From Enterococcus silesiacus (GTDB lineage: Bacteria > Bacillota > Bacilli > Lactobacillales > Enterococcaceae), in contig CP013614.1 in NCBI GenBank assembly GCA_001465115.1, positions 2,666,001-2,730,000 on the forward strand: DNA of 64,000 nt. Direction: 5' to 3'. The position numbers were made by a program, and so were the translations under genes. Each line of letters starts with the position of its first letter. The first letter of the stretch is position 1. This document shows positions 1 through 64,000 of this stretch, in pieces. Under the pieces are notes generated by a model, which worked only from the letters and a program-made list of their open reading frames with translations, searched no databases and was not told the DNA's origin.

Positions 1-576
1 AATCATTGATTCCAACACTTTATGTGGTTTAACTCTGGCAAATGCCGCAGAGGTCGCATCCGTAATCTCAGAATCATACGTCACGATCTCAACAAAGAGC
101 GGAATGTCTTCACCTAAACATTCACTGCCTAAACGTTCGACAAATACATGCTTTAATTTATTAATCGCCATAGGTTCATCTGGATCATAATATAGCAGGA
201 ACTTGATAGCATCAGCTCCAGCTTCTTTCAGACGTGATACAGACCAGTCTTCTAGTAAATCTGGCATTCTACCAGGTGTTGAAACCTCATATCCGGTTTT
301 TTCATAAGCTAATAATAATCCACAATTTTGATCCCGTACCTTGGTTGCCGGTAAACCGTATTCTGGATCAAGTAAAATCGCTGACGCATAAGGAGTTAAC
401 TCTTGCGAGGCCACTTTTTTAAAGTCGATAATTTCTTCTCCTGTGGCCATCGTACTAGCAGCTGCGATCATTTTCTTTAAAGAACCTCGTTGATCGATCG
501 CCAACGCTTCGATCAACCCTTTTTCATTGGACAAACGATTGAGGGCATCCATTTTTGCTTGGCTGATTTTGATCAT
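1..576 (-). CDS. lacD: Tagatose 1,6-diphosphate aldolase LacD (3' end outside window)
   Basis: The reverse strand reads an open frame of 192 codons from an ATG at 576 to the window edge with no stop, so only the N-terminal 60% or so of a protein of usually about 325 residues is present. The N-terminus (MIKISQAKMDALNRLSNEKG) and the segment EALAIDQRGSLKKMI are typical of LacD, the class I aldolase that splits tagatose 1,6-bisphosphate into DHAP and glyceraldehyde 3-phosphate in the tagatose-6-P branch of galactose or lactose use. The start is set by an AAAGGAG site about 7 nt upstream. It has its own promoter and no other lac gene follows in view, so its operon partners are unknown. A LacI-type regulator lies 0.7 kb away on the other strand. 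Confidence 0.88.
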   Translation of the reverse strand, partial: MIKISQAKMDALNRLSNEKGLIEALAIDQRGSLKKMIAAASTMATGEEIIDFKKVASQELTPYASAILLDPEYGLPATKVRDQNCGLLLAYEKTGYEVSTPGRMPDLLEDWSVSRLKEAGADAIKFLLYYDPDEPMAINKLKHVFVERLGSECLGEDIPLFVEIVTYDSEITDATSAAFARVKPHKVLESMI

Positions 577-626
577 AATACTAGCTCCTTTACTCTTTTT
601 TTGAGGACATACCTCTCTTACTTTTG

Positions 627-655
627 AGTATACTCGCTGATATTTAGAAAGACAA
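627..655 (-). promoter_or_regulatory. Promoter of lacD
   Basis: On the reverse strand TTGTCT (655-650) and TATACT (632-627) are separated by exactly 17 nt, with a start point expected near 620 and the lacD ATG at 576. It is a sigma-A type match. I see no clear operator in it. Confidence 0.6.
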
Positions 656-659
656 AGAA

Positions 660-891
660 GATGGCTTTAAAAAAATTGCTCAAATCCAGAAACAATTAAA
701 TGGGCAAGACAATCATTTTTTACTGATATTAGTAGTTTGGTGAAATATTTGGCGCTTGGGCAAGTAGAAGACCTCAATGTATTAAAAAAAGCGATAGTTA
801 CTCCACAGCTAATGTGCTAAATTGGTTTCCTAAAATGAAGCAAGCCGATATCGATCGAATCAAACAAGAAGTCATCATCAACTATTTATAA
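660..891 (+). pseudogene. Frameshifted remnant of an unrecognised small gene
   Basis: Between lacD and the next gene the forward strand shows protein-like sequence split over three frames: first GFKKIAQIQKQLNG, then SFFTDISSLVKYLALGQVED, then ANVLNWFPKMKQADIDRIKQ ending at TAA (889-891). Composition in each piece is amphipathic and charged, as in real coding DNA, and the pieces follow one another in order. This fits a decayed gene with two or more indels. I cannot name the family. It could instead be chance coding-like AT-rich sequence. Confidence 0.35.
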
Positions 892-914
892 AAAAATAAA
901 TGAGACATTTCCTC

Positions 915-943
915 TTGACCTGATACGCGTTTCATACTTTATA
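915..943 (+). promoter_or_regulatory. Promoter of the 972-2207 gene pair
   Basis: TTGACC (915-920) and TTTATA (938-943) are spaced by 17 nt and lie just upstream of the ribosome binding site at 957-962. It probably drives the small gene at 972 and the LacI-type gene 18 nt after it. Confidence 0.5.
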
Positions 944-971
944 GTTGAAAAAAGACAGGAGGAATCGATTT

Positions 972-1262
972 ATGATAAATGGTATGCTTGAATTGACTGA
1001 TTATTTAGGACTGGATTATTACTTTGTTTCTTTATCAACTGAAAATGGCTTACTTGTCATTCGGAGTTTGAATAACTATTGCAAACCAATCGATAAAGCA
1101 GTAAAATTGGCTGCAATAGAAGGATTAACATTCGGTGAAGAAGGCGAGCTGGATTTTGTCTGTTTTGATTATGCAGATGAGCATTATCATTTTATTGATT
1201 ATGGCAACCATCTAATCCCTTTTTTGAGTACTATTTTCCGTCCTCTAAACGTTCTTTACTAG
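972..1262 (+). CDS. Conserved-looking small protein of unknown function, 96 aa
   Basis: The start is the ATG at 972, placed 9 nt after a perfect AGGAGG (957-962); an earlier in-frame TTG lacks such a site. The product is acidic and rich in aromatic residues (TDYLGLDYYFVSLST, DYADEHYHFIDYGNH), with no signal peptide or membrane segment. I do not recognise a family. It stands 18 nt before a LacI-type regulator and is likely cotranscribed with it, which suggests but does not prove a link to the same sugar regulon. Confidence 0.6.
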   Translation: MINGMLELTDYLGLDYYFVSLSTENGLLVIRSLNNYCKPIDKAVKLAAIEGLTFGEEGELDFVCFDYADEHYHFIDYGNHLIPFLSTIFRPLNVLY

Positions 1263-1280
1263 ATTTGAAAGGAGTCACTT

Positions 1281-2207
1281 ATGGCAAATATTCGTGATAT
1301 TGCCAAGTTATCTGGTTATTCAGTCACAACCGTTTCACGTGTTTTGAATAATCATCCTTATGTATCTGAGGAAAAACGAGCAAAAATTTTAACAATCATG
1401 CATGAACTTGACTATATCCCAAACGCCAAAGCTCGCGATTTAAGTAAGGGAAAGTCAAAGCATATTGCAGTCATGATTCCTTATGCCAACCATCCTTATT
1501 CTGACAAGATCGTCAGCGGTATTTTGACTGCCGCCTTTGAGGATGGCTATAAAGTGACCTTGCTGCCAACCAATTATGACCCTGAAGTTGAGAAACACTA
1601 TCTTGATGAGCTAGCTGCACAAGCGTGGGATGGTATGATCATTACATCAAAAAAAGTTTCTTTTGAAATGATTGCCGGTTATCTCAAATATGCACCAATC
1701 GTTTGTTGTGAAGATACAGGTGAGTTTCCGATTTCTTGTGTTTCAATCAAGCGGGAAAAATCCTATGTCGATCTGTTTACAGAGTTAAAAAGCCGAGGCT
1801 ATAATCATATCGGCTTAACAGTCGGGCGAACTGAAAAAGAGAGCGCCAGCACTGGTTTAGTTTTACAAGCTTACAGCGATATCATCGGCTATTTGGATAA
1901 ATCGATGATTGTTAGAAACTGTCGTTCATATGAAGATGGTATAAACGCCGGTAGTCATTTCTCAATGTTGCCAGACTTGGAAGTGATCGTGACTAATGGC
2001 GATGATGTTGCTGCTGGTATTTTACAACATATTTCTCAGGATCACGTCTTAGTGATTGGAGAAGAAAATCTACTTTCTAGCAGATTGCTTAACTTTTCTA
2101 CGATCGATCATCATATAGATCAGTGTGGGGAAGCAGCTTTTCATTTACTTTTAGACAAAAAAATCAGCACCAAAACGATTCCATATACATTTATTGAACG
2201 TACCTAA
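1281..2207 (+). CDS. LacI family transcriptional regulator
   Basis: 308 aa. Residues 3-25 (NIRDIAKLSGYSVTTVSRVL) are the LacI-type helix-turn-helix, followed by the hinge region (YIPNAKARDLSKGKSKHIAV) and a periplasmic-binding-protein-like effector domain to the C-terminus. Such proteins are dimeric sugar-responsive repressors or activators. Length is slightly below the usual 330 residues, but the fold appears complete. A GGAG site precedes the ATG. It is downstream of a small unknown gene and divergent from lacD, so control of lacD or a nearby galactoside pathway is a fair guess. I see no operator palindrome that would prove it. Confidence 0.85.
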   Translation: MANIRDIAKLSGYSVTTVSRVLNNHPYVSEEKRAKILTIMHELDYIPNAKARDLSKGKSKHIAVMIPYANHPYSDKIVSGILTAAFEDGYKVTLLPTNYDPEVEKHYLDELAAQAWDGMIITSKKVSFEMIAGYLKYAPIVCCEDTGEFPISCVSIKREKSYVDLFTELKSRGYNHIGLTVGRTEKESASTGLVLQAYSDIIGYLDKSMIVRNCRSYEDGINAGSHFSMLPDLEVIVTNGDDVAAGILQHISQDHVLVIGEENLLSSRLLNFSTIDHHIDQCGEAAFHLLLDKKISTKTIPYTFIERT

Positions 2208-2208
2208 T

Positions 2209-2255
2209 AAAGGCTATAACAGACAACGTATAAAATGTTGTCTGTTATAGCCTTT
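2209..2255. terminator. Perfect 19-bp hairpin between convergent genes
   Basis: Arms 2209-2227 and 2237-2255 pair perfectly around a 9-nt loop. It sits between the stop of the LacI gene and the stop of the converging DUF1801 gene. T-tracts are weak on both sides, so it may act as a bidirectional terminator or mRNA 3'-end stabiliser. Confidence 0.6.
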
Positions 2256-2269
2256 ACCTTAATAGTATT

Positions 2270-2671
2270 TCAACCTTTTTTATGATACGTTAACGCTCGT
2301 TCAATACAAAATGCTAACTCATTGATCGGTGATTCTTTTTCAGGATCCAGAACGATTGCTCGATTTTTTGAAAACTCAAAAACATCACTAAACAATGCTC
2401 TAAATTCCTCTACTAATGTTGTTTGGCAGTGAAAAAAGAGTGCAATTTTTTTATCACCAAACCGATCAATACGGATCGGACTTCCTGATTTTGTTGCTTT
2501 TGTTGCGTACGAAGGTTGATTCCACTTCAAGCTTTCTTCCAACACACCTACTACTGCTAATTCTGCTGCTGTATCAAAAATCAATTCTCTAAGTGCTAGC
2601 AGCGCTTTGCGACATCGTTCAGGGTACTGCTCAAAAATAGTAGCCACAGCTGGATCCGAAAATTCTTTCAT
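2270..2671 (-). CDS. DUF1801 domain protein (YdhG/YjhG-like)
   Basis: 133 aa. The sequence contains the DUF1801 pattern: an N-terminal helix with YPERCRKALLALRELI, the central SLKWNQPSYATK with its conserved W-x-x-P-S-Y, then RIDRFGDKKIALFFHCQ and a basic C-terminus. These are small soluble bacterial proteins of unknown biochemical role with a compact alpha/beta fold. It ends beside a strong hairpin and starts 16 nt after the GyrI-like gene, so the two are probably one transcript. Confidence 0.8.
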   Translation of the reverse strand: MKEFSDPAVATIFEQYPERCRKALLALRELIFDTAAELAVVGVLEESLKWNQPSYATKATKSGSPIRIDRFGDKKIALFFHCQTTLVEEFRALFSDVFEFSKNRAIVLDPEKESPINELAFCIERALTYHKKG

Positions 2672-2686
2672 ATTATCCCTCTTTTA

Positions 2687-3220
2687 TTATCTTTTTTCAT
2701 CTTTGATAGGAATCCATAGTTCACACTTATAGTCCTCTGCTTCCATGTCCCCAAATGGATAAAACTCGATCCTTGGTATCTCAATATTTTCATGAATTCC
2801 CTCATCTGCCCACGGCGCACGTGTGCTTTGTTTTAATTGCATCAAAACATTCGGTTCAAATGGCTGATTTTCATCAAGTGCTTTAACCCCCGCTAAAATT
2901 GCTCCAACACATTCAATAATCGCCCATTTTGAAGCTGGAAACTGGGTTTCAGCTAAATCATTTGACGTAGTCTGATCCGGATTTTTCTTTGTTCCAATCA
3001 TATATTTAAATTGTTCCTGGCTCTTATTACTATCAGAAACACCTAGCAAACCTTGGAGCGTTCCATCTGTTACTGCCATGATCTGATTGATTGTTGCTTC
3101 AGTCAAATTTGACCAGAAGTTCGATATTTCATAAAAATTCTCATCTTGTTCTATCTTTTTCATTTCTTGTCTGTATCCAGCGATAATAAATGCTTTTTTT
3201 TGTTCGGTTCTGTAGTTCAT
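2687..3220 (-). CDS. GyrI-like effector-binding domain protein
   Basis: 177 aa from the ATG at 3220, chosen because GGAG lies 8 nt upstream; an upstream in-frame start would add 13 residues without a better site. The protein is a stand-alone effector-binding domain of the SOUL/GyrI/AraC-C-terminal type: YRTEQKKAFIIAGYR, EISNFWSNL, the FPASKWAIIECVG core, and the closing FYPFGDMEAEDYKCELWIPI. Family members bind small hydrophobic or cationic ligands, sometimes as solitary regulators or hydrolases. Ligand unknown here. Confidence 0.78.
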   Translation of the reverse strand: MNYRTEQKKAFIIAGYRQEMKKIEQDENFYEISNFWSNLTEATINQIMAVTDGTLQGLLGVSDSNKSQEQFKYMIGTKKNPDQTTSNDLAETQFPASKWAIIECVGAILAGVKALDENQPFEPNVLMQLKQSTRAPWADEGIHENIEIPRIEFYPFGDMEAEDYKCELWIPIKDEKR

Positions 3221-3313
3221 AGTATCAGCTCCATTCATGTGATAACTATAAATTACCATATAAATGATGACGACTGTCTGTCATCATTTCCAACTATTTC
3301 CTAGCTAAATAAC

Positions 3314-4039
3314 TCACAGATCCGCTGAAGTGAACACTTCGGACACATCGTCATCTTCTTCAAGTTTATCAATCAAAATTTGTAGCTGTTCTTGCTGCTC
3401 TTCATCTAACTCTACCAAATTTTGCGGAACCATAGTTAATTCTGCTTGAGCTAAAGTATAGCCAGCTTTTTCTAGTGCATCTCGAACAGCGGTAAAATCT
3501 TCTGGCGCTGTATAAATTTCAAAGACTTCCTCTGATGTTTCCAGATCCTCTGCACCTGCTTCTAATACATTTTCAAACATTGTATCTTCGTCAACAGAGA
3601 TCCCTGAGCGTTCAATTGCGATATAGCCTTTACGGTCGAACATATAACTAACTGAACCCGTTTCACCCAGAGCGCCCCCATTTCTAGTAAATGCAACTCT
3701 GACATTGGTCGCTGTCCGGTTTCGGTTATCTGTCAAGGCATAGACTAAAATCGCAACGCCTGCAGGTCCATAGCCTTCATAAGTAATCTCATCATAATGC
3801 TCATTTTCTCCTGCACTACTGGCTTTTTTTATGGCCCGATCAATATTATCATTCGGCATATTAGCAGCTTTTGCTTTATCCATCACTAATCTTAAAGCGG
3901 CATTAGTTGCTGGATCAGTGCCACTTGCTTTTGCTGCCATATAAATTTCTCTTGATAATTTCTGGAAAATCTTGCCCCGTTTTGCGTCCTGTGCATTTTT
4001 ACGTCCTTGAATGTTCTTCCACTTACTGTGACCTGCCAT
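3314..4039 (-). CDS. yebC: YebC/PmpR family protein (TACO1-like)
   Basis: 241 aa with the family hallmark N-terminus [20 protein letters not shown] and the central [20 protein letters not shown]. YebC-type proteins are three-domain cytosolic proteins. They were long annotated as DNA-binding regulators, and newer work links them to translation, relieving ribosome stalling at proline-rich stretches. Length is normal. A GGAGG site lies upstream of the ATG. It is monocistronic as far as can be seen. Confidence 0.93.
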
Positions 4040-4225
4040 TATTTATTCCTCCTCGTATAATAACGTCTTACGAACCTGTCAATTAAGTTCAGTTACCTTC
4101 TATTTTACTATGCTTCTAAATAGTTGCAACCTTTACTCTTAGAAAGGGGAAAAATAGAGAAACTGCTTGATGGATTACAGCGACTAAGAAAAAGCATTTT
4201 GTTTCTAGATACTATATAAATAAAA

Positions 4226-4268
4226 AAAGAACGAAACAAACCGAATAATCAGTTTTGTTTCGCTCTTT
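4226..4268 (-). terminator. Terminator after the 69-aa gene
   Basis: Arms 4226-4240 and 4254-4268 form a 15-bp stem with one mismatch. On the reverse strand it is followed by a run of T residues. It lies in the 310-nt gap between yebC and the small gene at 4350, which otherwise holds no gene-like sequence. Confidence 0.75.
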
Positions 4269-4349
4269 AAAATAGGATAAACAGCGAGAAAAAAGCAGCT
4301 CCTTCAAAAACATGCTGAACACATTTGTTTCTAGCTTTTTCTTTTCGCT

Positions 4350-4559
4350 TCAATCAACAATATTGATACGTAAATCCACATCACGTAATCTGACTATTTC
4401 TCCGTCTTTAAACGGAATCGTACATTCTTCTTGTGCCCCGCTCAATAATTGAATATTGATACTGCCGGTATCTGGAAAAATACGATAGGCTAACATTCCT
4501 AACCTAGCGATTGTGGCCGTATCTCTTGTCTTATTTTTGCTAATCGTCACATATTCCAT
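4350..4559 (-). CDS. Small protein of unknown function, 69 aa
   Basis: The ATG at 4559 lies 9 nt after AAGGAG; the TTG two codons earlier is less likely. The protein begins MEYVTISKNKTRDTATIARL and continues with a mostly beta pattern (YRIFPDTGSINIQLL, GEIVRLRDVDLRINIVD). It has no membrane segment or signal. I do not recognise the family. It ends in a strong terminator. Confidence 0.6.
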   Translation of the reverse strand: MEYVTISKNKTRDTATIARLGMLAYRIFPDTGSINIQLLSGAQEECTIPFKDGEIVRLRDVDLRINIVD

Positions 4560-4639
4560 GATCAATCACTCCTTATTCAATAGTATAAGGGGTCTTTTTT
4601 AAATTTAACTATTCTTTACATAAGATTTCTTTCATTTAA

Positions 4640-5035
4640 TTACAATAATGATGGCTTTACTTTTTCTGGTAATTCTTTTTTGTCGATTTCTTCCCATGCC
4701 ATAACGTATTGTCCCTTAGTTGTTAGTTTGAGAAATTTTCCTGACTGTATTTTTTTTCCAAACGAAATATATTCTACTTTTCGTTTCTCACCTTCATTTG
4801 TGTAGCACGTTTCAACATACGCAAAGTTCTCTATTTTGCTGACCGCATCTGGGTATTTATAATCATATTTTTCAGTTGTCTTAGTATAAAGAGTGGCAGT
4901 TTTGACCAGTGGATTAAAATAATCGATCATCCTTGCAGCAGTTGAAGTGTTATTGTATGTATAAATTCTAAGTCCGATCATACTGATTGCTATAATAACA
5001 ACTATCACCAGTATCGATTTGCAGAAGTGTTTCAT
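4640..5035 (-). CDS. YxeA family (DUF1093) exported protein
   Basis: 131 aa. Residues 5-23 are a hydrophobic N-terminal segment (signal or anchor), then an extracellular domain with YTYNNTSTAARMIDY, YVETCYTNEGEKRKVEYISF and a C-terminal EEIDKKELPEKVKPSLL, which resembles the DUF1093/YxeA family. These are small secreted or membrane-tethered Firmicute proteins of OB-like fold, often near antimicrobial-peptide resistance genes. No such gene is adjacent here. A GAGAGG site precedes the ATG. Confidence 0.75.
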   Translation of the reverse strand: MKHFCKSILVIVVIIAISMIGLRIYTYNNTSTAARMIDYFNPLVKTATLYTKTTEKYDYKYPDAVSKIENFAYVETCYTNEGEKRKVEYISFGKKIQSGKFLKLTTKGQYVMAWEEIDKKELPEKVKPSLL

Positions 5036-5151
5036 CGAATACCTCTCCCTGTTCTTTTACCTAGTTTGATTTACTCTACTTATAATAGAGTTTATTTATT
5101 CTATTTTCATCCAGCTAGAGACTGATTTTTGAATTAAATGATAAAAACAAA

Positions 5152-5182
5152 AAACAAGCGCCTGAATACCAGACTCTTGTTT
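5152..5182 (-). terminator. Terminator after the VanZ-like gene
   Basis: AAACAAG and CTTGTTT arms (5152-5158 and 5176-5182) with further internal pairing. On the reverse strand the stem is followed by a T-rich run. It lies 20 nt beyond the stop of the VanZ-like gene. Confidence 0.6.
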
Positions 5183-5202
5183 CTTTATATTGAAAATATG
5201 TC

Positions 5203-5712
5203 TTAGCGCTTATTTTTTCTCAATTTTTTAACACCTATCACAAGCAAGCAAATAGCGACTGCTGTCAAAGCACCTATAGAATCCAGCATCACATCTTGAA
5301 AGAGTGGTGTCCGTCCTCCGGTCAGCATTTGATGATATTCATCCAAGCCAGCATATCCCGTTGCGCTAAGCCATGCCACAACGGCAATTAAAAGGGGTTG
5401 TTTAAGCTTCATATTCAATCCGATAAACCAACTACCACCTAATAAAAAGTATGTCCCAAAATGAGCCCCTTTACGAATAAAGAATTCCACAAATTTTGCA
5501 TATCCTTTTGCTTGAATACTTACTTCACTTGCAGCATAGCTAAAAGAAATTCCTTTTAACTGTTCTTTGAATGGTTGATTGCCCAGCAGCTTATCCAGAA
5601 GCCCTACTTGTGATTGCTGTTCATAGGTTTGAGAAGAACTGTAAAATAAAACAGCCATAATCAAGAATGCCACCAGTATATAAAAATTACTGTTTTTCAA
5701 TTGCTTTTTCAA
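5203..5712 (-). CDS. VanZ family membrane protein
   Basis: 169 aa beginning at a TTG (5712-5710) preceded by GAGGTG, giving MKKQLKNSNFYI. Four hydrophobic segments fit the VanZ family: about 10-26, 80-97 (with RKGAHFGTYFLLGG, the conserved K-x-x-H-F motif), 105-122, and 145-162. The DEYHQMLTGGRTPLFQDVMLD stretch, here split over the loop before the last helix, is the second family signature (Q/F-x-D-x-x-x-D). VanZ confers low-level teicoplanin resistance in some contexts; most chromosomal homologues have no proven role. Confidence 0.85.
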   Translation of the reverse strand: MKKQLKNSNFYILVAFLIMAVLFYSSSQTYEQQSQVGLLDKLLGNQPFKEQLKGISFSYAASEVSIQAKGYAKFVEFFIRKGAHFGTYFLLGGSWFIGLNMKLKQPLLIAVVAWLSATGYAGLDEYHQMLTGGRTPLFQDVMLDSIGALTAVAICLLVIGVKKLRKNKR

Positions 5713-5829
5713 ATTGTCACCTCGTTTCTTTTATTATAGTGGTCTTTTCAGAAAAAATAAACAATCATTCAAAATTTTTTTCTTATGATATACTAGAAGA
5801 AAATAGATTTAAGAAAGAAGGAATCGTGT

Positions 5830-7635
5830 ATGACCTATTCACTCGTTTGGGATTTAGATAGTATTTTCCCTGGCGGTAGCCATTCAGCTCAACTGGAACA
5901 ACGATTATCAAAATTAACAGAACAAAGCAGCAACTATCATCAATTGATCGAGCAGTGGATACCGCAAAACGACACTGACTATCAAGAATTACAGCAAATT
6001 TTAGCTCTGCAAGGAGCTATTTCAGATGGTTTTTCTCAATGTAGTAGCTTTATCACCGCTTTATCTTCTGCTGATACTAAGGATAAAAAAGCCAAAATTT
6101 TATCTGGCGATCTTTTTTCATTATTACCAGCGATTCAGCTAGCAGAAACAATTTTTACAAAAAAACTAACAGAAATTTCCGATGCAGATTGGCAAACCTT
6201 AACTGCTCTACCTGTTTTTGAAACAATTGCATTTCGTTTAAATGAAATCCGTCGAGATGGCATGCAGCTATTATCTGAGCAAGAAGAAAACATTATCAAT
6301 ACATTGTCTTTAGATGGACTTAACGCTTGGAGTAGCCATTATGATACGATCGTTGCCAGCATTTCGATTCCATTCAAAGAAGATGGTCAAACAGTCTTCC
6401 TTTCTGCTGGGCAAGCTTTTAACCGTATGATGAGCGATCCTAGTTCAGACGTTCGTGCTGAGTTATTCGCTGAGTGGGAAAAAGCTTGGAGCGAAAAATC
6501 TCCTTTATTAGCAGATACTTTAAATCACTTGGATGGGTTCCGTTTAAGCGATTATAAACTGCATGGTATCAATGATTTCTTAGAAAAGCCATTAAACTAT
6601 AACCGTATGCAAAAAGAAACACTTGATGTTATGTGGGCAACCATCCAAAAAAACAAGCAGCCTTTTATCGACTTCTTAACACGTAAGGCTCAATTATTTG
6701 GAAAAGAGAAAATGAACTGGCAAGATCAAGATGCGCCGATCATTTTAGGTGATTTAAAAGAAAAAACATACAGCTTTGATGAAGCAGCTGAGTTTATTTT
6801 AGAAAACTTTGAAAAATTCAGTCCTAAAATGGCTACATTCGCTAAAGGAGCATTTGAAAAAAGTTGGATTGAAGCTGAAGATCGTCCTGACAAACGTCCG
6901 GGTGGTTATTGTACAGAACTTCCTGAAACGAAAGAATCTAGAATTTTTATGACCTTTGGCAATTCAATTAATGAAGTGGCAACCCTTGCTCATGAACTAG
7001 GCCATGCGTTCCATAGCAGCGTGATGTGGGATCTGCCAGCACTTGATCGAGAATACGCGATGAACGTCGCAGAAACAGCTAGTACGTTCGCAGAATTGAT
7101 CGTTGCAGATGCAACACTACAAAGTGCTGAGACACCTGAAGAGAAAATTAATTTATTGGATACTAAGATGCAAAATGCCATTGCAATGTTTATGAATATC
7201 CATTCTCGTTTTATTTTTGAAAACAATTTTTATGCAGCTCGTCAAAAAGGCTTATTGAGTGAAGATGAAATAACTGAGTTGATGCTTGAAGCTCAAAAAG
7301 AAAGCTATCAGGATAGTTTAGGTTCTTACCACCCACATTTCTGGGCAAGTAAATTACATTTCTTCATTGATGATGTACCATTTTATAATTTCCCTTATAC
7401 GTTCGGCTATTTGTTCAGCATGGGAATTTATGCTTATGCAAATAAACAAGGTAGTGATTTTGAAGATCAATATATCGCCTTACTTCGTGACACTGCATCA
7501 ATGACATCAGAAGACTTAGCTAAAAAACATCTCGGGGTCGATTTAACAAAACCTGATTTCTGGCAAGCTGGAATTGATCAAGTAATTAAAGATGTCAATG
7601 AATTTATGGAATTGACGGAAGAATATATTAAGTAA
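5830..7635 (+). CDS. M3 family oligoendopeptidase (PepF-type)
   Basis: 601 aa, the normal size of M3B oligoendopeptidases. The zinc site HELGHAFH starts at residue 388, with the downstream glutamate in AMNVAETASTFAELI. The N-terminal half is the helical domain that narrows the active-site channel. These cytosolic metallopeptidases cut short peptides of roughly 7-17 residues from imported or signal peptides. The ATG follows AAGGAATCGTGT. It is divergent from the VanZ-like gene and ends in its own terminator, so it is monocistronic. Confidence 0.92.
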   Translation: MTYSLVWDLDSIFPGGSHSAQLEQRLSKLTEQSSNYHQLIEQWIPQNDTDYQELQQILALQGAISDGFSQCSSFITALSSADTKDKKAKILSGDLFSLLPAIQLAETIFTKKLTEISDADWQTLTALPVFETIAFRLNEIRRDGMQLLSEQEENIINTLSLDGLNAWSSHYDTIVASISIPFKEDGQTVFLSAGQAFNRMMSDPSSDVRAELFAEWEKAWSEKSPLLADTLNHLDGFRLSDYKLHGINDFLEKPLNYNRMQKETLDVMWATIQKNKQPFIDFLTRKAQLFGKEKMNWQDQDAPIILGDLKEKTYSFDEAAEFILENFEKFSPKMATFAKGAFEKSWIEAEDRPDKRPGGYCTELPETKESRIFMTFGNSINEVATLAHELGHAFHSSVMWDLPALDREYAMNVAETASTFAELIVADATLQSAETPEEKINLLDTKMQNAIAMFMNIHSRFIFENNFYAARQKGLLSEDEITELMLEAQKESYQDSLGSYHPHFWASKLHFFIDDVPFYNFPYTFGYLFSMGIYAYANKQGSDFEDQYIALLRDTASMTSEDLAKKHLGVDLTKPDFWQAGIDQVIKDVNEFMELTEEYIK

Positions 7636-7641
7636 CAATAT

Positions 7642-7673
7642 GAAGTTTCAACGAGTTTTCGTTGGAACTTTTT
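7642..7673 (+). terminator. Terminator of the M3 peptidase gene
   Basis: A stem of about 10 bp (GTTTCAACGA with TCGTTGGAAC) with a 4-nt loop is followed by seven T residues, 10 nt after the peptidase stop codon. Confidence 0.85.
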
Positions 7674-7683
7674 TTGAACAAAA

Positions 7684-7711
7684 AAGAACCAGACATGAGT
7701 CTGGTTCTTAG
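7684..7711 (-). terminator. Terminator of the NlpC/P60 hydrolase gene
   Basis: AAGAACCAGAC and GTCTGGTTCTT pair perfectly around a 6-nt loop. Read on the reverse strand it is followed by TTTTTTG, 20 nt beyond the hydrolase stop. Confidence 0.85.
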
Positions 7712-7730
7712 AATATTAAGTTTAATTTAA

Positions 7731-9041
7731 TTACATACGTACAGCGAAGCTTGGTGTAAATGAACCAACATTGCTGTATTCAACGCCTGTACTTTCGTTA
7801 CCAGCGTGGATATAACCGCCGCCACCAGTAGCAATCGCTACGTGGTAAGAAGCACCTGGGCTACCCCAGAAGTATAAATCGCCAGCTTGAGCTTCAGCTA
7901 CAGAGATACGTGTACCAGCACTTTCTTGGGCAACTGTATAACCACCGACATTACGGCCAGTTGAGTTCATGAATGCGTAGTAGACTAAACCTGAACAGTC
8001 AAAGCTACTTGGTCCTTTAGAACCCCAAACGTATGGTTTACCAACTTGTGCTGCTGCAATAGAGATTGCAGAACCGCCAGTTGATGGTGGTAGTGGTGGG
8101 TCTGGAATTGGATCTGCTGGTTTGACTGGATCCGGAGTTGGTGTTGGTGTAACATTTCCGTCACCATTATTAACAGGAGGTGTTACAACTCCTGTATTAT
8201 TATTATCTACTGAACTACCTGTTGTTGGTTCTTCAGTAGATGAAGCAGTCGTAGTGCTTGGTGCTGTTGCTTTGGCAGTTGCTTTGGCCGCTACAGCTTC
8301 TTGTTCTGCTTTTTTAGCGTTAGCTGCTACTACTTTTTCTTGTTCAGCAATACGTGCTTGTTCTGCAATTGCTGCTTCTTTTTCTTTCACTAAGCCAGCT
8401 TTTTGATCTTCAGCAGTTGCTCTTTCAGCAGCTAATGTTGTTTGTAATACATTCAAATCAGCTTCTGCTTTAACAAGATCGCCTTTTTGAGCTTCAAGTT
8501 CTACTTGATTATCTTGAAGATCTTGTAATTTTTCTTCATTTTCAGCTTTCTTAGTTTCTACTGCTTTTTTATCTTCTTGTTGTTGTTTTACTAAGTCATT
8601 ATTAGCATTAACAATTGTAGACATTGCAGTTACACGAGTAATGGCATCAGAAACTGATTTTGCATTCAATAATGCATCCATGTAGCTTGTGCTATTACCA
8701 TTAACCTGTACGTCACGTGCTTGGTTTTGGATCGCTACTTCACGTTTGTCGATACGTTTTGTTAATTGCGTGATTTCTTTTTCTAAGTTAGTAGAAGTTT
8801 TTCTTAATTTGCCTTGTTCAGCTAATAAAGTTTCTGCTTTTTCGTTAATAGAAGCAACTTGATCTTGTACTGCAGCCACTTGGCTTTGAGCGTCAGCTTC
8901 TTGAGATTTCAATCCTGAAATTGCTTGATCTTTTTGTTGAATTTTAGAGTCCACTTCATCCGCTGATGATAATACTGGTAAGGCTACAGATGTAAGGGCT
9001 AATGAGCAAATCATTAGTAATGGCAATACGCTTTTTTTCAC
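7731..9041 (-). CDS. SagA/SalA-like secreted peptidoglycan hydrolase, NlpC/P60
   Basis: 436 aa. Signal peptide 1-28 (hydrophobic core then SSADE), a PcsB-like coiled coil from about 30 to 235, a Ser/Thr/Pro-rich linker 250-320, and a C-terminal NlpC/P60 domain. The likely catalytic residues are Cys349 (in FDCSGLVYYAF), His400 (SYHVAI) and His412 (YIHAG). Such enzymes cut gamma-D-Glu or DL-endopeptide bonds of wall muropeptides at the septum. E. faecium SagA is the best-known relative; E. faecalis has SalA/SalB. A paralogue with another catalytic end lies immediately upstream. Each has its own terminator or promoter region, so they are not clearly one operon. Confidence 0.9.
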   Translation of the reverse strand: MKKSVLPLLMICSLALTSVALPVLSSADEVDSKIQQKDQAISGLKSQEADAQSQVAAVQDQVASINEKAETLLAEQGKLRKTSTNLEKEITQLTKRIDKREVAIQNQARDVQVNGNSTSYMDALLNAKSVSDAITRVTAMSTIVNANNDLVKQQQEDKKAVETKKAENEEKLQDLQDNQVELEAQKGDLVKAEADLNVLQTTLAAERATAEDQKAGLVKEKEAAIAEQARIAEQEKVVAANAKKAEQEAVAAKATAKATAPSTTTASSTEEPTTGSSVDNNNTGVVTPPVNNGDGNVTPTPTPDPVKPADPIPDPPLPPSTGGSAISIAAAQVGKPYVWGSKGPSSFDCSGLVYYAFMNSTGRNVGGYTVAQESAGTRISVAEAQAGDLYFWGSPGASYHVAIATGGGGYIHAGNESTGVEYSNVGSFTPSFAVRM

Positions 9042-9136
9042 AATTCATTCCTCCGACTTTTTTACTACTTTTTTTACTTATAATAAATTCGTTCATTGTT
9101 TGAGTAATTTTCATTCTTATTATTGACAACGAAATC

Positions 9137-9175
9137 ATTGTATCATAGTCACATGTCATACATATAAAATTAATG
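9137..9175 (-). promoter_or_regulatory. Promoter-region block shared by the two hydrolase genes (copy 1)
   Basis: The reverse strand carries CTATGATACAAT (9148-9137) preceded by TGTATGACATG. The same arrangement, CTATGGTACAAT preceded by TGCATGTCATAC, lies upstream of the paralogue. The shared TACAAT is a plausible -10. The upstream TGT-rich block might bind a wall-stress regulator such as WalR, but I see no exact WalR repeat. The rest of the 9042-9336 gap is AT-rich. Confidence 0.35.
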
Positions 9176-9336
9176 TTACAGGAGTATTTCATTTTTGAAA
9201 GTTAAACATGACAACTGAACAAAACTAACACGCAACACTGATTCTCTTACCATACGCCAATCACTGAGTAATTACAAATAATCCCCACCCACAAAATCCA
9301 TTTGGTTTTAATAGGTAGGGACTTTATTATTATAGA

Positions 9337-10662
9337 TTATCCTGGAAAACGCCAGACAACGGCTCTGAAGTTTGCCGCATATGGGCTTGGTGTCCAACCT
9401 GTGGTAGTTGAAACATAACCTGAACCCGCTGGATTATTTGATTCAACGATTTGAACTGAGCTGCCGTTTACACCAACAACTAAAACTGTATGAACCCCAT
9501 CTAACCATGCATCTGGGCTAAGCGCGTTCTCGTATTGAACCACATCACCAACCTGAACATCAGACCAAGCTACTTGAACTGCTCCTGATTGAGTGTAGCC
9601 ACTATGAGGACCACCTGGTGAGAATCTAACGCCTGCTGCATTCAACCAATTTTGTACGGCTACGATACACTCGCCGCTTTGCCCCCAACCTGTCGGATTT
9701 GTTTGTCCAACAGCATTTAAAGCAATCTGTGCAGCTTTTTTCTTCGCATCTGATACGCCACCGGTACCAATGCTACTGCCACCGCCACTAGGTTTTCCTG
9801 CTGGTTTTTCAGAAACTGGTGCATTCTGTGTTTCTTGTGTTGTACCATTTTCTTGAACAACATTTGTTTTTACCAGTCCTGGATTTGCAGCTTGAGCTTC
9901 CGCCAATTTTACTGCAGCTGCTGCGTCGGCTTTTCTTTGTGCCTCAGCTTGTTTTGCTTGCTTGGCTTGTTCTTCTTCTAATTTCTTTTGAGCTGCGGCT
10001 TTTTGTTCAACGTACTCAGATTTTTTGTTTTCTTCTGTAGAGCGTTGTGCTTCTAAGTCATTTTTAGCAATTTCTTGTTCAAGCTTCAGTGTATCCAAAG
10101 AAGCTTGCTTGTCATTTAATTCTTTCGTGGATGTTTCTAAAACAGAAATTTGTGATTCTACTGTTTCTGATTTTTTCTCCACGTCTTCTTTATCCGAAGT
10201 TTGTTGTTCTAATAGATCATTATTCGCATTAACTAATGTTGTAATTCCTTGCACTCGGCTAATCGCATCAGAAATTGATTCTGAATTCAGAATCACATCT
10301 AAATAGCTAGTGCTTGAACCGCTAACTTGTACATCACGGGCTTGATTACGCATTTGAACTTCTCTTTTTTGAATACGAACATTTAAATCTGAAATCTCAC
10401 TATATAATTTTTTGATTTCTTCTTTAAGTGTTTTTTTCTTTGCAGTTAGTTCATCGATTTTTGTCGCAGTTGTTAGCATATCTGATTCAATTGCAGCTAA
10501 CTTCGTTGCGGCTTCAGTTTCTTTTGTTTTCAATCCATTGATGATTTCATCTTGCTGTTCGATCTTTGTATCATACTCATCTGCAACTGCAGCCATTGGC
10601 AATACAGCTGAGGTTAGAGTGACTGAACAAATCAGCAATGCTGATAATATACTTTTTTTCAC
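9337..10662 (-). CDS. SalB/PcsB-like secreted hydrolase with CHAP-like C-terminus
   Basis: 441 aa. Signal peptide 1-27 (cleavage near AVADE), long PcsB-like coiled coil about 30-250, low-complexity linker 265-305, then a C-terminal CHAP-like amidase/endopeptidase domain. The candidate triad is Cys332 (GECIVAVQNW), His391 (GVHTVLVVG) and Glu407 (QIVESN). The coiled coil shares blocks with the downstream NlpC/P60 protein, for example RNQARDVQVSGSSTSYLD against QNQARDVQVNGNSTSYMD, so the pair arose by duplication with replacement of the catalytic end. A role in septal wall splitting is inferred from PcsB and SagA relatives. Confidence 0.87.
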   Translation of the reverse strand: MKKSILSALLICSVTLTSAVLPMAAVADEYDTKIEQQDEIINGLKTKETEAATKLAAIESDMLTTATKIDELTAKKKTLKEEIKKLYSEISDLNVRIQKREVQMRNQARDVQVSGSSTSYLDVILNSESISDAISRVQGITTLVNANNDLLEQQTSDKEDVEKKSETVESQISVLETSTKELNDKQASLDTLKLEQEIAKNDLEAQRSTEENKKSEYVEQKAAAQKKLEEEQAKQAKQAEAQRKADAAAAVKLAEAQAANPGLVKTNVVQENGTTQETQNAPVSEKPAGKPSGGGSSIGTGGVSDAKKKAAQIALNAVGQTNPTGWGQSGECIVAVQNWLNAAGVRFSPGGPHSGYTQSGAVQVAWSDVQVGDVVQYENALSPDAWLDGVHTVLVVGVNGSSVQIVESNNPAGSGYVSTTTGWTPSPYAANFRAVVWRFPG

Positions 10663-10737
10663 TATTTATTCCTCCGGCGTTTACTTTATCTATAATTTCT
10701 GATTATTTTTCGGTATTATGTATCTGGCAACGGGACA

Positions 10738-10772
10738 ATTGTACCATAGCAGTATGACATGCAGATAAAAAA
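10738..10772 (-). promoter_or_regulatory. Promoter-region block shared by the two hydrolase genes (copy 2)
   Basis: CTATGGTACAAT (10749-10738, reverse strand) with TGCATGTCATAC directly upstream matches the block in front of the NlpC/P60 paralogue. The likely -10 is TACAAT. Conservation in a non-coding position suggests common control of both hydrolases. Confidence 0.35.
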
Positions 10773-10890
10773 GATATTACAAAAATGTTTCATCCAATAA
10801 AATTAAATAACGCCGATCATCCTTTAAATCGCTTTGTCTGCATAACTTTGAGAGAGCATCCATTGATTATTTATAAACTTTTACAAACGC

Positions 10891-10924
10891 TATAAAAGAG
10901 ACTATTCGTTGCCGAACAATCTCT
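10891..10924 (-). terminator. Terminator overlapping the mreD stop
   Basis: AAGAGATTGTTCG and CGAATAGTCTCTT (reverse strand) form a near-perfect stem around GCAA, followed by TTAT. It starts inside the last codons of mreD and probably ends the mreCD transcript. Confidence 0.6.
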
Positions 10925-11417
10925 TTAATGGGTAAGAAAAAATAACGAATATCAACATATTGAAAAGTAATGTTGGTCCTAAAACTTTAGTGATGAATAA
11001 CAACGGAGCAACATTTGACAGGCGAAAAATAATTTGCAGACCTACTGCGATCAGTTCATAGGCAGTCACAAAAATGATCATTCCAAAGAAAGCTGTCAAT
11101 AAATTTGTATGAACCACTCGCTGAAACCGATACATCATCATAACCGTTGCAGCTAATGCAACAGTATAAATGCCAATGATTCCTAGATAGTAACTGTCAC
11201 AAATCAAGCCTAAAATCACTGCCGTAATCAACAAGTAGCGTTTAGACAGATTGGGAACAGCCATCAAAAATGCCAGTAACATAAAATGAGCATTTGCAAA
11301 AAAGACATTATCTGTTAAATTCCCAGCTGCTTGAGTCAATTGACCATCGATCAGCATCAATAAAAAGAAGACTACTGGTGCATAGTATTTAACATTTTCT
11401 TTCCGTATCATTTGCAT
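10902..11417 (-). CDS. mreD: Rod-shape determining protein MreD
   Basis: 171 aa, almost wholly hydrophobic, with about five or six membrane segments and the MreD-like pattern LMLIDGQLTQAAGNL near the N-terminus. The ATG begins one nucleotide after the mreC stop, so the two are translationally coupled. MreD is an integral membrane partner of MreC and the elongasome that guides lateral or peripheral wall synthesis. No mreB is adjacent, as expected for ovococci, which keep mreCD without mreB. Confidence 0.9.
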   Translation of the reverse strand: MQMIRKENVKYYAPVVFFLLMLIDGQLTQAAGNLTDNVFFANAHFMLLAFLMAVPNLSKRYLLITAVILGLICDSYYLGIIGIYTVALAATVMMMYRFQRVVHTNLLTAFFGMIIFVTAYELIAVGLQIIFRLSNVAPLLFITKVLGPTLLFNMLIFVIFSYPLKRLFGNE

Positions 11418-11418
11418 C

Positions 11419-12279
11419 CTACTCCCCCGCTCCAGCTAATCTTTTGATGATTGTTACAACGGGAATGCTGTACATTTCAGCATACGGTTTAACATAAACT
11501 TCTCGATCTAAACCATAACTGTCTGGTTTTATCTTTTGAACTACACCTACTGGTAGGTTTGCTGGAGAGTTTTGACCTAAGCCTGAAGTCTGAACGATAT
11601 CGCCTTCTTTGATGTCCATATCTCCTACTAACTGGCTAACAACCAAAGTCCCTGCTTTATCATCATAACTTTTTAATAGACCATATGAATCGCCCTTTTC
11701 AGAATTGATCTGAACAGGAAAATGATTTGAATTTTGGTTTTTAGACGATAGTAACTCAACCTTTGATGATGTTGCGTTTACTTCAATCACTCGGCCGATC
11801 AATCCTTTTTGAGCTAAGACCGCCATATTCGGTTCGATACCATCATTCGATCCTCGATCAACGATCAATAGGTCTTGCCACATGTCTGGAGAACGAGTAA
11901 CAACAGTTGCTGTCACTTTTTCATAATTGCCCAGTGTCTCATTTAACGCTAGCTCTTTTTTTAGTGCTTCATTTTCTTTTTTTAAGTTATCGTTTTGGAT
12001 AGATAATTCACCATATCCATCAATTCTTTCTTTTAACCGTTCATTCTCATCATAGGTGTTAAATAGTGTACTGATCGACGATACTCCGCTACCGATCACC
12101 TTAGCTGGAAAGCCTATAACTTTGTCCACAAAGCCCACACTATCATTAACCGCTGATTGCCCAAGATTGTTTTTGCCGTTATTTGCTCTATGAGCTGCGG
12201 TCAAACTAATAATGGTCACCACGACAATCACTACGATCAGCGTGATAATTATATTTTTATTTGGATTAAATTTTTTCAC
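11419..12279 (-). CDS. mreC: Rod-shape determining protein MreC
   Basis: 286 aa from a GTG at 12279 (MKKFNPNKN) that has GGGGTG 5-6 nt upstream. A longer in-frame start at 12339 would add 20 unlikely residues. One membrane helix (about 10-30), a coiled coil near 75-105 (NERLKERIDGYGELSIQ), then the beta-rich extracellular MreC domain with ARTPDMW-like VVTRSPDMWQDLLIVDRGSN and GLIGRVIEV. MreC scaffolds wall enzymes outside the membrane and works with MreD. Confidence 0.92.
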   Translation of the reverse strand: MKKFNPNKNIIITLIVVIVVVTIISLTAAHRANNGKNNLGQSAVNDSVGFVDKVIGFPAKVIGSGVSSISTLFNTYDENERLKERIDGYGELSIQNDNLKKENEALKKELALNETLGNYEKVTATVVTRSPDMWQDLLIVDRGSNDGIEPNMAVLAQKGLIGRVIEVNATSSKVELLSSKNQNSNHFPVQINSEKGDSYGLLKSYDDKAGTLVVSQLVGDMDIKEGDIVQTSGLGQNSPANLPVGVVQKIKPDSYGLDREVYVKPYAEMYSIPVVTIIKRLAGAGE

Positions 12280-12446
12280 ATCGACACCCCGACTACTCTT
12301 TAGACTGATAGCAATAATTCTACCACTAATTGGAAGCAAACAAAAGAGCTGTGGTGCGTCTTTACATTTTTTTATTAAAATAGTGTGATTTTAATGATCG
12401 CTTGGACTAGAGGAACGAAGGCAGAACGATTGTGTGAAATAAAACT

Positions 12447-12565
12447 AAAAACAGTCTCACTAATACTGTTTCAATTATTTGTAATTTGGTTAGTGAGTTT
12501 AGACTTTACTAGTCAAGGCTTTATCACTTGATTACGAGCCTTGTAATAAAGTGCCTTTTTTATTT
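12447..12565 (-). repeat. Inter-cassette structured RNA element, copy A (degenerate)
   Basis: The most distal of five related copies that follow the immunity genes. It keeps the GGCAC start (12555-12551), the first stem CTTTAT..ATAAAG and the ACAGTATTAGTGAGACTGT terminator-like end. The internal TTGCC that should pair with GGCA has become TTACA, and the terminator stem is shortened. It follows the last immunity gene of the locus, so it marks the downstream edge of the toxin array. The 12340-12446 stretch beside it holds nothing else recognisable. Confidence 0.65.
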
Positions 12566-12592
12566 AATTCAACTCATTTTTTAAAACTATAT

Positions 12593-13018
12593 TCAGAAGT
12601 CACCGTAAGGAAACTCTTCTAACCCAATTGCTTCAATACTTTCACAATAAAAATTTATATAATTATATCCATCATTTTCTCCATAGCCACTATCATCATG
12701 AACATGATATCTTTTGTCACTTGGCCAATCTATAGGTTCATTCCTCATATCTTTTATTATTAATCTGTCATAAACATTAATGTTAGTAACCTCTTTTAGT
12801 GATAATTCACTTACATTATTAAATTTAAATTTTGATAACATTACTTGAGGCTTTTTTGAAAATTTAGTTTTTAAATCTAAATTTAGTACTGAGCGTTTTT
12901 TATTAAAAATATTTTCCTCGATATTATATTCTATTTTCATAATATCACTAAAATGAAACGGATTCTCTGAACCTATCTCATCTAAAATTACATTACTATT
13001 TTCAATATATTCAAACAT
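12593..13018 (-). CDS. Candidate immunity protein of the most distal orphan cassette
   Basis: 141 aa, acidic and soluble, no signal peptide. Motifs such as SENPFHFSDIMKIEYN, EPIDWPSDKRYHVHDD and ESIEAIGLEEFPYGDF do not let me name a family. The position is that of an immunity gene: immediately after a truncated LXG toxin fragment and before a copy of the inter-cassette element, as for the other cassettes. Low GC (AT-rich codons) matches other immunity genes here. It may be kept to protect against siblings that still use the corresponding toxin. Confidence 0.6.
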   Translation of the reverse strand: MFEYIENSNVILDEIGSENPFHFSDIMKIEYNIEENIFNKKRSVLNLDLKTKFSKKPQVMLSKFKFNNVSELSLKEVTNINVYDRLIIKDMRNEPIDWPSDKRYHVHDDSGYGENDGYNYINFYCESIEAIGLEEFPYGDF

Positions 13019-13068
13019 TTTTCCCCTCCTATTTACTTATCAAAATCAAATGTAACACTATTTGTCCT

Positions 13069-13345
13069 TTAATCAATTCTCCCTTGCCTTAATACACCAT
13101 TGTCATCTAAGAAATATTTTGTATGAGAAGAAGGTTGCTTATATCCATTTTCCCTTTCATATTCTTCGATTTCCTTTTCCAGTTTCTCAGAGTTTAGGTC
13201 ACTGCTGTCAACATCCATTGTATATTGTTCTGGAATTTTTTTACACACCTCTTCCACTGCATCTGTTAACAGTATTCCACCTTGTGCTAAGGGAATCAAG
13301 ACGGCTGAATAAAAAGCTTTCGCTGAATCGTAGGAATCACCTGAG
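13069..13345 (-). pseudogene. LXG toxin remnant with internal deletion (orphan cassette 4)
   Basis: Reading DSYDSAKAFYSAVLIPLAQG from about 13345, this is the same LXG segment as in the full-length gene up to the glutamate-rich helix (EKLEKEIEEYE). It then jumps to an unrelated tail (GYKQPSSHTKYFLDDNGVLR) and a stop at 13069. About 1 kb of LXG plus most of the toxin tip is missing. There is no ATG and no ribosome binding site; only internal TTG codons could start it. It is a decayed cassette whose immunity gene follows. Confidence 0.75.
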
Positions 13346-13377
13346 CATAAACTTGTCGAGAAACGAAGATGGTAAAT

Positions 13378-13512
13378 TTAAAAAAACAGTATCAGCGAGC
13401 CTCTCTCACTAATACTGTTTCAATTATTGGCAATTTGGTTAGTAAGTTTAGTCCTTACTAGTCAAGGCTTTATCACTTGATTACCAGTCTTGTGATAAAG
13501 TGCCTTTTTTAT
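13378..13512 (-). repeat. Inter-cassette structured RNA element, copy B
   Basis: Reverse-strand order: GGCAC (13503-13499), stem CTTTATCAC/GTGATAAAG, stem TAGTAAG/CTTACTA, TTGCC (13432-13428) that can pair with the first GGCA, then a 14-bp terminator stem (13416-13386) followed by seven T residues. It follows the 175-aa immunity gene and precedes the next LXG remnant. Copies B to E share the layout while the stem sequences differ in a compensating way. Confidence 0.8.
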
Positions 13513-13523
13513 TTTGATACCTA

Positions 13524-14051
13524 TTACTTTAAATTCTCTTTTTCATCTTCCAACCATCTCCTATGGTCGGAAATAACTTTAGATAAGTGTTCCTCAGTGT
13601 AAAATTCTTGAGGGGTTAATTTATTTTCTACACCTTGGTATTGATAAGGCATATCGAATGGAGACTTGAAATCAAGCCAGAATTCACTAATTTCTAACAA
13701 AGCATTTACATAGTCTTTATCTAAGATTTTCTTCAATAAATTATTAACTAAAATCCATCTCCATCTATAATAGGACATCAAATCTTTTTCATTAGAATCC
13801 TCAATCAAATCCAGAAGTTTATATATTTCGTTCTCATCATATGGTGAAAATAGACTTCCAAGCTCCCATACATACGAATTTTCTTCATTTTCATTTTTAG
13901 ATAAATAATCTAAGGTGTATTTCATTACAAATTCATCATCAAGTATACCTTGTAAATAAAATTCGTTGTCTGAATAACCAAACCTACCTACTTTAATCTC
14001 GTTCCAAGAAAAAGGAATATTATTTTTTTTAAATTCATCTACACAATTCAT
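13524..14051 (-). CDS. Immunity protein of orphan cassette 3 (DUF2247-like)
   Basis: 175 aa from an ATG whose A is the last base of the toxin stop (TAATG), so translation is coupled to the toxin reading frame; a longer frame inside the toxin gene has no better start. The sequence FKKNNIPFSWNEIKVGRFG and the acidic helical remainder resemble DUF2247-type proteins, which often accompany polymorphic toxins. The function inferred is neutralising the adjacent toxin tip. No membrane segment. Confidence 0.65.
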   Translation of the reverse strand: MNCVDEFKKNNIPFSWNEIKVGRFGYSDNEFYLQGILDDEFVMKYTLDYLSKNENEENSYVWELGSLFSPYDENEIYKLLDLIEDSNEKDLMSYYRWRWILVNNLLKKILDKDYVNALLEISEFWLDFKSPFDMPYQYQGVENKLTPQEFYTEEHLSKVISDHRRWLEDEKENLK

Positions 14052-15355
14052 TATTTTATAGGCACTCCATTCAATTCTGGATTTCTGACAAACATTCTGT
14101 GTGTAACTTTTTCGTCTTGAATTATCCATTCAAAACGCCCCATAACACCATTTTGGATTCCCTGAATTTGATATAATTTAGCATTACCTAAATCTGTGAC
14201 TTCTGCTAAACCAGCATAGTTGTCAATAATATCAGAAAAAACATGTGCTTTTGGAACATTAGGAAATTCATCTATAATAATTTGAGTTTGTTTTGTAGGT
14301 GGTTTTCCTGTTAATGGGTCAATATCATAAACAGAGCCTTTCCCTTTAACCGGTTTAATATCATCGACTTTCAATCCACTTCCAGACCTAGGAGCTTCTA
14401 AAATAGGATTAGTGATTTCCTCTACTACTTTTTGATTAGCCCCACTACCTTTCTTATTCTCAACCGTCTTCGTACCTTTATTCGTCGCTAACCGATAAGA
14501 AGCAAAGTTAAATCCTAACATCTGCAACGCCTGTCCCAGCTCGTCTTCTGTCATAAACTTATAAGCATCCTCAAGATATTGACCCGATGCCACTAACGCA
14601 CCTAAAACTGGATTATACTTGTCTCCGATTTGTAAGTCTTTCCCATTACGAAAGGCCACTTTTACCTTATCATCCCAATCGTGCTGAGACATAAATTCAA
14701 ACAAGTCCGCTGGTAAGTCTTTGCCATTCGCATTCAAATATTGATAGATTTTTGGATTTTTGACCCCTGCTCCATCTTTCGTCACTTTCCAAATGATCTT
14801 AGGTTTGCCGTCTTTATCATTATAAATCACCGCGTAGATTTGGTACTCTTTTAATTGTTTCTCCATCAATCGTTTGTCTCGTGTGGCCCAGCTGTTCTTG
14901 ATCGTATTCGCCCAATCCATCTTTTTTCCACTTGGAATCGTAAATTGTCCTGTACTCGCATTCCACGATTGATTGGCTTGGGCTACGCCTTGGTCGATTG
15001 TGGCTTTTAAAGCGCTGATCTCAGAAAAAATTGTTGGCGAACTGGTATGGAAATCTTGTAGTTTTTGGAGCTTCTGCTCTAGTTCTCGTTTGGCTTCTAG
15101 GTCTCGAGTCAAGGATTTCTGATTTTGATGCATCAGTATTTGTTTGACTAGCTTAGGGACTGGAAAATGGTGTAATTCCCGCTGTAAGCTTTGAACATGA
15201 GTAATATTATTTTCCAGTTCTTCGATTTCCTTTTCTAATTCCTCTGATTTTAGGTCACTGCTGTCCACGTCCGCTGTATATTGTTCTGGAAATTTTTTAC
15301 ACGCCTCTTCCACTGCATCTGTTAATAGTATCCCACCTTGTGCTAAGGGAATCAA
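14051..15355 (-). CDS. Orphan LXG toxin cassette 3, missing its 5' end
   Basis: Homology to the intact LXG protein starts sharply at DSYDSAKAFYSA (near 15402) and runs to VENKKGSG, almost identical to the intact copy. The first 50 or so LXG residues, ATG and ribosome site are absent; a TTG (15355) is the only early start. The variable C-terminus (about residues 300-434) contains DPLTGKPPTKQTQIIIDEFP, KAHVFSDIIDNYAGLAE and GRFEWIIQDEKVTHRMFVRN, an apparently complete toxin tip of a type I have seen in LXG and Rhs proteins but cannot name. Probably silent unless recombined into the full gene. Confidence 0.72.
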   Translation of the reverse strand: MIPLAQGGILLTDAVEEACKKFPEQYTADVDSSDLKSEELEKEIEELENNITHVQSLQRELHHFPVPKLVKQILMHQNQKSLTRDLEAKRELEQKLQKLQDFHTSSPTIFSEISALKATIDQGVAQANQSWNASTGQFTIPSGKKMDWANTIKNSWATRDKRLMEKQLKEYQIYAVIYNDKDGKPKIIWKVTKDGAGVKNPKIYQYLNANGKDLPADLFEFMSQHDWDDKVKVAFRNGKDLQIGDKYNPVLGALVASGQYLEDAYKFMTEDELGQALQMLGFNFASYRLATNKGTKTVENKKGSGANQKVVEEITNPILEAPRSGSGLKVDDIKPVKGKGSVYDIDPLTGKPPTKQTQIIIDEFPNVPKAHVFSDIIDNYAGLAEVTDLGNAKLYQIQGIQNGVMGRFEWIIQDEKVTHRMFVRNPELNGVPIK

Positions 15356-15432
15356 GACGGCCGAATAAAAAGCTTTCGCTGAATCGTAGGAATCACCTGA
15401 GTATAGATTTGTCGAGAAACGAAGATGGTAAA

Positions 15433-15566
15433 TTAAAAAAACAGTATCAGCGAGCCTCTCTCACTAATACTATTTCAATTATTGGCAATTTGATTAGTGA
15501 GTGCATGCTTACTACTCAAGGCTTTACTATCCGACGTCAATCAGATAGTAAAGCACCTTTTTTATT
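15433..15566 (-). repeat. Inter-cassette structured RNA element, copy C
   Basis: Same architecture as copy B. Here the first stem is CTTTACTATC/GATAGTAAAG instead of CTTTATCAC/GTGATAAAG, so both arms changed together. GGTGC replaces GGCAC and can still pair with TTGCC through G-T wobbles. The terminator stem is almost identical to that in copy B. It lies directly after the SMI1/KNR4 immunity gene. Confidence 0.8.
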
Positions 15567-15567
15567 T

Positions 15568-16038
15568 TTAATTAATTTCTTCAGTTACCATATCTAAGAG
15601 AAACTCTGCAAAGTTATTGTATAAAACTTCATTTTTTTGTGCATCTTCAGAAAAACCTGGAAAATATGATGTTATTTTAGGTTCATTATTATTATTTAAG
15701 TCTTTGTAGTTCAAACAATACATTTCTCCCATTCCAGTATTATACAAAATAACTAAATGTTTTGGCATGTTTACTAATTTCCGTTCATTTAACGTAGCCC
15801 AAACAGTATCTGGAACACCCGAATTTTCAAAATCTTCTCTAAAAACTCCATAAATTTCGATAGAACCAAAAGTTAAAGCGCCAAAACAAGATAAAAAAAG
15901 TTCGTAATCTTTTGGAAATTGTATACCCAGAACTGCCTGAGCTTTTTTTATAATATCATCTGAGGCTCCTCCAAAATCGTCTACCAAATTCTCATTCTCT
16001 TCAATTAGTTTTTTTGCTTTATTATACTCTGTACTCAT
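15568..16038 (-). CDS. SMI1/KNR4 (SUKH) family immunity protein
   Basis: 156 aa. The fold signature is visible: a first helix (IEENENLVDDFGGASDDII), AQAVLGIQFPKDYELFLSCF typical of the SUKH core, FGSIEIYGV, and a C-terminal FAEFLLDMV. SUKH proteins are the commonest immunity proteins of nuclease-type polymorphic toxins and bind the toxin active domain directly. Here it follows an LHH-nuclease tip with a 13-nt gap, an expected pairing. Confidence 0.9.
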   Translation of the reverse strand: MSTEYNKAKKLIEENENLVDDFGGASDDIIKKAQAVLGIQFPKDYELFLSCFGALTFGSIEIYGVFREDFENSGVPDTVWATLNERKLVNMPKHLVILYNTGMGEMYCLNYKDLNNNNEPKITSYFPGFSEDAQKNEVLYNNFAEFLLDMVTEEIN

Positions 16039-16051
16039 TACAACATCTCCT

Positions 16052-17413
16052 TTATTTAAAATCTTTTGCTCTATTTTTCCAATACTCAGAACGCCATTTA
16101 TTGAAAGATTTTCTATCTATTCCAGACGGAACTGAATTAGGATTGATATGAATCGTTTTAGAATTACTTTGATGGAAAGACTGCTCTACCTCAGCAATAG
16201 AACTTATATCTCGTTGAGTCATATGATGCAAGTTCACTGGATTTGCATCTGGTCCTAAAGGAGCCAATCCTTGTTCCATTCTTTGAAGGTTAGAGCGTCC
16301 CTTAACATCTACTTTATTAATATCAATTATACCATCTCTTTGATAAACTCTGGTCCCTTTAAAATCGATATCTTTTTTCCAGTATTCCCTAATTTGTGAA
16401 TAGTCTTTAGGTACAGTAGCCCCACCAGCTTTCTTATTCTCAACCGTCTTCGTACCTTTATTCGTCGCTAACCGATAAGAAGCAAAGTTAAATCCTAACA
16501 TCTGCAACGCCTGTCCCAGCTCGTCTTCTGTCATAAACTTATAAGCATCCTCAAGATACTGTCCCGATGCCACTAACGCGCCTAAAACTGGATTATACTT
16601 GTCCCCGATTTGTAAGTCTTTCCCATTTCGAAAGGCCACTTTTACCTTATCATCCCAATCGTGCTGAGACATAAATTCAAACAAGTCCGCTGGTAAGTCT
16701 TTGCCATTCGCATTCAAATATTGATAGATTTTTGGGTTTTTAACGCCTGCTCCATCTTTCGTTACTTTCCAAATGATCTTAGGTTTGCCGTCTTTATCAT
16801 TATAAATCACCGCGTAGATTTGGTACTCTTTTAATTGTTTCTCCATCAATCGTTTGTCTCGTGTGGCCCAGCTGTTCTTGATAGTATTCGCCCAATCCAT
16901 CTTTTTTCCACTTGGAATCGTAAATTGTCCTGTACTCGCATTCCACGATTGATTGGCTTGGGCTACGCCTTGGTCGATTGTGGCTTTTAAAGCGCTGATC
17001 TCAGAAAAAATTGTTGGCGAACTGGTATGGAAATCTTGTAGTTTTTGGAGCTTCTGCTCTAGTTCTCGTTTGGCTTCTAGGTCTCGAGTCAAGGATTTCT
17101 GATTTTGATGCATCAGTATTTGTTTGACTAGCTTAGGGACTGGAAAATGGTGTAATTCCCGCTGTAAGCTTTGAACATGAGTAATATTATTTTCCAGTTC
17201 TTCGATTTCCTTTTCTAATTCCTCTGATTTTAGGTCACTGCTGTCAACGTCCGCTGTATATTGTTCTGGAAATTTTTTACACGCCTCTTCCACTGCATCT
17301 GTTAATAGTATCCCACCTTGTGCTAAGGGAATCAAGACGGCTGAATAAAAAGCTTTCGCCGAATTGTAGGAATCACCTGAGCATAGATTTGTCAAGAAAT
17401 GCAGGCAGGGCAT
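16052..17413 (-). CDS. Orphan LXG toxin cassette 2 with LHH-type nuclease tip
   Basis: From SYNSAKAFYSAVLIPLAQG onward it is nearly identical to the intact LXG gene up to VENKKAGG. The preceding residues (MPCLHFLTNLCSGD) come from the junction sequence, not from LXG, and the ATG at 17413 lacks a clear ribosome site. The tip (about 335-453) holds GPDANPVNLHHMTQRDIS and FNKWRSEYWKNRAKDF, the LHH subclass of HNH/Endo VII-fold nucleases, so DNA is the probable target. Without the LXG N-terminus it should not be exported. Its SUKH immunity gene follows. Confidence 0.78.
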   Translation of the reverse strand: MPCLHFLTNLCSGDSYNSAKAFYSAVLIPLAQGGILLTDAVEEACKKFPEQYTADVDSSDLKSEELEKEIEELENNITHVQSLQRELHHFPVPKLVKQILMHQNQKSLTRDLEAKRELEQKLQKLQDFHTSSPTIFSEISALKATIDQGVAQANQSWNASTGQFTIPSGKKMDWANTIKNSWATRDKRLMEKQLKEYQIYAVIYNDKDGKPKIIWKVTKDGAGVKNPKIYQYLNANGKDLPADLFEFMSQHDWDDKVKVAFRNGKDLQIGDKYNPVLGALVASGQYLEDAYKFMTEDELGQALQMLGFNFASYRLATNKGTKTVENKKAGGATVPKDYSQIREYWKKDIDFKGTRVYQRDGIIDINKVDVKGRSNLQRMEQGLAPLGPDANPVNLHHMTQRDISSIAEVEQSFHQSNSKTIHINPNSVPSGIDRKSFNKWRSEYWKNRAKDFK

Positions 17414-17425
17414 TGTAGTAAAATA

Positions 17426-17562
17426 AAATTAAAAACAGTATTAATGAGCAATTCTCACTAATACTGTTTCAACTATTGGCAACTTGATTAGTGAGTTTAG
17501 ACCTTACTAGTCAAGGCTCTGCTTCCTCAACGTCAATTGAGAAGTAGAGTGCCTTTTTATTT
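17426..17562 (-). repeat. Inter-cassette structured RNA element, copy D
   Basis: The first stem is CTCTACTTCTC with GAGGAAGCAGAG, different in sequence from copies B and C but still pairing. The second stem keeps loop sequence GGTCTAAACTC. CAAGTTGCC follows, then a 14-bp terminator stem with T-run. It follows the 142-aa immunity gene at 17589. Confidence 0.8.
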
Positions 17563-17588
17563 TGTTGATTATTCAGGGGCTTGTTCTG

Positions 17589-18017
17589 TTATTTTTCCAT
17601 GTAATCATGATAAGGGTCATCTATATTATCCCCTACCTCTTCAATGGTATCTTCTATTTCTTCAAGTATTTCTGAAGATATATTTGTAGTATCTTTAATA
17701 GATTCTTTCATTTTATTATAAGTCTTTTTCAATCCTAAATTTATTAGTAATGATGTAATTATATCTACATCATCATAATTTTCTGTATTCCATAAGCTAC
17801 ATAAAACATTATCTAGTTCACTTCTTAGAGGTTCTTTTAAGTTTTCATAAGTATCCCCTTGTCTCATCATCAATTCGTCTAGAATATCAAAAAATTCTTT
17901 TTTGGTTACTTTTTTATTTTTAAAGTCCATGATAGCTTGTTCAAATAATAAATACAATTTATCTGCAGACATCCATGGCATATCAGAATAATCTTCTTTT
18001 TTCATGACTTTTTCCAT
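17589..18017 (-). CDS. Candidate immunity protein of orphan cassette 1
   Basis: 142 aa from the ATG at 18017, placed 6 nt after GGAGGT; a longer frame upstream overlaps the toxin stop. The protein is acidic and helical (SADKLYLLFEQAIMDFKNKK, EILEEIEDTIEEVGDNI) with no signal or membrane segment. No family recognised. It directly follows the orphan type-30-like toxin tip and precedes a copy of the structured element, the immunity-gene position. Its strong ribosome site suggests it can still be expressed if transcribed. Confidence 0.65.
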   Translation of the reverse strand: MEKVMKKEDYSDMPWMSADKLYLLFEQAIMDFKNKKVTKKEFFDILDELMMRQGDTYENLKEPLRSELDNVLCSLWNTENYDDVDIITSLLINLGLKKTYNKMKESIKDTTNISSEILEEIEDTIEEVGDNIDDPYHDYMEK

Positions 18018-18021
18018 TCTA

Positions 18022-18299
18022 TTACCTCCCTTGAACTGGAACATGAACTCCATTTAAGTTTTGCTTTTTTGTCCATAGTCCATCAACAGTTACTTGTTTA
18101 TTTCCTATCTTAATTTGAGCAGTCAATCTTGAACCTGATGCTGAGTCTGGAAACTTGGCTGCTGCAACAGGATCTGGCTCATGCCATCTAATAATAGCTT
18201 TCTGACCATCAGATAATTGAAATTCATATTTCGCACCATTTTTCATAGTATCTGTAGGTTTAAATATATTTGAAGTTCCTTGAATCGTAAGAATCGCCT
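18022..18299 (-). pseudogene. Orphan toxin tip lacking LXG domain (cassette 1)
   Basis: An open frame ends at 18022 and contains KYEFQLSDGQKAIIRWHEPD, SASGSRLTAQIKIGNKQVTV and a closing NGVHVPVQGR. The layout (W-x-H-x-x-D, G-S-x-x-x-A, H-x-P-x-Q near the end) parallels the tip of the intact toxin, so it may be the same toxin class. Upstream only about 20 bp of LXG remain (a copy of the GATTCNTACGATTC junction), and they are in another frame. It has no start signal of its own; ATG at 18246 gives 74 aa. Confidence 0.65.
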
Positions 18300-18351
18300 C
18301 ATCATAGTTTTATCGAGGGACAAAGACAGAATGACTGTGATAGAATAAATG

Positions 18352-18487
18352 TAAAAACAGCATCAGCAAGTAAATCTCACTAATACTGTTTCATTTATTG
18401 GCAACTTGATTAGCGAGTTATAGCTTACTACCCAAGACTTTATCACTTGATTATCAGTCCTGTGATACGGTGCCTTTTTTATTTTTT
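18352..18487 (-). repeat. Inter-cassette structured RNA element, copy E (after the intact operon)
   Basis: It begins inside the 3' end of the intact immunity gene, whose last codons read through the GGCAC and first-stem arm. First stem CCGTATCAC/GTGATAAAG, second stem TAGTAAG/CTCGCTA with loop CTATAA, then CAAGTTGCC and a terminator stem built partly from G-T pairs. It would end the transcript of the active LXG operon. Confidence 0.78.
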
Positions 18488-18900
18488 ATTCGATAATCCA
18501 GTTCTGATAGTGCTTCTTCAACATCTTCTTCTAACTTAGAGTTATCTTTGTACAATTCAATAATTGGTCTGTATTTTATATTTCCTGAATTTCCAAGCAT
18601 ACTTAGTATATAACTCAAACACTCATCATTAAATCCATTTAAATGGTTAATGATTGGAGTTAAATTAATTGATTTTTCAACAGATGGAGCTTTTGACCCT
18701 TCTAACATTGCATCGAGTATTGATTCTTTAATGTCATCATCATTTTGTAGTGTAGCTTGAACTGATAAATTATCAATTATTTTTATAGTGTTATCATCTG
18801 ATTCGCCACCATAATCTAAAATATCTCTTATATAACCTACCGCTTCTAATTTATCATTCTTACTTTTTTCTGAATCTTTTAAGATACTTAACCAATCCAT
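18454..18900 (-). CDS. Immunity protein of the intact LXG toxin
   Basis: 148 aa, acidic, all-helical by composition (LEAVGYIRDILDYGGESDD, HLNGFNDECLSYILSMLGN, KLEEDVEEALSELDYR), resembling HEAT-repeat-like immunity proteins. It starts 14 nt after the toxin stop. The last residues (NKKGTVSQD) are encoded by the structured element, so the gene's true end was probably altered when the element became adjacent. Presumed to protect the producer from the type-30-like toxin. Confidence 0.75.
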   Translation of the reverse strand: MDWLSILKDSEKSKNDKLEAVGYIRDILDYGGESDDNTIKIIDNLSVQATLQNDDDIKESILDAMLEGSKAPSVEKSINLTPIINHLNGFNDECLSYILSMLGNSGNIKYRPIIELYKDNSKLEEDVEEALSELDYRIKNKKGTVSQD

Positions 18901-18914
18901 TTAGATTCCTCCTT

Positions 18915-20387
18915 CTATTTTTTTGGTGTCTGAATCGGAATATGGGTACTATTTATAAGTTCTTCATTATAAAACTCACTATTAGGTCTTGAAATTCCAG
19001 GTGGTTGAAATTCACCTGATATAGGATCTAAATATTTTTTACCTTGTTGCACTCTCACAATCCAACCATTTGCAGCATTACTTCCTACTGGTGCTGATGC
19101 ATCTTGTCCATGGACTCTAACAGTCATTTTTGTTCCATCAGAAGCTTTCCATGTATATTCAAATCCTTCTGTTACTTTTCCTGGCTGAGGTGTTAATACT
19201 CGTTTATTGGCATCTTTAGGAATTCTAGACAAAATATCGTCTACACTAGTACCTTGTAAATTACTAAAGTCCCCAATATTTCCTGAACCTAAACCACCAG
19301 CTTTCTTATTCTCAACCGTCTTCGTGCCTTTATTCGTCGCCAAACGATAAGAAGCAAAGTTAAATCCTAACATCTGCAGCGCCTGTCCCAGCTCGTCTTC
19401 TGTCATAAACTTATAAGCATCCTCAAGATATTGACCCGATGCCACTAACGCACCTAAAACTGGATTATACTTGTCTCCGATTTGTAAGTCTTTCCCATTT
19501 CGAAAAGCCACTTTTACCTTATCATCCCAATCGTGCTGAGACATAAATTCAAACAAGTCCGCTGGTAAGTCTTTGCCATTCGCATTCAAATATTGATAGA
19601 TTTTTGAATTTTTGACCCCTGCTCCATCTTTCGTCACTTTCCAAATGATCTTAGGTTTGCCGTCTTTATCCTTATAAATCACCGCATAGATTTGGTACTC
19701 TTTTAATTGTTTTTCCATCAAGCGCTTGTCTCGTGTTGCCCAGCTGTTCTTGATCGTATTCGCCCAATCCATATTTTTTCCACTTGGAATCGTAAATTGT
19801 CCTGTACTCGCATTCCACGACTGATTGGCTTGGGCTATTCCTTGATCGATTGTGGCTTTTAAAGCGCTGATCTCAGAAAAAATCGTTGGTGAACTGATAT
19901 GGAAAGTTTGTAGTTTTTGGAGCTTCTTCTCTAGTTCTCGTTTGGCTTCTAGGTCTCGAGTCAAGGATTTCTGATTTTGATGCATCAGTATTTGTTTGAC
20001 TAGCTTAGGGACTGGAAAATGGTGTAATTCCCGCTGTAAGCTTTGAACATGAGTAATATTATTTTCCAGTTCTTCGATTTCCTTTTCTAATTCCTCTGAT
20101 TTTAAGTCACTGCTGTCCACGTCCGCTGTATATTGTTCTGGAAATTTTTTACACGCCTCTTCCACTGCATCTGTTAATAGTATCCCACCTTGTGCTAAGG
20201 GAATCAAGACAGCTGAATAAAAAGCTTTCGCTGAATCGTAGGAATCACTTTTTAAGACCGAATCTCCAGCGAATTGTTGAAGACTTTTTTCTAGCTGATT
20301 ATAGCCATTATGATGCTTGTTGCTTAATGCACTAACACCTGTTGCTTGGGTATTCGCCGACGAGAGGTACATATCAATACTGCTCAT
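18915..20387 (-). CDS. Intact T7SS LXG polymorphic toxin, type-30-like tip
   Basis: 490 aa. Residues 1-200 are the helical LXG export domain (starts MSSIDMYLSSANTQATGVSA; coiled segment ELEKEIEELENNITHVQSLQ). Residues 200-365 form a conserved linker (MDWANTIKNSWATRDKRLME, DELGQALQMLGFNFASYRLA). The last 120 are the toxin tip: RIPKDANKRVLTPQPGKV, RVHGQDASAPVGSNAANGW and NSTHIPIQTP, resembling polymorphic toxin type 30. LXG proteins leave through the EssC-type T7SS and kill related bacteria. Its start overlaps the preceding partner gene by 14 nt. The target of the tip is unknown to me. Confidence 0.88.
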   Translation of the reverse strand: MSSIDMYLSSANTQATGVSALSNKHHNGYNQLEKSLQQFAGDSVLKSDSYDSAKAFYSAVLIPLAQGGILLTDAVEEACKKFPEQYTADVDSSDLKSEELEKEIEELENNITHVQSLQRELHHFPVPKLVKQILMHQNQKSLTRDLEAKRELEKKLQKLQTFHISSPTIFSEISALKATIDQGIAQANQSWNASTGQFTIPSGKNMDWANTIKNSWATRDKRLMEKQLKEYQIYAVIYKDKDGKPKIIWKVTKDGAGVKNSKIYQYLNANGKDLPADLFEFMSQHDWDDKVKVAFRNGKDLQIGDKYNPVLGALVASGQYLEDAYKFMTEDELGQALQMLGFNFASYRLATNKGTKTVENKKAGGLGSGNIGDFSNLQGTSVDDILSRIPKDANKRVLTPQPGKVTEGFEYTWKASDGTKMTVRVHGQDASAPVGSNAANGWIVRVQQGKKYLDPISGEFQPPGISRPNSEFYNEELINSTHIPIQTPKK

Positions 20388-20748
20388 TGTTGGTTTCCTC
20401 CTCGTCCGCTTCGTTTAACAACCGTTGTCGTTTATATTGTTCTTCTGACAACTGATCATCCAACACTCGGTTTTCTCGCTTCAATTCTTCCAACTCTTCT
20501 TCTAACTGATCGAATAATTGGCGCCGTTCATGGTAAATTTCATCCTGCATTTGTTGGAATACCGGAGCGAAATCATTGCGGTGAAAGGTGTCATTCATTT
20601 CACTATAGATCGTATTGGAACGTTGAAAATGCTCATGATATAATTCCATCGCTTGTTCCATACCGCGTTGCTGATTTTCATTTTCTTGTTGGCTTTCTTC
20701 TAATTGACGCACGTTTCTAGTAGTCACTTCTACTTCTATTTCAGTCAT
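20374..20748 (-). CDS. LXG-associated helical partner, DUF3958-like (Lap2)
   Basis: 124 aa, no signal, nearly all charged helix (EESQQENENQQRGMEQAMEL, QLEEELEELKRENRVLDDQ). It fits the DUF3958 class of small coiled-coil proteins that bind LXG domains and promote their export. Its ATG directly follows the stop of the upstream gene, and its end overlaps the LXG start, so the three genes are one tightly coupled operon. Confidence 0.8.
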   Translation of the reverse strand: MTEIEVEVTTRNVRQLEESQQENENQQRGMEQAMELYHEHFQRSNTIYSEMNDTFHRNDFAPVFQQMQDEIYHERRQLFDQLEEELEELKRENRVLDDQLSEEQYKRQRLLNEADEEETNNEQY

Positions 20749-21102
20749 TTACTTCCCTCCGAAAGGGCCATTAGTAAATGGTAAGGTTGGTTTTGAGCCG
20801 CGATTGTTATCGGCACCTGCAATCATTGAAGACTGCATGATTTTCCGAATCGTTGCGTCCGCAGCTTCAAATTCATTCGCTACGCTTTTTAAATTGTTGG
20901 ATGCTCGCCCTACTGCATTGGCGATATCTGTTGCCGCATTTTTTGCCAGCTGAATGGCTTCTTTTGCATTTGTATTACCAGCAACGGTTGTTTGATGATC
21001 TTCTTGAACTGTACTTGCATCTTTCAGTACATCCATCGCTAAAAAAATATCCGTCGCATACTGGTACGCAACCTGTTTATTACTATTGACTTCTTTCCCC
21101 AT
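20749..21102 (-). CDS. LXG-associated helical partner, DUF3130/TIGR04197-like (Lap1)
   Basis: 117 aa from the ATG at 21102, 6 nt after GTGAGG. WXG100-like helical protein: KQVAYQYATDIFLAMDVLKD, then AIQLAKNAATDIANAVGRAS and NEFEAADATIRKIM, ending in a glycine-rich tail. It matches the TIGR04197 T7SS-effector/DUF3130 class that pairs with DUF3958 and an LXG protein. First gene of the toxin operon. The promoter should lie in 21110-21170 (TATGAT near -10), but its -35 is weak. Confidence 0.82.
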   Translation of the reverse strand: MGKEVNSNKQVAYQYATDIFLAMDVLKDASTVQEDHQTTVAGNTNAKEAIQLAKNAATDIANAVGRASNNLKSVANEFEAADATIRKIMQSSMIAGADNNRGSKPTLPFTNGPFGGK

Positions 21103-21313
21103 AAAATACCTCACTAAATTCGTTTAATAATATAATCATAACAAATAGCGTGGTTGTTTTCTATAAAATTTAGAATAAATCGATTTTTTGCATAATATTC
21201 CTCTCTTTAAGAAGATAAAATAAGCGTCATTCAAAATTTTTTTCTGTTATTTTTCCTTATATATAAGAGAGTCGTTTTTGATGTTATTTAATCAGGGAAT
21301 GTAAGAATTGTTA

Positions 21314-21342
21314 TTGCGAACGAACGTTTCTTTGGGTATAAT
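21314..21342 (+). promoter_or_regulatory. Promoter of the first upstream structured RNA
   Basis: TTGCGA (21314-21319) and a perfect TATAAT (21337-21342) are separated by 17 nt. No coding frame follows; instead a stable structured sequence with terminator does. It points away from the LXG operon. Confidence 0.8.
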
Positions 21343-21348
21343 GAATGG

Positions 21349-21624
21349 CATAGGATAGAAATAATTAACATGAAAATAAATAATAAAATTGGCACTTTCT
21401 GGTACGGCTACCAACCGAACTAGCGAAGCCTTGCTTAACAGCCATAACTGCTAAACAATTTGCCAATAGCGGAAGCCATTTTCTTATTTTTACGTTCTTT
21501 TGTGTGCCAGAAGACTACCAACCTTCTCCTTTCAAGAATAAGTAAAAATAGAGTTTCTTTGTCTTGCCTATTGTAGACGATTGCAGTTATAGCTGTAACC
21601 GTCTTTTTTGTTTTCTATCCTATA
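21349..21624 (+). ncRNA. Structured small RNA of the locus (copy F1), about 275 nt
   Basis: Starts just after the promoter with TAGGATAGAAA, which pairs with TTTCTATCCTA just past the terminator (11 bp). Inside: P1 ATTGGCA (near 21388-21394)/TGCCAAT (21461-21467), a P2 arm with loop CTACCAACCGAA, a P3 arm with loop GCCATAACTG, a second domain closed by TATTTTTAC/GTAAAAATA with an inner hairpin AGAAG/CTTCT whose loop holds CTACCAACC, and a terminator GACGATTGCAG/CTGTAACCGTC plus T6 (21576-21607). No ORF with a ribosome site. The P1-P2-P3 core is homologous to the inter-cassette elements. Family not recognised. Confidence 0.72.
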
Positions 21625-21639
21625 AATTTTGAGAAAAAG

Positions 21640-21872
21640 AAAAACAGGCACTTCATCATTGGCACCAACCAAAAGATGAAGCCTTAAATGGAAAGCCATA
21701 ACTCTCCATCCAAGTTGCCTGAGTACTAGCACCGTAGCACTAGCTTCTTTATTGTACCTAATTTTTGTAAGAATTTCTAGACAGTTTTTGAAATTTTTCT
21801 AAATAGGTGAAAGAATCCTGCTACAGACTTGTAATCAGAGCCACGATAGAGACGGCAATCTCTATCGTTTTT
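21640..21872 (+). ncRNA. Structured small RNA or leader (copy F2)
   Basis: Core 21644-21750: P1 CAGGCA/TGCCTG, which differs from F1 in both arms yet pairs; P2 CTTCATC/GATGAAG with loop GGCACCAACCAAAA; P3 ATGGA/TCCAT with loop GCCATAACT; then a CTAG..CTAG hairpin. About 90 nt later a strong terminator, CGATAGAGA/TCTCTATCG plus T6 (21843-21871). I see no good separate promoter, so it may be a second transcript, read-through of F1, or a leader ahead of the gene at 21931. Confidence 0.6.
21843..21871 (+). terminator. Terminator after copy F2
   Basis: A 9-bp GC-containing stem CGATAGAGA with TCTCTATCG around CGGCAA, followed by TTTTTTC. It precedes the gene at 21931 by about 60 nt. Confidence 0.85.
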
Positions 21873-21930
21873 TCTTTTTCTCATTTAAAAATCAACAGGT
21901 AAAATCACTAGAAAAAAGGAGAACTTACTT

Positions 21931-22233
21931 ATGAAAAATTCCGCACATTGTATCAAAGCTGTTCCTTATCAAGAAATTATCGATCTTCGCGACACATTAG
22001 AACGGTTAGCTTCTTGGCAAGAACCGTTAACAACATTGGAAAAATATTTTAACAACCCAAATACACCCATCAATAAAAAACAGGTCGTCAAACAATATTA
22101 TGCTTGTTCAAAGCTCTTTCAGACATTTAACAAAGAGTTCGAGCTTTTACTAACCAGTGCTGAAAAACAACTAAATGAGGTCAGTCGGAATCAAACGACA
22201 GCTATTTCTACAGAAGAAGCTTTGGCTAACTGA
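21931..22233 (+). CDS. Small helical protein of unknown function, 100 aa
   Basis: Begins MKNSAHCIKAVPYQEIIDLR after AAAGGAG. It is soluble and helical (ERLASWQEPLTTLEKYF, YACSKLFQTFNKEFELLL). No family recognised. It lies at the upstream edge of the LXG locus, after the structured RNAs and pointing away. It could be part of the locus or the boundary gene. The size and helical character recall T7SS helper proteins, but that is only a resemblance. Confidence 0.6.
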   Translation: MKNSAHCIKAVPYQEIIDLRDTLERLASWQEPLTTLEKYFNNPNTPINKKQVVKQYYACSKLFQTFNKEFELLLTSAEKQLNEVSRNQTTAISTEEALAN

Positions 22234-22245
22234 CTTTCTACTCAA

Positions 22246-22290
22246 AACAAAAAAGTGAGTGGGACATAACTCTTTGAGTCATATCCCACT
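22246..22290 (-). terminator. Terminator of pnp, also an interspersed hairpin
   Basis: AAGTGAGTGGGACATAACTC and its near-complement form a stem of about 18 bp with a short loop; on the reverse strand a T6 run follows. A related hairpin (GGCTGGGATATAACGC) occurs near 54660, so the sequence is a dispersed element reused as terminator. Confidence 0.75.
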
Positions 22291-22295
22291 CACTT

Positions 22296-22434
22296 GGAAT
22301 ACGTATAAACGGTGGGAGCAGAAGCAATCCCTTCGGAAATAAGCTGAAATTCACAAAAATTTGAAGAGCAATTTTCGTGAATTCCTTCTTATTTCTCGGG
22401 ATTAAACACTCCTGTCCCAACCTACTTATTCAAT
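22296..22434. repeat. Interspersed repeat, full-length form
   Basis: Reverse strand: GTTGGGACAGG, TCCCGAGAAATAAGAAGGAA, a central AATTCACGAAAATT/AATTTTTGTGAATT inverted repeat, CTTATTTCCGAAGGGA and CTCCCACCG. The two ends pair into one long imperfect hairpin. A shorter derivative lacking the middle is found after rpsD at 33765. No coding capacity. Probably a MITE-like or RUP-like element. Confidence 0.6.
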
Positions 22435-22438
22435 CTAT

Positions 22439-24553
22439 TTATTTTTCTTTATTTTCTTCAGCCAATAACGCTTTACGTGAAACATTCACACGGCCTTGTT
22501 TATCGATTTCAGTCACTTTTACAAGCACTTCATCGCCAAGTTTTACGATGTCTTCAACGTTATTTACACGTTCATTCGCTAATTGAGAAATATGAACTAG
22601 ACCATCTTTCCCTTTGATCAGGTTAACGAATGCACCGAATTTTTCGATACGAACGACTTTACCAAGGTAAACTTGTCCAACTTCAACTTCTTTTGTCAAC
22701 TCTTCAATGATCTTGATCGCTTTTTTGATCATATCTGCATCAGCAGAAGCAATACTTACATTACCTTCTTGATCGATGTCGATCTTCACGCCAGTTTCAT
22801 CGATGATCCCATTGATGGTTTCTCCGCCTTTACCAATAACATCTTTGATTTTAGCTGGAGCGATTTGGATCATTTCGATCTTAGGTGCATACTTGCTTAA
22901 CTCTGGACGAGGTTCAGCCAATGTTGATGTCAATTCAGCAAGAATTTCCATACGGGCTTTTTTCGCTTGAGTCAATGCTTCTGTCAAGATTTGTTCAGTG
23001 ATTCCTTGGATTTTGATATCCATTTGTAGTGCTGTGATTCCGTCTTTTGTTCCAGCAACTTTAAAGTCCATGTCGCCTAGGTGATCTTCTAGCCCTTGGA
23101 TATCTGTTAAAATCGTATAGTTTTCGCCATCGCTGACAAGTCCCATTGCGATTCCGGCAACTGGTGATTTAATTGGTACACCAGCATCCATCAATGCTAA
23201 GATGCCCGCACAAATACTTGCTTGAGAAGAAGAACCATTTGATTCTAAAACTTCTGATACCACACGGATCATGTAAGGGAAATCCGCTTCACTTGGAATC
23301 ACTTGCGCCATCGCACGTTCGCCTAAAGCACCGTGACCGATTTCACGACGACCAGGAGAGCCTGCACGACCTGTTGAACCAACAGAGAATTGTGGGAAGT
23401 TATAATGATGAATGAAACGTTTGCTGTCTTCTACACCTAAACCATCAATGATTTGATGTTCACCAAGCGGTGCTAAAGTTACTACAGACAACGCTTGTGT
23501 TTGTCCACGAGTAAACAATCCAGAACCATGAACACGTGGTAAAATACCAACTTCTGATGCTAAAGGACGGATTTCGTCTAATTTACGACCATCAGGACGG
23601 ATTTTATCGATCGTGATCAATTCACGAACCACGTCTTTTTCTAAATCTTCAGCGATTTGTTTTACTTCTTTTGCTACTTGCGCTTCTTCTTCGTGACCAG
23701 CAAATTTTTCAGCATACGCTTCTTTTAATTGATCTTTGATGGCATCGATATTGACTTCACGAGCAAGTTTTTCTTCGGTCATAACTGCTTCTTTCATTGA
23801 AGCATAGTAAGCCGCGAAGATTTCTTTTTTCAAATCAGCATCTACTTGTAATAATTTGATTTCCATTTTTTCTTTACCGACAGCGGCAACGATTTCTTCT
23901 TGGAAAGCAACTAATTCTTTGATTGCATCAAAACCGAAAAGTAACGCACCAAGCATATCTTCTTCCGATACTTCTTTGGCACCACTTTCAACCATATTAA
24001 TCGCTTTTTTCGTTCCAGCAACCGTTAATTCGATATCTGTTTTTTCAGATTGTTCAACAGTTGGGTTCAATACATATTCGCCATCAACACGACCCACATC
24101 AACACCTGCGATTGGTCCATCAAATGGAATATCTGAAATTGCTAAAGCTAAAGATGAACCAAACATTGCCGCCATTTCTGGTGTGCAATCTTGTTCTACA
24201 CTCATGACAGTATTTGTGATTTGTACTTCGTTACGGAAACCTTCAGCAAACATCGGACGGATCGGACGGTCGATTAAACGAGCCGTTAATGTTGCGCGTT
24301 CACTTGGGCGACCTTCACGTTTGATAAATCCACCTGGGATTTTCCCTACAGAGTACATTTTCTCTTCGTAATTCACTGTTAATGGAAAGAAATCAAAATC
24401 TCTCGCATCTTTTGATGCAACAGCCGCACTTAGTACCACTGTATCTCCATAACGAACTAATACTGCACCATTTGCTTGTTTGGCTAATTGACCAACTTCA
24501 ACTTGTAAGGGACGTCCGCCCCAAGTTGTTTTGAACACTTGTTTTTCTGACAT
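22439..24553 (-). CDS. pnp: Polyribonucleotide nucleotidyltransferase (PNPase)
   Basis: 704 aa, normal length. Two RNase PH-like domains (first near 10-140, second near 310-540 with [20 protein letters not shown]), then a KH domain ([20 protein letters not shown]) and a C-terminal S1 domain ([20 protein letters not shown]). PNPase degrades RNA 3' to 5' phosphorolytically and can add heteropolymeric tails. ATG follows AAGGAGAAG. It is downstream of rpsO, the conserved bacterial order, with a 200-nt gap that contains the rpsO terminator. Confidence 0.97.
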
Positions 24554-24721
24554 GTACTTCTTCTCCTTTGATTCTTCGGAAAAGTTAGAGTACTACTAAA
24601 CAAATGAAAAGATTCAAAAGAATTGAGTCCTTTTATTTGGTTAGTAGATTCATTCAAACTTTCCAAAGATGATGATTTTTTAGTATTTTAAGGATACTCA
24701 ACCTTTGCTTTTACATAAGCT

Positions 24722-24752
24722 AAAAAGCGAGGTTCGTTACGAATCTCGCTTT
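24722..24752 (-). terminator. Terminator of rpsO
   Basis: AAAGCGAGATTCG and CGAACCTCGCTTT (reverse strand) with a 3-nt loop, followed by TTT. It separates rpsO from pnp, so pnp transcription relies on read-through or a separate start. Confidence 0.8.
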
Positions 24753-24763
24753 TCTTTGTTTGA

Positions 24764-25033
24764 TTAACGACGTAATCCTAAACGTTCGATCAATACGCGG
24801 TAACGTTGAATGTCAGTCTTACGTAGGTAAGCTAACAAGTTACGACGGTGACCAATTTTTTTCATTAGTCCACGGTAAGAATGGTGATCTTTTTTGTGAA
24901 CGCGAGCGTGTTCATTCAAGTGATTGATATCAGCAGTTAATACAGCGATCTGTACTTCTGGTGAACCAGTATCTCCTTCATGACGAGCGTATTCGCTAAT
25001 GATTTCGTTTTTCTTTTCTTTTGACATTGCCAT
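24764..25033 (-). CDS. rpsO: 30S ribosomal protein S15
   Basis: 89 aa from the ATG at 25033, preceded by AGAGGTG; upstream in-frame codons are leader. The sequence has the S15 signature ([40 protein letters not shown]). S15 binds 16S rRNA helix 20-22 and drives early assembly of the 30S platform. It is the usual neighbour of pnp. Confidence 0.98.
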
Positions 25034-25129
25034 GTTTTTCACCTCTTCTTTAATAGTCATCTTCTTACTGAGTAATGCGTTGGTGATTCGCACAACCAAG
25101 TAAAAGACGGTACGTTTCCATACAGGTAT

Positions 25130-25158
25130 ACTTTACAGGAAAACTGTTTCTTAGTCAA
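25130..25158 (-). promoter_or_regulatory. Promoter of rpsO
   Basis: Reverse strand TTGACT (25158-25153) and TAAAGT (25135-25130), 17 nt apart. The roughly 90-nt leader to the rpsO ATG may carry S15 autoregulation, but I cannot identify the binding fold. Confidence 0.65.
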
Positions 25159-25186
25159 TAATTACTAATCAATTCTAGTTAAAACA

Positions 25187-27865
25187 TCACTTGGTTTGTT
25201 CTCTTACATATGTTCCTGGTTGTGAACCATCGTAGTTTTGGATTAGTTCTGTAAACTCACTTAGTGTTTGACGTGTACCGCTTGGTCCTATCCAATAGCC
25301 TGAAAACTGGGCATCCTTTTTCTCTCTTATTCCTGTCTTTCCATCAAAACGAAACTCTTTTCCCATTGTCAGCTCTTCAAGGTAATATGGAAACATGTCA
25401 TCCGCATATTCAACCGCTGTAGTGTTCCATTTAGATAAATCTAAACTTGTTAGTGACTGTGAATAAAACATTCTTATCATAGATGTTACCTTATTCGTAT
25501 CCCAATTCGACACATCTATACTGGTCAGCTTACGTACACCCTCAAACATACGAGACATATACTTCACTCTGCCTGTATTCCAACTGGACACATCTATACG
25601 TTCCAATTTCTCTGCATTTTCAAACAGGTTTGACATGTCCGTCACTTGACTTGTATCCCACTGCGACACATCTATATCCAATAAGTTCTTTGCACCGCTA
25701 AACATATTCGACATGGTCGTTACTTGACTTGTATTCCAATTTGATACATCTACTTTTTTCAACCTTGGCATTGTCGAGAACATATGAGACATACTCGTCA
25801 CCTCTGAGGTGTCTAATAAATTTGCTCCTTCAATGCTTTCTAATTCAGATAGATCATAAAACAGATTGGAAGAATTCTTTCCTAATTTTACTGGTTCGGT
25901 AAAGACTATTTCTTTAATTTTCTTTCCATTCAATCGACTTTGAGCTTCAATATGCGATCGAATATTGTGCTTGTGATGCACATAGCTAGGAAACTCTCCT
26001 GCACCAAAGGTAACTGTTTGTGTTGCTTCATTCCATGTCCATGGGACGGTCCCAAAAGTTCCTTTTCCATCACCCACCCGAACTTGACACTCTGCTGTTT
26101 TCTGTCCCTCTTCTGAAACGGCTTTAACAGTGACGTTCCCAGCTTTTTTAGCTTTTATAACGCCAGTATCAGAAACACTAACAATAGAATCATCGGAGCT
26201 TTTCCAGATAATTTGAGGATTTGTTGCATTTTCTGGTAAGATAGTTGCATTTAATAACGTTTCTTCTCCTACGTTCAATGTTACATCTGTCGGGTCAAGT
26301 TGGATATTTTCTACTGCTATTTTTTTCTCTTTAGTATACACGTTTAACCATATATTAAACGGAGAACTGAATACTTTTCCTCCTGACACATCTCTCCAGT
26401 GCATTTCATTCTTTATATCTTTCGTACTAATAAACGAACGTCCCTTTTCTAAATATGGTGTTTCATCTTTACCCGGTTCTTTAATCTTCTGCATTCGTAC
26501 TTGAAAATAAGGAACGTCTTCTGGGTATATATATTTAATAATAATTGTATACTCTTGATTAGGGTCAATTTTTTGAGTCGGTACTTTTATCGTTTCAACT
26601 CCTTCAAACTCTTTGACACCTTCACCAATTTTTGTCATATCTTTGTATCCAGAAATCATCTCATCATGTTTTATATTCCTATTCAAATAATATATCTCGT
26701 AGTTGATATTATTTTGGACTGTGTACAATGAAACTGCTGTCAGCTCTTCTTCACTTTTTCCAGTTTGAAATACATTACCATAAAATAACTCTTTAGTCTT
26801 CATAGTATAATTTGAGAGATAATTTTGAAATCCATTCACATACTTATGATTAAAATCATATTCTTTTTTCTCTGTGTCTACAGCTGAGTTAACAGAGCTC
26901 TGCATATAGACATCTTCATAGCTAATGTAAAAATATCCCTCATCATGTTCATATTTCCCCCAAGAATTTTTCACCTTAAAAGCACCATTATTTTGCGGTT
27001 TTTTTCTGAAATTTTCTTTCGAATAGTTATCCTCCCAACCAACAATCACAATGGCATGATTCGATGTTGCCCACTCTCCATTATGATTCGGAACTAATCC
27101 TTGTTTAATGTCTTCAATCGGTACATAAGTAGCATTAGTTTGTTGATTATAGTAATTATCATTATGAGAGTAACTGGTATCGTAATGGAACGTTACTGCT
27201 CCATGTTTATAGATCATTGATTTTATATCATTTACTTTTTTCTTACGCTCTTCCTCAGTCCCTTTAGTATAGCTTACACCAGGGATTACCACTATTTTGT
27301 CTGCATACATTGGAATTTGTTGATTTTTTATCGTTAAAAAGTCTTGACTTGACATGGGATTTATCTGAGATGAGTAAGAAGGTGTACGTAATACATCCTC
27401 TGTCACTCCCATATTGTCCAGTGAGGCTTGTTCTATTAGTATCTCTGAATTTCCACCACCATTTAATGGTCTATTATCTGCGTGTGGATTAATTTCGTCC
27501 GTAAAAGCATTATTTGCAAAATAATAATTAAAATAGTTTGGAGAAATAGCGTAATCAACCCCAAATTCTTTTTTCATTGAAATTGCTAGTACATCTGTTC
27601 CTGAATAGGCCCAACATATTCCAACATCGCCTTGATTCCGCACAGGCGTCCCAAAACCTCCATCCATAAAATCAAATTTTTCTGGCAGAGCTTGTCTTTT
27701 TAGTAGTTGTTGTTTTGACTGTAGATCAGGAGTTGGCACCTCCACTTGTAGTCCAGTTTCCGGATCTACTGGAAAGTATTCTACTTTCTTCGCTTCGTCA
27801 GCATGCACTATATTTGGAAATAACAACGCCAAACCAACACTTAAACCCCATAATATTTTTTTCAT
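25187..27865 (-). CDS. Secreted C1-family cysteine protease with Big2 and BspA-like repeats
   Basis: 892 aa from the ATG at 27865 (GGAG 6 nt upstream). Signal peptide 1-22 (ending VHADE). Papain-like domain 55-330 with Cys84 (GICWAYSG), His270 (SNHAIVIVGW) and Asn300 (KNSWGKYE), so the triad is complete. A middle beta domain follows, then a Big2 domain about 525-605 (VTLNVGEETLLNATILPENA, GVIKAKKAGNVTVKA). About 690-860 are DUF285/BspA-like repeats with W-[DN]-T-x-x-V-x-x-M-x-x-M-F units. No LPXTG or membrane anchor at the C-terminus. Substrate unknown; a surface or secreted protease that binds host or wall components is plausible. Confidence 0.88.
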   Translation of the reverse strand: MKKILWGLSVGLALLFPNIVHADEAKKVEYFPVDPETGLQVEVPTPDLQSKQQLLKRQALPEKFDFMDGGFGTPVRNQGDVGICWAYSGTDVLAISMKKEFGVDYAISPNYFNYYFANNAFTDEINPHADNRPLNGGGNSEILIEQASLDNMGVTEDVLRTPSYSSQINPMSSQDFLTIKNQQIPMYADKIVVIPGVSYTKGTEEERKKKVNDIKSMIYKHGAVTFHYDTSYSHNDNYYNQQTNATYVPIEDIKQGLVPNHNGEWATSNHAIVIVGWEDNYSKENFRKKPQNNGAFKVKNSWGKYEHDEGYFYISYEDVYMQSSVNSAVDTEKKEYDFNHKYVNGFQNYLSNYTMKTKELFYGNVFQTGKSEEELTAVSLYTVQNNINYEIYYLNRNIKHDEMISGYKDMTKIGEGVKEFEGVETIKVPTQKIDPNQEYTIIIKYIYPEDVPYFQVRMQKIKEPGKDETPYLEKGRSFISTKDIKNEMHWRDVSGGKVFSSPFNIWLNVYTKEKKIAVENIQLDPTDVTLNVGEETLLNATILPENATNPQIIWKSSDDSIVSVSDTGVIKAKKAGNVTVKAVSEEGQKTAECQVRVGDGKGTFGTVPWTWNEATQTVTFGAGEFPSYVHHKHNIRSHIEAQSRLNGKKIKEIVFTEPVKLGKNSSNLFYDLSELESIEGANLLDTSEVTSMSHMFSTMPRLKKVDVSNWNTSQVTTMSNMFSGAKNLLDIDVSQWDTSQVTDMSNLFENAEKLERIDVSSWNTGRVKYMSRMFEGVRKLTSIDVSNWDTNKVTSMIRMFYSQSLTSLDLSKWNTTAVEYADDMFPYYLEELTMGKEFRFDGKTGIREKKDAQFSGYWIGPSGTRQTLSEFTELIQNYDGSQPGTYVREQTK

Positions 27866-28234
27866 TTCTATCTCCTTTTTTAAATTTCTATTTCGTATCG
27901 CAAAAAAATACATAAAATATTTTTCATTGCATTTTCCATAACAATATAAAAAACGCTCTGGCATTAACTTATCTTGCGTGTACTACAATTACAAACAAAA
28001 AATTCAAACCAACAATTTAATATATATTTATTTTACATTTTTCGCGATACAATATTCATTTTACCACAAACATATAATCAATATATATTTATTTATTTTA
28101 TTTTGTATAATAAACGATGGTGCATTATTCTACTTATTATTAGTTTATTTTTCTATTTTTTCTGCAACCCTTATATGATAAAATAGAGGATAAATAACTT
28201 TAATACTTTATTGTATTGAAAGGAAGAATATCAA

Positions 28235-28798
28235 ATGATTACAATGGATAATATTATCCGCGAAGGAAACCCAACACTTAGAGCAGTGGCAAAAGAAGTA
28301 ACTGTGCCACTAGCTGATGAAGATATCACATTAGGTACAGAAATGATGGAGTTCTTGCATAATAGCCAAGACCCAGTTAAAGCTGAAGAATTAGGACTAC
28401 GCGGCGGTGTTGGTTTAGCGGCACCACAATTAGATATTTCTAAACGCATCATTGCAGTTCATGTACCCAGCGGTGATTTGGAAAATCCAGAACCGACATT
28501 AAGTGCGGTGATGTATAATCCTAAAATTTTAAGCCATTCCGTTCAAGATGCTTGTCTTGGCGAAGGCGAAGGGTGTTTATCGGTTGACCGTGAAGTGCCT
28601 GGTTATGTGGTACGCCATAATAAAATCACACTTTCTTACGTGGACGCAGCGGGTGTTAAACAAAAGATCCGTTTAAAAAATTATGAAGCAATCGTGGTTC
28701 AACATGAAATCGATCATTTAAATGGTGTGATGTTTTATGATCATATCAATGCAGAAAACCCATATGCGTTGCAAGATGGCGTTTTGGTAATTGAATAA
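28235..28798 (+). CDS. def: Peptide deformylase
   Basis: 187 aa. All three motifs are present: GVGLAAPQ (58-65), EGCLS (112-116, Cys114 as metal ligand) and QHEIDHLNG (156-164, two His ligands and catalytic Glu). It removes the formyl group from nascent proteins, using Fe2+ or Zn2+. The longer N-terminal and [17 protein letters not shown] insertion are typical of the Gram-positive type 2 enzyme. The 370 nt upstream are extremely AT-rich and contain its promoter but no gene. Confidence 0.97.
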
Positions 28799-28801
28799 CT
28801 A

Positions 28802-28848
28802 AAAAGTGATCTGTACAAACTCAAATAGTTTTGCACAGATCACTTTTT
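28802..28848. terminator. Bidirectional terminator between def and the HAD gene
   Basis: AAAGTGATCTGT and ACAGATCACTTT with further CAAAA/TTTTG pairing, flanked by T-runs on both strands. It lies between convergent genes. Confidence 0.85.
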
Positions 28849-28854
28849 TTATCC

Positions 28855-29631
28855 TTAAATCGCCTTTAATTCCTTCAATACTTTCCAAATACCATCATTA
28901 TCATTGGTATCGGTCACGATTTTGGCTTCTTTTTGGATATGCGGCAAAGCATTCCCCATCGCAACACCGATCCCAGCTTCACGCAACATTTCACGATCAT
29001 TTTCACCATCACCAAATGTAACGATATCTTCACGAGCAATCCCGACACGATCTGCTAAATTCAATAATGTAGCTGCTTTTGAACCATTTTTAGGTACAAT
29101 ATCTACACTTTCAGAGTGCCAACGGATAAAGCGGAATTTAGAAAATTCACGGTCAAACATACCATCAGCTGATTCATCATAAAAGGCCAATGCTTGATAC
29201 ACATCATTTTCTTTTTGGAAATTCACATCATACTCTGGCGCTTCAAAGTCGATTGATCCCATCGCTTCAGCCATTTGCGCACGACGGTGATGATTGTTTT
29301 TCTTCACGTCATCTAGCCCGACATAGGCTAAACCAATTTCTCTTTTTTCTACTTCTGTGGCAAAGCGATGTAATTCATTTTCATCCAATAAATTTTGAAA
29401 ATATTGTTCATGATCCAAAAATGCTGCCGCTCCATTACAAAGAACATAATTGGAAAAATCTAAATCTAAAATAATATCTTGCGCCATAAATCGGCTGCGA
29501 CCTGTTGCAATTGTTACAAGATGTCCTTGTTGTCTTAATATCTTTAATGCTTCTCGTGTGCTTTCCAACGGCTGTCTGTCGGTTCCTAGCAATGTTCCAT
29601 CAATATCAAATGCAAAAAGTTTTCTTCTCAT
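28855..29631 (-). CDS. HAD superfamily Cof-type hydrolase
   Basis: 258 aa. HAD motif I FAFDIDGTLLG (6-16, nucleophile Asp and acid-base Asp), motif II IATGRS, motif III lysine in the GSKAATLL region, and motif IV FGDGENDREML. The large C2 cap of the Cof/YbiV group lies between. Such enzymes dephosphorylate sugar phosphates, FMN or pyridoxal phosphate; the substrate here cannot be told. It starts 22 nt after the stop of the AlkD-like gene, so they form one transcript. Confidence 0.9.
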   Translation of the reverse strand: MRRKLFAFDIDGTLLGTDRQPLESTREALKILRQQGHLVTIATGRSRFMAQDIILDLDFSNYVLCNGAAAFLDHEQYFQNLLDENELHRFATEVEKREIGLAYVGLDDVKKNNHHRRAQMAEAMGSIDFEAPEYDVNFQKENDVYQALAFYDESADGMFDREFSKFRFIRWHSESVDIVPKNGSKAATLLNLADRVGIAREDIVTFGDGENDREMLREAGIGVAMGNALPHIQKEAKIVTDTNDNDGIWKVLKELKAI

Positions 29632-29653
29632 GGCGTAATAACTCGCTCGCTTT

Positions 29654-30301
29654 CTATGGTTTTGGCAAATATTTACTGCCTTCTCTAACAGCTAATGGGC
29701 TTAACTCGGTCGTCTCGAACAAGGTTTGAACCCATAAAGGATCCGTTTTGCTGTATTGACGCAAGGACCAGCCGATTGCTTTTTGAATAAAGAACTCATC
29801 TGTAGTTTTATCATAAATAATGGCTTTTTTCAATAACACAGTGTTTGTTTTTTCTTTATATAACAGTTGCAAATTGATTGCGATACGTCTATGCCAAAAA
29901 TCTTCTTCACCAAAAAAGGCTTCAAATAACTGAGGCATTGCGTCTAAATTCTGGAAACACCAAAGACCAAAAAACTTACGCCAAGAATCAACGCTATCCC
30001 ACCAAGCTTTATCGATCACAAAAGGTTTGAAGCGCAGCACTTCTTCAAAAGAGAAGCGTTTTACATTAACTGTTGCCAAATCGATTGCTAAATATTGGTA
30101 TTCTCGTTCAGACTTCTGATAGTAAAAACTGACTAAATCAAATAATTCTGTAAAGGGCATTTTTTTACTGACTTTCAAAAGTTCCTTCTCTACTATAGCT
30201 CGCTCTGGCGCTGAAACACCTGCAAAAGGAAATAAATGTTTCATGTACGCTGCCATTTGCTCCGCTTTTTCTTTATTTTTAGGAAAAACGACTGTATCCA
30301 T
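29654..30301 (-). CDS. AlkD-like DNA alkylation repair protein
   Basis: 215 aa, all-helical HEAT-like protein. The family pattern is seen in SEREYQYLAIDLATV, DKAWWDSVDSWRKFFGLWC (W-W-D-x-V-D) and FWHRRIAINLQLL. AlkD glycosylases excise bulky or cationic alkylated bases without base flipping. The conserved Asp and aromatic residues appear to be present. First gene of a two-gene unit with the HAD hydrolase. Confidence 0.85.
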   Translation of the reverse strand: MDTVVFPKNKEKAEQMAAYMKHLFPFAGVSAPERAIVEKELLKVSKKMPFTELFDLVSFYYQKSEREYQYLAIDLATVNVKRFSFEEVLRFKPFVIDKAWWDSVDSWRKFFGLWCFQNLDAMPQLFEAFFGEEDFWHRRIAINLQLLYKEKTNTVLLKKAIIYDKTTDEFFIQKAIGWSLRQYSKTDPLWVQTLFETTELSPLAVREGSKYLPKP

Positions 30302-30363
30302 TTCATTGCTCCTTTTTCTTCTTTCCTTTATTTTACTTCAATAAACGATAGACAGCAAAAAAA

Positions 30364-30392
30364 GCTGGAACGAAAATACTTTCCGTTCCAGC
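30364..30392 (-). terminator. Terminator of the formate/nitrite channel gene
   Basis: GCTGGAACG and CGTTCCAGC pair perfectly around an 11-nt loop, followed on the reverse strand by seven T residues. Confidence 0.85.
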
Positions 30393-30403
30393 CTCTAAAT
30401 TGT

Positions 30404-31201
30404 TTAATCTACATAAGTCGTATCTGCATTATTCAGCCAAGCATAACCCAAGCCCATTACTAAACCACCGCCGATAAAGTTACCGATCAAAGCAAAGAAT
30501 AGATTGTGTGCTACGCTGCCGACTGTCATTGCTGCCATTGTTCCGTGAGAAGCGAAATACGCTAAACTAAACGCAGGGAAGTTGGCGATAACGTGTTCGT
30601 AGCCTAAGAAAGCAAAGATAAAGATGATGAAAATGATAGCCGCAACTTTACCAGCATCATCTTTCATACGCATACTTACTAACACAGCAGTATTTACTAC
30701 GATATTAGCAAACATTCCTTCAACTAAAATTTGTGTCGTTGTTTTATCTAATTTACCAGCTATCGATGTAAAGAAGAAGCTATCCGCAGGTAAATCCTGG
30801 AAAGGAACAGTCAAGGAAATCAAGTAGCCAAACAGAACGCCACCGACTAAATTAAAGAAAATACATGCAAATAAAATTTTTGCCGCAAAAGAGAAATTGA
30901 TCTTTTTACGGTAAACTCCAACTGTCATATAAAGCATATTCGATGTGCCAAGTTCCGCATTCATATACAGAATCATAACAAGTGACCAACTGAACATAAA
31001 GGCATATAGAATTTTGCCTAAGCCATGGACCATTCCTTCACCTTTGATTGCAATCGCAAAGGCAACTGCCGTTCCTAATGTTAAAAACATACAAGCCAGC
31101 ATTGCACGAAAAGCGTAACGCATAAAACTACTTTGGAATAAGTTCATTTTTTTACTGATTGATTTGTCGATCTGCTCAAATAATGGCGATACAGGTTTCA
31201 T
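30404..31201 (-). CDS. Formate/nitrite transporter (FNT) family channel
   Basis: 265 aa from the ATG at 31201 (AAAGGAG 6-7 nt upstream; an earlier in-frame start is less likely). Six membrane helices are visible, with FNT features LGTSNMLYMTVG in the second half-helix region and NIVVNTAVLVSMR in the fifth. FNT pentamers move formate, nitrite or hydrosulphide, often coupled to protons. Enterococci make formate by pyruvate formate-lyase, so formate exchange is the most likely use. No pfl gene is adjacent. The 350 nt upstream hold only AT-rich control sequence. Confidence 0.85.
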   Translation of the reverse strand: MKPVSPLFEQIDKSISKKMNLFQSSFMRYAFRAMLACMFLTLGTAVAFAIAIKGEGMVHGLGKILYAFMFSWSLVMILYMNAELGTSNMLYMTVGVYRKKINFSFAAKILFACIFFNLVGGVLFGYLISLTVPFQDLPADSFFFTSIAGKLDKTTTQILVEGMFANIVVNTAVLVSMRMKDDAGKVAAIIFIIFIFAFLGYEHVIANFPAFSLAYFASHGTMAAMTVGSVAHNLFFALIGNFIGGGLVMGLGYAWLNNADTTYVD

Positions 31202-31466
31202 TGTGTTTCTCCTTTTCAATTTGTTTTCATCTAATATTTTCAAAAAACATCCTTTACCATTCTAAAGACCATCTCAGGTTTTGTCTAGTGCTTTTTCAGA
31301 CAAAGTATCACTTTTTTTCATAGGATAACAAATTTAGGCTAAAAAATCCAAACAAATCGAGTAATAAGACAATAAAAATCCACCTGAAGTAGGATGATTT
31401 TATTTTAGCTAATGGTAAAATAGTAATATTAACACTCGTTTATTCCAAGGAAGGAGTTGTATGTGA

Positions 31467-31559
31467 ATGAAAGTGAAAACATTTTTGTTGGTGGTAGCTA
31501 ATGCTATAAAAAAAATCTTGGTATTATCTTTGGATAAGGGGGTAGGATATTATGTATAG
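31467..31559 (+). CDS. Possible 30-aa leader or small membrane peptide before the TPM gene
   Basis: ATG at 31467 after AAGGAG (spacing 10) encodes a hydrophobic, basic peptide starting MKVKTFLLVVANAIKK and stopping at 31559, overlapping the start of the TPM gene by 8 nt. The overlap and the ribosome site suggest translational coupling. It could be a remnant of a LemA-like gene, the usual neighbour of TPM proteins, or a real small protein. Confidence 0.4.
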   Translation: MKVKTFLLVVANAIKKILVLSLDKGVGYYV

Positions 31560-32892
31560 ATCCGCTCAAAATAATCAACCGCAACAACTAAATCAAAAAA
31601 TCATTTCGCATTACCGTTCTTTAAAAAGAAGAAACGAGATTTTTACGGTCATTTTATTATGGCTCTTTCTATCTTGTGGTTTTCTTTTTAGTTTATTCTT
31701 TATAACAGATAATCATTATCCTGAAAAAATAGCTTCTTATGATCAACAATTAGTCTCTCTTAAACAGGAACGAGCAGACATCGAGGCAGGAAAAGTAACA
31801 GAAACGAAAAAATCGTTTGATACAATTTTACAAGAAAATCTAGATAATTTAAAAGAGTATCCCAAACAGGAAAACAATTACTCTGTCGTTATAGACGGAA
31901 CAGATAGTAATCTAGTAATCAATAAAAATAATATATTTGTCTCAGATAACGCCAATATGCTAGATTCTACAGTAAAGAAAAAAATCTATGATTTAAACAA
32001 ACAATTGGCTGCAAGTACCAATGGTGCCCAATTAGAAGTCGTAACAGTCAGTAATTTGCCTAGTGGTGAAGACATTGAATCTTATGCCAATAAAATTTTT
32101 AACCAGCTAGGGATCGGTAATAAAGATGAAAACAACGGTGTTTTATATTTGATTGCTTTGGATGACCGAGAGTTTCGTTTAGAAGTAGGCTATGGATTGG
32201 AAGGCTTGATTCCTGATGGCGTAGCAGACAATATTATCAATGATGATGCGATTGTTGATGAATTCAAAGAAGAAAATTACGCCACTGCTGTAAATCGGGT
32301 AGTGGATCAAGTTTTTGCGTTAATGAATACAAAAACAGCTTTGGTAGATTCTAAAATCAATCAGGTTGAAGCGCAAAAAAACTCAGCTAGATTTGCCCAT
32401 GGGAGTCTATTCGTCTTGTTAGTAACTATAATAATAGTTAGTTTATTCCTTATTATTAGATTGATACGTGCACGACGGGCTTTAAAAGTAAACTACAATG
32501 AGTATCAAGAACAAATGACCGTTTATACTAATGAATTTGATCAAAATGAGACTGAATTGCTTCTTGAAAAAATAAAGCAAACCGATTTTTACTATATTAT
32601 GCTCAGCGGAACTTTCTTAATCTCATCAAGAAGAAGCCTACGTCGGGCAATCACAAGAGGAAGATTTTTAAAAAATCCAACGGCTCAGCAAAAAGCGTTT
32701 GGTCGTATTTTAATCGGAGATACTCTTTATTCAGGTAACGGAGACATTCTAACTACGGCTTATCTAGCTTCTAACTACAATTCTAGTAATTGGTCAGATA
32801 ATGATTCTTCTGGAGGTGGAAGCGGTGGCTCTTCTTGGGGCTCCTTTGGTGGAGGGTCTTCCGGTGGTGGCGGCGCATCCGGCGGCTGGTAG
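31552..32892 (+). CDS. TPM domain membrane protein (YgcG-like)
   Basis: 446 aa. An N-terminal membrane helix (about 30-52), then a TPM domain at about 120-265 (VSDNANMLDSTVKKKIYDLN, DDREFRLEVGYGLEGLIPDG, the usual phosphatase-like signature), a second helix near 285-305, a cytosolic stretch, and a Gly/Ser-rich tail (SSWGSFGGGSSGGGGASGGW) typical of the family. Unlike most homologues it has a membrane helix rather than a cleavable signal at its N-terminus. The role is unclear; TPM proteins are linked to membrane-protein quality control. Confidence 0.85.
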   Translation: MYRSAQNNQPQQLNQKIISHYRSLKRRNEIFTVILLWLFLSCGFLFSLFFITDNHYPEKIASYDQQLVSLKQERADIEAGKVTETKKSFDTILQENLDNLKEYPKQENNYSVVIDGTDSNLVINKNNIFVSDNANMLDSTVKKKIYDLNKQLAASTNGAQLEVVTVSNLPSGEDIESYANKIFNQLGIGNKDENNGVLYLIALDDREFRLEVGYGLEGLIPDGVADNIINDDAIVDEFKEENYATAVNRVVDQVFALMNTKTALVDSKINQVEAQKNSARFAHGSLFVLLVTIIIVSLFLIIRLIRARRALKVNYNEYQEQMTVYTNEFDQNETELLLEKIKQTDFYYIMLSGTFLISSRRSLRRAITRGRFLKNPTAQQKAFGRILIGDTLYSGNGDILTTAYLASNYNSSNWSDNDSSGGGSGGSSWGSFGGGSSGGGGASGGW

Positions 32893-32896
32893 TTTC

Positions 32897-32932
32897 TCAG
32901 GGATAACTCAATAAAAAGCTTGAGTTATCCCT
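32897..32932 (+). terminator. Terminator of the TPM gene
   Basis: CAGGGATAACTCAA and TTGAGTTATCCCTG pair perfectly (14 bp) around an 8-nt loop, followed by ATTTTG. Its 3' arm contains the -35 of the rpsD promoter. Confidence 0.8.
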
Positions 32933-32948
32933 GATTTTGCGCTATACT
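32920..32948 (+). promoter_or_regulatory. Promoter of rpsD nested in a terminator
   Basis: TTGAGT (32920-32925) and TATACT (32943-32948), 17 nt apart. The -35 hexamer is part of the terminator stem of the preceding gene. An alternative, TTGCGC with TAAAAT, lies about 20 nt further on. Confidence 0.6.
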
Positions 32949-32954
32949 AGTCTT

Positions 32955-33144
32955 TGTGTAAAATAATGCAGCAGAAAAATAATAGGCTCGTCAACATTTC
33001 ATTGCCTTGATTGCTTAGGCTTTCAGGTTCAACTGCGTAACCCACGGCTGCAAAGGGCGAAGGTTGAAGAATGAACTGAACGAATATGAATTTTTCAGAA
33101 GATTATTTTACTCCAAAAAACTTATTTTATTGGAGGAATTTTTA
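32955..33144 (+). promoter_or_regulatory. rpsD leader, probable S4 autoregulatory structure
   Basis: About 190 nt of untranslated leader with several pairing segments (GGCTCGTC, GCCTTGATTGCTTAGGC, GGTTCAACTGCG with CGAAGGTTGAAG) before the GGAGGAA ribosome site. In Firmicutes S4 binds a pseudoknotted leader of its own mRNA. Position and complexity fit that, but I have not matched the exact fold. Confidence 0.5.
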
Positions 33145-33756
33145 ATGTCACGTTATACAGGACCATCATGGAAAATCTCTCGTCGTCTAGGTATCTCTCT
33201 ATCAGGAACTGGTAAAGAACTAGCACGTCGCCCATACAAACCAGGACAACACGGACCAAACAGCCGTGGTAAAGTTTCTGAGTACGGTATGCAATTAACT
33301 GAAAAACAAAAATTACGTCATATGTACGGTATGAACGAACGTCAATTCGTTAACTTGTTTATTAAAGCAAGCAAGATCAAAGAAGGTAAACACGGTGTTA
33401 ACTTCATGATCTTACTAGAACAACGTTTAGATAACGTCGTTTACCGTTTAGGCCTTGCAACTACTCGTCGTCAAGCACGTCAATTAGTAAACCACGGTCA
33501 CGTTACTGTAGATGGCAAACGCGTAGATATCCCTTCATACCACGTTGAAGTGGGTCAAGTGATTTCTGTTCGTGAAAAATCTCAAAATATCGTAACTCTA
33601 AAAGAAGCTGTTGAAGCAACTGTTGGACGTCCAGCATTCGTAAGCTTTGACACTGAAAAATTAGAAGGTAGTTTCACTCGTTTACCAGAACGTGATGAAT
33701 TATACCCTGATATCGACGAAGCTCTTGTCGTTGAATACTACAACCAAAAACTTTAA
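33145..33756 (+). CDS. rpsD: 30S ribosomal protein S4
   Basis: 203 aa from the ATG at 33145 with GGAGGAA upstream; the frame upstream of it is leader. Contains [17 protein letters not shown] and the S4 RNA-binding domain ([38 protein letters not shown]). It is a primary 16S-binding protein that nucleates the 30S body. Monocistronic, as usual in Firmicutes. Confidence 0.98.
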
Positions 33757-33764
33757 GATTCGAT

Positions 33765-33832
33765 TAGGTTGGGAGAAAAGCGCCCAGCTCCGAGAAATAA
33801 GAAGGAGTTGCGTTTCTTCCACCGTTCATCTA
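33765..33832. repeat. Interspersed repeat, internally deleted form
   Basis: Shares TAGGTTGGGA, CTCCGAGAAATAAGAAGGA and the closing TTCCACCGTT with the element at 22296-22434 but lacks its central inverted repeat. It lies just after the rpsD stop. Confidence 0.55.
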
Positions 33833-33837
33833 ATCTT

Positions 33838-33872
33838 TACAAACCTTGCTCACTTTGTTGGGCAAGGTTTTT
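33838..33872 (+). terminator. Terminator of rpsD
   Basis: AAACCTTGC and GCAAGGTTT pair around a 12-nt loop, followed by TTTTG. Confidence 0.85.
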
Positions 33873-33924
33873 TTGTACAAAAAAACAAAGATGCTGATAA
33901 TTACCTGCATCTTTGTCCCTACTA

Positions 33925-34596
33925 TTATTTTTGTTTTTCTAACACACCGTCTTTCATCACGAATACTTCATCACAAAAATCGATCAAACGTTGATCGTGA
34001 GTGACCATGATTGTCGCTTTATTTTTTTCTTTTGTTTCTCTCGCTAAAATCTTCACAACTTCAAAAGCTCGATCCGAATCCAAACTTGCTGTAGGTTCAT
34101 CTGCTAAGATAATCGATGGATCATTATACAAAGCTCGAGCAATTGCTACCCGCTGACGTTCTCCTCCAGAAATTTCATCAGGATATTTTTTCTTTAACTT
34201 CTCAATTCCTAGCTCTGTTAATAACTTGTTGACTTTATCCACATCCGTCTTTTCTTTTTTTACCTTATCCACTAAGCGTAATTGCTTTTCCACAGTTAAA
34301 AAAGGAACTAAATTTGATGCTTGTAAAATAAAGCCAATTTCAGAAAAGCGGATTTTAGAGCGTGTTTTTTCATTTTCTTGGCTAAATGCTTCATTATTTA
34401 TTTTAACTTCCCCAGTAGTCGGTGTTTGTAAGCCACCTGCCAGCGTCAAGAAGGTACTCTTTCCTGAACCACTGGGACCGATCACTGCAACAAATTGACC
34501 TTTTTCCACAGAAAAATCTGTGGATTTCAACGCTTCAATTGTCGTATCTCCATCTAAAAACTGTTTATCCACAGCTAAAAATTCAATTGCCTTCAT
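33925..34596 (-). CDS. ABC transporter ATPase, HrtA/LolD-like
   Basis: 223 aa. Walker A GPSGSGKST (38-46), Q-loop FILQASN, signature ISGGERQRVAIARAL, Walker B IILADEP, and H-loop VTHD. The short form without extra domains is typical of MacB/HrtB partners. It follows the permease with a 17-nt gap. The pair looks like the haem-efflux HrtBA or FhtBA system of Gram-positives, judged from the permease. Confidence 0.85.
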   Translation of the reverse strand: MKAIEFLAVDKQFLDGDTTIEALKSTDFSVEKGQFVAVIGPSGSGKSTFLTLAGGLQTPTTGEVKINNEAFSQENEKTRSKIRFSEIGFILQASNLVPFLTVEKQLRLVDKVKKEKTDVDKVNKLLTELGIEKLKKKYPDEISGGERQRVAIARALYNDPSIILADEPTASLDSDRAFEVVKILARETKEKNKATIMVTHDQRLIDFCDEVFVMKDGVLEKQK

Positions 34597-34613
34597 TTTA
34601 AACTAGCCCCTTT

Positions 34614-35699
34614 CTATCCAATTGCCTTCAACGGATCAATTTTAACGATTGTCCGAACCGAGAACAACGCACCTAATACCGCAATTACTAACATTATGCC
34701 CCCGATTGATAAGAAAAATAACCAATTCGTTTGAAATGGAACAGCGGTTGGCAACACAAGAGCAGTTCCCACTGTACCAAGCAAACCAAAAGTTATCCCC
34801 AAAACAGCCAAGACAAACGTTTGAACAATTACAGAGACTGCGATATAAAAACCAGAAATTCCTTGCGCTTTCATGATTCCAAAAATCGTTGCTTTTTGCA
34901 TGGTCAAGACATAGATGAAAATGCCTATTACAATCGCTGCAATTACGATCAAAAAGCCGATCATAAAGCCAAATGTCAATACTTGAGCGCTATATCCTGG
35001 CAATTCATTGATGAATTTTGTGATACTATAACGAGTTAATCCATCCTCTTTCAAATGAACGTTTTTTAGCTCTCCGTCTTTTGCACGAAAAACAATCGCA
35101 TTCACACGAGCATTTTCTGAGATATCCACTTTTTCAAAGCGAATTTGCTGAAAAGCAGCTGTGGATACATACAATACTGGTGCAACATTAAATTTAGCAT
35201 TGTCTGTAAAACCAACGACTTTAAGCTTTTTATCACTACCAGCTAATTTTATTGTATCTCCAAGTTTGATGTCATTTTCTTTTTTTAAACTGTTATCCAC
35301 AACTGTTTCATTTTCATTTGTGAATGCTTTTCCTTCAATGATATTTGGCATTAAAAATTCATCTTTATTAATACCAAAAAAGCTAGCATTGATTTTTTCA
35401 GTCTTCTTTTTGTCTAATTGGATCACAGCCGCTGTTTGACCTAATGTTGCTTTTTCTTTTGCATCGACTTCATCCATTGCCTTAATTGGAATCATCGACA
35501 TATTGATATTGGTATTCGATTCATCGGACAACACGATACCATCCGCCTGCCATTTATCCACAGCAGTGCGATTATCTTCAGCCAAACCATACGCTAAGCC
35601 TGTTAAAAAGAAAACTAAATAAGAAATCAAAAACATCACACTAATAATCAGTGCATAGCGCAATTTTGAGCGGGTTATTTCATTCCATGCTAAAAACAT
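34614..35699 (-). CDS. FtsX-fold ABC permease, HrtB-like (haem efflux?)
   Basis: 361 aa. N-terminal helix with RYALIISVMFLISYLVFFLT, an extracellular MacB-like domain (about 40-230, containing GIVLSDESNTNINMSMIP), then three C-terminal helices, ending KIDPLKAIG. The N-terminal block closely follows that of HrtB proteins of staphylococci and lactococci. HrtBA expels excess haem from the membrane. A TetR-type regulator would be expected nearby but none is here; a palindrome lies over the likely transcription start. Confidence 0.8.
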   Translation of the reverse strand: MFLAWNEITRSKLRYALIISVMFLISYLVFFLTGLAYGLAEDNRTAVDKWQADGIVLSDESNTNINMSMIPIKAMDEVDAKEKATLGQTAAVIQLDKKKTEKINASFFGINKDEFLMPNIIEGKAFTNENETVVDNSLKKENDIKLGDTIKLAGSDKKLKVVGFTDNAKFNVAPVLYVSTAAFQQIRFEKVDISENARVNAIVFRAKDGELKNVHLKEDGLTRYSITKFINELPGYSAQVLTFGFMIGFLIVIAAIVIGIFIYVLTMQKATIFGIMKAQGISGFYIAVSVIVQTFVLAVLGITFGLLGTVGTALVLPTAVPFQTNWLFFLSIGGIMLVIAVLGALFSVRTIVKIDPLKAIG

Positions 35700-35713
35700 A
35701 TTCCATCCTCCTC

Positions 35714-35745
35714 CTTATCAATCGATAAGTTCCATAAAAAGTATA
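35714..35745 (-). promoter_or_regulatory. Promoter -10 and palindromic operator of the HrtBA-like pair
   Basis: CTTATC and GATAAG (35714-35719, 35724-35729) form a perfect 6-4-6 palindrome just downstream of a TATACT -10 (35745-35740, reverse strand; TTGTTG is 17 nt further up). This placement fits a repressor site. The bound regulator is not in the window. Confidence 0.45.
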
Positions 35746-35883
35746 GCAAAATTTAGAACTGACAACAAAATATCTGCTTCAATCATTCTCTAAAAAAATC
35801 CCCAAATTCGTCTATATTTCTTCTTATTTCTCAAAATTATTCTGATATACTAAAAGAAACAATAAGTTAAAAGGAGTTTATTT

Positions 35884-36429
35884 ATGAAAAAAAAACACGG
35901 TACGCTTTATACGGTAATGCAGTTTTCAATGATTTTGTTGTTTGCACTTTTTTTAAGAACATTTGTTTTAACACCTGTGGAAGTTATTGGCATTTCAATG
36001 GAACCAACTTATCATGAGTCTGATCGTCTATGGCAGACGTCTTTAGTTAGTCCAAAACGGTTTGATGTCGCTACATTTCCTAGTCCACGAGATGGAAAAC
36101 GAATTGTGAAGCGCGTTGTTGGCTTACCTGGTGATACGATTCGGATGGAAAATGATCAGTTGTATATCAATGATAAAAAATATGACGAACCTTATTTAGA
36201 TGAATTTAAAGCAGCATTAACAGATGGTCTGCCTTTAACTGACGATTTTACTTTGGAAAATAGTGCAACAGGCCCTGCCACTGTTGTTCCTGAAGGGAAA
36301 TACTTCGTGTTGGGAGATAACCGTCGCAAGACAGATGATAGTCGTTTATTTGGTTTTGTGGATAAAGAAGATATTGTCGGTGTGGTTTATTTCCGATATT
36401 ATCCGTTGAATAAGATTGGCGTGCAGTGA
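35884..36429 (+). CDS. lepB: Signal peptidase I
   Basis: 181 aa. One N-terminal membrane helix (10-30), then the S26 catalytic motifs: Ser38 in GISMEPTYHESDRLW and Lys76 in RIVKRVVGLPGDTI, with the later GDNRRKTDDSR box. It cleaves signal peptides on the outer membrane face. The ATG follows AAGGAG. Monocistronic, ended by a strong shared terminator. Confidence 0.95.
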   Translation: MKKKHGTLYTVMQFSMILLFALFLRTFVLTPVEVIGISMEPTYHESDRLWQTSLVSPKRFDVATFPSPRDGKRIVKRVVGLPGDTIRMENDQLYINDKKYDEPYLDEFKAALTDGLPLTDDFTLENSATGPATVVPEGKYFVLGDNRRKTDDSRLFGFVDKEDIVGVVYFRYYPLNKIGVQ

Positions 36430-36475
36430 AAAAATAGGTAGTCGACTTTAAAAATACAGTCGACTACCTATTTTT
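36430..36475. terminator. Bidirectional terminator between lepB and yktB
   Basis: Perfect 18-bp stem (36430-36447 with 36458-36475), arms beginning AAAAATAGG and ending CCTATTTTT. It serves both converging genes. Confidence 0.9.
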
Positions 36476-37088
36476 ACTGTTTTTCCGCTGCAAGTTTATA
36501 CAGCGGAATTAATTCTTCATACGTCTTCAACATATAGTCACGCGCTTTTTCAGGATCATTCAACAAAACATCCGTTTTTCTAATGATCCGTCCGATTTGA
36601 AACTCGCCCTTTTTCACATCACGAAAACGTGTCAGATGTTTCTCTAAATCGGCTTCATTCAACCGTTCGATCTCATGCTGTGTGTGATCGATCGACAGGT
36701 AAAAATCATCATCTAGTTGCTCAAATAATGCTTGATTGTCTAAAAAAGCTTGAGCAATTTCCTTTTCATTTTTGGGATTATCGATCAGTGATAACCACAT
36801 GAAAAGATAGTCCGGCCAAATTCCTAATTGAAAATGAGCTTCCATTTTATAGCCGCGTTTTTTCTGGCTTAATGCTGACCATGTATTTTCTGGTGGATAA
36901 ACCGTTCTACGGCGATGTTGGGCAATATGCACAAAAAACTCCGTTTCTAGTTGCTCCCCTAATTTCTCAGCAAAATAATCATCTAATTCTTGAAATTTTG
37001 GTTGGATCGTCGAACGAATACCAGCCATTCTTGGTTCTAATCCTGCTATTGTAAAAACCTCAAAATCTTTTTCAGTAAACATTAACAT
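36474..37088 (-). CDS. YktB family protein (DUF1054/UPF0637)
   Basis: 204 aa. Matches the YktB pattern: FTEKDFEVFTIAGLEPRMAG, FFVHIAQHRRRTVYPPENTW, SQKKRGYKMEAHFQLGIWPD, and FLSIDHTQHEIERL-like YLSIDHTQHEIERLN. The structure of the family is known but its function is not. The GGAG site lies 10 nt upstream of the ATG. The stop is formed within the shared terminator. Confidence 0.88.
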   Translation of the reverse strand: MLMFTEKDFEVFTIAGLEPRMAGIRSTIQPKFQELDDYFAEKLGEQLETEFFVHIAQHRRRTVYPPENTWSALSQKKRGYKMEAHFQLGIWPDYLFMWLSLIDNPKNEKEIAQAFLDNQALFEQLDDDFYLSIDHTQHEIERLNEADLEKHLTRFRDVKKGEFQIGRIIRKTDVLLNDPEKARDYMLKTYEELIPLYKLAAEKQ

Positions 37089-37120
37089 GTATTCTATTCT
37101 CCTCTGAGCAGTTCTGTAGT

Positions 37121-37690
37121 TTAATTATGCCGATTTTGCCATTCCTCTAAAGTGATGCCGCGAATAATATCTGTAACGACTTTTCCTTTCCACATTCGAG
37201 CATTCGGGATATTCCCTTCGATCTTCATACCGATTTTCTCCATCACACGACCTGACTTAGGATTATCGATATCGTGGGTTGCAAAAATCCGCATCAATTG
37301 TAGCTCTTCAAAGCCTAAACGAAGCAATTCATGCGCCGCTTCTGGTACATAGCCTTGCCCCCAAGATGACTTGTTTAGAGAATAGCCGATTTCAGCAATA
37401 TTGTGCTGATCGACCACACGTAAATCGATCGTTCCGATAAATTTACCCGTTGCTTTTAACTCGATACCATATTTTCCAAGTGGCGCTGCCATGAAATAGT
37501 TTGCAATGCTTTCTTTCGTGTCTTTAAAAGACTGATGGATTGGGAAAACATAGGTGACGGTTTCTTCATCAGATGCATATTCGTGCATATCATTCGCGTC
37601 ACTTAACGTTACAGGACGCAGCTTTAAACGTTCGGTTTCTAAATATTGGTTCTCTGCAAAAATCAAATTACGATTGATGACAATTTCCAT
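37121..37690 (-). CDS. GNAT acetyltransferase, RimJ/RimL type
   Basis: 189 aa. N-terminal LETERLKLRPVTLSDANDM, the acetyl-CoA loop region SLNKSSWGQGYVPEAAHELL (motif A, here W-G-Q-G-Y), and FATHDIDNPKSGRVMEKIGM. This is the RimJ/RimL-like subgroup that acetylates N-terminal amines or small molecules. It is separate from the trp operon (transcribed the same way, 80 nt downstream). Substrate unknown. Confidence 0.88.
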   Translation of the reverse strand: MEIVINRNLIFAENQYLETERLKLRPVTLSDANDMHEYASDEETVTYVFPIHQSFKDTKESIANYFMAAPLGKYGIELKATGKFIGTIDLRVVDQHNIAEIGYSLNKSSWGQGYVPEAAHELLRLGFEELQLMRIFATHDIDNPKSGRVMEKIGMKIEGNIPNARMWKGKVVTDIIRGITLEEWQNRHN

Positions 37691-37772
37691 AAGTCCACCT
37701 ACTTTTCATACTACTTTACCGAAAGAATTGCTCTGAGGCAAGGGGGAAAATGAAAAAATAAGAAATCTAAAA

Positions 37773-38540
37773 TTAGTTACTGACTGCTTCTTTGATAAAG
37801 GCACTGACTTCTGTTTGTTTCCCTTCACTAAGCAGTTGAACAATTTTGCTACCTACAATCACGCCAGCGCAGCTTTTTCTGAAACGATCAACGTGTTCCT
37901 TAGAAGAAACACCAAATCCTGCAAGAACGGGCTTATCACTGACTTGTTGAATATAAGCTAAATGTTCATCCAACGTTTCTTGATACTTTCGCCCGATTCC
38001 TGTTACACCATTAACAGCCACTGCGTATATGAACCCCTCTCCCGCTGCCGTTAATTCTATGATTCGTTCCCTAGGTGTTGTCAACGCAATCAGTGGAATC
38101 AAGGAAATATCACTTTCTTTTAATAATGGTGTTAATAAGGTTTGATGCTCATAAGGCAAATCTGGAATGATCAACCCTAAAACATTGGTTTTTGCTAAGT
38201 CTCGAATAAATTCTTCTAAGCCATAGCTAAAAATTGGATTGAAATACGTCATGATTACTAAAGGCGTTGGGGTTTCGATATGTTTTAACTGTTGGATTAT
38301 TTTTCTTAGCGTGACATTATTTTCTAATGCTCTTAGGCCAGCCGCTTGAATGACAGGACCATCTGCCACTGGATCTGAAAATGGAATCCCTAATTCAATA
38401 GCGCTGGCTCCTGCTTCTGTTAATAATCGAATTTCATCGGCTAACTGATCTAAGCCTTGGGCACCAGCCATAATATAAGGCACGAAAATCGTTTCATTGT
38501 CTTGTTGTTTTTGCTTTAGTTGTCTCGTTAATGATTTCAT
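37773..38540 (-). CDS. trpA: Tryptophan synthase alpha chain
   Basis: 255 aa TIM barrel. Contains LGIPFSDPVADGPVIQ with the catalytic Asp, MTYFNPIFSYG, IIPDLPYEHQ with the second conserved acidic position, and AGFGVSSKEHV. It cleaves indole-3-glycerol phosphate and passes indole to TrpB. Its ATG overlaps the trpB stop (TAATG). Last gene of the operon. Confidence 0.97.
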   Translation of the reverse strand: MKSLTRQLKQKQQDNETIFVPYIMAGAQGLDQLADEIRLLTEAGASAIELGIPFSDPVADGPVIQAAGLRALENNVTLRKIIQQLKHIETPTPLVIMTYFNPIFSYGLEEFIRDLAKTNVLGLIIPDLPYEHQTLLTPLLKESDISLIPLIALTTPRERIIELTAAGEGFIYAVAVNGVTGIGRKYQETLDEHLAYIQQVSDKPVLAGFGVSSKEHVDRFRKSCAGVIVGSKIVQLLSEGKQTEVSAFIKEAVSN

Positions 38541-39730
38541 TACGCATCCTCCTGTTCAAATAACTCTTTGATTTGCTGGACATCTTTATCTCCGCGCCCT
38601 GAAAGACAAACGATGATTTGCTTATCTGATCCAAGTTCTTTTGCGACTTTTAGCGCATGACTAATAGCATGGGCACTTTCTAAAGCTGGTATGATCCCTT
38701 CTGTTTGGCATAAAATTTTAAACGCATCCAACGCTTCTTGGTCGGTCACTGACTCATAGCTTGCTCTTTGTATTTCGTTTAAATGACAGTGTTCCGGTCC
38801 AAGTCCTGGATAATCTAAGCCAGCTGAAATCGAAAAAGCTTCTAAAATTTGCCCATCATCATCTTGAAGCAGCTTCATCATTGCGCCATGAAGGACACCC
38901 GTCCTCCCTTTATTGATCGATGCGGCATGAGCTTCTGTGTCTAATCCTAAACCAGCTGCCTCAACACCAATCAGTGCAACATTATCATTGATGAACGGAT
39001 AGAAAATCCCCATCGCATTACTACCGCCGCCGACACACGCAATAACTGCATCTGGTAATTTATTTTCCACTTCTAAAAACTGACGCCTAGCCTCGATTCC
39101 GATAATACTTTGATAATCTCGCACAATTTCAGGAAACGGATGCGGCCCTAAGACAGAGCCCATTACATAATGCGTATCTTCAACATTTGCAACCCAAAAA
39201 CGCAGTGCTTCGTTAACGGCATCTTTTAGCGTTTTACTACCAGAAGTCACACTTTCAACTTTCGCCCCTAACAATTCCATCCGAAAAACATTCAGTGACT
39301 GGCGAGCCACATCGACTGCTCCCATAAAAATCGTACATTCCATTCCGAATAAAGCCGCAACTGTAGCGGTTGCCACACCATGTTGTCCCGCTCCTGTTTC
39401 AGCGACGACTTTTTTCTTCCCCATTTTTTTTGCTAATAAAATTTGTCCGATCGTGTTATTGATTTTATGAGCACCAGTGTGATTCAAATCTTCTCTTTTT
39501 AAATAAATCTTAGCACCACCTGCATAGTCTGTTAAACGTTCCGCAAAGTACAATGGATTTTCTCGTCCTACGTATTGTTTTAAATAGTAATTCAGCTCAC
39601 TTTGAAATGCTTCATCTGTCTTTGATGCTGCATAAACATCCTCTAATTCCTTAACCGCATACATCAATGTCTCAGGAACAAATTGACCACCGAAATCTCC
39701 ATAAAATCCTTCAGTTGGTTGATTATACAT
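38540..39730 (-). CDS. trpB: Tryptophan synthase beta chain
   Basis: 396 aa, type 1 TrpB. PLP lysine within [15 protein letters not shown], glycine-rich phosphate site [12 protein letters not shown], and [13 protein letters not shown]. It joins indole and serine. The upstream gap to trpF (729 nt) is filled by six hairpin repeats, so trpBA translation or mRNA stability may be uncoupled from trpEGDCF. Confidence 0.97.
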
Positions 39731-39745
39731 AATTTTCCTCCTTGT

Positions 39746-40460
39746 AATAAAAGCTGAATGAGCCGCTTAGTATCGACGAAAAATAGGAAAACATGAAAGT
39801 GGTGCTTTTTACCACATTCATGTTTTATCTTTTTTCCGAGATACTGGCTCATGAAGCTAGATAATAATAAAAGCTGAATGGGCTCGTTTTGGTTCGACAA
39901 GAAAATAGGAAAAATTGACTGTGACGTTCTTTGTCACTTTCCATTTTTATCTTTTCCTCGAGAACCTAGCCCATGAAGCTAGATAATATAAAAGCGTAGC
40001 GGGCTCGTTTAGCCTTGACTGAAAAATAGGAAAATATGTTTGTGACGCTTTTTGTCACAGGCAGATTTTATCTTTTTTCCGAAAGGCTAGCCCGTAAAGC
40101 TAGATAATAATAAAAGCTGAATGGGCTCGTTTTGGTTCGACAAGAAAATAGGAAAAATTGACTGTGACGTTCTTTGTCACTTTCCATTTTTATCTTTTTC
40201 TCGAGAACCTAGCCCATGAAGCTAGATAATATAAAAGCTGAATGAGCCGCTTAGTATCGACGAAAAATAGGAAAACATGAAAGTGGTCCTCTTTACCACA
40301 TTCAGATTTTATCTTTTTTCCGAAAGGCTAGCCCGTAAAGCTAGATAATATAAAAGCTGAATGGGCCGCTTAGTATCGACGAAAAATAGGAAAACATGAA
40401 AGTGGTCCTCTTTACCACATTCAGGTTTTATCTTTTTTCCGAGATACTGACTCATAAAGC
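39746..40460. repeat. Array of six ~120-bp imperfect-palindrome repeats between trpF and trpB
   Basis: Six head-to-tail units begin near 39746, 39867, 39990, 40110, 40231 and 40350. Each starts ATAAAAGC, folds into a long hairpin (outer arm AGCTGAATGAGCC with GGCTCATGAAGCT; middle arm AATAGGAAAACATG with CATGTTTTATCTTTTTTCC; a tip such as GTGGT/ACCAC or GTGAC/GTCAC) and ends AGCTAGATAAT. Units fall into variants whose arms differ but still pair. The fifth has the left arm of one variant and the right arm of another. No coding sequence. Confidence 0.9.
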
Positions 40461-41050
40461 TAAGTAACTTTCTTTAGAAAAGCAATGATTTTTTCAGGAT
40501 CTTTTACGCCATTTGTCTCTACTCCACTGGACACGTCAACGGCGTAAGGATTGAATCTTCGCTTAGCTTGCAGAACATTTTCAGTAGTTAAGCCTCCTGC
40601 AATAATTATTTTTCTATTTTTAATGAGGCTCGTATCTAATTGCTGCCAATCAAAGACTTGACCGTTACCACCGACAAACTCCTGTGGTGGTGCATCAAAA
40701 AGCAGAAAATCTGTCTCTGGTTCTTGTCTAAGGGTTTCTTGTATTGCCTTATTAACAGGTATTGCCCGAATGACTGGAACTGACAATTTTTCTGTCATTA
40801 AAATACCATGGATCTGCACGATATCAAGATTAGCTTGCTGAATGACGGTTTCAACTTCTGCATAACTAGGCGAAACAAAGACCCCAACTTTTTTAACTTC
40901 TTTTGGTACATTTCTCGTGATTTCTTTTGCTTTTTCAGGTGTAATTTGACGTTTACTCTCTGCAAAAACAAAGCCAAGATAATCTGCACCAAAGTTCACT
41001 GCTAAATCAACGTGTTCTTTCGTTTTTAATCCGCAAATTTTGACTTTCAT
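40460..41050 (-). CDS. trpF: Phosphoribosylanthranilate isomerase
   Basis: 196 aa. N-terminal VKICGLKTKEHVDLAVNFGA with the catalytic Cys, GFVFAESKRQITPEKA, and IIAGGLTTENV followed by AVDVSSGVET. It performs the Amadori step after TrpD. Its ATG overlaps the trpC stop by 4 nt (ATGA). The stop lies at the edge of the repeat array. Confidence 0.96.
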   Translation of the reverse strand: MKVKICGLKTKEHVDLAVNFGADYLGFVFAESKRQITPEKAKEITRNVPKEVKKVGVFVSPSYAEVETVIQQANLDIVQIHGILMTEKLSVPVIRAIPVNKAIQETLRQEPETDFLLFDAPPQEFVGGNGQVFDWQQLDTSLIKNRKIIIAGGLTTENVLQAKRRFNPYAVDVSSGVETNGVKDPEKIIAFLKKVT

Positions 41051-41805
41051 CGCAAAACCTGCAATTCTTTGACCTTTTCTTTAGGATCATTGGTTTTCAT
41101 TAATCCTTCGCCTACTAAAACGGCTTGATAATTTTCTTTTACCAGTTTGACTTGTTCAGCCGTTGAAAAACCTGATTCACTAATGTAAACCGCATCTGTT
41201 TCTTGTTTTTCACCTAGGGTTTGACTAACATCTAGCGAAACCTTAAATGTTTTCAAATTGCGATTATTCACACCGATCAGTTGCGCCGACAATTCTTCTG
41301 CGCGTCTTAGCTCTTGTTCATCATGAACTTCCACAAGTACTTCTAACCCCAGTTCAATGGCTTTTGTATATAGTTCTTTTAACTTTTGCTTAGACAATGC
41401 TGCAACGATCAATAAAACGATCGTCGCGCCAGCATTTCTTGCTCGAATAAGTTGTTTTTCATCAATGATAAAATCCTTACATAAAACTGGAATACTCACT
41501 TGTGCCGCAACTTGGCGCAGGTCTTCAATCGATCCTTTGAAGAAATGTTCGTCTGTCAATACTGAAATAGCCGTAACGCCTGCTTGCTCATAGGCTTTTG
41601 CCTGATCGATGACATTGACTGACAAATTGATTGCACCTTTAGATGGTGATGCTCGTTTGACTTCTCCAATGATATGCATTTTCTCAGGATGTTCTTTGAC
41701 TTGTTGATAAAACGAGTATGTTTCTCGCAGTGGTTGAACTATTTCTATGGGTGACTCTTTTACTTCTTGTTGTTTGGCATTGATAATTTTTTCTAGAAAA
41801 TCCAT
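41047..41805 (-). CDS. trpC: Indole-3-glycerol phosphate synthase
   Basis: 252 aa from the ATG at 41805, with AAGGAGG 9 nt upstream inside the trpD end; a TTG three codons earlier is disfavoured. Motifs: IGEVKRASPSKGAI with the catalytic Lys, VLTDEHFFKGS, VLCKDFIIDEKQL, IGVNNRNLKTF, and YISESGF. It closes the indole ring. Overlaps trpF by 4 nt. Confidence 0.96.
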   Translation of the reverse strand: MDFLEKIINAKQQEVKESPIEIVQPLRETYSFYQQVKEHPEKMHIIGEVKRASPSKGAINLSVNVIDQAKAYEQAGVTAISVLTDEHFFKGSIEDLRQVAAQVSIPVLCKDFIIDEKQLIRARNAGATIVLLIVAALSKQKLKELYTKAIELGLEVLVEVHDEQELRRAEELSAQLIGVNNRNLKTFKVSLDVSQTLGEKQETDAVYISESGFSTAEQVKLVKENYQAVLVGEGLMKTNDPKEKVKELQVLR

Positions 41806-41806
41806 C

Positions 41807-42820
41807 TTAAGCAACCTCCTTTTGCACTTGGATCAGCTGTTCTAGTTTATAAAAAGCGGCTCCACTTGCCACACATTCTTTCGCTAATACAATTCCTTCT
41901 TGAATTGTTCCCACTTTACCATTACTGAAAAATCCTAATCCAGCATTCAATAACACTGTATCCAAATAAGGGCTTGCTTGATTCTTTAAAACAGACAATA
42001 GCGTTTCTGTATTTTGTTTCGCATTACCACCACGAATGGCCTCTAAAGGAAGACGCGCAAACCCAAATTCTTCTGGTTCGATCGTATGCATCGTGATTTG
42101 GTTATCTTCTAATAAGGCAAAATGTGTCGTTCCTGCAAGGGAAGCTTCATCCAAACCACCTGCTCCGTTAACAACTACTGCACGACTGCGACCCAATTCA
42201 CTCAACGTTTTTGCCGTTTCTTCCAATAAATCGCGACGATAAGTACCCATTAATTGTGAAGTCAGTGCGACTGGATTGGTTAATGGACCGATCAAATTTA
42301 AAATGGTTGGTGTTCCTAATTCTTTCCGGACTTTCATGACATATTTCATTTTTGGATGCATATGGGGGGCAAATAGAAAGGCCAGTCCCACTTCATTAAG
42401 GATCAGACTTGTTTTTTCTGGTGACAAGTTGATATCTACACCTAAACACTCAAAAATATCTGCACTGCCCGACTTACTAGAAATACTGCGATTACCATGT
42501 TTGGCAACCGTTACGCCGCCCGCAGCTAACACAAATGCCGCTGTTGTACTAATATTAAAACTGCCTGAGCGATCCCCGCCTGTTCCACAATTGTCCATCA
42601 CATTTTCTTTTTGACAATCGATCATTACGGCCTTTTTTTGAATCGTATCGGCGATTCCAGCCATTTCTTCAGCCGTTTCGCCTTTGCATTTTAGTGCTGT
42701 TAAAAAGGCTGCAATTTGGCTATCCGTTAATTGACCTTCAAAGATTTTTTCGGCTACTTGCTCTGCTTCTAAACGTGTTAGGTGTTCATTCTTGTATACC
42801 TTCTCAAATAGTTCGTGCAT
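41807..42820 (-). CDS. trpD: Anthranilate phosphoribosyltransferase
   Basis: 337 aa. PRPP site DNCGTGGDRSGSFNISTTAA and KHGNRSISSKSGSADIFE, then LLNLIGPLTNP-like ILNLIGPLTNPVAL. It transfers phosphoribose to anthranilate. It overlaps the end of trpG by 17 nt with GGAGG in front of its ATG. It is a separate polypeptide, not fused to trpG. Confidence 0.96.
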   Translation of the reverse strand: MHELFEKVYKNEHLTRLEAEQVAEKIFEGQLTDSQIAAFLTALKCKGETAEEMAGIADTIQKKAVMIDCQKENVMDNCGTGGDRSGSFNISTTAAFVLAAGGVTVAKHGNRSISSKSGSADIFECLGVDINLSPEKTSLILNEVGLAFLFAPHMHPKMKYVMKVRKELGTPTILNLIGPLTNPVALTSQLMGTYRRDLLEETAKTLSELGRSRAVVVNGAGGLDEASLAGTTHFALLEDNQITMHTIEPEEFGFARLPLEAIRGGNAKQNTETLLSVLKNQASPYLDTVLLNAGLGFFSNGKVGTIQEGIVLAKECVASGAAFYKLEQLIQVQKEVA

Positions 42821-43397
42821 AGCGTTTTTCCTCCATTAGTTGGATAAAATTTTTGATGATTATGGCTCCACTTGGTGTACCGATCGATTCGGGATGAAAT
42901 TGAAGACCAAAAATCGGGTATTCTTGATGTTCGATTGCCATAATTTCCTGATCATCCGCTGCTAATGCTGTAATCATAAATTCTTTTGGTAGCGTTTGTT
43001 GATCGATGACTAAAGAGTGATAACGCATAACAGTGTTTTCAAAATGAGTGCCTTTAAACAGTTGATTATTCCGATTGACCTTGATCACTGATTGTTTCCC
43101 GTGCCGAACTTCTTTCGCTATTATTACCTGAGCACCAAACACTTCTGCAATCGTTTGATGCCCCAAGCAAATGCCTAACATGGGTTTGCTTTGATAAAAT
43201 TGTTTGATTACTTCTTTTACATGCCCCGTCTCTGTCGGCGTTCCAGGACCTGGTGAAATGACGATCGCTGTGGCTTGTTCTACTAATCTAAAAATATCGT
43301 CTGAATCATTGCGGACAATGGTTACGTCCTGTTCAAAGCCAAGTAATTGAGCCAGATTATGTGTAAATGAATCATAATTATCGATCAGTAAAATCAT
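42804..43397 (-). CDS. trpG: Anthranilate synthase component II (glutamine amidotransferase)
   Basis: 197 aa class I amidotransferase. Oxyanion motif SPGPGTPTETGH, nucleophile MLGICLGHQTIAEVFG, and the His-Glu of LQFHPESIGTPSG. It supplies ammonia to TrpE. The ATG overlaps the trpE stop. With no separate pabA in view it might also serve folate synthesis, as in Bacillus; this is not testable here. Confidence 0.95.
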   Translation of the reverse strand: MILLIDNYDSFTHNLAQLLGFEQDVTIVRNDSDDIFRLVEQATAIVISPGPGTPTETGHVKEVIKQFYQSKPMLGICLGHQTIAEVFGAQVIIAKEVRHGKQSVIKVNRNNQLFKGTHFENTVMRYHSLVIDQQTLPKEFMITALAADDQEIMAIEHQEYPIFGLQFHPESIGTPSGAIIIKNFIQLMEEKRYARTI

Positions 43398-44758
43398 TTT
43401 CCCACCTCCAAAAGTGCTTTGGCCTTTTGCAACGTTTCTTCATATTCTTTCGTAGGGTCAGAATCATAAACGATACCCGCTCCTGCTTGTACATAGGCTT
43501 TATTTTTACGGATGACCATCGTTCTTATTGCAATGGCAAAATCGGCTTGGTCATTTTTAGATAAGTAACCAACGGCCCCTGCGTAGATATTTCGTTTAAC
43601 TGGCTCGATTTCGTAAATCCGTTGCATTGCTCTAATTTTTGGCGCGCCACTGACTGTTCCAGCGGGTAACGTTGCTTTTAGGGCATCCATTGCGGTCAAT
43701 TCTGGTTTTAGTTTGCCAGTTACGACTGAAACTAGATGCATTACAAAGCGATACTTTTCAACAATCATATAAACGGGAACTTCGACAGATCCAATTTCAC
43801 TAATTCTCCCTACATCGTTTCGTCCTAAATCAATCAACATTAAATGCTCTGCGCGTTCTTTTTCATCGGTGAGTAGCTCTTGTTCTAATGTCAAATCTTG
43901 TTCCACTGTTTGCCCTCGTTTACGTGTTCCGGCAATTGGATTTGTTGTTACGATTTGATTTTTGACACTGACTAGACTTTCTGGTGAAGAGCCGATCACA
44001 TACGTTTCACCAAAATCTAAAAAATACAGATAGGTTGATGGATTAGTGACTCGTAATCTGCGGTAATAATCAAACGGCTCTTCTTCAAAATCAGCTGTTA
44101 AACGTTGTGAAGGGACCATTTGGAATAGATCACCTTGCTTGATATAGTCTTTTACTTTGGTAACTACTTGTTCAAAGCTTTCTTTGGTAAAGTTGCTTTG
44201 GTAGTTCAGCTTTTTTAAATGGATTACTTTTTGTTCTTCTACGTTAGGCGTTTGCAATTCGTTTATTTTTTGCTTGATGGCTTCGTTTAATGCTTCTTCG
44301 CTTCGATTTGAGTAAGTGTCAGCTTCGACTAAAAAGATTTTTTCACCGACATGATCAAAAATCAAATAGGAATCGAATAGATAAAAGTGGATATCAGGAA
44401 CATTCAATTCATCAAATGGCAGCTTGCCTAAATCTTCATAGCAGGCAAGCACATCATAGCCGACATAACCGATCGCACCACCTTGGAAAGGCAGTTCTTT
44501 TACGAGTTCTTCTTTCTTCAATACATATTTTTCGATTTCTTTTAATGGATCTTTTACCGTATTGGTTTGTCCATCAATCGTTAGTTGGTGACCAAAACAA
44601 GTGATTTCAGAAACGGCATCCCAAGCAATGATCGAATAACGCCCTTTGCTTTTATCTCTAGGAATACTTTCTAAAAGGCATTTGTTTGTCCCATGGATTC
44701 TTAAGAATGCGGATACCGCTGTTAGATAGTCGGCTTGGATTTCTTTGATCAATTGCAT
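43394..44758 (-). CDS. trpE: Anthranilate synthase component I
   Basis: 454 aa chorismate-utilising enzyme. The N-terminal CLLESIPRDKSKGRYSII carries the LLES tryptophan feedback site. The catalytic domain has FQMVPSQRL, the NPIAGTRKRG signature, LIDLGRNDVGRIS and PAGTVSGAPKIRAM. It is the first gene of the trp operon, 290 nt downstream of the second T-box terminator. Confidence 0.96.
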   Translation of the reverse strand: MQLIKEIQADYLTAVSAFLRIHGTNKCLLESIPRDKSKGRYSIIAWDAVSEITCFGHQLTIDGQTNTVKDPLKEIEKYVLKKEELVKELPFQGGAIGYVGYDVLACYEDLGKLPFDELNVPDIHFYLFDSYLIFDHVGEKIFLVEADTYSNRSEEALNEAIKQKINELQTPNVEEQKVIHLKKLNYQSNFTKESFEQVVTKVKDYIKQGDLFQMVPSQRLTADFEEEPFDYYRRLRVTNPSTYLYFLDFGETYVIGSSPESLVSVKNQIVTTNPIAGTRKRGQTVEQDLTLEQELLTDEKERAEHLMLIDLGRNDVGRISEIGSVEVPVYMIVEKYRFVMHLVSVVTGKLKPELTAMDALKATLPAGTVSGAPKIRAMQRIYEIEPVKRNIYAGAVGYLSKNDQADFAIAIRTMVIRKNKAYVQAGAGIVYDSDPTKEYEETLQKAKALLEVGK

Positions 44759-44794
44759 ATGATTTCCTCTTTTCTAGTTTTTGTTTGTTTTGGA

Positions 44795-45045
44795 GTTTGA
44801 TGAGATCGTATTGCTGTGTAGTGATTCTCACTAGTATGGTGACTTCTCTCTCTTTGCATGCCTTTGTGCATCATCTACTCTGGAAAAAACAATCGTAGGC
44901 CTTTAATTCTTAGTGCTTTAGCTCTTAGATAGTGTGGAGATTGAAACGCAGTATCGTGATTCACTAGTAAGGTGACTTCTCTCGCTCTGCTCGCCAAGTA
45001 CTATTCATCATCCACTCTGGCGAAGCCAGTCGTGGTGATTCACAG
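44795..45045 (-). repeat. Two degenerate repeats between the trp T-boxes and trpE
   Basis: Two related stretches (about 44800-44885 and 44955-45045) carry GATGATG, then GGCATGCAAAGAGAGAGAAG or GGCGAGCAGAGCGAGAGAAG, then GTCACC-TACTAGTGA and a final GAATCAC. The same order appears in the 5' part of the second trp T-box and downstream of the opp T-box. They lack an antiterminator motif. They look like remnants of leader duplications or an independent structured repeat. Confidence 0.5.
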
Positions 45046-45262
45046 CAAAAAGCCCTCACAAAACAGAATTTTATCTGTTTTGTGAGGGCGAATAATAGTA
45101 TCCACGGTACCACCTCAATGAAAAGTGTATTTCTTTTTAAGTAACCTTAGGACTTCTGTCCACTATTAACCGATTTGGTTCAGAGCGTGTAGTGATCCCT
45201 GGTAAAGTTACTTCTCCCTCTTAGCACACCTTTTACTGTAAACCACTTTTTTTTCACGCTTT
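45046..45262 (-). promoter_or_regulatory. T-box riboswitch 2 of the trp operon
   Basis: Reverse strand contains the antiterminator motif AGGTGGTACCGTGGA (around 45115-45103) followed by a 15-bp terminator, GCCCTCACAAAACAG/CTGTTTTGTGAGGGC with T5 (45089-45051). The 5' part is short and unlike a standard stem I, so I could not read the specifier codon. It is in tandem behind T-box 1. Confidence 0.8.
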
Positions 45263-45269
45263 ACAATAA

Positions 45270-45533
45270 AATAAGCCCCCAAACCACACAAAATCTGTGG
45301 TTTGAGGGCGAAAAATTCACGGTGCCACCTCAAGGTTGAAAGAAATTCTTTCCTCTTATCAGTCGTCTATCAACGACCTTACTCTATAACGGGAGTTCCC
45401 GAAAATGCCTACTGAGATTCAACATTTCGCTCGAAAGTCCATTCACAACCCATCCCTTACTGATTCGCAGTCCCATCAGCTCTCTGAAAAGTTCCAGTGT
45501 TGTTACTCCTCTTTCTCAAAGCTTTGCTATTGA
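45270..45533 (-). promoter_or_regulatory. T-box riboswitch 1 of the trp operon (Trp specifier)
   Basis: Stem I: lower helix GAAAG/CTTTC, S-turn strand AGGAGTA, upper helix ACAAC/GTTGT, and opposite loop GAATGGA, giving specifier TGG followed by A. Antiterminator motif AGGTGGCACCGTGAA (45330-45316). Terminator GCCCTCAAACCACAG with its complement (45309-45274). Uncharged tRNA-Trp would stabilise the antiterminator and switch on trpE-A. This agrees with the gene content. Confidence 0.9.
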
Positions 45534-45538
45534 GGACA

Positions 45539-45567
45539 ATCATATTGGAAAACCCTAATGTTGTCAA
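45539..45567 (-). promoter_or_regulatory. Promoter of the trp operon
   Basis: TTGACA (45567-45562) and TATGAT (45544-45539), 17 nt apart on the reverse strand: a consensus -35 and near-consensus -10. Transcription starts about 7 nt on, at the first T-box. Confidence 0.85.
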
Positions 45568-45598
45568 CTATTTTTTATATAAAAATTGACTTTTTCTC

Positions 45599-46834
45599 TT
45601 AAATCTTTGATTTACCAACGTTTTCCTTGATGATTTCGACAATTGTTTTCGCTGCTAGTTCCATTGCTTCAAGCGTAATAAACTCGTATTGTCCATGGAA
45701 ATTCTCCCCGCCTGTAAACAAGTTGGGGGTTGGAATACCCATAAATGAAATTTTAGAACCATCTGTTCCACCACGGAAAGGTTGAATATCCGGTTTGATT
45801 CCTAGATTTTCCATCGCTTTAACAGCAAGCTCTACAGGTGTCAGATCTTTTTCGATAATCTCTTTCATGTTGTAATACTGGTCTAGAAATTCTATCGTGA
45901 TCCGTTCTTTGTCGAATGATTTATTTAATTCGCTGACAATTTGAGCAAGTGCTTGTTTTCTTTGTTGGAACAATTCCTTATCATGGTCTCGAATGATATA
46001 TGTCAACTCAGCATGATCCAAACTTCCAACAAATTTTGTCAGTAAATAAAACCCTTCATGACCTTGTGTTTTTTCTGGCACTTCATCTTTTGGCAATTGA
46101 GCATCTATTCTCTCACCCAATTTGATGGCATTGACCATCGTGCCATATGCTGTTCCTGGATGAACACTGGTTCCTTCGATCGTGATCACCGCTTGCGCCG
46201 CATTGAATGTTTCATATTCAAAGCAACCGACTCTGCCGCTATCTATTGTATAAGCAAATGCTGCAGGAAAATTCGCCGCATCAAAACGATCTGCGCCACG
46301 TCCAATTTCTTCATCTGGGCCAAAAGCTAGCAATACTTTTCCATGAGGAATTTCAGGGTGCGCTAGTAAATACTCGACTGCAGCTAGAATTTCTACGATT
46401 CCCGCTTTATCATCCGCTCCTAACAAGGTCGTTCCATCTGTTGTGATCAAGGTTTGACCGACATAATCTTGCAGATTGGGAAACTCTTCAGTTGCCATGA
46501 TGATTCCTAGTGCTTCATTCAGTACAACATCCTGACCATTATAATTTGGAAAAATGTTTGGCTGAATGTTATTAGCATTATAATCTGCTGTATCCAAATG
46601 AGCAATAAACCCGATTGTTGGTACTTCTTCATTTGTTGTTGCTGGTAAAACAGCTGTTAAAAAGCCGTTGCCCTCATTATAATGAATATCAGAAAGTCCA
46701 ATTTCTGCTAATTCTTTTTCAATGATTCTTGCAAAATCCACTTGTCCAGGTGTTGTGGGAACTGCCTGACTGGCAGCATCAGAGCGCGTGTTGACTTTGA
46801 CATATCGGATAAATCGTTCTAATAGTTGACTCAT
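45599..46834 (-). CDS. pepT: Peptidase T (aminotripeptidase)
   Basis: 411 aa from the ATG at 46834 (GAGGAG 7 nt upstream; a start 5 codons earlier is disfavoured). M20B metallopeptidase: IAHLDTADYN with the first metal His and Asp, LGADDKAGIVEILA with bridging Asp, FGPDEEIGRGA with catalytic Glu, and FRGGTDGSKIS. It releases N-terminal residues from tripeptides in the cytosol. It follows the peptide-binding gene by 40 nt, so peptide uptake and cleavage are coupled. Confidence 0.95.
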   Translation of the reverse strand: MSQLLERFIRYVKVNTRSDAASQAVPTTPGQVDFARIIEKELAEIGLSDIHYNEGNGFLTAVLPATTNEEVPTIGFIAHLDTADYNANNIQPNIFPNYNGQDVVLNEALGIIMATEEFPNLQDYVGQTLITTDGTTLLGADDKAGIVEILAAVEYLLAHPEIPHGKVLLAFGPDEEIGRGADRFDAANFPAAFAYTIDSGRVGCFEYETFNAAQAVITIEGTSVHPGTAYGTMVNAIKLGERIDAQLPKDEVPEKTQGHEGFYLLTKFVGSLDHAELTYIIRDHDKELFQQRKQALAQIVSELNKSFDKERITIEFLDQYYNMKEIIEKDLTPVELAVKAMENLGIKPDIQPFRGGTDGSKISFMGIPTPNLFTGGENFHGQYEFITLEAMELAAKTIVEIIKENVGKSKI

Positions 46835-46871
46835 TATTTTACTCCTCATTTCAACAAATTCGCAAAACTGG

Positions 46872-48521
46872 TTAATTTTCTAAATAAGCCGTTCTCAGAT
46901 TGAAATAATCCCCATACAAATGATAGCTGATTCCTTTGATTTTTGGATTGATCAAGTAGTTAGACGCACTTTGGTAAAGCGGTACTTGAGCAGCATCTTG
47001 ATCCAATAAAATATCTTCAGCTTTTTTATAGTCATCAAATTGTTTATTCGGCGTATTTGCATTGACCGTACGTGCATCTGTAATCAACTTATCATAGTTA
47101 GCATTTCTGTATGAACCATAATTATAGGCAGATTCTCCAGCATATAAGTTAAAATATGAATCTAAATCACTACTACCAGCGATCCACCCCGACAATGAAA
47201 GTTCATAGTCTTTATCTTTACGTGTTTGCAATAGATTATTTTTTGGTTGTGCATTGATCGTGATTTCTAAGCCTTTTAAATTTTCTTGTAACTGGCTTTG
47301 AACGTATTCAGAGATTTTTTTTCCGTTATCATCATCTGAAACCAATAGTGATAGTTTAATTTTGTCCCCTAAATCAGCTTTGGCTTTTTCCCACTCAACT
47401 TGCGCCTTTTTCACATCATGAACTAAATGGTCACCGCTAAATTTTCTAAAGTCTTCAGAGGTTTCAGGATTTTTGTATAAATCACTTGGAATCAAACCGT
47501 TCAATGGTTTTGAGCCATCGTTTAGTACACTCTTTGTTAAGGCGTCTTTGTCGATTGATTGAGCGATTGCTTTTCGTAAATGAATATTCGCAAGGGCCGT
47601 TCCTTCTTTTTTATTGAAGTCCAAATAATTGTTTGCTACATCTGAATGCGTTACATAACCCGCATCGTCGCTATATTGTTGAACATACTGACCACTGATT
47701 CGAGTCAAATCTAATTCATTTGATTGATATAAATTGATTCCTGTATTTTCTTCTTTGATTGTATTCACTTTGACTTCTTCTAGTTTCACTTTATCAGCAT
47801 CATAGTAGTCAGGATTTTGCTTTAATGTCCATGTATCGGATGAAGCATCCCAATCGGTTAAGATGAATGGTCCGCTGTAAATCAAATGGTCGCTATCTGC
47901 CGCATACTCTTTTCCTTGTTTTTCAACATAAGCCTGATTTTGCGGTGCTAACCAACCTATTGAAACAACTGCTAAAAATGATGGTTGCGCTTGTTCTAAT
48001 TGGACTTCAAATTCTTTCTCACTTGGGGCTGAAAGACCAATTTCGTCAATAGATTTTTCACCATTACGGATTGCTTTACTGTTTTTCACATTATCTAACA
48101 AATAAGCATTTGGGCCGATTGTTGCTGGTGTTACTAGTTTTTCCCATGAATAAAGAAAATCTTGTGCGGTGATTGGCTCACCATTGCTCCATTTTATATC
48201 ATCTTTTAGTGTAAATTTATATGTTAAGCCGTCTTCACTAATATCGACTTTTTCTGCTAATCCCGGAATCGGTGTACTATCATCATCAAACCGATATAGC
48301 CCTTCAAAAAGATGCTGAACGATCGTAAAGGTGTTTTTGTCCATTGTTTGTGTCGTATCTAATGTTGAAAGTGGTGCCGGTGAGCTGATTTCAATTTTCT
48401 GACTCGCTGCGATCGTCCCGTCTTCGCTTTTGGTTGTCTCTTTTTTGTCGTTGCTACCGCCACATGCTGCTAGTAATAATCCCGTTAATACTACACTTGC
48501 GACTAATAATTTTTTCTTCAT
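46872..48521 (-). CDS. Oligopeptide-binding lipoprotein, OppA-like
   Basis: 549 aa from the ATG at 48521 (GGGGGAAAC upstream). Lipobox LLLAACGGS near residue 20 marks a lipid-anchored extracellular protein. The family-5 solute-binding fold is complete: FLYSWEKLVTPATIGPNAYL, IYSGPFILTDWDASSDTWTL, ADKVKLEEVKVNTIKEENTG, and a final SYHLYGDYFNLRTAYLEN. No permease or ATPase genes follow, so it must share a transporter encoded elsewhere. It is preceded by a T-box and followed by pepT. Confidence 0.92.
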   Translation of the reverse strand: MKKKLLVASVVLTGLLLAACGGSNDKKETTKSEDGTIAASQKIEISSPAPLSTLDTTQTMDKNTFTIVQHLFEGLYRFDDDSTPIPGLAEKVDISEDGLTYKFTLKDDIKWSNGEPITAQDFLYSWEKLVTPATIGPNAYLLDNVKNSKAIRNGEKSIDEIGLSAPSEKEFEVQLEQAQPSFLAVVSIGWLAPQNQAYVEKQGKEYAADSDHLIYSGPFILTDWDASSDTWTLKQNPDYYDADKVKLEEVKVNTIKEENTGINLYQSNELDLTRISGQYVQQYSDDAGYVTHSDVANNYLDFNKKEGTALANIHLRKAIAQSIDKDALTKSVLNDGSKPLNGLIPSDLYKNPETSEDFRKFSGDHLVHDVKKAQVEWEKAKADLGDKIKLSLLVSDDDNGKKISEYVQSQLQENLKGLEITINAQPKNNLLQTRKDKDYELSLSGWIAGSSDLDSYFNLYAGESAYNYGSYRNANYDKLITDARTVNANTPNKQFDDYKKAEDILLDQDAAQVPLYQSASNYLINPKIKGISYHLYGDYFNLRTAYLEN

Positions 48522-48559
48522 TTTGTTTCCCCCTTCAGTATCTGTATACATTAACTACT

Positions 48560-48712
48560 CCTACCATGTTTGTGTAGATGTCAGAAAAGCTGAGTATCGA
48601 TGAAGATAGATGTAACTTCTCTCCCTTTGCACGCCTTGTGCTGTTCATCATTGAATCACTTTGTTCTTCGTGATTTACAACAATGAGATCGAAACGAAGT
48701 GTAGTGATGAAC
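48560..48712 (-). repeat. Repeat shared with the trp leader, downstream of the opp T-box
   Basis: After the T-box terminator the reverse strand reads GTTCATCACTACACTTCG, later GATGATGAACAGCACAAGG, CGTGCAAAGGGAGAGAAGTT and ATCTTCATCGATAC. The middle part matches the elements at 44800-45045. TGCTGTTCATCA and TGATGAACAGCA form an inverted repeat around an inner hairpin. It adds about 150 nt between terminator and oppA. Confidence 0.5.
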
Positions 48713-48715
48713 AGC

Positions 48716-48988
48716 AAAAAAACTCTCATCCTCATAAAAGGACGAGAGTTTTAAACTTTCGCGGTACCACCTTCAATTGACTTTATAAAAAGTCCACTCT
48801 TTCAGTACAAACATACTGAGGCGCTATAACAGGCGCACCTGAATTGATCTCAGCGTGTTCGATCAATTTGTTCAAAGGCCATTTTCTTTTCCATATTCAC
48901 TGTCTCTTTCCACCAGTCGAGACTCTCTTTGAGTTATCTGAAAAATACTTTCCTTATCTTCACATTTAATTTTAATAGATAATGTATT
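48716..48988 (-). promoter_or_regulatory. T-box riboswitch of the opp-pepT unit
   Basis: Antiterminator motif AAGGTGGTACCGCGAAAG (48773-48756) and terminator AACTCTCGTCC/GGATGAGAGTT with T7 (48750-48716). Stem I: helix AAGG/CCTT, strand AAAGTA, helix TTTTTC/GAAAAG, and opposite loop AAAATGG. By the same register as the trp T-box the specifier is ATG (Met) followed by G. Shifting one base gives TGG (Trp). Met is my preferred reading. Confidence 0.85.
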
Positions 48989-48994
48989 ATATGG

Positions 48995-49024
48995 ATTGTA
49001 GCATAAAAGCAGAATCAGCGTCAA
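48995..49024 (-). promoter_or_regulatory. Promoter of the opp T-box
   Basis: TTGACG (49024-49019) and TACAAT (49000-48995) on the reverse strand, spaced 18 nt, just upstream of the T-box. Confidence 0.65.
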
Positions 49025-49070
49025 TATGGGTTTATAAAAATGAAGCAACATTTTTTGCTTGTACCCAGTA

Positions 49071-49871
49071 CTAGCTCATCGTTATTGTCGGAAGCTCTGT
49101 TACAAAACGTTCTTTCCCTTGAAAAACGGTCAATTTATCTATACCTATATTTTTTAGCAGCAAAGACATTTCATGAAAACCGTTTTGATAATCTGCAGCC
49201 ACGTGAGCATCCGACCCTAAGGTAAATTCTTTTCCCCCTAAGCTTACATATAGCGGCATCGCGTAAGCATAAAGCTCTGCATTATTGTATTTAAGAAAAC
49301 TTTTAGCATTTAACTCAACTGCCATCTCTAAGTCAATGACCTTTTTGAAAATTTCTATCAAAAGGTCTTCATAGTTTTCTTGTAACTCTTTAACAGTAAA
49401 ATCAAATCGCCTTAATCCATAATCAAAATGAGCCAAAATATCTCCTTCAAAAAAAGAATCTAAGACAGTTGACATCTGTTGAAAGTATTCCTTGGCTACA
49501 ATATATTTTCCTTTCGCTAAAACAGCATCGTCCATGTAATCAAATCGACCATTTTGATGAATACTCATGATTTTCACATCATATGGGCGCTGACTAAGGT
49601 ATTCTTTGATCATCGCTTCTTGACCTGGAACAACCCCAATTTCAATTCCTTTTAAAAATTCAGTCTTTGGGACTACCTGAGTTAATTCCTTTAATTTTTT
49701 TAGATAGGCTTGGTAATCTGGAATATCATCTCTGAAATTGGAATAAGGATTTTTCAAATCAAAATGATCCGTTGAAACAAAAAAATCGGGTTCATTTTTC
49801 AAATAGTTTTCAAATACTTCTTCTGAATCAAAAGAAAAATAAGTATGCACATGCTGATCATAATAATTCAT
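49071..49871 (-). CDS. PHP-family phosphatase, histidinol-phosphatase-like
   Basis: 266 aa from the second of two adjacent ATGs (AAGGAGG at 8 nt). PHP metal motifs: DQHVHTYFSFDS near the N-terminus, STDHFD, GIEIGVVPG, IMSIHQNG, ILAHFDYG, ELNAKS and TLGSDAHVA. It resembles HisK-type histidinol phosphatases, but no his genes are near, so a general phosphoesterase role is as likely. Its start lies only about 190 nt from the divergent Pho-box operon. Confidence 0.85.
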   Translation of the reverse strand: MNYYDQHVHTYFSFDSEEVFENYLKNEPDFFVSTDHFDLKNPYSNFRDDIPDYQAYLKKLKELTQVVPKTEFLKGIEIGVVPGQEAMIKEYLSQRPYDVKIMSIHQNGRFDYMDDAVLAKGKYIVAKEYFQQMSTVLDSFFEGDILAHFDYGLRRFDFTVKELQENYEDLLIEIFKKVIDLEMAVELNAKSFLKYNNAELYAYAMPLYVSLGGKEFTLGSDAHVAADYQNGFHEMSLLLKNIGIDKLTVFQGKERFVTELPTITMS

Positions 49872-49971
49872 CATTATAGCCTCCTTCTCATTATCTTTAG
49901 CATACAGGAAAATCAATATATTGTAACTGTTCTGTTTCATTTTTTTTATTAAAAACAAAATTTTTACGTTA

Positions 49972-50025
49972 TTTACTTGCTCTTTACGATAAATTTACAT
50001 GTGATTAACAAGCGTTTGTTATGAT
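49972..50025 (+). promoter_or_regulatory. Pho-box-like hexamer array and promoter of the phosphorus-type ABC operon
   Basis: TTTACT (49972), TTTACG (49983), TTTACA (49994) and TTAACA (50005) repeat with an exact 11-bp period, then TATGAT (50020-50025) as -10 without a good -35. PhoP boxes of Bacillus (TT[ATC]ACA with about 5-nt gaps, at about -20 to -60) have this form and placement. This predicts activation under phosphate limitation. Confidence 0.7.
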
Positions 50026-50059
50026 CCAAGTAATCAAATGAAAGAGGTGTCAGAAAAAA

Positions 50060-51142
50060 TTGAAAAAGTTTATTTTAGGTTCAACTGGGTTACTGTGTTT
50101 TAGTTTATTAGCTGTAGGATGTGGTTCAAGCAAAACAGAAACGTCACAAGCTGTTTCTGATGATACATTAGAAGTGATTACTGAAAAAGCAAAAAAAGAG
50201 GGCTCTATTGCAAGTGTTGGAATGCCTAATACCTGGGCAAACTGGGTGGGTACTTGGCAAGATCTTGAAAAAAAATATGGGATCAGCCATGTTGATACAG
50301 ACATGTCCAGCGCAGAGGAATTAGCAAAATTTGATTCGGAAGGAAAAAGTGGGACAGCCGATATCGGTGATGTTGGGATTAGTTTTGGGCCACTTGCTAA
50401 GAGTAAGGGACTGACTCTACCATATAAAACAAGCTACTGGAAGGACATCCCAGATTGGGCAAAAGATAAAGATGGTGACTGGTTATTAAGTTATACAGGA
50501 ACCATTTCTTTTATGACGGATAAAAATAATGTTAAAGAGGCCCCTAAGAGTTGGAAAGAATTGTTAAGTGGAAAGTACAAAGTGAGTATCGGCGATGTTG
50601 CAACGGCAAACCAAGCCCAATTTTCAGTATTAGCAGCTGCAATCGCAAATGGTGGCAGTGAAAAAGATATTCAGCCGGGGTTGGATTATTTTAAAAAGAT
50701 TGCTGAAAATGGACGATTATCTACCGTTGATGCAAGTGTTGCAAATCTTGAAAAAGGCGAAATTGACGTTGCTGTAATGTGGGATTTCAATGGACTGAAT
50801 TATCGCGACCAAATTGAGCCTTCCCGTTTTGATATAGCCGTTCCAACAGATGGTTCAGTTATCAGTGGCTACACAACAATTATTAACAAAAATGCTCCTC
50901 ATCCGAATGCCGCGAAACTTGCTCGAGAATATATTTTATCTGATGAAGGGCAAATTAATCTGGCTCGCGGATATGCACGACCAATTCGTTCAGTGAAACT
51001 GCCAAAAGAAGTGGAAGAAAAACTATTACCTGATTCAGCGTATCAAGCAGCTGTTCCTGTAAAAGATAATAAGGTTTGGGATAACACTTCAGCCGCGCTT
51101 CCAGAATTATGGCAATCAGAGGTGCTAACTTATGCAAAATGA
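50060..51142 (+). CDS. ABC solute-binding lipoprotein (AEP/phosphonate- or iron-type family 1)
   Basis: 360 aa starting at a TTG (GAGGTG upstream). Lipobox near residue 20 (LLAVGCGSS). Type 1/6 binding-protein fold with GSIASVGMPNTWANWVGTW, GDVGISFGPLAKSKGLTLPY, and AVMWDFNGLNYRD. The nearest known groups bind Fe3+, thiamine, polyamine or 2-aminoethylphosphonate. The adjacent phosphatase-superfamily gene and Pho boxes favour an organophosphorus ligand. It overlaps the next gene by 11 nt. Confidence 0.82.
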   Translation: MKKFILGSTGLLCFSLLAVGCGSSKTETSQAVSDDTLEVITEKAKKEGSIASVGMPNTWANWVGTWQDLEKKYGISHVDTDMSSAEELAKFDSEGKSGTADIGDVGISFGPLAKSKGLTLPYKTSYWKDIPDWAKDKDGDWLLSYTGTISFMTDKNNVKEAPKSWKELLSGKYKVSIGDVATANQAQFSVLAAAIANGGSEKDIQPGLDYFKKIAENGRLSTVDASVANLEKGEIDVAVMWDFNGLNYRDQIEPSRFDIAVPTDGSVISGYTTIINKNAPHPNAAKLAREYILSDEGQINLARGYARPIRSVKLPKEVEEKLLPDSAYQAAVPVKDNKVWDNTSAALPELWQSEVLTYAK

Positions 51143-51959
51143 ATCATTAGATAAGCTGATCTTGGTTATTTTAGATGGCTGTCGCTATGATACCGCGCTT
51201 GAGCAACTCGGCTTCTTGAATCATTTAATTGAACACAAGCAAGGTCGCTTATTTCAGGTTCGTGCAGAAATGCCCAGTAATTCTCGTCCTCTTTATGAAG
51301 TACTAATGACCGGTGTACCAACCTATCAAAACAAAATTTATAGCAACCTTAGCTGTCAACGTTCAGAGCACGTATCATTATTTGATCTAGTCACTCAGGC
51401 TGGCGGAAAAACTAGTGCAGCTGCTTACTTTTGGTTCAGCGAGTTATACAATCAAGCTCCTTACAATATAAAAACAGACCGCATGCAAAATGATCCCTCC
51501 CGCCTCATCCAACAAGGGATTTTCTATAGCGATGATACGTATCCAGATTCACATTTATTTGCAGATGCTCATTATTTACTGAACTCGTATCAACCTGATT
51601 TTATGGTGGTTCATTCAATGAATATTGATGACACTGGTCATAAGTACACAGCAACATCTAAAGAGTATCAAGGAGCAGTGAATCGAGCGGATCTTTTATT
51701 AGCTGAGTCTTTACCCGACTGGATCGCAAAAGGGTATCAAGTGATTGTCACAGCTGATCATGGTATGGATGGGTTTGGTCTACATGGCGGAAGTCTTGAA
51801 GGTCATCGAAAAGTCCCATTTTATCTTTTTTCTAAAAAAAGTCAATTGATCTCTTCAGAAGAACTCAGTCAATTAGAAATCGCACCTTTATGCAGTTTCT
51901 TATTAGGTATTGCTCCTGCTGAAACAATGAAAGATATTCAGCATCTATGGGAGGAATAG
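51132..51959 (+). CDS. Alkaline-phosphatase-superfamily hydrolase (NPP/PhnA-like), cytosolic
   Basis: 275 aa. VILDGCRYDTALEQLG carries the first metal Asp, PSNSRPLYEVLMTGVP the likely Ser nucleophile, HSMNIDDTGHKY the Asp-x-x-x-His metal site, and VTADHGMDGFGLHGG the Asp-His pair and last His. It has no signal peptide, so it acts inside the cell. It would hydrolyse an imported phosphodiester or phosphonate (nucleotide pyrophosphatase or phosphonoacetate-hydrolase relatives). It is embedded between binding protein and permeases, which is a strong functional link. The exact substrate is unknown. Confidence 0.85.
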   Translation: MQNESLDKLILVILDGCRYDTALEQLGFLNHLIEHKQGRLFQVRAEMPSNSRPLYEVLMTGVPTYQNKIYSNLSCQRSEHVSLFDLVTQAGGKTSAAAYFWFSELYNQAPYNIKTDRMQNDPSRLIQQGIFYSDDTYPDSHLFADAHYLLNSYQPDFMVVHSMNIDDTGHKYTATSKEYQGAVNRADLLLAESLPDWIAKGYQVIVTADHGMDGFGLHGGSLEGHRKVPFYLFSKKSQLISSEELSQLEIAPLCSFLLGIAPAETMKDIQHLWEE

Positions 51960-51964
51960 CGTAT

Positions 51965-52771
51965 ATGAAAAAACATTTACCCGTATTGCCTCTAGGTGTT
52001 TTGTTTGTTTCTTTCCTATTTATTCCATTATCTTTGATGTTAATAGGCAGTTTTCGATCTGATTTAACGAATCAATGGACTTTTACAAATTACACAGAAA
52101 TTTTCAAGAATGCATATTATAATCAGGCTTTTGTTAACAGCTTGTTAATTGCATTAGCTTCCAGTATTTTAGGCTTAATCGGAACATTTTTATTATGTCT
52201 TTGCCTTTTGAGTTTATCTACACATATACAAGAAAAGGTGGCCTCTATCTCAAACTTGGCAGCTAATTTTGCTGGTATTCCTTTAGCTTTTTCTTTTATT
52301 ATTTTACTAGGAAACGTAGGCGTTCTTAAACTAATGATTCCAATTTTAGCTAGCTTTAATCTATATTCATGGGTAGGCTTGACCATTGTGTACGTTTACT
52401 TTCAGATTCCTTTAGGTATTCTCTTTTTATATCCCAGTATCAAAGAAGTAAAAAAGGAATGGCTTGAATCGGTCTCCTTGTTAGGCGGATCGAGCTGGTA
52501 TGCATGGCGTAAAGTTGCCTTTCCGTTTTTAAAACCTTCTATTGCCAGCACCTTTGTCATTTTGTTCGCTAATGGCATGGGCACTTATGAAACAGCTTAT
52601 GCTTTAACTGGCAATAATATTAATCTTCTAACCGTTCGGATTGCGGCTCTGGTTTCTGGAGATGTTTTTGCCAAGCCAAATCTTGGAAGTGCCTTAGCTG
52701 TACTGTTTGGTTTAATTCTTATTTTAACGATGATTAGTGTCCAATGGAAAGGAATGGTAAAAAACAAGTGA
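51965..52771 (+). CDS. ABC permease subunit 1
   Basis: 268 aa from the ATG at 51965 (GGGAGG 10 nt upstream, overlapping the previous stop region). Six membrane helices. The EAA-like loop is ESVSLLGGSSWYAWRKVAFP, matching the binding-protein-dependent inner-membrane component family (PotB/CysT/PhnU type). Its stop overlaps the GTG start of the second permease. Confidence 0.88.
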   Translation: MKKHLPVLPLGVLFVSFLFIPLSLMLIGSFRSDLTNQWTFTNYTEIFKNAYYNQAFVNSLLIALASSILGLIGTFLLCLCLLSLSTHIQEKVASISNLAANFAGIPLAFSFIILLGNVGVLKLMIPILASFNLYSWVGLTIVYVYFQIPLGILFLYPSIKEVKKEWLESVSLLGGSSWYAWRKVAFPFLKPSIASTFVILFANGMGTYETAYALTGNNINLLTVRIAALVSGDVFAKPNLGSALAVLFGLILILTMISVQWKGMVKNK

Positions 52772-53625
52772 AAAAAGCCGCTATAGCAATTATTTTAGCC
52801 TGTTTTTCTCTTTATTACTTACTACCGCTAATAGGCACGGTTCTGTACGCAAGCTCAACGAAATGGTCAAAATCACTACTGCCTGATGACTTCACGTTTA
52901 AATGGTTTCAACAATTATTTAATGATCCTACTTTTTTAGCAGCCGTTGGGCGTTCTTTTTTACTATCAGTACTTGTCTTATTAACTATTTTAGGCATTAT
53001 GGTACCTAGTATTATTTGGATCAATCTTTTTCTCCCTCGTGTTAGTCAGATAATGGAAAAATTGGTTTTACTACCTTACGCAATTCCAGGAGTGATTCTA
53101 GTCACAGCCCTATTGCGCACCTATTCAAAAACATCCATTCCAATGTTTTTTGTATTGATTGGCGCTTTATTTATTTCCGCACTGCCGATAGTTTTTCTTG
53201 GTATTACAAACCAGATGCGTTTGATTAATATGAAAGAGTTGCTTGAAGCCGCTTCGACTTTAGGAGCACCTACACCTATGATCATACTTCGTGTGCTTTT
53301 CCCAACAATCCGAACGGGAACCATCTTAGTCTCCTTAATGATCTTCTCCTCGGTATTTGGTGAGTATCTGTTAACGAATCTTTTGATCGGAGGTAGATTT
53401 GAAACCGTTCGGATCTATATGCTACGGAGAATGAATGAAAATGGACATTTATCCAGCGCTGTCATCGTTCTTTATTTTCTGTTTATACTAATCATTGCAT
53501 TACTGACTTTTGTTATGACCAATCGACAAAAAAAACAAGTCGTGCCAATCAAGCAACGCTATAACAGGCAAAGTAGAACTTTAGAAAAAGGAGTTGTTGT
53601 AGATAATGTTCTTGAACATTCGTGA
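52768..53625 (+). CDS. ABC permease subunit 2
   Basis: 285 aa from a GTG (52768) that overlaps the previous TGA (GTGA); an ATG 24 nt earlier lies within the first permease gene. Six helices and an EAA-like loop LLEAASTLGAPTPMIILRVL. PotC/PhnV-type partner of the preceding permease. Its 3' end overlaps the ATPase gene by 20 nt. Confidence 0.88.
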   Translation: MKKAAIAIILACFSLYYLLPLIGTVLYASSTKWSKSLLPDDFTFKWFQQLFNDPTFLAAVGRSFLLSVLVLLTILGIMVPSIIWINLFLPRVSQIMEKLVLLPYAIPGVILVTALLRTYSKTSIPMFFVLIGALFISALPIVFLGITNQMRLINMKELLEAASTLGAPTPMIILRVLFPTIRTGTILVSLMIFSSVFGEYLLTNLLIGGRFETVRIYMLRRMNENGHLSSAVIVLYFLFILIIALLTFVMTNRQKKQVVPIKQRYNRQSRTLEKGVVVDNVLEHS

Positions 53626-54619
53626 TGTCACACTTTTCTTTGGTGAAAATCAAGTATTAGCTATTGATGACATCTCTATAAATGAAGGTGAATTAGTAAC
53701 ATTGTTGGGTCCTAGCGGCTGTGGTAAATCAACCTTGCTTCGCTGCATTACAGGGTTAGAACAGCCAAAAACAGGAAGCATACTATTAGATGGTCAAGAA
53801 ATCCAAGCAATACCTACCAAAGATCGAAATATTGGTTTTGTATTTCAAAACTACGCACTATTTCCTACAATGTCCGTGTTCGATAATGTAGCATTTGGCT
53901 TAAAGATCAAAAAAATGAAGTCTGAAGAGATTAATGAAAAAGTATTTAAAATTCTAAACTTAGTGAACATGACCGAGCATGCAGACAAAAATGTACAGTT
54001 ACTATCAGGCGGACAAAAACAACGGGTTGCTTTAGCCCGTTCACTTGTGACCGAACCGAAAGTATTATTGTTAGATGAACCATTAAGTGCTCTTGATGCT
54101 CGGATCAGAAAACAACTACAGCAAGATATCCGAAAGATTCAGCAGGAATTAAAGATGACAATGATTTTTGTAACCCACGATCAAGAAGAAGCGATGAGGA
54201 TCAGCGATCGAATTTTTGTACTGGAAGCTGGACGTGTTTCACAAGTTTCAACACCTGAAGTCCTTTACCAAAAACCAGATAATGCCTTTGTTGCTGAATT
54301 TATAGGAAATTACAATAAGTTTGACTGGTTGGAGTTAGCTGCCTACACAGATCATTTTTCAGGCAATGGAAATCGCTTTGTTTACTACCTGAGACCTGAA
54401 TTGATTCAATTGGAAACCATTGAAAAAGCGATCAAAATACCCGTTACGTTAGAAGAAACCATTAATTTAGGAAATATCCAGCGGTATGTTTTTCATAGCG
54501 ATACGGGAAAAAAAATCATTGTTGATCGATTAAACAATGAATATCTCCAGCTATCGGGAGACAATCTTTACATCAATCAGGAGGATATTATTCAAATACC
54601 TCTAGCCTATTCTAGCTAG
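53606..54619 (+). CDS. ABC importer ATPase with TOBE-like C-terminus
   Basis: 337 aa. Walker A GPSGCGKST, signature LSGGQKQRVALARSL, Walker B VLLLDEPLSALDAR, H-loop FVTHDQEEAMR, typical of PotA/FbpC/PhnT ATPases. The last 100 residues form a regulatory or TOBE-like domain. The ATG is preceded by AAGGAG. It energises the two permeases; last gene of the operon. Confidence 0.92.
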   Translation: MFLNIRDVTLFFGENQVLAIDDISINEGELVTLLGPSGCGKSTLLRCITGLEQPKTGSILLDGQEIQAIPTKDRNIGFVFQNYALFPTMSVFDNVAFGLKIKKMKSEEINEKVFKILNLVNMTEHADKNVQLLSGGQKQRVALARSLVTEPKVLLLDEPLSALDARIRKQLQQDIRKIQQELKMTMIFVTHDQEEAMRISDRIFVLEAGRVSQVSTPEVLYQKPDNAFVAEFIGNYNKFDWLELAAYTDHFSGNGNRFVYYLRPELIQLETIEKAIKIPVTLEETINLGNIQRYVFHSDTGKKIIVDRLNNEYLQLSGDNLYINQEDIIQIPLAYSS

Positions 54620-54880
54620 TAAAAAACTCTTATACGTAAAAAAGAATCGCTTTACATGCGTGGCTGGGATATAACGCTGCGAGTCACATCCTAGTCACTT
54701 TATTTATCTTTCCACATCCCTCGATTTAGATAGCGTTGTTCGAATTAATTAAAAAAAGTTGTAATACTCTGAATCAACTGAAAACTAGGTAGACTCTTAC
54801 TACGCGAGCAACTATTCTCTTCTAAAAAATCATTGAAGATAGATTCAAATCAATGATATCCTTATTTTTAGCAAACAAAA

Positions 54881-54946
54881 AAACATCAACCGATTCTCTT
54901 CACGTATTTCTATACGTTATAGAATTGAATTTAGGTTGATGTTTTT
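54881..54946. terminator. Bidirectional terminator between the ABC ATPase and the iron-binding protein
   Basis: AAAACATCAACC and GGTTGATGTTTTT with T-runs on both strands enclose a 42-nt loop that can fold further (TACG-rich). The 54620-54880 stretch before it holds a degenerate copy of the GTGGGACATAACTC hairpin near 54660 and no gene. Confidence 0.75.
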
Positions 54947-54969
54947 CTTTATTATTACAACGTTTTTCT

Positions 54970-55935
54970 TTATTTCAATGCTTTTTGTACATCTTCAATC
55001 ATCAAGTGTGTAGACTCTAAACCACCACCACTTAAGTACCAAACGTCAGGTTGTAAAGAAATTACTTTGCCATTTTTCCCAGCATTGGTTTGTTTTACTA
55101 ATTCATTGCTTTCTACATTATCGTTGGTATCATCGCCACCGATTGCTTTTGTACGGTCAACAACAAATAAGATATCTGGATTTTTTTCTAAAACATATTC
55201 ATAAGAAACACTTTGCCCATGAGTTGAGGCTTCAATGGCATCATCTGCTTGCTTGAAGCCGAATGTATCATGCACGATACCGAAACGAGAACCTGTGCCA
55301 TACGCTGAAAGCTGTCCTTCATTTACTAAAACAACTAACGCTTTGTCATCACTTGCTTGTGCTTTTTCTTTAACATCGGCAATTTCTTTTTCTAAATCAG
55401 CAATTTTTGTCTTTGCTTCATCTTTTTTATCGAAAATTTCAGCTAATGTTTCAATATTTTTCTTTGTAGAATTCCATGTGTCTTTAGCATCTACAGAGAG
55501 ATAAATAGTTGGAGCGATTTTGCTTAATTTATCTTGGAAATCTTGTTGGCGACCAGAAATAATGATCATGTCTGGTTTTAGTTGATTGATTTTTTCTAAA
55601 TCTGGTTCTTTGATGCCGCCAGCTGATTCTACTTTTTTGTAGCTATCTAAATATTTAGGCAAGTTTTTTGTTGGCGCACCAACAACTGTATCACCAACAC
55701 CTAATACGTCCATCGTATCCAATGAGCCATTATCAAAAACAACGACTTTTTTAGGGTTTTTAGGTACTTCTACTGAACCATTTGAATCGTTTACTGTGAT
55801 CGTTGTTGCTGCATCTGAACTTGATTCTTTCGAAGCTGAACCGCCTGTTGCTTTGTTGCCGTTGTTGCCACATGCACCTAAAGTAAGGAGTGCGATCATT
55901 GATACAGTTGCTAATGCTAAAAATTTCTTTTTCAT
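54970..55935 (-). CDS. Iron-siderophore-binding lipoprotein (YclQ/FatB-like)
   Basis: 321 aa. Lipobox LLTLGACGN near residue 20. Type III binding-protein fold with long helix: VVVFDNGSLDTMDVLGVGDT, EKINQLKPDMIIISGRQQDF, IGGDDTNDNVES and WYLSGGGLES. This is the catechol/petrobactin-type subgroup. It is placed after the permeases and ATPase, separated by two hairpin repeats, and may have its own promoter. Confidence 0.92.
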   Translation of the reverse strand: MKKKFLALATVSMIALLTLGACGNNGNKATGGSASKESSSDAATTITVNDSNGSVEVPKNPKKVVVFDNGSLDTMDVLGVGDTVVGAPTKNLPKYLDSYKKVESAGGIKEPDLEKINQLKPDMIIISGRQQDFQDKLSKIAPTIYLSVDAKDTWNSTKKNIETLAEIFDKKDEAKTKIADLEKEIADVKEKAQASDDKALVVLVNEGQLSAYGTGSRFGIVHDTFGFKQADDAIEASTHGQSVSYEYVLEKNPDILFVVDRTKAIGGDDTNDNVESNELVKQTNAGKNGKVISLQPDVWYLSGGGLESTHLMIEDVQKALK

Positions 55936-55974
55936 TTTATTTCCCCCAGTTTAATTAATGTTTTTAAATTTTTC

Positions 55975-56250
55975 TACCATAGATTAAAAAGTTTGTTCCG
56001 CTTTTCTTGATCCAGCTGCACACGTTAGCCTTTTCGGCAATAACGAATAAAAATTCGCAGAGAAAAAAACTCTGCTAAAATTTTTATTCTTATATTGCTC
56101 AAAGCCTGAGCAAACGTGTTCCGCTTTTCTTATGATCTAGCTTCGAGCGCTAGCTCTTTCGGCAAATAGACAAAATCATTTCAAAGGTAAAAAACACCTT
56201 TGAATGATTTTCCTAATTTGCTCAAGAGCTGAGCAACGCTCTCCGCTTTT
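55975..56250. repeat. Two palindromic repeats between the iron ATPase and binding-protein genes
   Basis: Two units (about 55990-56120 and 56120-56250) share TTCCGCTTTTCTT, GATC[CT]AGCT, TTTCGGCAA and TTGCTCAA, with long inner stems that differ: AATAAAAATT..AATTTTTATT in the first, AAATCATTCAAAGGT-type in the second. The layout parallels the units at 58940 and in the trp operon, with different inner stems. Confidence 0.75.
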
Positions 56251-57009
56251 CTAGTTAAAATACATACAAAATCTTTTTCCTTCGATCTCACAAATTCGGA
56301 TATTCATATCGTAAAGTTTATTCAAAACTTCGGATTGGATAATATCATCGGTACTACCATGGGTAAATAGTCGACCATCTTTCATTGCGACGATCTCATC
56401 TGCGTAGCTCGCTGCAAAATTGATGTCATGTAACACGATGATGACGGTTTTACCAAATTCATCCACCAAACGTCGTAAGGTCTGCATCATTTGAACGGCA
56501 AAATTCATATCTAGATTGTTCAATGGCTCATCTAGCAAAATATAATCCGTATCCTGCGCTAAAACCATTGCAATATACACTCGCTGTAGTTGTCCACCTG
56601 ACAATGTATCGATCAATTCATCTGCCAAATCCAGCAACCCAAGATTTTCCATCGCTTCTTCGACTTTTTCATGATCTTCTTTTTTCAAACGTCCTTTACT
56701 ATAAGGAAAACGCCCAAAATTAACTAACTCTCTAACAGTGATTTTTAGATTAATGCCATTCGTTTGTTTTAAAATCGATAGCTTTTTAGACAGTTCACTT
56801 TGTTTCCACGTTTTTACTTCATTGTGATCTAAATAAATCTCCCCTGTGTCTTTAGGAATCAAGCGGCTCATCATTGAAAGCAGCGTACTTTTCCCTGCTC
56901 CATTTGGTCCGATAAAAGCTGTTAATTTTTGCTCTGTAATCGGCAATTGGACCTCTGAAACAACAATCTTTTCACCATATCTTTTTGAAACATTTTTGAT
57001 TTCGATCAT
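56251..57009 (-). CDS. Iron-siderophore ABC ATPase (YclP/FatE-like)
   Basis: 252 aa. Walker A GPNGAGKST, signature LSGGQLQRVYIAMVL, Walker B YILLDEPLNNLD, H-loop VLHDINFAASYADE. FepC-type ATPase. The ATG overlaps the stop of the second permease by 4 nt. It powers uptake through the two preceding permeases. Confidence 0.93.
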   Translation of the reverse strand: MIEIKNVSKRYGEKIVVSEVQLPITEQKLTAFIGPNGAGKSTLLSMMSRLIPKDTGEIYLDHNEVKTWKQSELSKKLSILKQTNGINLKITVRELVNFGRFPYSKGRLKKEDHEKVEEAMENLGLLDLADELIDTLSGGQLQRVYIAMVLAQDTDYILLDEPLNNLDMNFAVQMMQTLRRLVDEFGKTVIIVLHDINFAASYADEIVAMKDGRLFTHGSTDDIIQSEVLNKLYDMNIRICEIEGKRFCMYFN

Positions 57010-57974
57010 CTGCGCTGCTTCCTTTCACTAATAATCTTTCCGACAAAATAAACACCGCCGCCAAATTCGATCACAATACTTAACGTCGTATTCAACTGAA
57101 ACACTTGTTCTACAAGAAACTGCCCAAATACTAATAATAAGATCGACAATAAACTACCGCCTAAAAATAACTCACGATGCCGATAGGTACCCATCAGCTG
57201 ATAGCTCATATTTGCTACAATAAACCCTAGAAACGTCACTGGGCCTACCAAAGCAGTGGACAATCCAATCAATCCACTAATGACGGTCAGTAATACAAAC
57301 TGAAATCTCGGAACATTGATTCCTAAGCTAGTTGCTTGCTCATTGCCTAAATGCAAAACATCTAACGCATGACTTTTTATCCATAAGAAGCCCACCAAAA
57401 ACGTGATCAAAATCCCTGCAATCAGCAGATGCTGACTATTCACATTACCAAAACTGGCAAATAATTTCCCTTGCAGTAAATCATATTCATTTGGGTCCAT
57501 CACAACTTGTAGAAACGTACTGATACTATTGAAAAATGTCCCTAAGATAATCCCGATCATCAATAATAAAAACAGATCGTTCCCGCCTTTTTTCAATAAA
57601 AAACGAGACAACAGAATGCTTGCACTTACCATTAGCAAAACATTCAAAATAAACGTAGCAATCGTTTCATTGCCTAAAAGCTGTTGCCCACCTAAAAAGA
57701 AGAACAACAAGGTTTGAATAAATACATACAACGAATCTAAACCTAAAATATTCGGCGTCAAAAAGTGATTCTGTGTCATCGTTTGAAAACTGATCGTTGA
57801 AAATGTTGCAGCAATTCCCACAAAAACAAAAGCCAGTAATTTTTTCCCTCTAAGCTCTAAAGCAAAGGCCCAATTTCCATATGTTTTATATGACAGGTAC
57901 AAGGCACAAACCGCAATCACGGCGATCAATAACAAGATGATTTTCACCGCTGATGACTGGAAGAATTTTTTCAT
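57006..57974 (-). CDS. Iron-siderophore permease subunit (YclO/FatC-like)
   Basis: 322 aa, FecCD/BtuC-type permease with about ten membrane helices. Characteristic TPNILGLDSLYVFIQ-like N-terminal motif and LGINVPRFQFVLLTVISGLI plus GPVTFLGFIVANMSYQLMG. Overlaps both neighbours by 4 nt (ATGA). Confidence 0.93.
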   Translation of the reverse strand: MKKFFQSSAVKIILLLIAVIAVCALYLSYKTYGNWAFALELRGKKLLAFVFVGIAATFSTISFQTMTQNHFLTPNILGLDSLYVFIQTLLFFFLGGQQLLGNETIATFILNVLLMVSASILLSRFLLKKGGNDLFLLLMIGIILGTFFNSISTFLQVVMDPNEYDLLQGKLFASFGNVNSQHLLIAGILITFLVGFLWIKSHALDVLHLGNEQATSLGINVPRFQFVLLTVISGLIGLSTALVGPVTFLGFIVANMSYQLMGTYRHRELFLGGSLLSILLLVFGQFLVEQVFQLNTTLSIVIEFGGGVYFVGKIISERKQRR

Positions 57975-58918
57975 GCTGTTTTCCTCCTCATCAATAATGC
58001 GATAAAGATAAAGCTGCCTAACACGCCTACTACCACGCTTACTGGTACTTCGTATGGCGCAATCACCACACGGGCTAACACATCACACGCTAGTAAAAAG
58101 ATACTTCCACCAACGGCTGTGATTGCCAGTGTATTTTTCATATGATCCCCATAGCGCATCGACACCAGATTAGGAACGATCACGCCTAAAAACGGAATAT
58201 TTCCCACCATGATCAAGACAACGGCACTGGATAATGCCACGATCCCTAAACCAAACAACTGAATACGCTGATAATTCAAGCCCAGATTCGTTGCCATATC
58301 TTCGCCCATTCCGACTACTGTAAAGCGATAAGCAAAAAGATACGTCACGATCAATAACGGAATCGTCAGATAAAGCAGTTCATAATTGCCTTTCATTACT
58401 GTGGAAAAATTTCCCTGTAGCCAGGAAGACATATTTTGAACAAGTTGAAATTGATACGCAAAAAATGTCGCCACTGAACCTATGATATTCCCAAACATCA
58501 CGCCGATCAGTGGAATCATGACTTGATTTTTTGCAGGTAAAAACCGTGTTAAATAAATAAAAGCTAACGTTCCGCCAAAGGCAAACAAAAAAGCAATAAA
58601 GGAGCGAAACAGTAATGGTGCTGTGGGGAAGAAAATCATCACAACCAAAATCCCTAGCCTTGCACTATCCATCGTCCCTGCCGTACTTGGCGAAACAAAT
58701 TTATTCTGTGTTAAATGTTGCATGATCAATCCGGAAATACTGATCGTACTTCCAGCAATCACCAAACTAATTGTTCGTGGCAATCGTGTTGTTAACAATA
58801 CTAATTGTTGCTGTGAATCCCATTGAAATAATTGTGTCAGAGAAATATCTTTCACTCCGACAAAAATCGATGATACAATCAAAAGGAGTAAGAGAACAAA
58901 TAGGCCTATTTTTTTCAT
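57971..58918 (-). CDS. Iron-siderophore permease subunit (YclN/FatD-like)
   Basis: 315 aa FecCD-type permease. Contains IMQHLTQNKFVSPSTAGTMD, NIPFLGVIVPNLVSMRYGDH and AITAVGGSIFLLACDVLAR. It is first of the coupled permease-permease-ATPase set. A Fur-box-like site lies about 380 nt upstream, across three hairpin repeats. Confidence 0.93.
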   Translation of the reverse strand: MKKIGLFVLLLLLIVSSIFVGVKDISLTQLFQWDSQQQLVLLTTRLPRTISLVIAGSTISISGLIMQHLTQNKFVSPSTAGTMDSARLGILVVMIFFPTAPLLFRSFIAFLFAFGGTLAFIYLTRFLPAKNQVMIPLIGVMFGNIIGSVATFFAYQFQLVQNMSSWLQGNFSTVMKGNYELLYLTIPLLIVTYLFAYRFTVVGMGEDMATNLGLNYQRIQLFGLGIVALSSAVVLIMVGNIPFLGVIVPNLVSMRYGDHMKNTLAITAVGGSIFLLACDVLARVVIAPYEVPVSVVVGVLGSFIFIALLMRRKTA

Positions 58919-58939
58919 ATACTTGCTCCGTTTTTCTAC

Positions 58940-59296
58940 TTGCTAGAATGAAATCTTCGGAAAAAAGATAAAACCTGCTTGCGCCCAAATGCGGCACACT
59001 CATGTTTTCCTATTTTTCTGTCAGAACTGAACGAGCTTGTTCAGCTTTTCTCTTTGTCTAGCTTTACAAGCTACTTCTTCGGAAAAAAGATAAAACCTGC
59101 TTGCGCCTAAATGCGGCACACTCATGTTTTCCTATTTTTCTGTCAGAACTGAACGAGCTTGTTCAGCTTTTCTCTTTGTCTAGCTTTACAAGCTACTTCT
59201 TCGGAAAAAAGATAAAACCTGCTTGCGCCTAAAAGCGGCACACTCATGTTTTCCTATTTTTCTGTCAGAACTGAGCGAGCTTGTTCAGCTTTTCTA
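58940..59296. repeat. Three tandem hairpin repeats upstream of the iron permease genes
   Basis: Units of about 121 bp, nearly identical, each with TTCGGAAAAAAGATAAAACCTG, CATGTTTTCCTATTTTTCTG and TGTTCAGCTTTTCT. The inner arms pair as in the trp array units but the element is in the opposite orientation. They lie in the leader of the iron operon. The remaining 59320-59470 region holds control sequence only. Confidence 0.85.
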
Positions 59297-59298
59297 AT

Positions 59299-59317
59299 TG
59301 AGAATGATTTTCATTCT
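59299..59317. promoter_or_regulatory. Fur box of the iron-uptake operon
   Basis: TGAGAATGATTTTCATTCT is close to the inverted-repeat consensus GATAATGATAATCATTATC. It predicts repression of the iron importer by Fur with Fe2+. A further half-site (ATTGAGAATGAAC, reverse strand) lies near 59370. Confidence 0.8.
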
Positions 59318-59473
59318 TACCTATTAGTCTATGCGAAAATCTTAGGAAAAGCAATACCTTTTTAGCTTTTGTTCATTCTCAATTAGCAAGAAAATACAGG
59401 TTTACCAAACGTTTTCTATTTGTTCTGTGCTATAATTTGAAATAAGAATATATGGAAGCAGGTTAGATAATTA

Positions 59474-59920
59474 ATGGCACAAGATGACTTACAGAAACAT
59501 TTAGATAATGCAATGTATGGCACCCCGCTACTAAAACCAGAGGAACAACGCAAGTATATGGGCACCTTTCGTGAAAGATGTTACCTAACAATGACGATTG
59601 CGCAAATGAAAAATGCAGAAAATAAAACGAATTTTTTAAAAGAACTTGAACAACATCCTGATGCAACTGTTCTTTTAAACGGCGCAATGGCAATTGATCT
59701 ACAGTCTGCTTATATTAAATTGATCAACGAACGAAAAATAAGATTTACCGTAGTTAATGATTTTGTTGAGAATACACCTGATGCTCTAGGATTGATTTTA
59801 ACTGCAAAAGAAGCGGTCAATGAGCCAACGATTGATATAGAACAAAAATATCCGAAACAAGCTTCAACGAATCAAACAGAACAACCCAAACAGAGTTTCT
59901 GGCATAAATTATTTCATTAA
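59474..59920 (+). CDS. YueI family protein (DUF1694)
   Basis: 148 aa, cytosolic. Matches YueI: N-terminal YGTPLLKPEEQRKYMGTFRE, then a YueI core with MKNAENKTNFLKELEQHPDA, INERKIRFTVVNDFVENTPD, and a polar tail. Function unknown; structure resembles the L7Ae-like fold. TATAAT-type -10 lies near 59430. It is 15 nt before the next gene. Confidence 0.85.
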   Translation: MAQDDLQKHLDNAMYGTPLLKPEEQRKYMGTFRERCYLTMTIAQMKNAENKTNFLKELEQHPDATVLLNGAMAIDLQSAYIKLINERKIRFTVVNDFVENTPDALGLILTAKEAVNEPTIDIEQKYPKQASTNQTEQPKQSFWHKLFH

Positions 59921-59935
59921 ACAGGAGGAACTATT

Positions 59936-60343
59936 ATGGTAAACCCAAATTTATTGAAACAAGATTTAGCAGATGCATTGAATGCTCATATCAAATTATT
60001 ACGTGAAGTGGAACAAATTGAAGCGGATCATATGGATGCTTTTACATTTATGATGCGTAGTTTCGGTTTTATGTTGGACCGATCGCCAAACGTGTTGTTG
60101 GGAAATAATGATGAAGAATTGCACTATATGCTGTTTCAATATTATAGTTTACTAACAGAATTAAAGTATAATCTGATTTTGAATTATCCCTATGCTCGTT
60201 TGCAACATAAAACAATGCTCGAGGTCGTTAATGTCTTTCCAACAACCTATGAGCGTGAAATGAAGCAATGGTGGGAAGATAAGACCGGACTTGAGATTGA
60301 AGAGACAAAGCAGACGATTGCCATTAAGGAATTAGAGTATTAA
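59936..60343 (+). CDS. Conserved helical protein of unknown function, 135 aa
   Basis: Follows the YueI gene with AGGAGGAAC before its ATG. All-helical soluble protein (LADALNAHIKLLREVEQIEA, LHYMLFQYYSLLTELKYNLI). No family recognised. It is cotranscribed with the YueI gene and closed by a strong terminator. Confidence 0.7.
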   Translation: MVNPNLLKQDLADALNAHIKLLREVEQIEADHMDAFTFMMRSFGFMLDRSPNVLLGNNDEELHYMLFQYYSLLTELKYNLILNYPYARLQHKTMLEVVNVFPTTYEREMKQWWEDKTGLEIEETKQTIAIKELEY

Positions 60344-60376
60344 TGCCTGAAACTTATTGAGTACTACGACAAATAA

Positions 60377-60423
60377 AATAGCAGACTGAAAATCCTTTTT
60401 ACGATTTTCAGTCTGCTATTTTT
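60377..60423 (+). terminator. Terminator of the YueI unit
   Basis: AAATAGCAGACTGAAAATC and GATTTTCAGTCTGCTATTT pair perfectly (19 bp) around an 8-nt loop, followed by TT. Confidence 0.88.
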
Positions 60424-60515
60424 AGATAATGAAGAGAATTTTCCTTGTTCACTAGCTTATTGAACTAACAGCTATTAAAGTGAACCCAATTTTATTTTAC
60501 ACTACGCTTCCAGTT

Positions 60516-62516
60516 TTATCGCTCAACTAGCTGATAATACACTTTTGACGTACGCCAATAGATCACAAAGTACCCTAATGAGAAAATCAATACACATATA
60601 ATCGTTATGATGGTCAAAAGATTCGCATTCATCAGCCCAAACATCACCAGTAATTTCTTAATGATCGGAAAGGCAAAGCTTAAATGAATCACTGCGACAA
60701 TGATTGGTAAAAAGAAAACCAATATGATTTGCTGTTGAATCGCTTTTTTGACTTCCTTATGACTTAGACCTACTTTTTGCATAATCATGAAACGGTCGCG
60801 ATCATCACTGCCTTCTGAGACCTGTTTATAATAGATGATCAACGTTGTTGCTACTAAGAAACTCACCCCAAAAACGATCCCTAAGAAGAAAAAGCCGCCG
60901 TACAATGAACGCATCTCTTCCCGATCTTGATCAATCGAAGTAACTGATAATGAGCGTTGTAACTCTTCATCGCCTGATGTCAGCTGCTGAAATCTTGCTT
61001 GCAAGGCCTTTGTAATATTCATTCGCTGATCTAATGACCCAGCTAATTCAAAACTAACTATGGGAAGTGGAGCTGGAACAAATTTAAAGACCGCTTCGTT
61101 AAAGTCTTCTGCCAGCTCACCATAAAAAGTTGGATCTGCACGTTCATCTGGTACCACAAGAATCAATGAACCTAACACTGCATCCTCTTCTTTAGGCGCA
61201 AACACAAACTGTTCAAGTGTGCCTTTTACTGCAAACTCCTCACTGCCGATCTTGATCCTTTTTTCTTCATAATTTCCCGTAACTGGATACACGTACACTT
61301 CATTTTCGGTTAAAGTCAATGTTGTATCTTCCAAACGATTGTATTCACTTAACGCCAGAAAACGAATACCAACAATTTTACTATAATTTGAAAAAGCTTC
61401 TTTCACAGGAACAAAAACATCTGTCTCTTGTTTCATTGTTACTAGATTACCTGAAAGTGTGACGTATTTAGTTCCTTTGACTGCTGAATTTTGCCCCTTC
61501 ACCACTTCATTGATAACTTGCTTCGTTTGCGCCACAGGCAAAGCGACTTCAACAGAATTTTCAAATGGGTTCCTACTTTGAATGATTTTTTCCTGACCAA
61601 TATATAAGCAAACAGTAGAAGAAATCGTTACTAATGCCATTGTACATAAAATGGAAATCGTTGCTAGACCTGCTCCGTTTTGTTTCATCCGAAATATCAT
61701 ACTAGAAATTGAGATAAAATTATTTGGTCGATAATAAAATGTTTTATTTTTTTTCAATAATTTTAATAGCGTAATACTACCTGCAATAAAAATACTATAT
61801 GTGCCGATGATGACTAAAATTACCGCGATAAAAAACTGTGTTAAGGCTTCCACTGGCGAACTGATCGTTAGCGAAATCCCATAGCCGACAGCCAAACAAG
61901 CAATACCCACTAGACTAAACAGCCATTTGGACTTAGGTTCTTTTTCTCCTGAACTCGCTTGTCCAAGTAATTCAATCGGCTTGGTTTTTCTAACCTCCCA
62001 AGCATCGTATACAAACGTCAGCATAAAGATACCTAAAAATAATAGCGTCACCTGACCTAAAGATGCCAAAGAAAACTCATAAACAAAATCAGCACCAAAA
62101 CCTGTCAAACGTTTTAAAATCAAGAACATCAATTTAGAGAAAATAGCACCTGTCACGAGGCCGATGATCAGCGTAACAAACAGAGTAATCAGATTTTCAA
62201 ACAGCATCATCACAGTCAGATTTTTCTTATCCATACCTAAAATATTGTATACGCCCAGTTCCTTTTTACGGCGCTTCATCAGAAAACTATGCGTGTAAAA
62301 CGTAAAAACAACTGTAAAAATCATAATGATCTTACCGCCTAAGTTAAACATCACTTTAAGCGATTCAGCTCCTCGCAAATGCTCCAGCCCCTGATTATTC
62401 CCCATCACCTGCATGATCATATTTAAAACGACCGTAAAAATCGCTGCCAAACAAAAAGGGAAATACACCGTCCGATTTTTCTTGATATTACTGTAAGCTA
62501 AACGTAGATATAACAT
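60516..62516 (-). CDS. BceB-type ABC permease (antimicrobial peptide sensing/resistance)
   Basis: 666 aa. Ten membrane helices in the BceB arrangement (FtsX-like sets near 18-160, 200-320 and 550-650) with a large extracellular domain at about 310-540 between helices 7 and 8. N-terminal YLRLAYSNIKKNRTVYFPFC and VFTFYTHSFLMKRRKKELGV are typical. BceAB exporters remove or shield cell-wall targets of bacitracin-like peptides and signal flux to a BceS kinase. Starts 3 nt after the ATPase stop. Confidence 0.9.
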   Translation of the reverse strand: MLYLRLAYSNIKKNRTVYFPFCLAAIFTVVLNMIMQVMGNNQGLEHLRGAESLKVMFNLGGKIIMIFTVVFTFYTHSFLMKRRKKELGVYNILGMDKKNLTVMMLFENLITLFVTLIIGLVTGAIFSKLMFLILKRLTGFGADFVYEFSLASLGQVTLLFLGIFMLTFVYDAWEVRKTKPIELLGQASSGEKEPKSKWLFSLVGIACLAVGYGISLTISSPVEALTQFFIAVILVIIGTYSIFIAGSITLLKLLKKNKTFYYRPNNFISISSMIFRMKQNGAGLATISILCTMALVTISSTVCLYIGQEKIIQSRNPFENSVEVALPVAQTKQVINEVVKGQNSAVKGTKYVTLSGNLVTMKQETDVFVPVKEAFSNYSKIVGIRFLALSEYNRLEDTTLTLTENEVYVYPVTGNYEEKRIKIGSEEFAVKGTLEQFVFAPKEEDAVLGSLILVVPDERADPTFYGELAEDFNEAVFKFVPAPLPIVSFELAGSLDQRMNITKALQARFQQLTSGDEELQRSLSVTSIDQDREEMRSLYGGFFFLGIVFGVSFLVATTLIIYYKQVSEGSDDRDRFMIMQKVGLSHKEVKKAIQQQIILVFFLPIIVAVIHLSFAFPIIKKLLVMFGLMNANLLTIITIICVLIFSLGYFVIYWRTSKVYYQLVER

Positions 62517-62519
62517 GAT

Positions 62520-63278
62520 TTAGACTCCTTTCGCTAACAAGGACGTCATTGTTTTTGAAATAGCACTCAACAGCTCATCATGGGTCTTTTGACCTCGATA
62601 CAGTTGGTGAAAGACTTGCCCATCTTTGATAAATAAAATCCGATTAGCATGACTAGCTGCGATCGCACTATGGGTAACCATTACAATCGTTTGATTTTGT
62701 TGATTGACTTCTTGAAATAATTGCAACAAATTCTCAGAACTTTTCGAATCCAAAGCGCCCGTCGGCTCATCGGCTAAAACTAGCTGTGGTCTTGTGATCA
62801 ATGCCCGCGCTGCAGCTACTCTTTGCTTTTGACCACCAGAAATTTCATAAGGGTATTTTTCTAGCAACTGATCGATTCCCAAAATTTTAGCTAAAGGCTC
62901 GATCCGTTGATTCATTTCAGTCACCGGAACTTTAGATAAGACTAGGGGTAAAAAGATATTGTCTTTGACAGAAAAATTATCTAGTAAATTAAAATCCTGA
63001 AATACAAAGCCTAAGTTTTTACGGCGAAATGAAGCTAATTTTCCTTCAGGTATCTCCGTAATGTTTTCTCCATTTAATAAAACTGTCCCATTTGTCGGCA
63101 TATCCAAGGTGGCTAAAATATTCAGTAAGGTACTTTTCCCCGAACCTGATTCGCCCATAATTGCAATATATTCCCCTTCTTCTACCTGAAAAGAAACGTC
63201 CTTTAATGCCGTCACTTGATTGCCGCTAAATCGTGTTTGATAAATCTTTTGGATATGGTTCACTTCTAACATTGCCAT
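62520..63278 (-). CDS. BceA-type ABC ATPase
   Basis: 252 aa. Walker A GESGSGKST, Q-loop FVFQDFN, signature ISGGQKQRVAAARAL, Walker B LVLADEPTGALD, H-loop VTHS. BceA/MacB-type ATPase for the adjacent permease. A GGAGCG site precedes its start. The kinase gene lies upstream, separated by a terminator, so the transporter probably has its own regulated promoter. Confidence 0.92.
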   Translation of the reverse strand: MAMLEVNHIQKIYQTRFSGNQVTALKDVSFQVEEGEYIAIMGESGSGKSTLLNILATLDMPTNGTVLLNGENITEIPEGKLASFRRKNLGFVFQDFNLLDNFSVKDNIFLPLVLSKVPVTEMNQRIEPLAKILGIDQLLEKYPYEISGGQKQRVAAARALITRPQLVLADEPTGALDSKSSENLLQLFQEVNQQNQTIVMVTHSAIAASHANRILFIKDGQVFHQLYRGQKTHDELLSAISKTMTSLLAKGV

Positions 63279-63330
63279 TACAATCGCTCCTGCCTATAAT
63301 TTGTCTATAGATTCACTATAAACAAAAAAG

Positions 63331-63361
63331 CAGTCAAAGAACACTTACACTTCGACTGCCA
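63331..63361 (-). terminator. Terminator after the histidine kinase
   Basis: GCAGTCGAAG and CTTTGACTGC (reverse strand) form the stem, followed by TTTTTTG. A smaller hairpin CCTTAC/GTAAGG precedes it. Confidence 0.7.
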
Positions 63362-63400
63362 ACCTTACATTGAGGTAAGGTTCAACTATAACGGAATTAC

Positions 63401-64000
63401 TCATTCCATTTCAAATACTTTCTGGGTAAGTTCTAGCCTGACCTTCGTCCCAATTCCTACCTCTGATGTGAGACAGATTTGATGCCCTAATTTAGTCAAA
63501 ATCTCTTTGCTCATAAACAAGCCCAGACCAGATGCTTTTTGATACGTTCTACCGTTAAAACCTGTGTAGCCACGCTCAAAGACCCGAATAGCATCCTCAG
63601 CTAAAATACCGATACCTGTATCTTCAATGATCAGCTCAAACGGCGTGTCATTATTCATATAAACCTTGATCCCACCTTGATTTGTATACTTGATTGCATT
63701 AAACAACACTTGCTCCAATACAAACTGTAGCCATTTTTTATCACTGATAATGATTTGATTTGTCGGTTCCAATGAAAATGACAGGTTCTTATGAATAAAA
63801 AAGACAGCATACTTCTTCACGGTATCTTTCACTAATTGATCTAACTTGATTTCTTCAAAGACAAAATCGGTTTCGGTATGATTCATTCGCAAATACTGCA
63901 GCATCATATCTAAATACTGATCGACTTTAAACAGTTCCTGTCTTAAAACCGTCTGATCTAACTCATTTTCCTGCATTTTCAAATTCAACACAGCAATTGG
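63401..64000 (-). CDS. BceS-type sensor histidine kinase (N-terminus outside window)
   Basis: The frame is open to the window edge (it reads PIAVLNLKMQENELDQTVLR), so 199 codons of the C-terminal part are visible. The PIAVLN sequence is the end of the H-box, so the phospho-accepting His lies just outside. HATPase domain: N box QVLFNAIKYTNQGG, G1 IEDTGIGILAED, G2 KASGLGLFMSKEIL. With the BceAB genes downstream it forms an intramembrane-sensing type resistance module. Confidence 0.88.
   Translation of the reverse strand, partial: PIAVLNLKMQENELDQTVLRQELFKVDQYLDMMLQYLRMNHTETDFVFEEIKLDQLVKDTVKKYAVFFIHKNLSFSLEPTNQIIISDKKWLQFVLEQVLFNAIKYTNQGGIKVYMNNDTPFELIIEDTGIGILAEDAIRVFERGYTGFNGRTYQKASGLGLFMSKEILTKLGHQICLTSEVGIGTKVRLELTQKVFEME

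Follow-up and report, generated by a model that had tools for sequence, protein, structure and literature searches.

In the ColE1 RNAI/RNAII system with Rop, specificity is set by kissing loops, and the gene of a small helical protein is close by. Type III toxin-antitoxin systems such as ToxIN are arranged in the order promoter, structured RNA units, terminator and small protein gene. In plasmid pIP501, pairing of sense and antisense RNA starts at loops, and pT181 has a like antisense attenuation of its rep mRNA. The antisense RNA of pIP501, RNAIII (136 nt), is transcribed from a convergent promoter and causes termination in the repR leader; sense RNA in excess titrates RNAIII, as outlined in one account of that plasmid (PMC4981023). 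Ern0160 and Ref19C are enterococcal small RNAs that one account places near a P-type ATPase gene (PMC12870237).

We analyzed a stretch of 64,000 nucleotides from Enterococcus silesiacus (the window; bases 2666001-2730000 of a single-contig 3.93-Mb genome). A preliminary description of this DNA had reported a stand-alone structured RNA at 21314-21624. Judged from its sequence, the RNA feature holds up, but it makes up one half of a larger arrangement of two related units, which we call A and B.

Two related RNA units predicted on opposite strands

We found the putative promoter of A, TTGCGA-17-TATAAT, at 21314-21342 on the plus strand by sequence scan, where it had been described before. It agrees with the consensus at 10/12 bases. 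A promoter of this type (TTG[CT]G[AG]-17-TA[TC]A[ACT]T) lies no more than 330 nt upstream at 35/59 A loci, a count made without a shuffle control. No ORF of at least 60 aa is present within 21115-21930, and A is directed rightward, away from the neighboring toxin operon, which runs leftward from 21114.

The predicted A RNA (21349-21624, plus strand, start deduced from the promoter) would contain a domain with P1, P2 and P3 (21388-21467), recognized by fold, sequence and our covariance model R1 (E=6e-13). This would be followed by a second hairpin predicted by folding (21483-21551, ends approximate) and a terminator hairpin with a T-run (21576-21609). In P1, ATTGGCA (21388-21394) pairs with TGCCAAT (21461-21467), and the P3 loop carries the six bases CCATAA (21442-21447), which we refer to as its code. 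The terminator was re-detected by script and is absent from the listing of one of the terminator scans; its 5' arm is complementary to part of the 3' arm of P3. A closing helix (21350-21361 with 21612-21623) recurs in nine units picked by eye, the window among them, with quite different letters at locus L277. The 3' strand of this helix lies downstream of the T-run, so an RNA that stops at the terminator would be without that strand. The promoter, closing helix and strong terminator of the earlier account were thus all recovered, and its reading of A as a stand-alone structured RNA of the inter-cassette family, with a promoter of its own, is supported by the sequence.

The next copy, B, had been taken to belong to the same RNA family. 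It is matched by R1 (E=6e-15), and its P1 is the one given before, CAGGCA (21645-21650) pairing with TGCCTG (21716-21721), but its fold, G-U pairs and promoter indicate that it is better read on the opposite strand. On the minus strand, the B domain (21645-21721), identified by fold, R1 and covariation, has a P3 loop (21696-21701) that is the complement of CCATAA. A 5' hairpin (21726-21743) also pairs on the minus strand, with G-U pairs. Based on promoter, fold and U-run, we predict an antisense RNA of ~115 nt (21628-21745, ends inferred).

Several measurements favor this strand. The fold energy of B is -39.6 kcal/mol on the minus strand (z -6.9) versus -25.3 on the plus strand (z -4.1), and two further B copies that we tried showed the same preference. 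Read on the plus strand, P3 of B contains 120 A.C versus 1 G.U, and P2 contains 95 A.C versus 5 G.U (50 distinct rows each); A.C on plus is G-U on minus. A minus-strand promoter, TAGAAA-17-TACAAT (21751-21779 in the window), lies behind 49/52 B copies when up to one mismatch per box is allowed, compared to 0.05 expected from shuffles. The A-run before P1, which on the minus strand is a U-run after P1, was present in 52/52 B copies and, with a narrower rule applied, in 25/52 A copies. In a B-sense alignment of 30 sequences chosen for diversity, single units included, 94.6% of cells were paired, and covariation was 0.432 versus 0.201 in shuffled and at most 0.125 in slid controls. B is therefore best read, as far as these comparisons go, as a minus-strand antisense RNA.

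The plus-strand fold of A is poorer. The A domain alone has only a slight advantage over shuffled sequences (z -1.5; 19/200 shuffles fold as well), and all three A domains tried (3/3) fold better on the minus strand than on the plus strand. P3 of A is also less regular, with 65 A.C, 17 G-U and 104 other mismatches in 47 rows.

R1 was built from 36 sequences, including those of the window, so the scores of the latter are partly by construction. This holds as well for the five inter-cassette elements of the window, which R1 matches along with A and B, and with which A had been said to share a junction core. A spaced pattern drawn from A and B was present in 0/100 shuffles of the window. R1 matched 61/105 genomes of the family (E≤1e-4): 22/22 of the genus Enterococcus, with 7 to 30 matches each, and 39/83 of other genera, mostly with one or two copies. 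Matches were found in 70/395 genomes of the order Lactobacillales (E≤1e-5), and in 3/398 of the class, all three from the same order; stricter filters in the family, order and class searches mean that weak matches were lost. At 20 loci (that of the window and 19 others), Rfam 15 gave no match over A or B with E≤1, and the literature searches made found no description of the A/B family.

Matched loop codes of A and B

With A on the plus strand and B on the minus strand, identical DNA hexamers in the two copies mean complementary loops. We compared 65 A/B pairs from 23 genomes and E. termitis, a subset of the pairs in those genomes made up of the ones whose two domains we retrieved and either aligned or read. 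The pairs at L270, L271, L272 and L297, within a set of 63, and two added pairs, L294 (matching) and L136 (not matching), were read by eye. The codes were identical in 51/65 pairs. Another 7/65 share six bases in a shifted frame, 3/65 are off by a one-base indel, and 3/65 (L160, L150 and L133) differ by substitution only, each change leaving a G-U pair between A (plus) and B (minus). L136 is the one pair of the 65 in which the codes do not match. The pair at L124 of genome G005, with a truncated A, was left uncounted, and a supposed pair at L181 was dropped as a false pairing of two inter-cassette elements.

The agreement greatly exceeds that of re-paired loci. Identical codes occurred in 50/63 pairs, compared to a mean of 2.6 and a maximum of 10 in 2000 shuffles of B among the loci, and loops with at least six base pairs in 59/63, compared to 4.1; such re-pairing takes no account of kinship. 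A comparison within loci deals with this point. A and B of the same locus are 93% identical in the loop and 69% identical in the remainder (55 loci), whereas the loops of A domains that are 85-95% identical elsewhere agree by 51% (134 comparisons). Within groups at least 90% alike we found 20 extra code pairs, 18 of them new on both sides and two one-sided. By these alignments, the codes are changing faster than their flanks, and have changed jointly at least 18 times. Some of the joint changes could be attributable to recombinational exchange of whole pairs.

The codes also appear to be private. All A codes read were distinct within every genome (9/9 in E. silesiacus). Cognate loops of E. silesiacus form 6/6 base pairs, versus an average of 2.9 for the 72 non-cognate combinations, of which one reaches six pairs (via G-U) and two reach five. 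Three codes (AGCAAA, TGGTAT and CGAACA) are used by two paralogous groups, and among the genomes read no code was found in both paralogous groups of one genome.

A small protein gene, a palindrome and a candidate attenuator

An ORF for a protein of ~100 aa, which we call SORF, is located downstream of the pair on the same strand in 44/53 loci with enough sequence and is missing in 9/53; the other 12/65 loci had <220 nt downstream in the stretch used. In the window, SORF (21931-22233, plus strand) encodes 100 aa that are predicted to be helical by a structure model of moderate confidence (pLDDT 74). It matched no Pfam or NCBIfam family, and a structural search with Foldseek gave no match at E≤0.001. 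A second plus-strand terminator is predicted between B and SORF (21843-21873); a simple scan placed one there in 17/44 loci, a few of them doubtful. At L286, from a different genus, LXG is followed by the domain, its terminator, 33 nt and then SORF, as expected of a leader. Two E. silesiacus A/B pairs (L270 and L272) have no SORF, LXG genes or palindrome that we could find, and at L272 (near 2831 kb of the genome) matches to RatA antitoxin RNA and rli28 adjoin the pair (6180-6511). In the window, an inverted repeat with 20-bp arms (22253-22295) lies between SORF and a long minus-strand ORF (22439-24553) and is followed by a T-run on the minus strand. The Rfam family rliD, a Listeria sRNA, matches the plus strand at 24379-24668 (E=1.3e-14), spanning the 5' end of that ORF and extending past it. 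Farther along, on the minus strand, are two T-box leaders (45301-45528 and 48735-48969); a third (45081-45233), which scores below the cut-off of the family, adjoins the first of them.

The palindrome CTTATATATAAG (21256-21267) lies upstream of the A promoter. It occurs six times in the 3.93-Mb genome, each time 128-221 bases upstream of an A domain, and three of the nine E. silesiacus pairs are without it. It was found upstream of 46/59 A domains. In 22 genomes of the genus there were 64 sites, versus 6 for a reversed control pattern, and by reading of coordinates 55/64 were some 100-300 bases upstream of a domain. Based on this distribution, we presume that CTTATATATAAG is a dedicated operator for the A promoter. 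The remaining nine sites (one each in G004, G005, G006 and G014-G019) have no domain placed nearby and may be other regulon members.

Complementarity between the 3' arm of P3 and the 5' arm of the next terminator was not confined to the window. In 27 cases collected by hand, the duplex averaged -6.60 kcal/mol versus -4.20 when arms and terminators were re-paired at random, and 0/2000 re-pairings were as low; three duplexes (L285, L289 and L306) were weak, at -3.0 kcal/mol or less negative. Among 93 units retained (units without a detected terminator were left out), the duplex averaged -6.7 for A, -5.1 for B and -6.0 for single units and inter-cassette elements, each below all 100 shuffles. A P3 arm complementary to the terminator that follows it is the layout of an attenuator, and antisense-controlled attenuation is the mechanism that best fits. 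Most of ten single units read by eye, from this and other genera, have a plus promoter, domain, minus promoter and plus terminator; L275 is without the minus promoter and plus terminator, and the plus promoter is unclear at L278 and L289. Because most of these single units carry both promoters over one domain, the ancestral unit was probably an overlapping sense-antisense pair. In the window, the plus promoter is retained by A and the minus promoter by B.

We propose, with a probability of roughly 0.6, that A and B form a duplicated antisense switch that controls the SORF transcript by antisense-controlled attenuation with titration. By computation we show the assignment to two strands, the agreement between codes, the complementarity of arm and terminator, and the SORF neighborhood. 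The transcription, kissing, attenuation, titration and role of the palindrome that we infer would combine as follows. A RNA would form the 5' end of a transcript able to continue through the B region into SORF, acting as its leader and attenuator, and B RNA (minus strand, ~115 nt, likely constitutive) would be the antisense inhibitor of A. The P3 loop of B would kiss that of A through the private six-base code and hold the P3 hairpin of A. The 3' arm of this hairpin could then not pair with the terminator's 5' arm, and transcription would stop. Activity of the A promoter, driven via the palindrome, would supply terminated pieces of A that soak up B RNA; later transcripts would then read through and SORF would be made. 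The main points against this proposal are that A folds less well on the plus strand and that a terminator before SORF was detected in only 17/44 loci. The loci that lack SORF, the unmatched pair and those with indels, the few non-cognate loops that pair well, the weak arm-terminator duplexes and the inter-cassette codes that differ from local B codes also count against it. We are more tentative, at slightly worse than even odds, about a broader statement: that these are chromosomal paralogous antisense attenuators, insulated by a fast-evolving six-base kissing code and co-switched by one palindrome-binding regulator, some of which would be joined to LXG toxin loci as an RNA "barcode".

Alternatively, B might act in trans as a small RNA on mRNAs encoded elsewhere, with A only a sponge and the terminators simply ending A without attenuation. 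Single units in other genera, where a B-like RNA is retained without a second copy in the vicinity, would fit this, as would the better structure of B and the promoter and terminator of A. We consider it unlikely, however, since most single units also have a plus promoter and terminator (by eye), the arm-terminator complementarity would go unexplained, and fixed mRNA targets would resist the frequent code changes. That SORF is a toxin and the A/B repeats its RNA antitoxin, as in a type I or III module, appears highly improbable: repeated structured RNA with a terminator does precede a small protein, but the repeats are on opposite strands, and the predicted helical SORF matched no toxin family in the searches made, including ToxN/CptIN/TenpIN-type proteins (Pfam, NCBIfam and Foldseek). 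For a type I toxin, no ORF of at least 60 aa was found in the A region, and shorter ORFs were viewed by eye in two loci only. We give the least credence to DNA-level sites at which recombination or gene conversion keeps the loops alike. Such elements do lie between toxin cassettes, but conversion would copy the flanks, whereas A and B are 69% identical outside and 93% inside the loop; the RNA promoters, G-U bias and covariation also speak against it.

The proposal that the RNA regulates LXG or T7SS expression, made in the preliminary description, was not supported by the comparisons that we could make. The operon leftward from 21114 begins with a TIGR04197 gene (20749-21114, minus strand; NCBIfam E=3e-21) and a DUF3958 partner (20374-20748, minus strand; Pfam E=2e-13), followed by an Ntox30-ended protein and then orphan toxin and immunity genes. 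LXG and partner genes divergently adjoin A in 12/40 loci (~14 kb fetched on that side), and the code CCATAA of the window has a match around the start of the first LXG gene, as direct pairing with LXG or T7SS mRNA would predict. The window is the single such match, however: 1/19 loci versus 0.55 expected, including L183 and L189, where the TIGR04197-type gene is >7 kb from A. At one of the 40 loci there is a partner gene alone, at three such genes are more distant, and at 24/40, among them two of the six E. silesiacus palindrome loci, our profiles found none in the fetched stretch; LXG proteins vary, so some may have been missed. Direct pairing with these mRNAs is therefore improbable in our view. 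From these comparisons, it is B, the predicted antisense RNA, that co-varies with A, and the gene most often found downstream is that of the small protein.

The inter-cassette elements are on the minus strand and were identified by R1 and sequence. One consists of a domain with the code CTATAA and a terminator (18353-18478); the others carry GTCTAAA (17431-17557), CATGCA (15437-15561), GACTAAA (13382-13508) and, with a shortened terminator, a seven-base loop GTCTAAA by model alignment (12455-12559). Apart from one that matches through a G-U pair, their codes disagree with those of local B copies, and inter-cassette loops at five other LXG arrays did not match the local loop. The arm-terminator pairing is ten base pairs long in two of the elements, and no minus promoter was seen in them by eye. 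The surrounding array (12300-18900, minus strand) consists of orphan genes for LXG fragments, toxins and immunity proteins (LHH nuclease with SUKH; DUF2247), interspersed with domain-plus-terminator elements, and has 300-nt stretches that are 96-98% alike and could recombine.

Relation to known antisense systems

If the proposed switch is right, E. silesiacus would have a natural set of RNA switches insulated from one another, with nine pairs in its genome and specificity confined to six bases. How antisense pairs diverge yet keep their partner, and how paralogous RNAs avoid cross-talk, would become testable. The switch would also give a regulatory context to the SORF protein family and to some T7SS/LXG loci, and would be a source of candidate orthogonal kissing pairs.

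Several described systems share parts of this arrangement. The A/B pair at L276, in another genus, is located near a P-type ATPase gene, as are Ern0160 and Ref19C, a likeness of gene neighborhood. There, an Rfam match to Ref84 (8941-9029) follows the ATPase gene beside the pair, outside the A/B region, and a manganese riboswitch match below the cut-off (5973-6127) precedes the gene. The order promoter, structured RNA units, terminator and small protein resembles that of ToxIN, but the units are on opposite strands, with B on the minus strand, rather than in tandem on one, and SORF is not recognizably related. Kissing loops, predicted here, and a nearby small protein modeled as helical recall ColE1 RNAI/RNAII, although SORF had no structural match at E≤0.001. 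The closest likeness in layout is to pIP501 and pT181: at the level of sequence, a predicted antisense RNA from a convergent promoter is directed over a sense leader, and a leader arm is able to base-pair with the terminator's 5' arm, with complementarity beyond that of shuffles. Unlike pIP501, the A/B loci are chromosomal (here on a 3.93-Mb single contig), with many paralogues per genome that have private loop codes; sense and antisense RNA come from separate, duplicated units, and the downstream gene SORF is no known replication gene. The A/B pairs would work like known antisense attenuators without belonging to any of the described families compared here, and what appears to be new is the use, across many paralogues on the chromosome, of loop codes that are private and change together.
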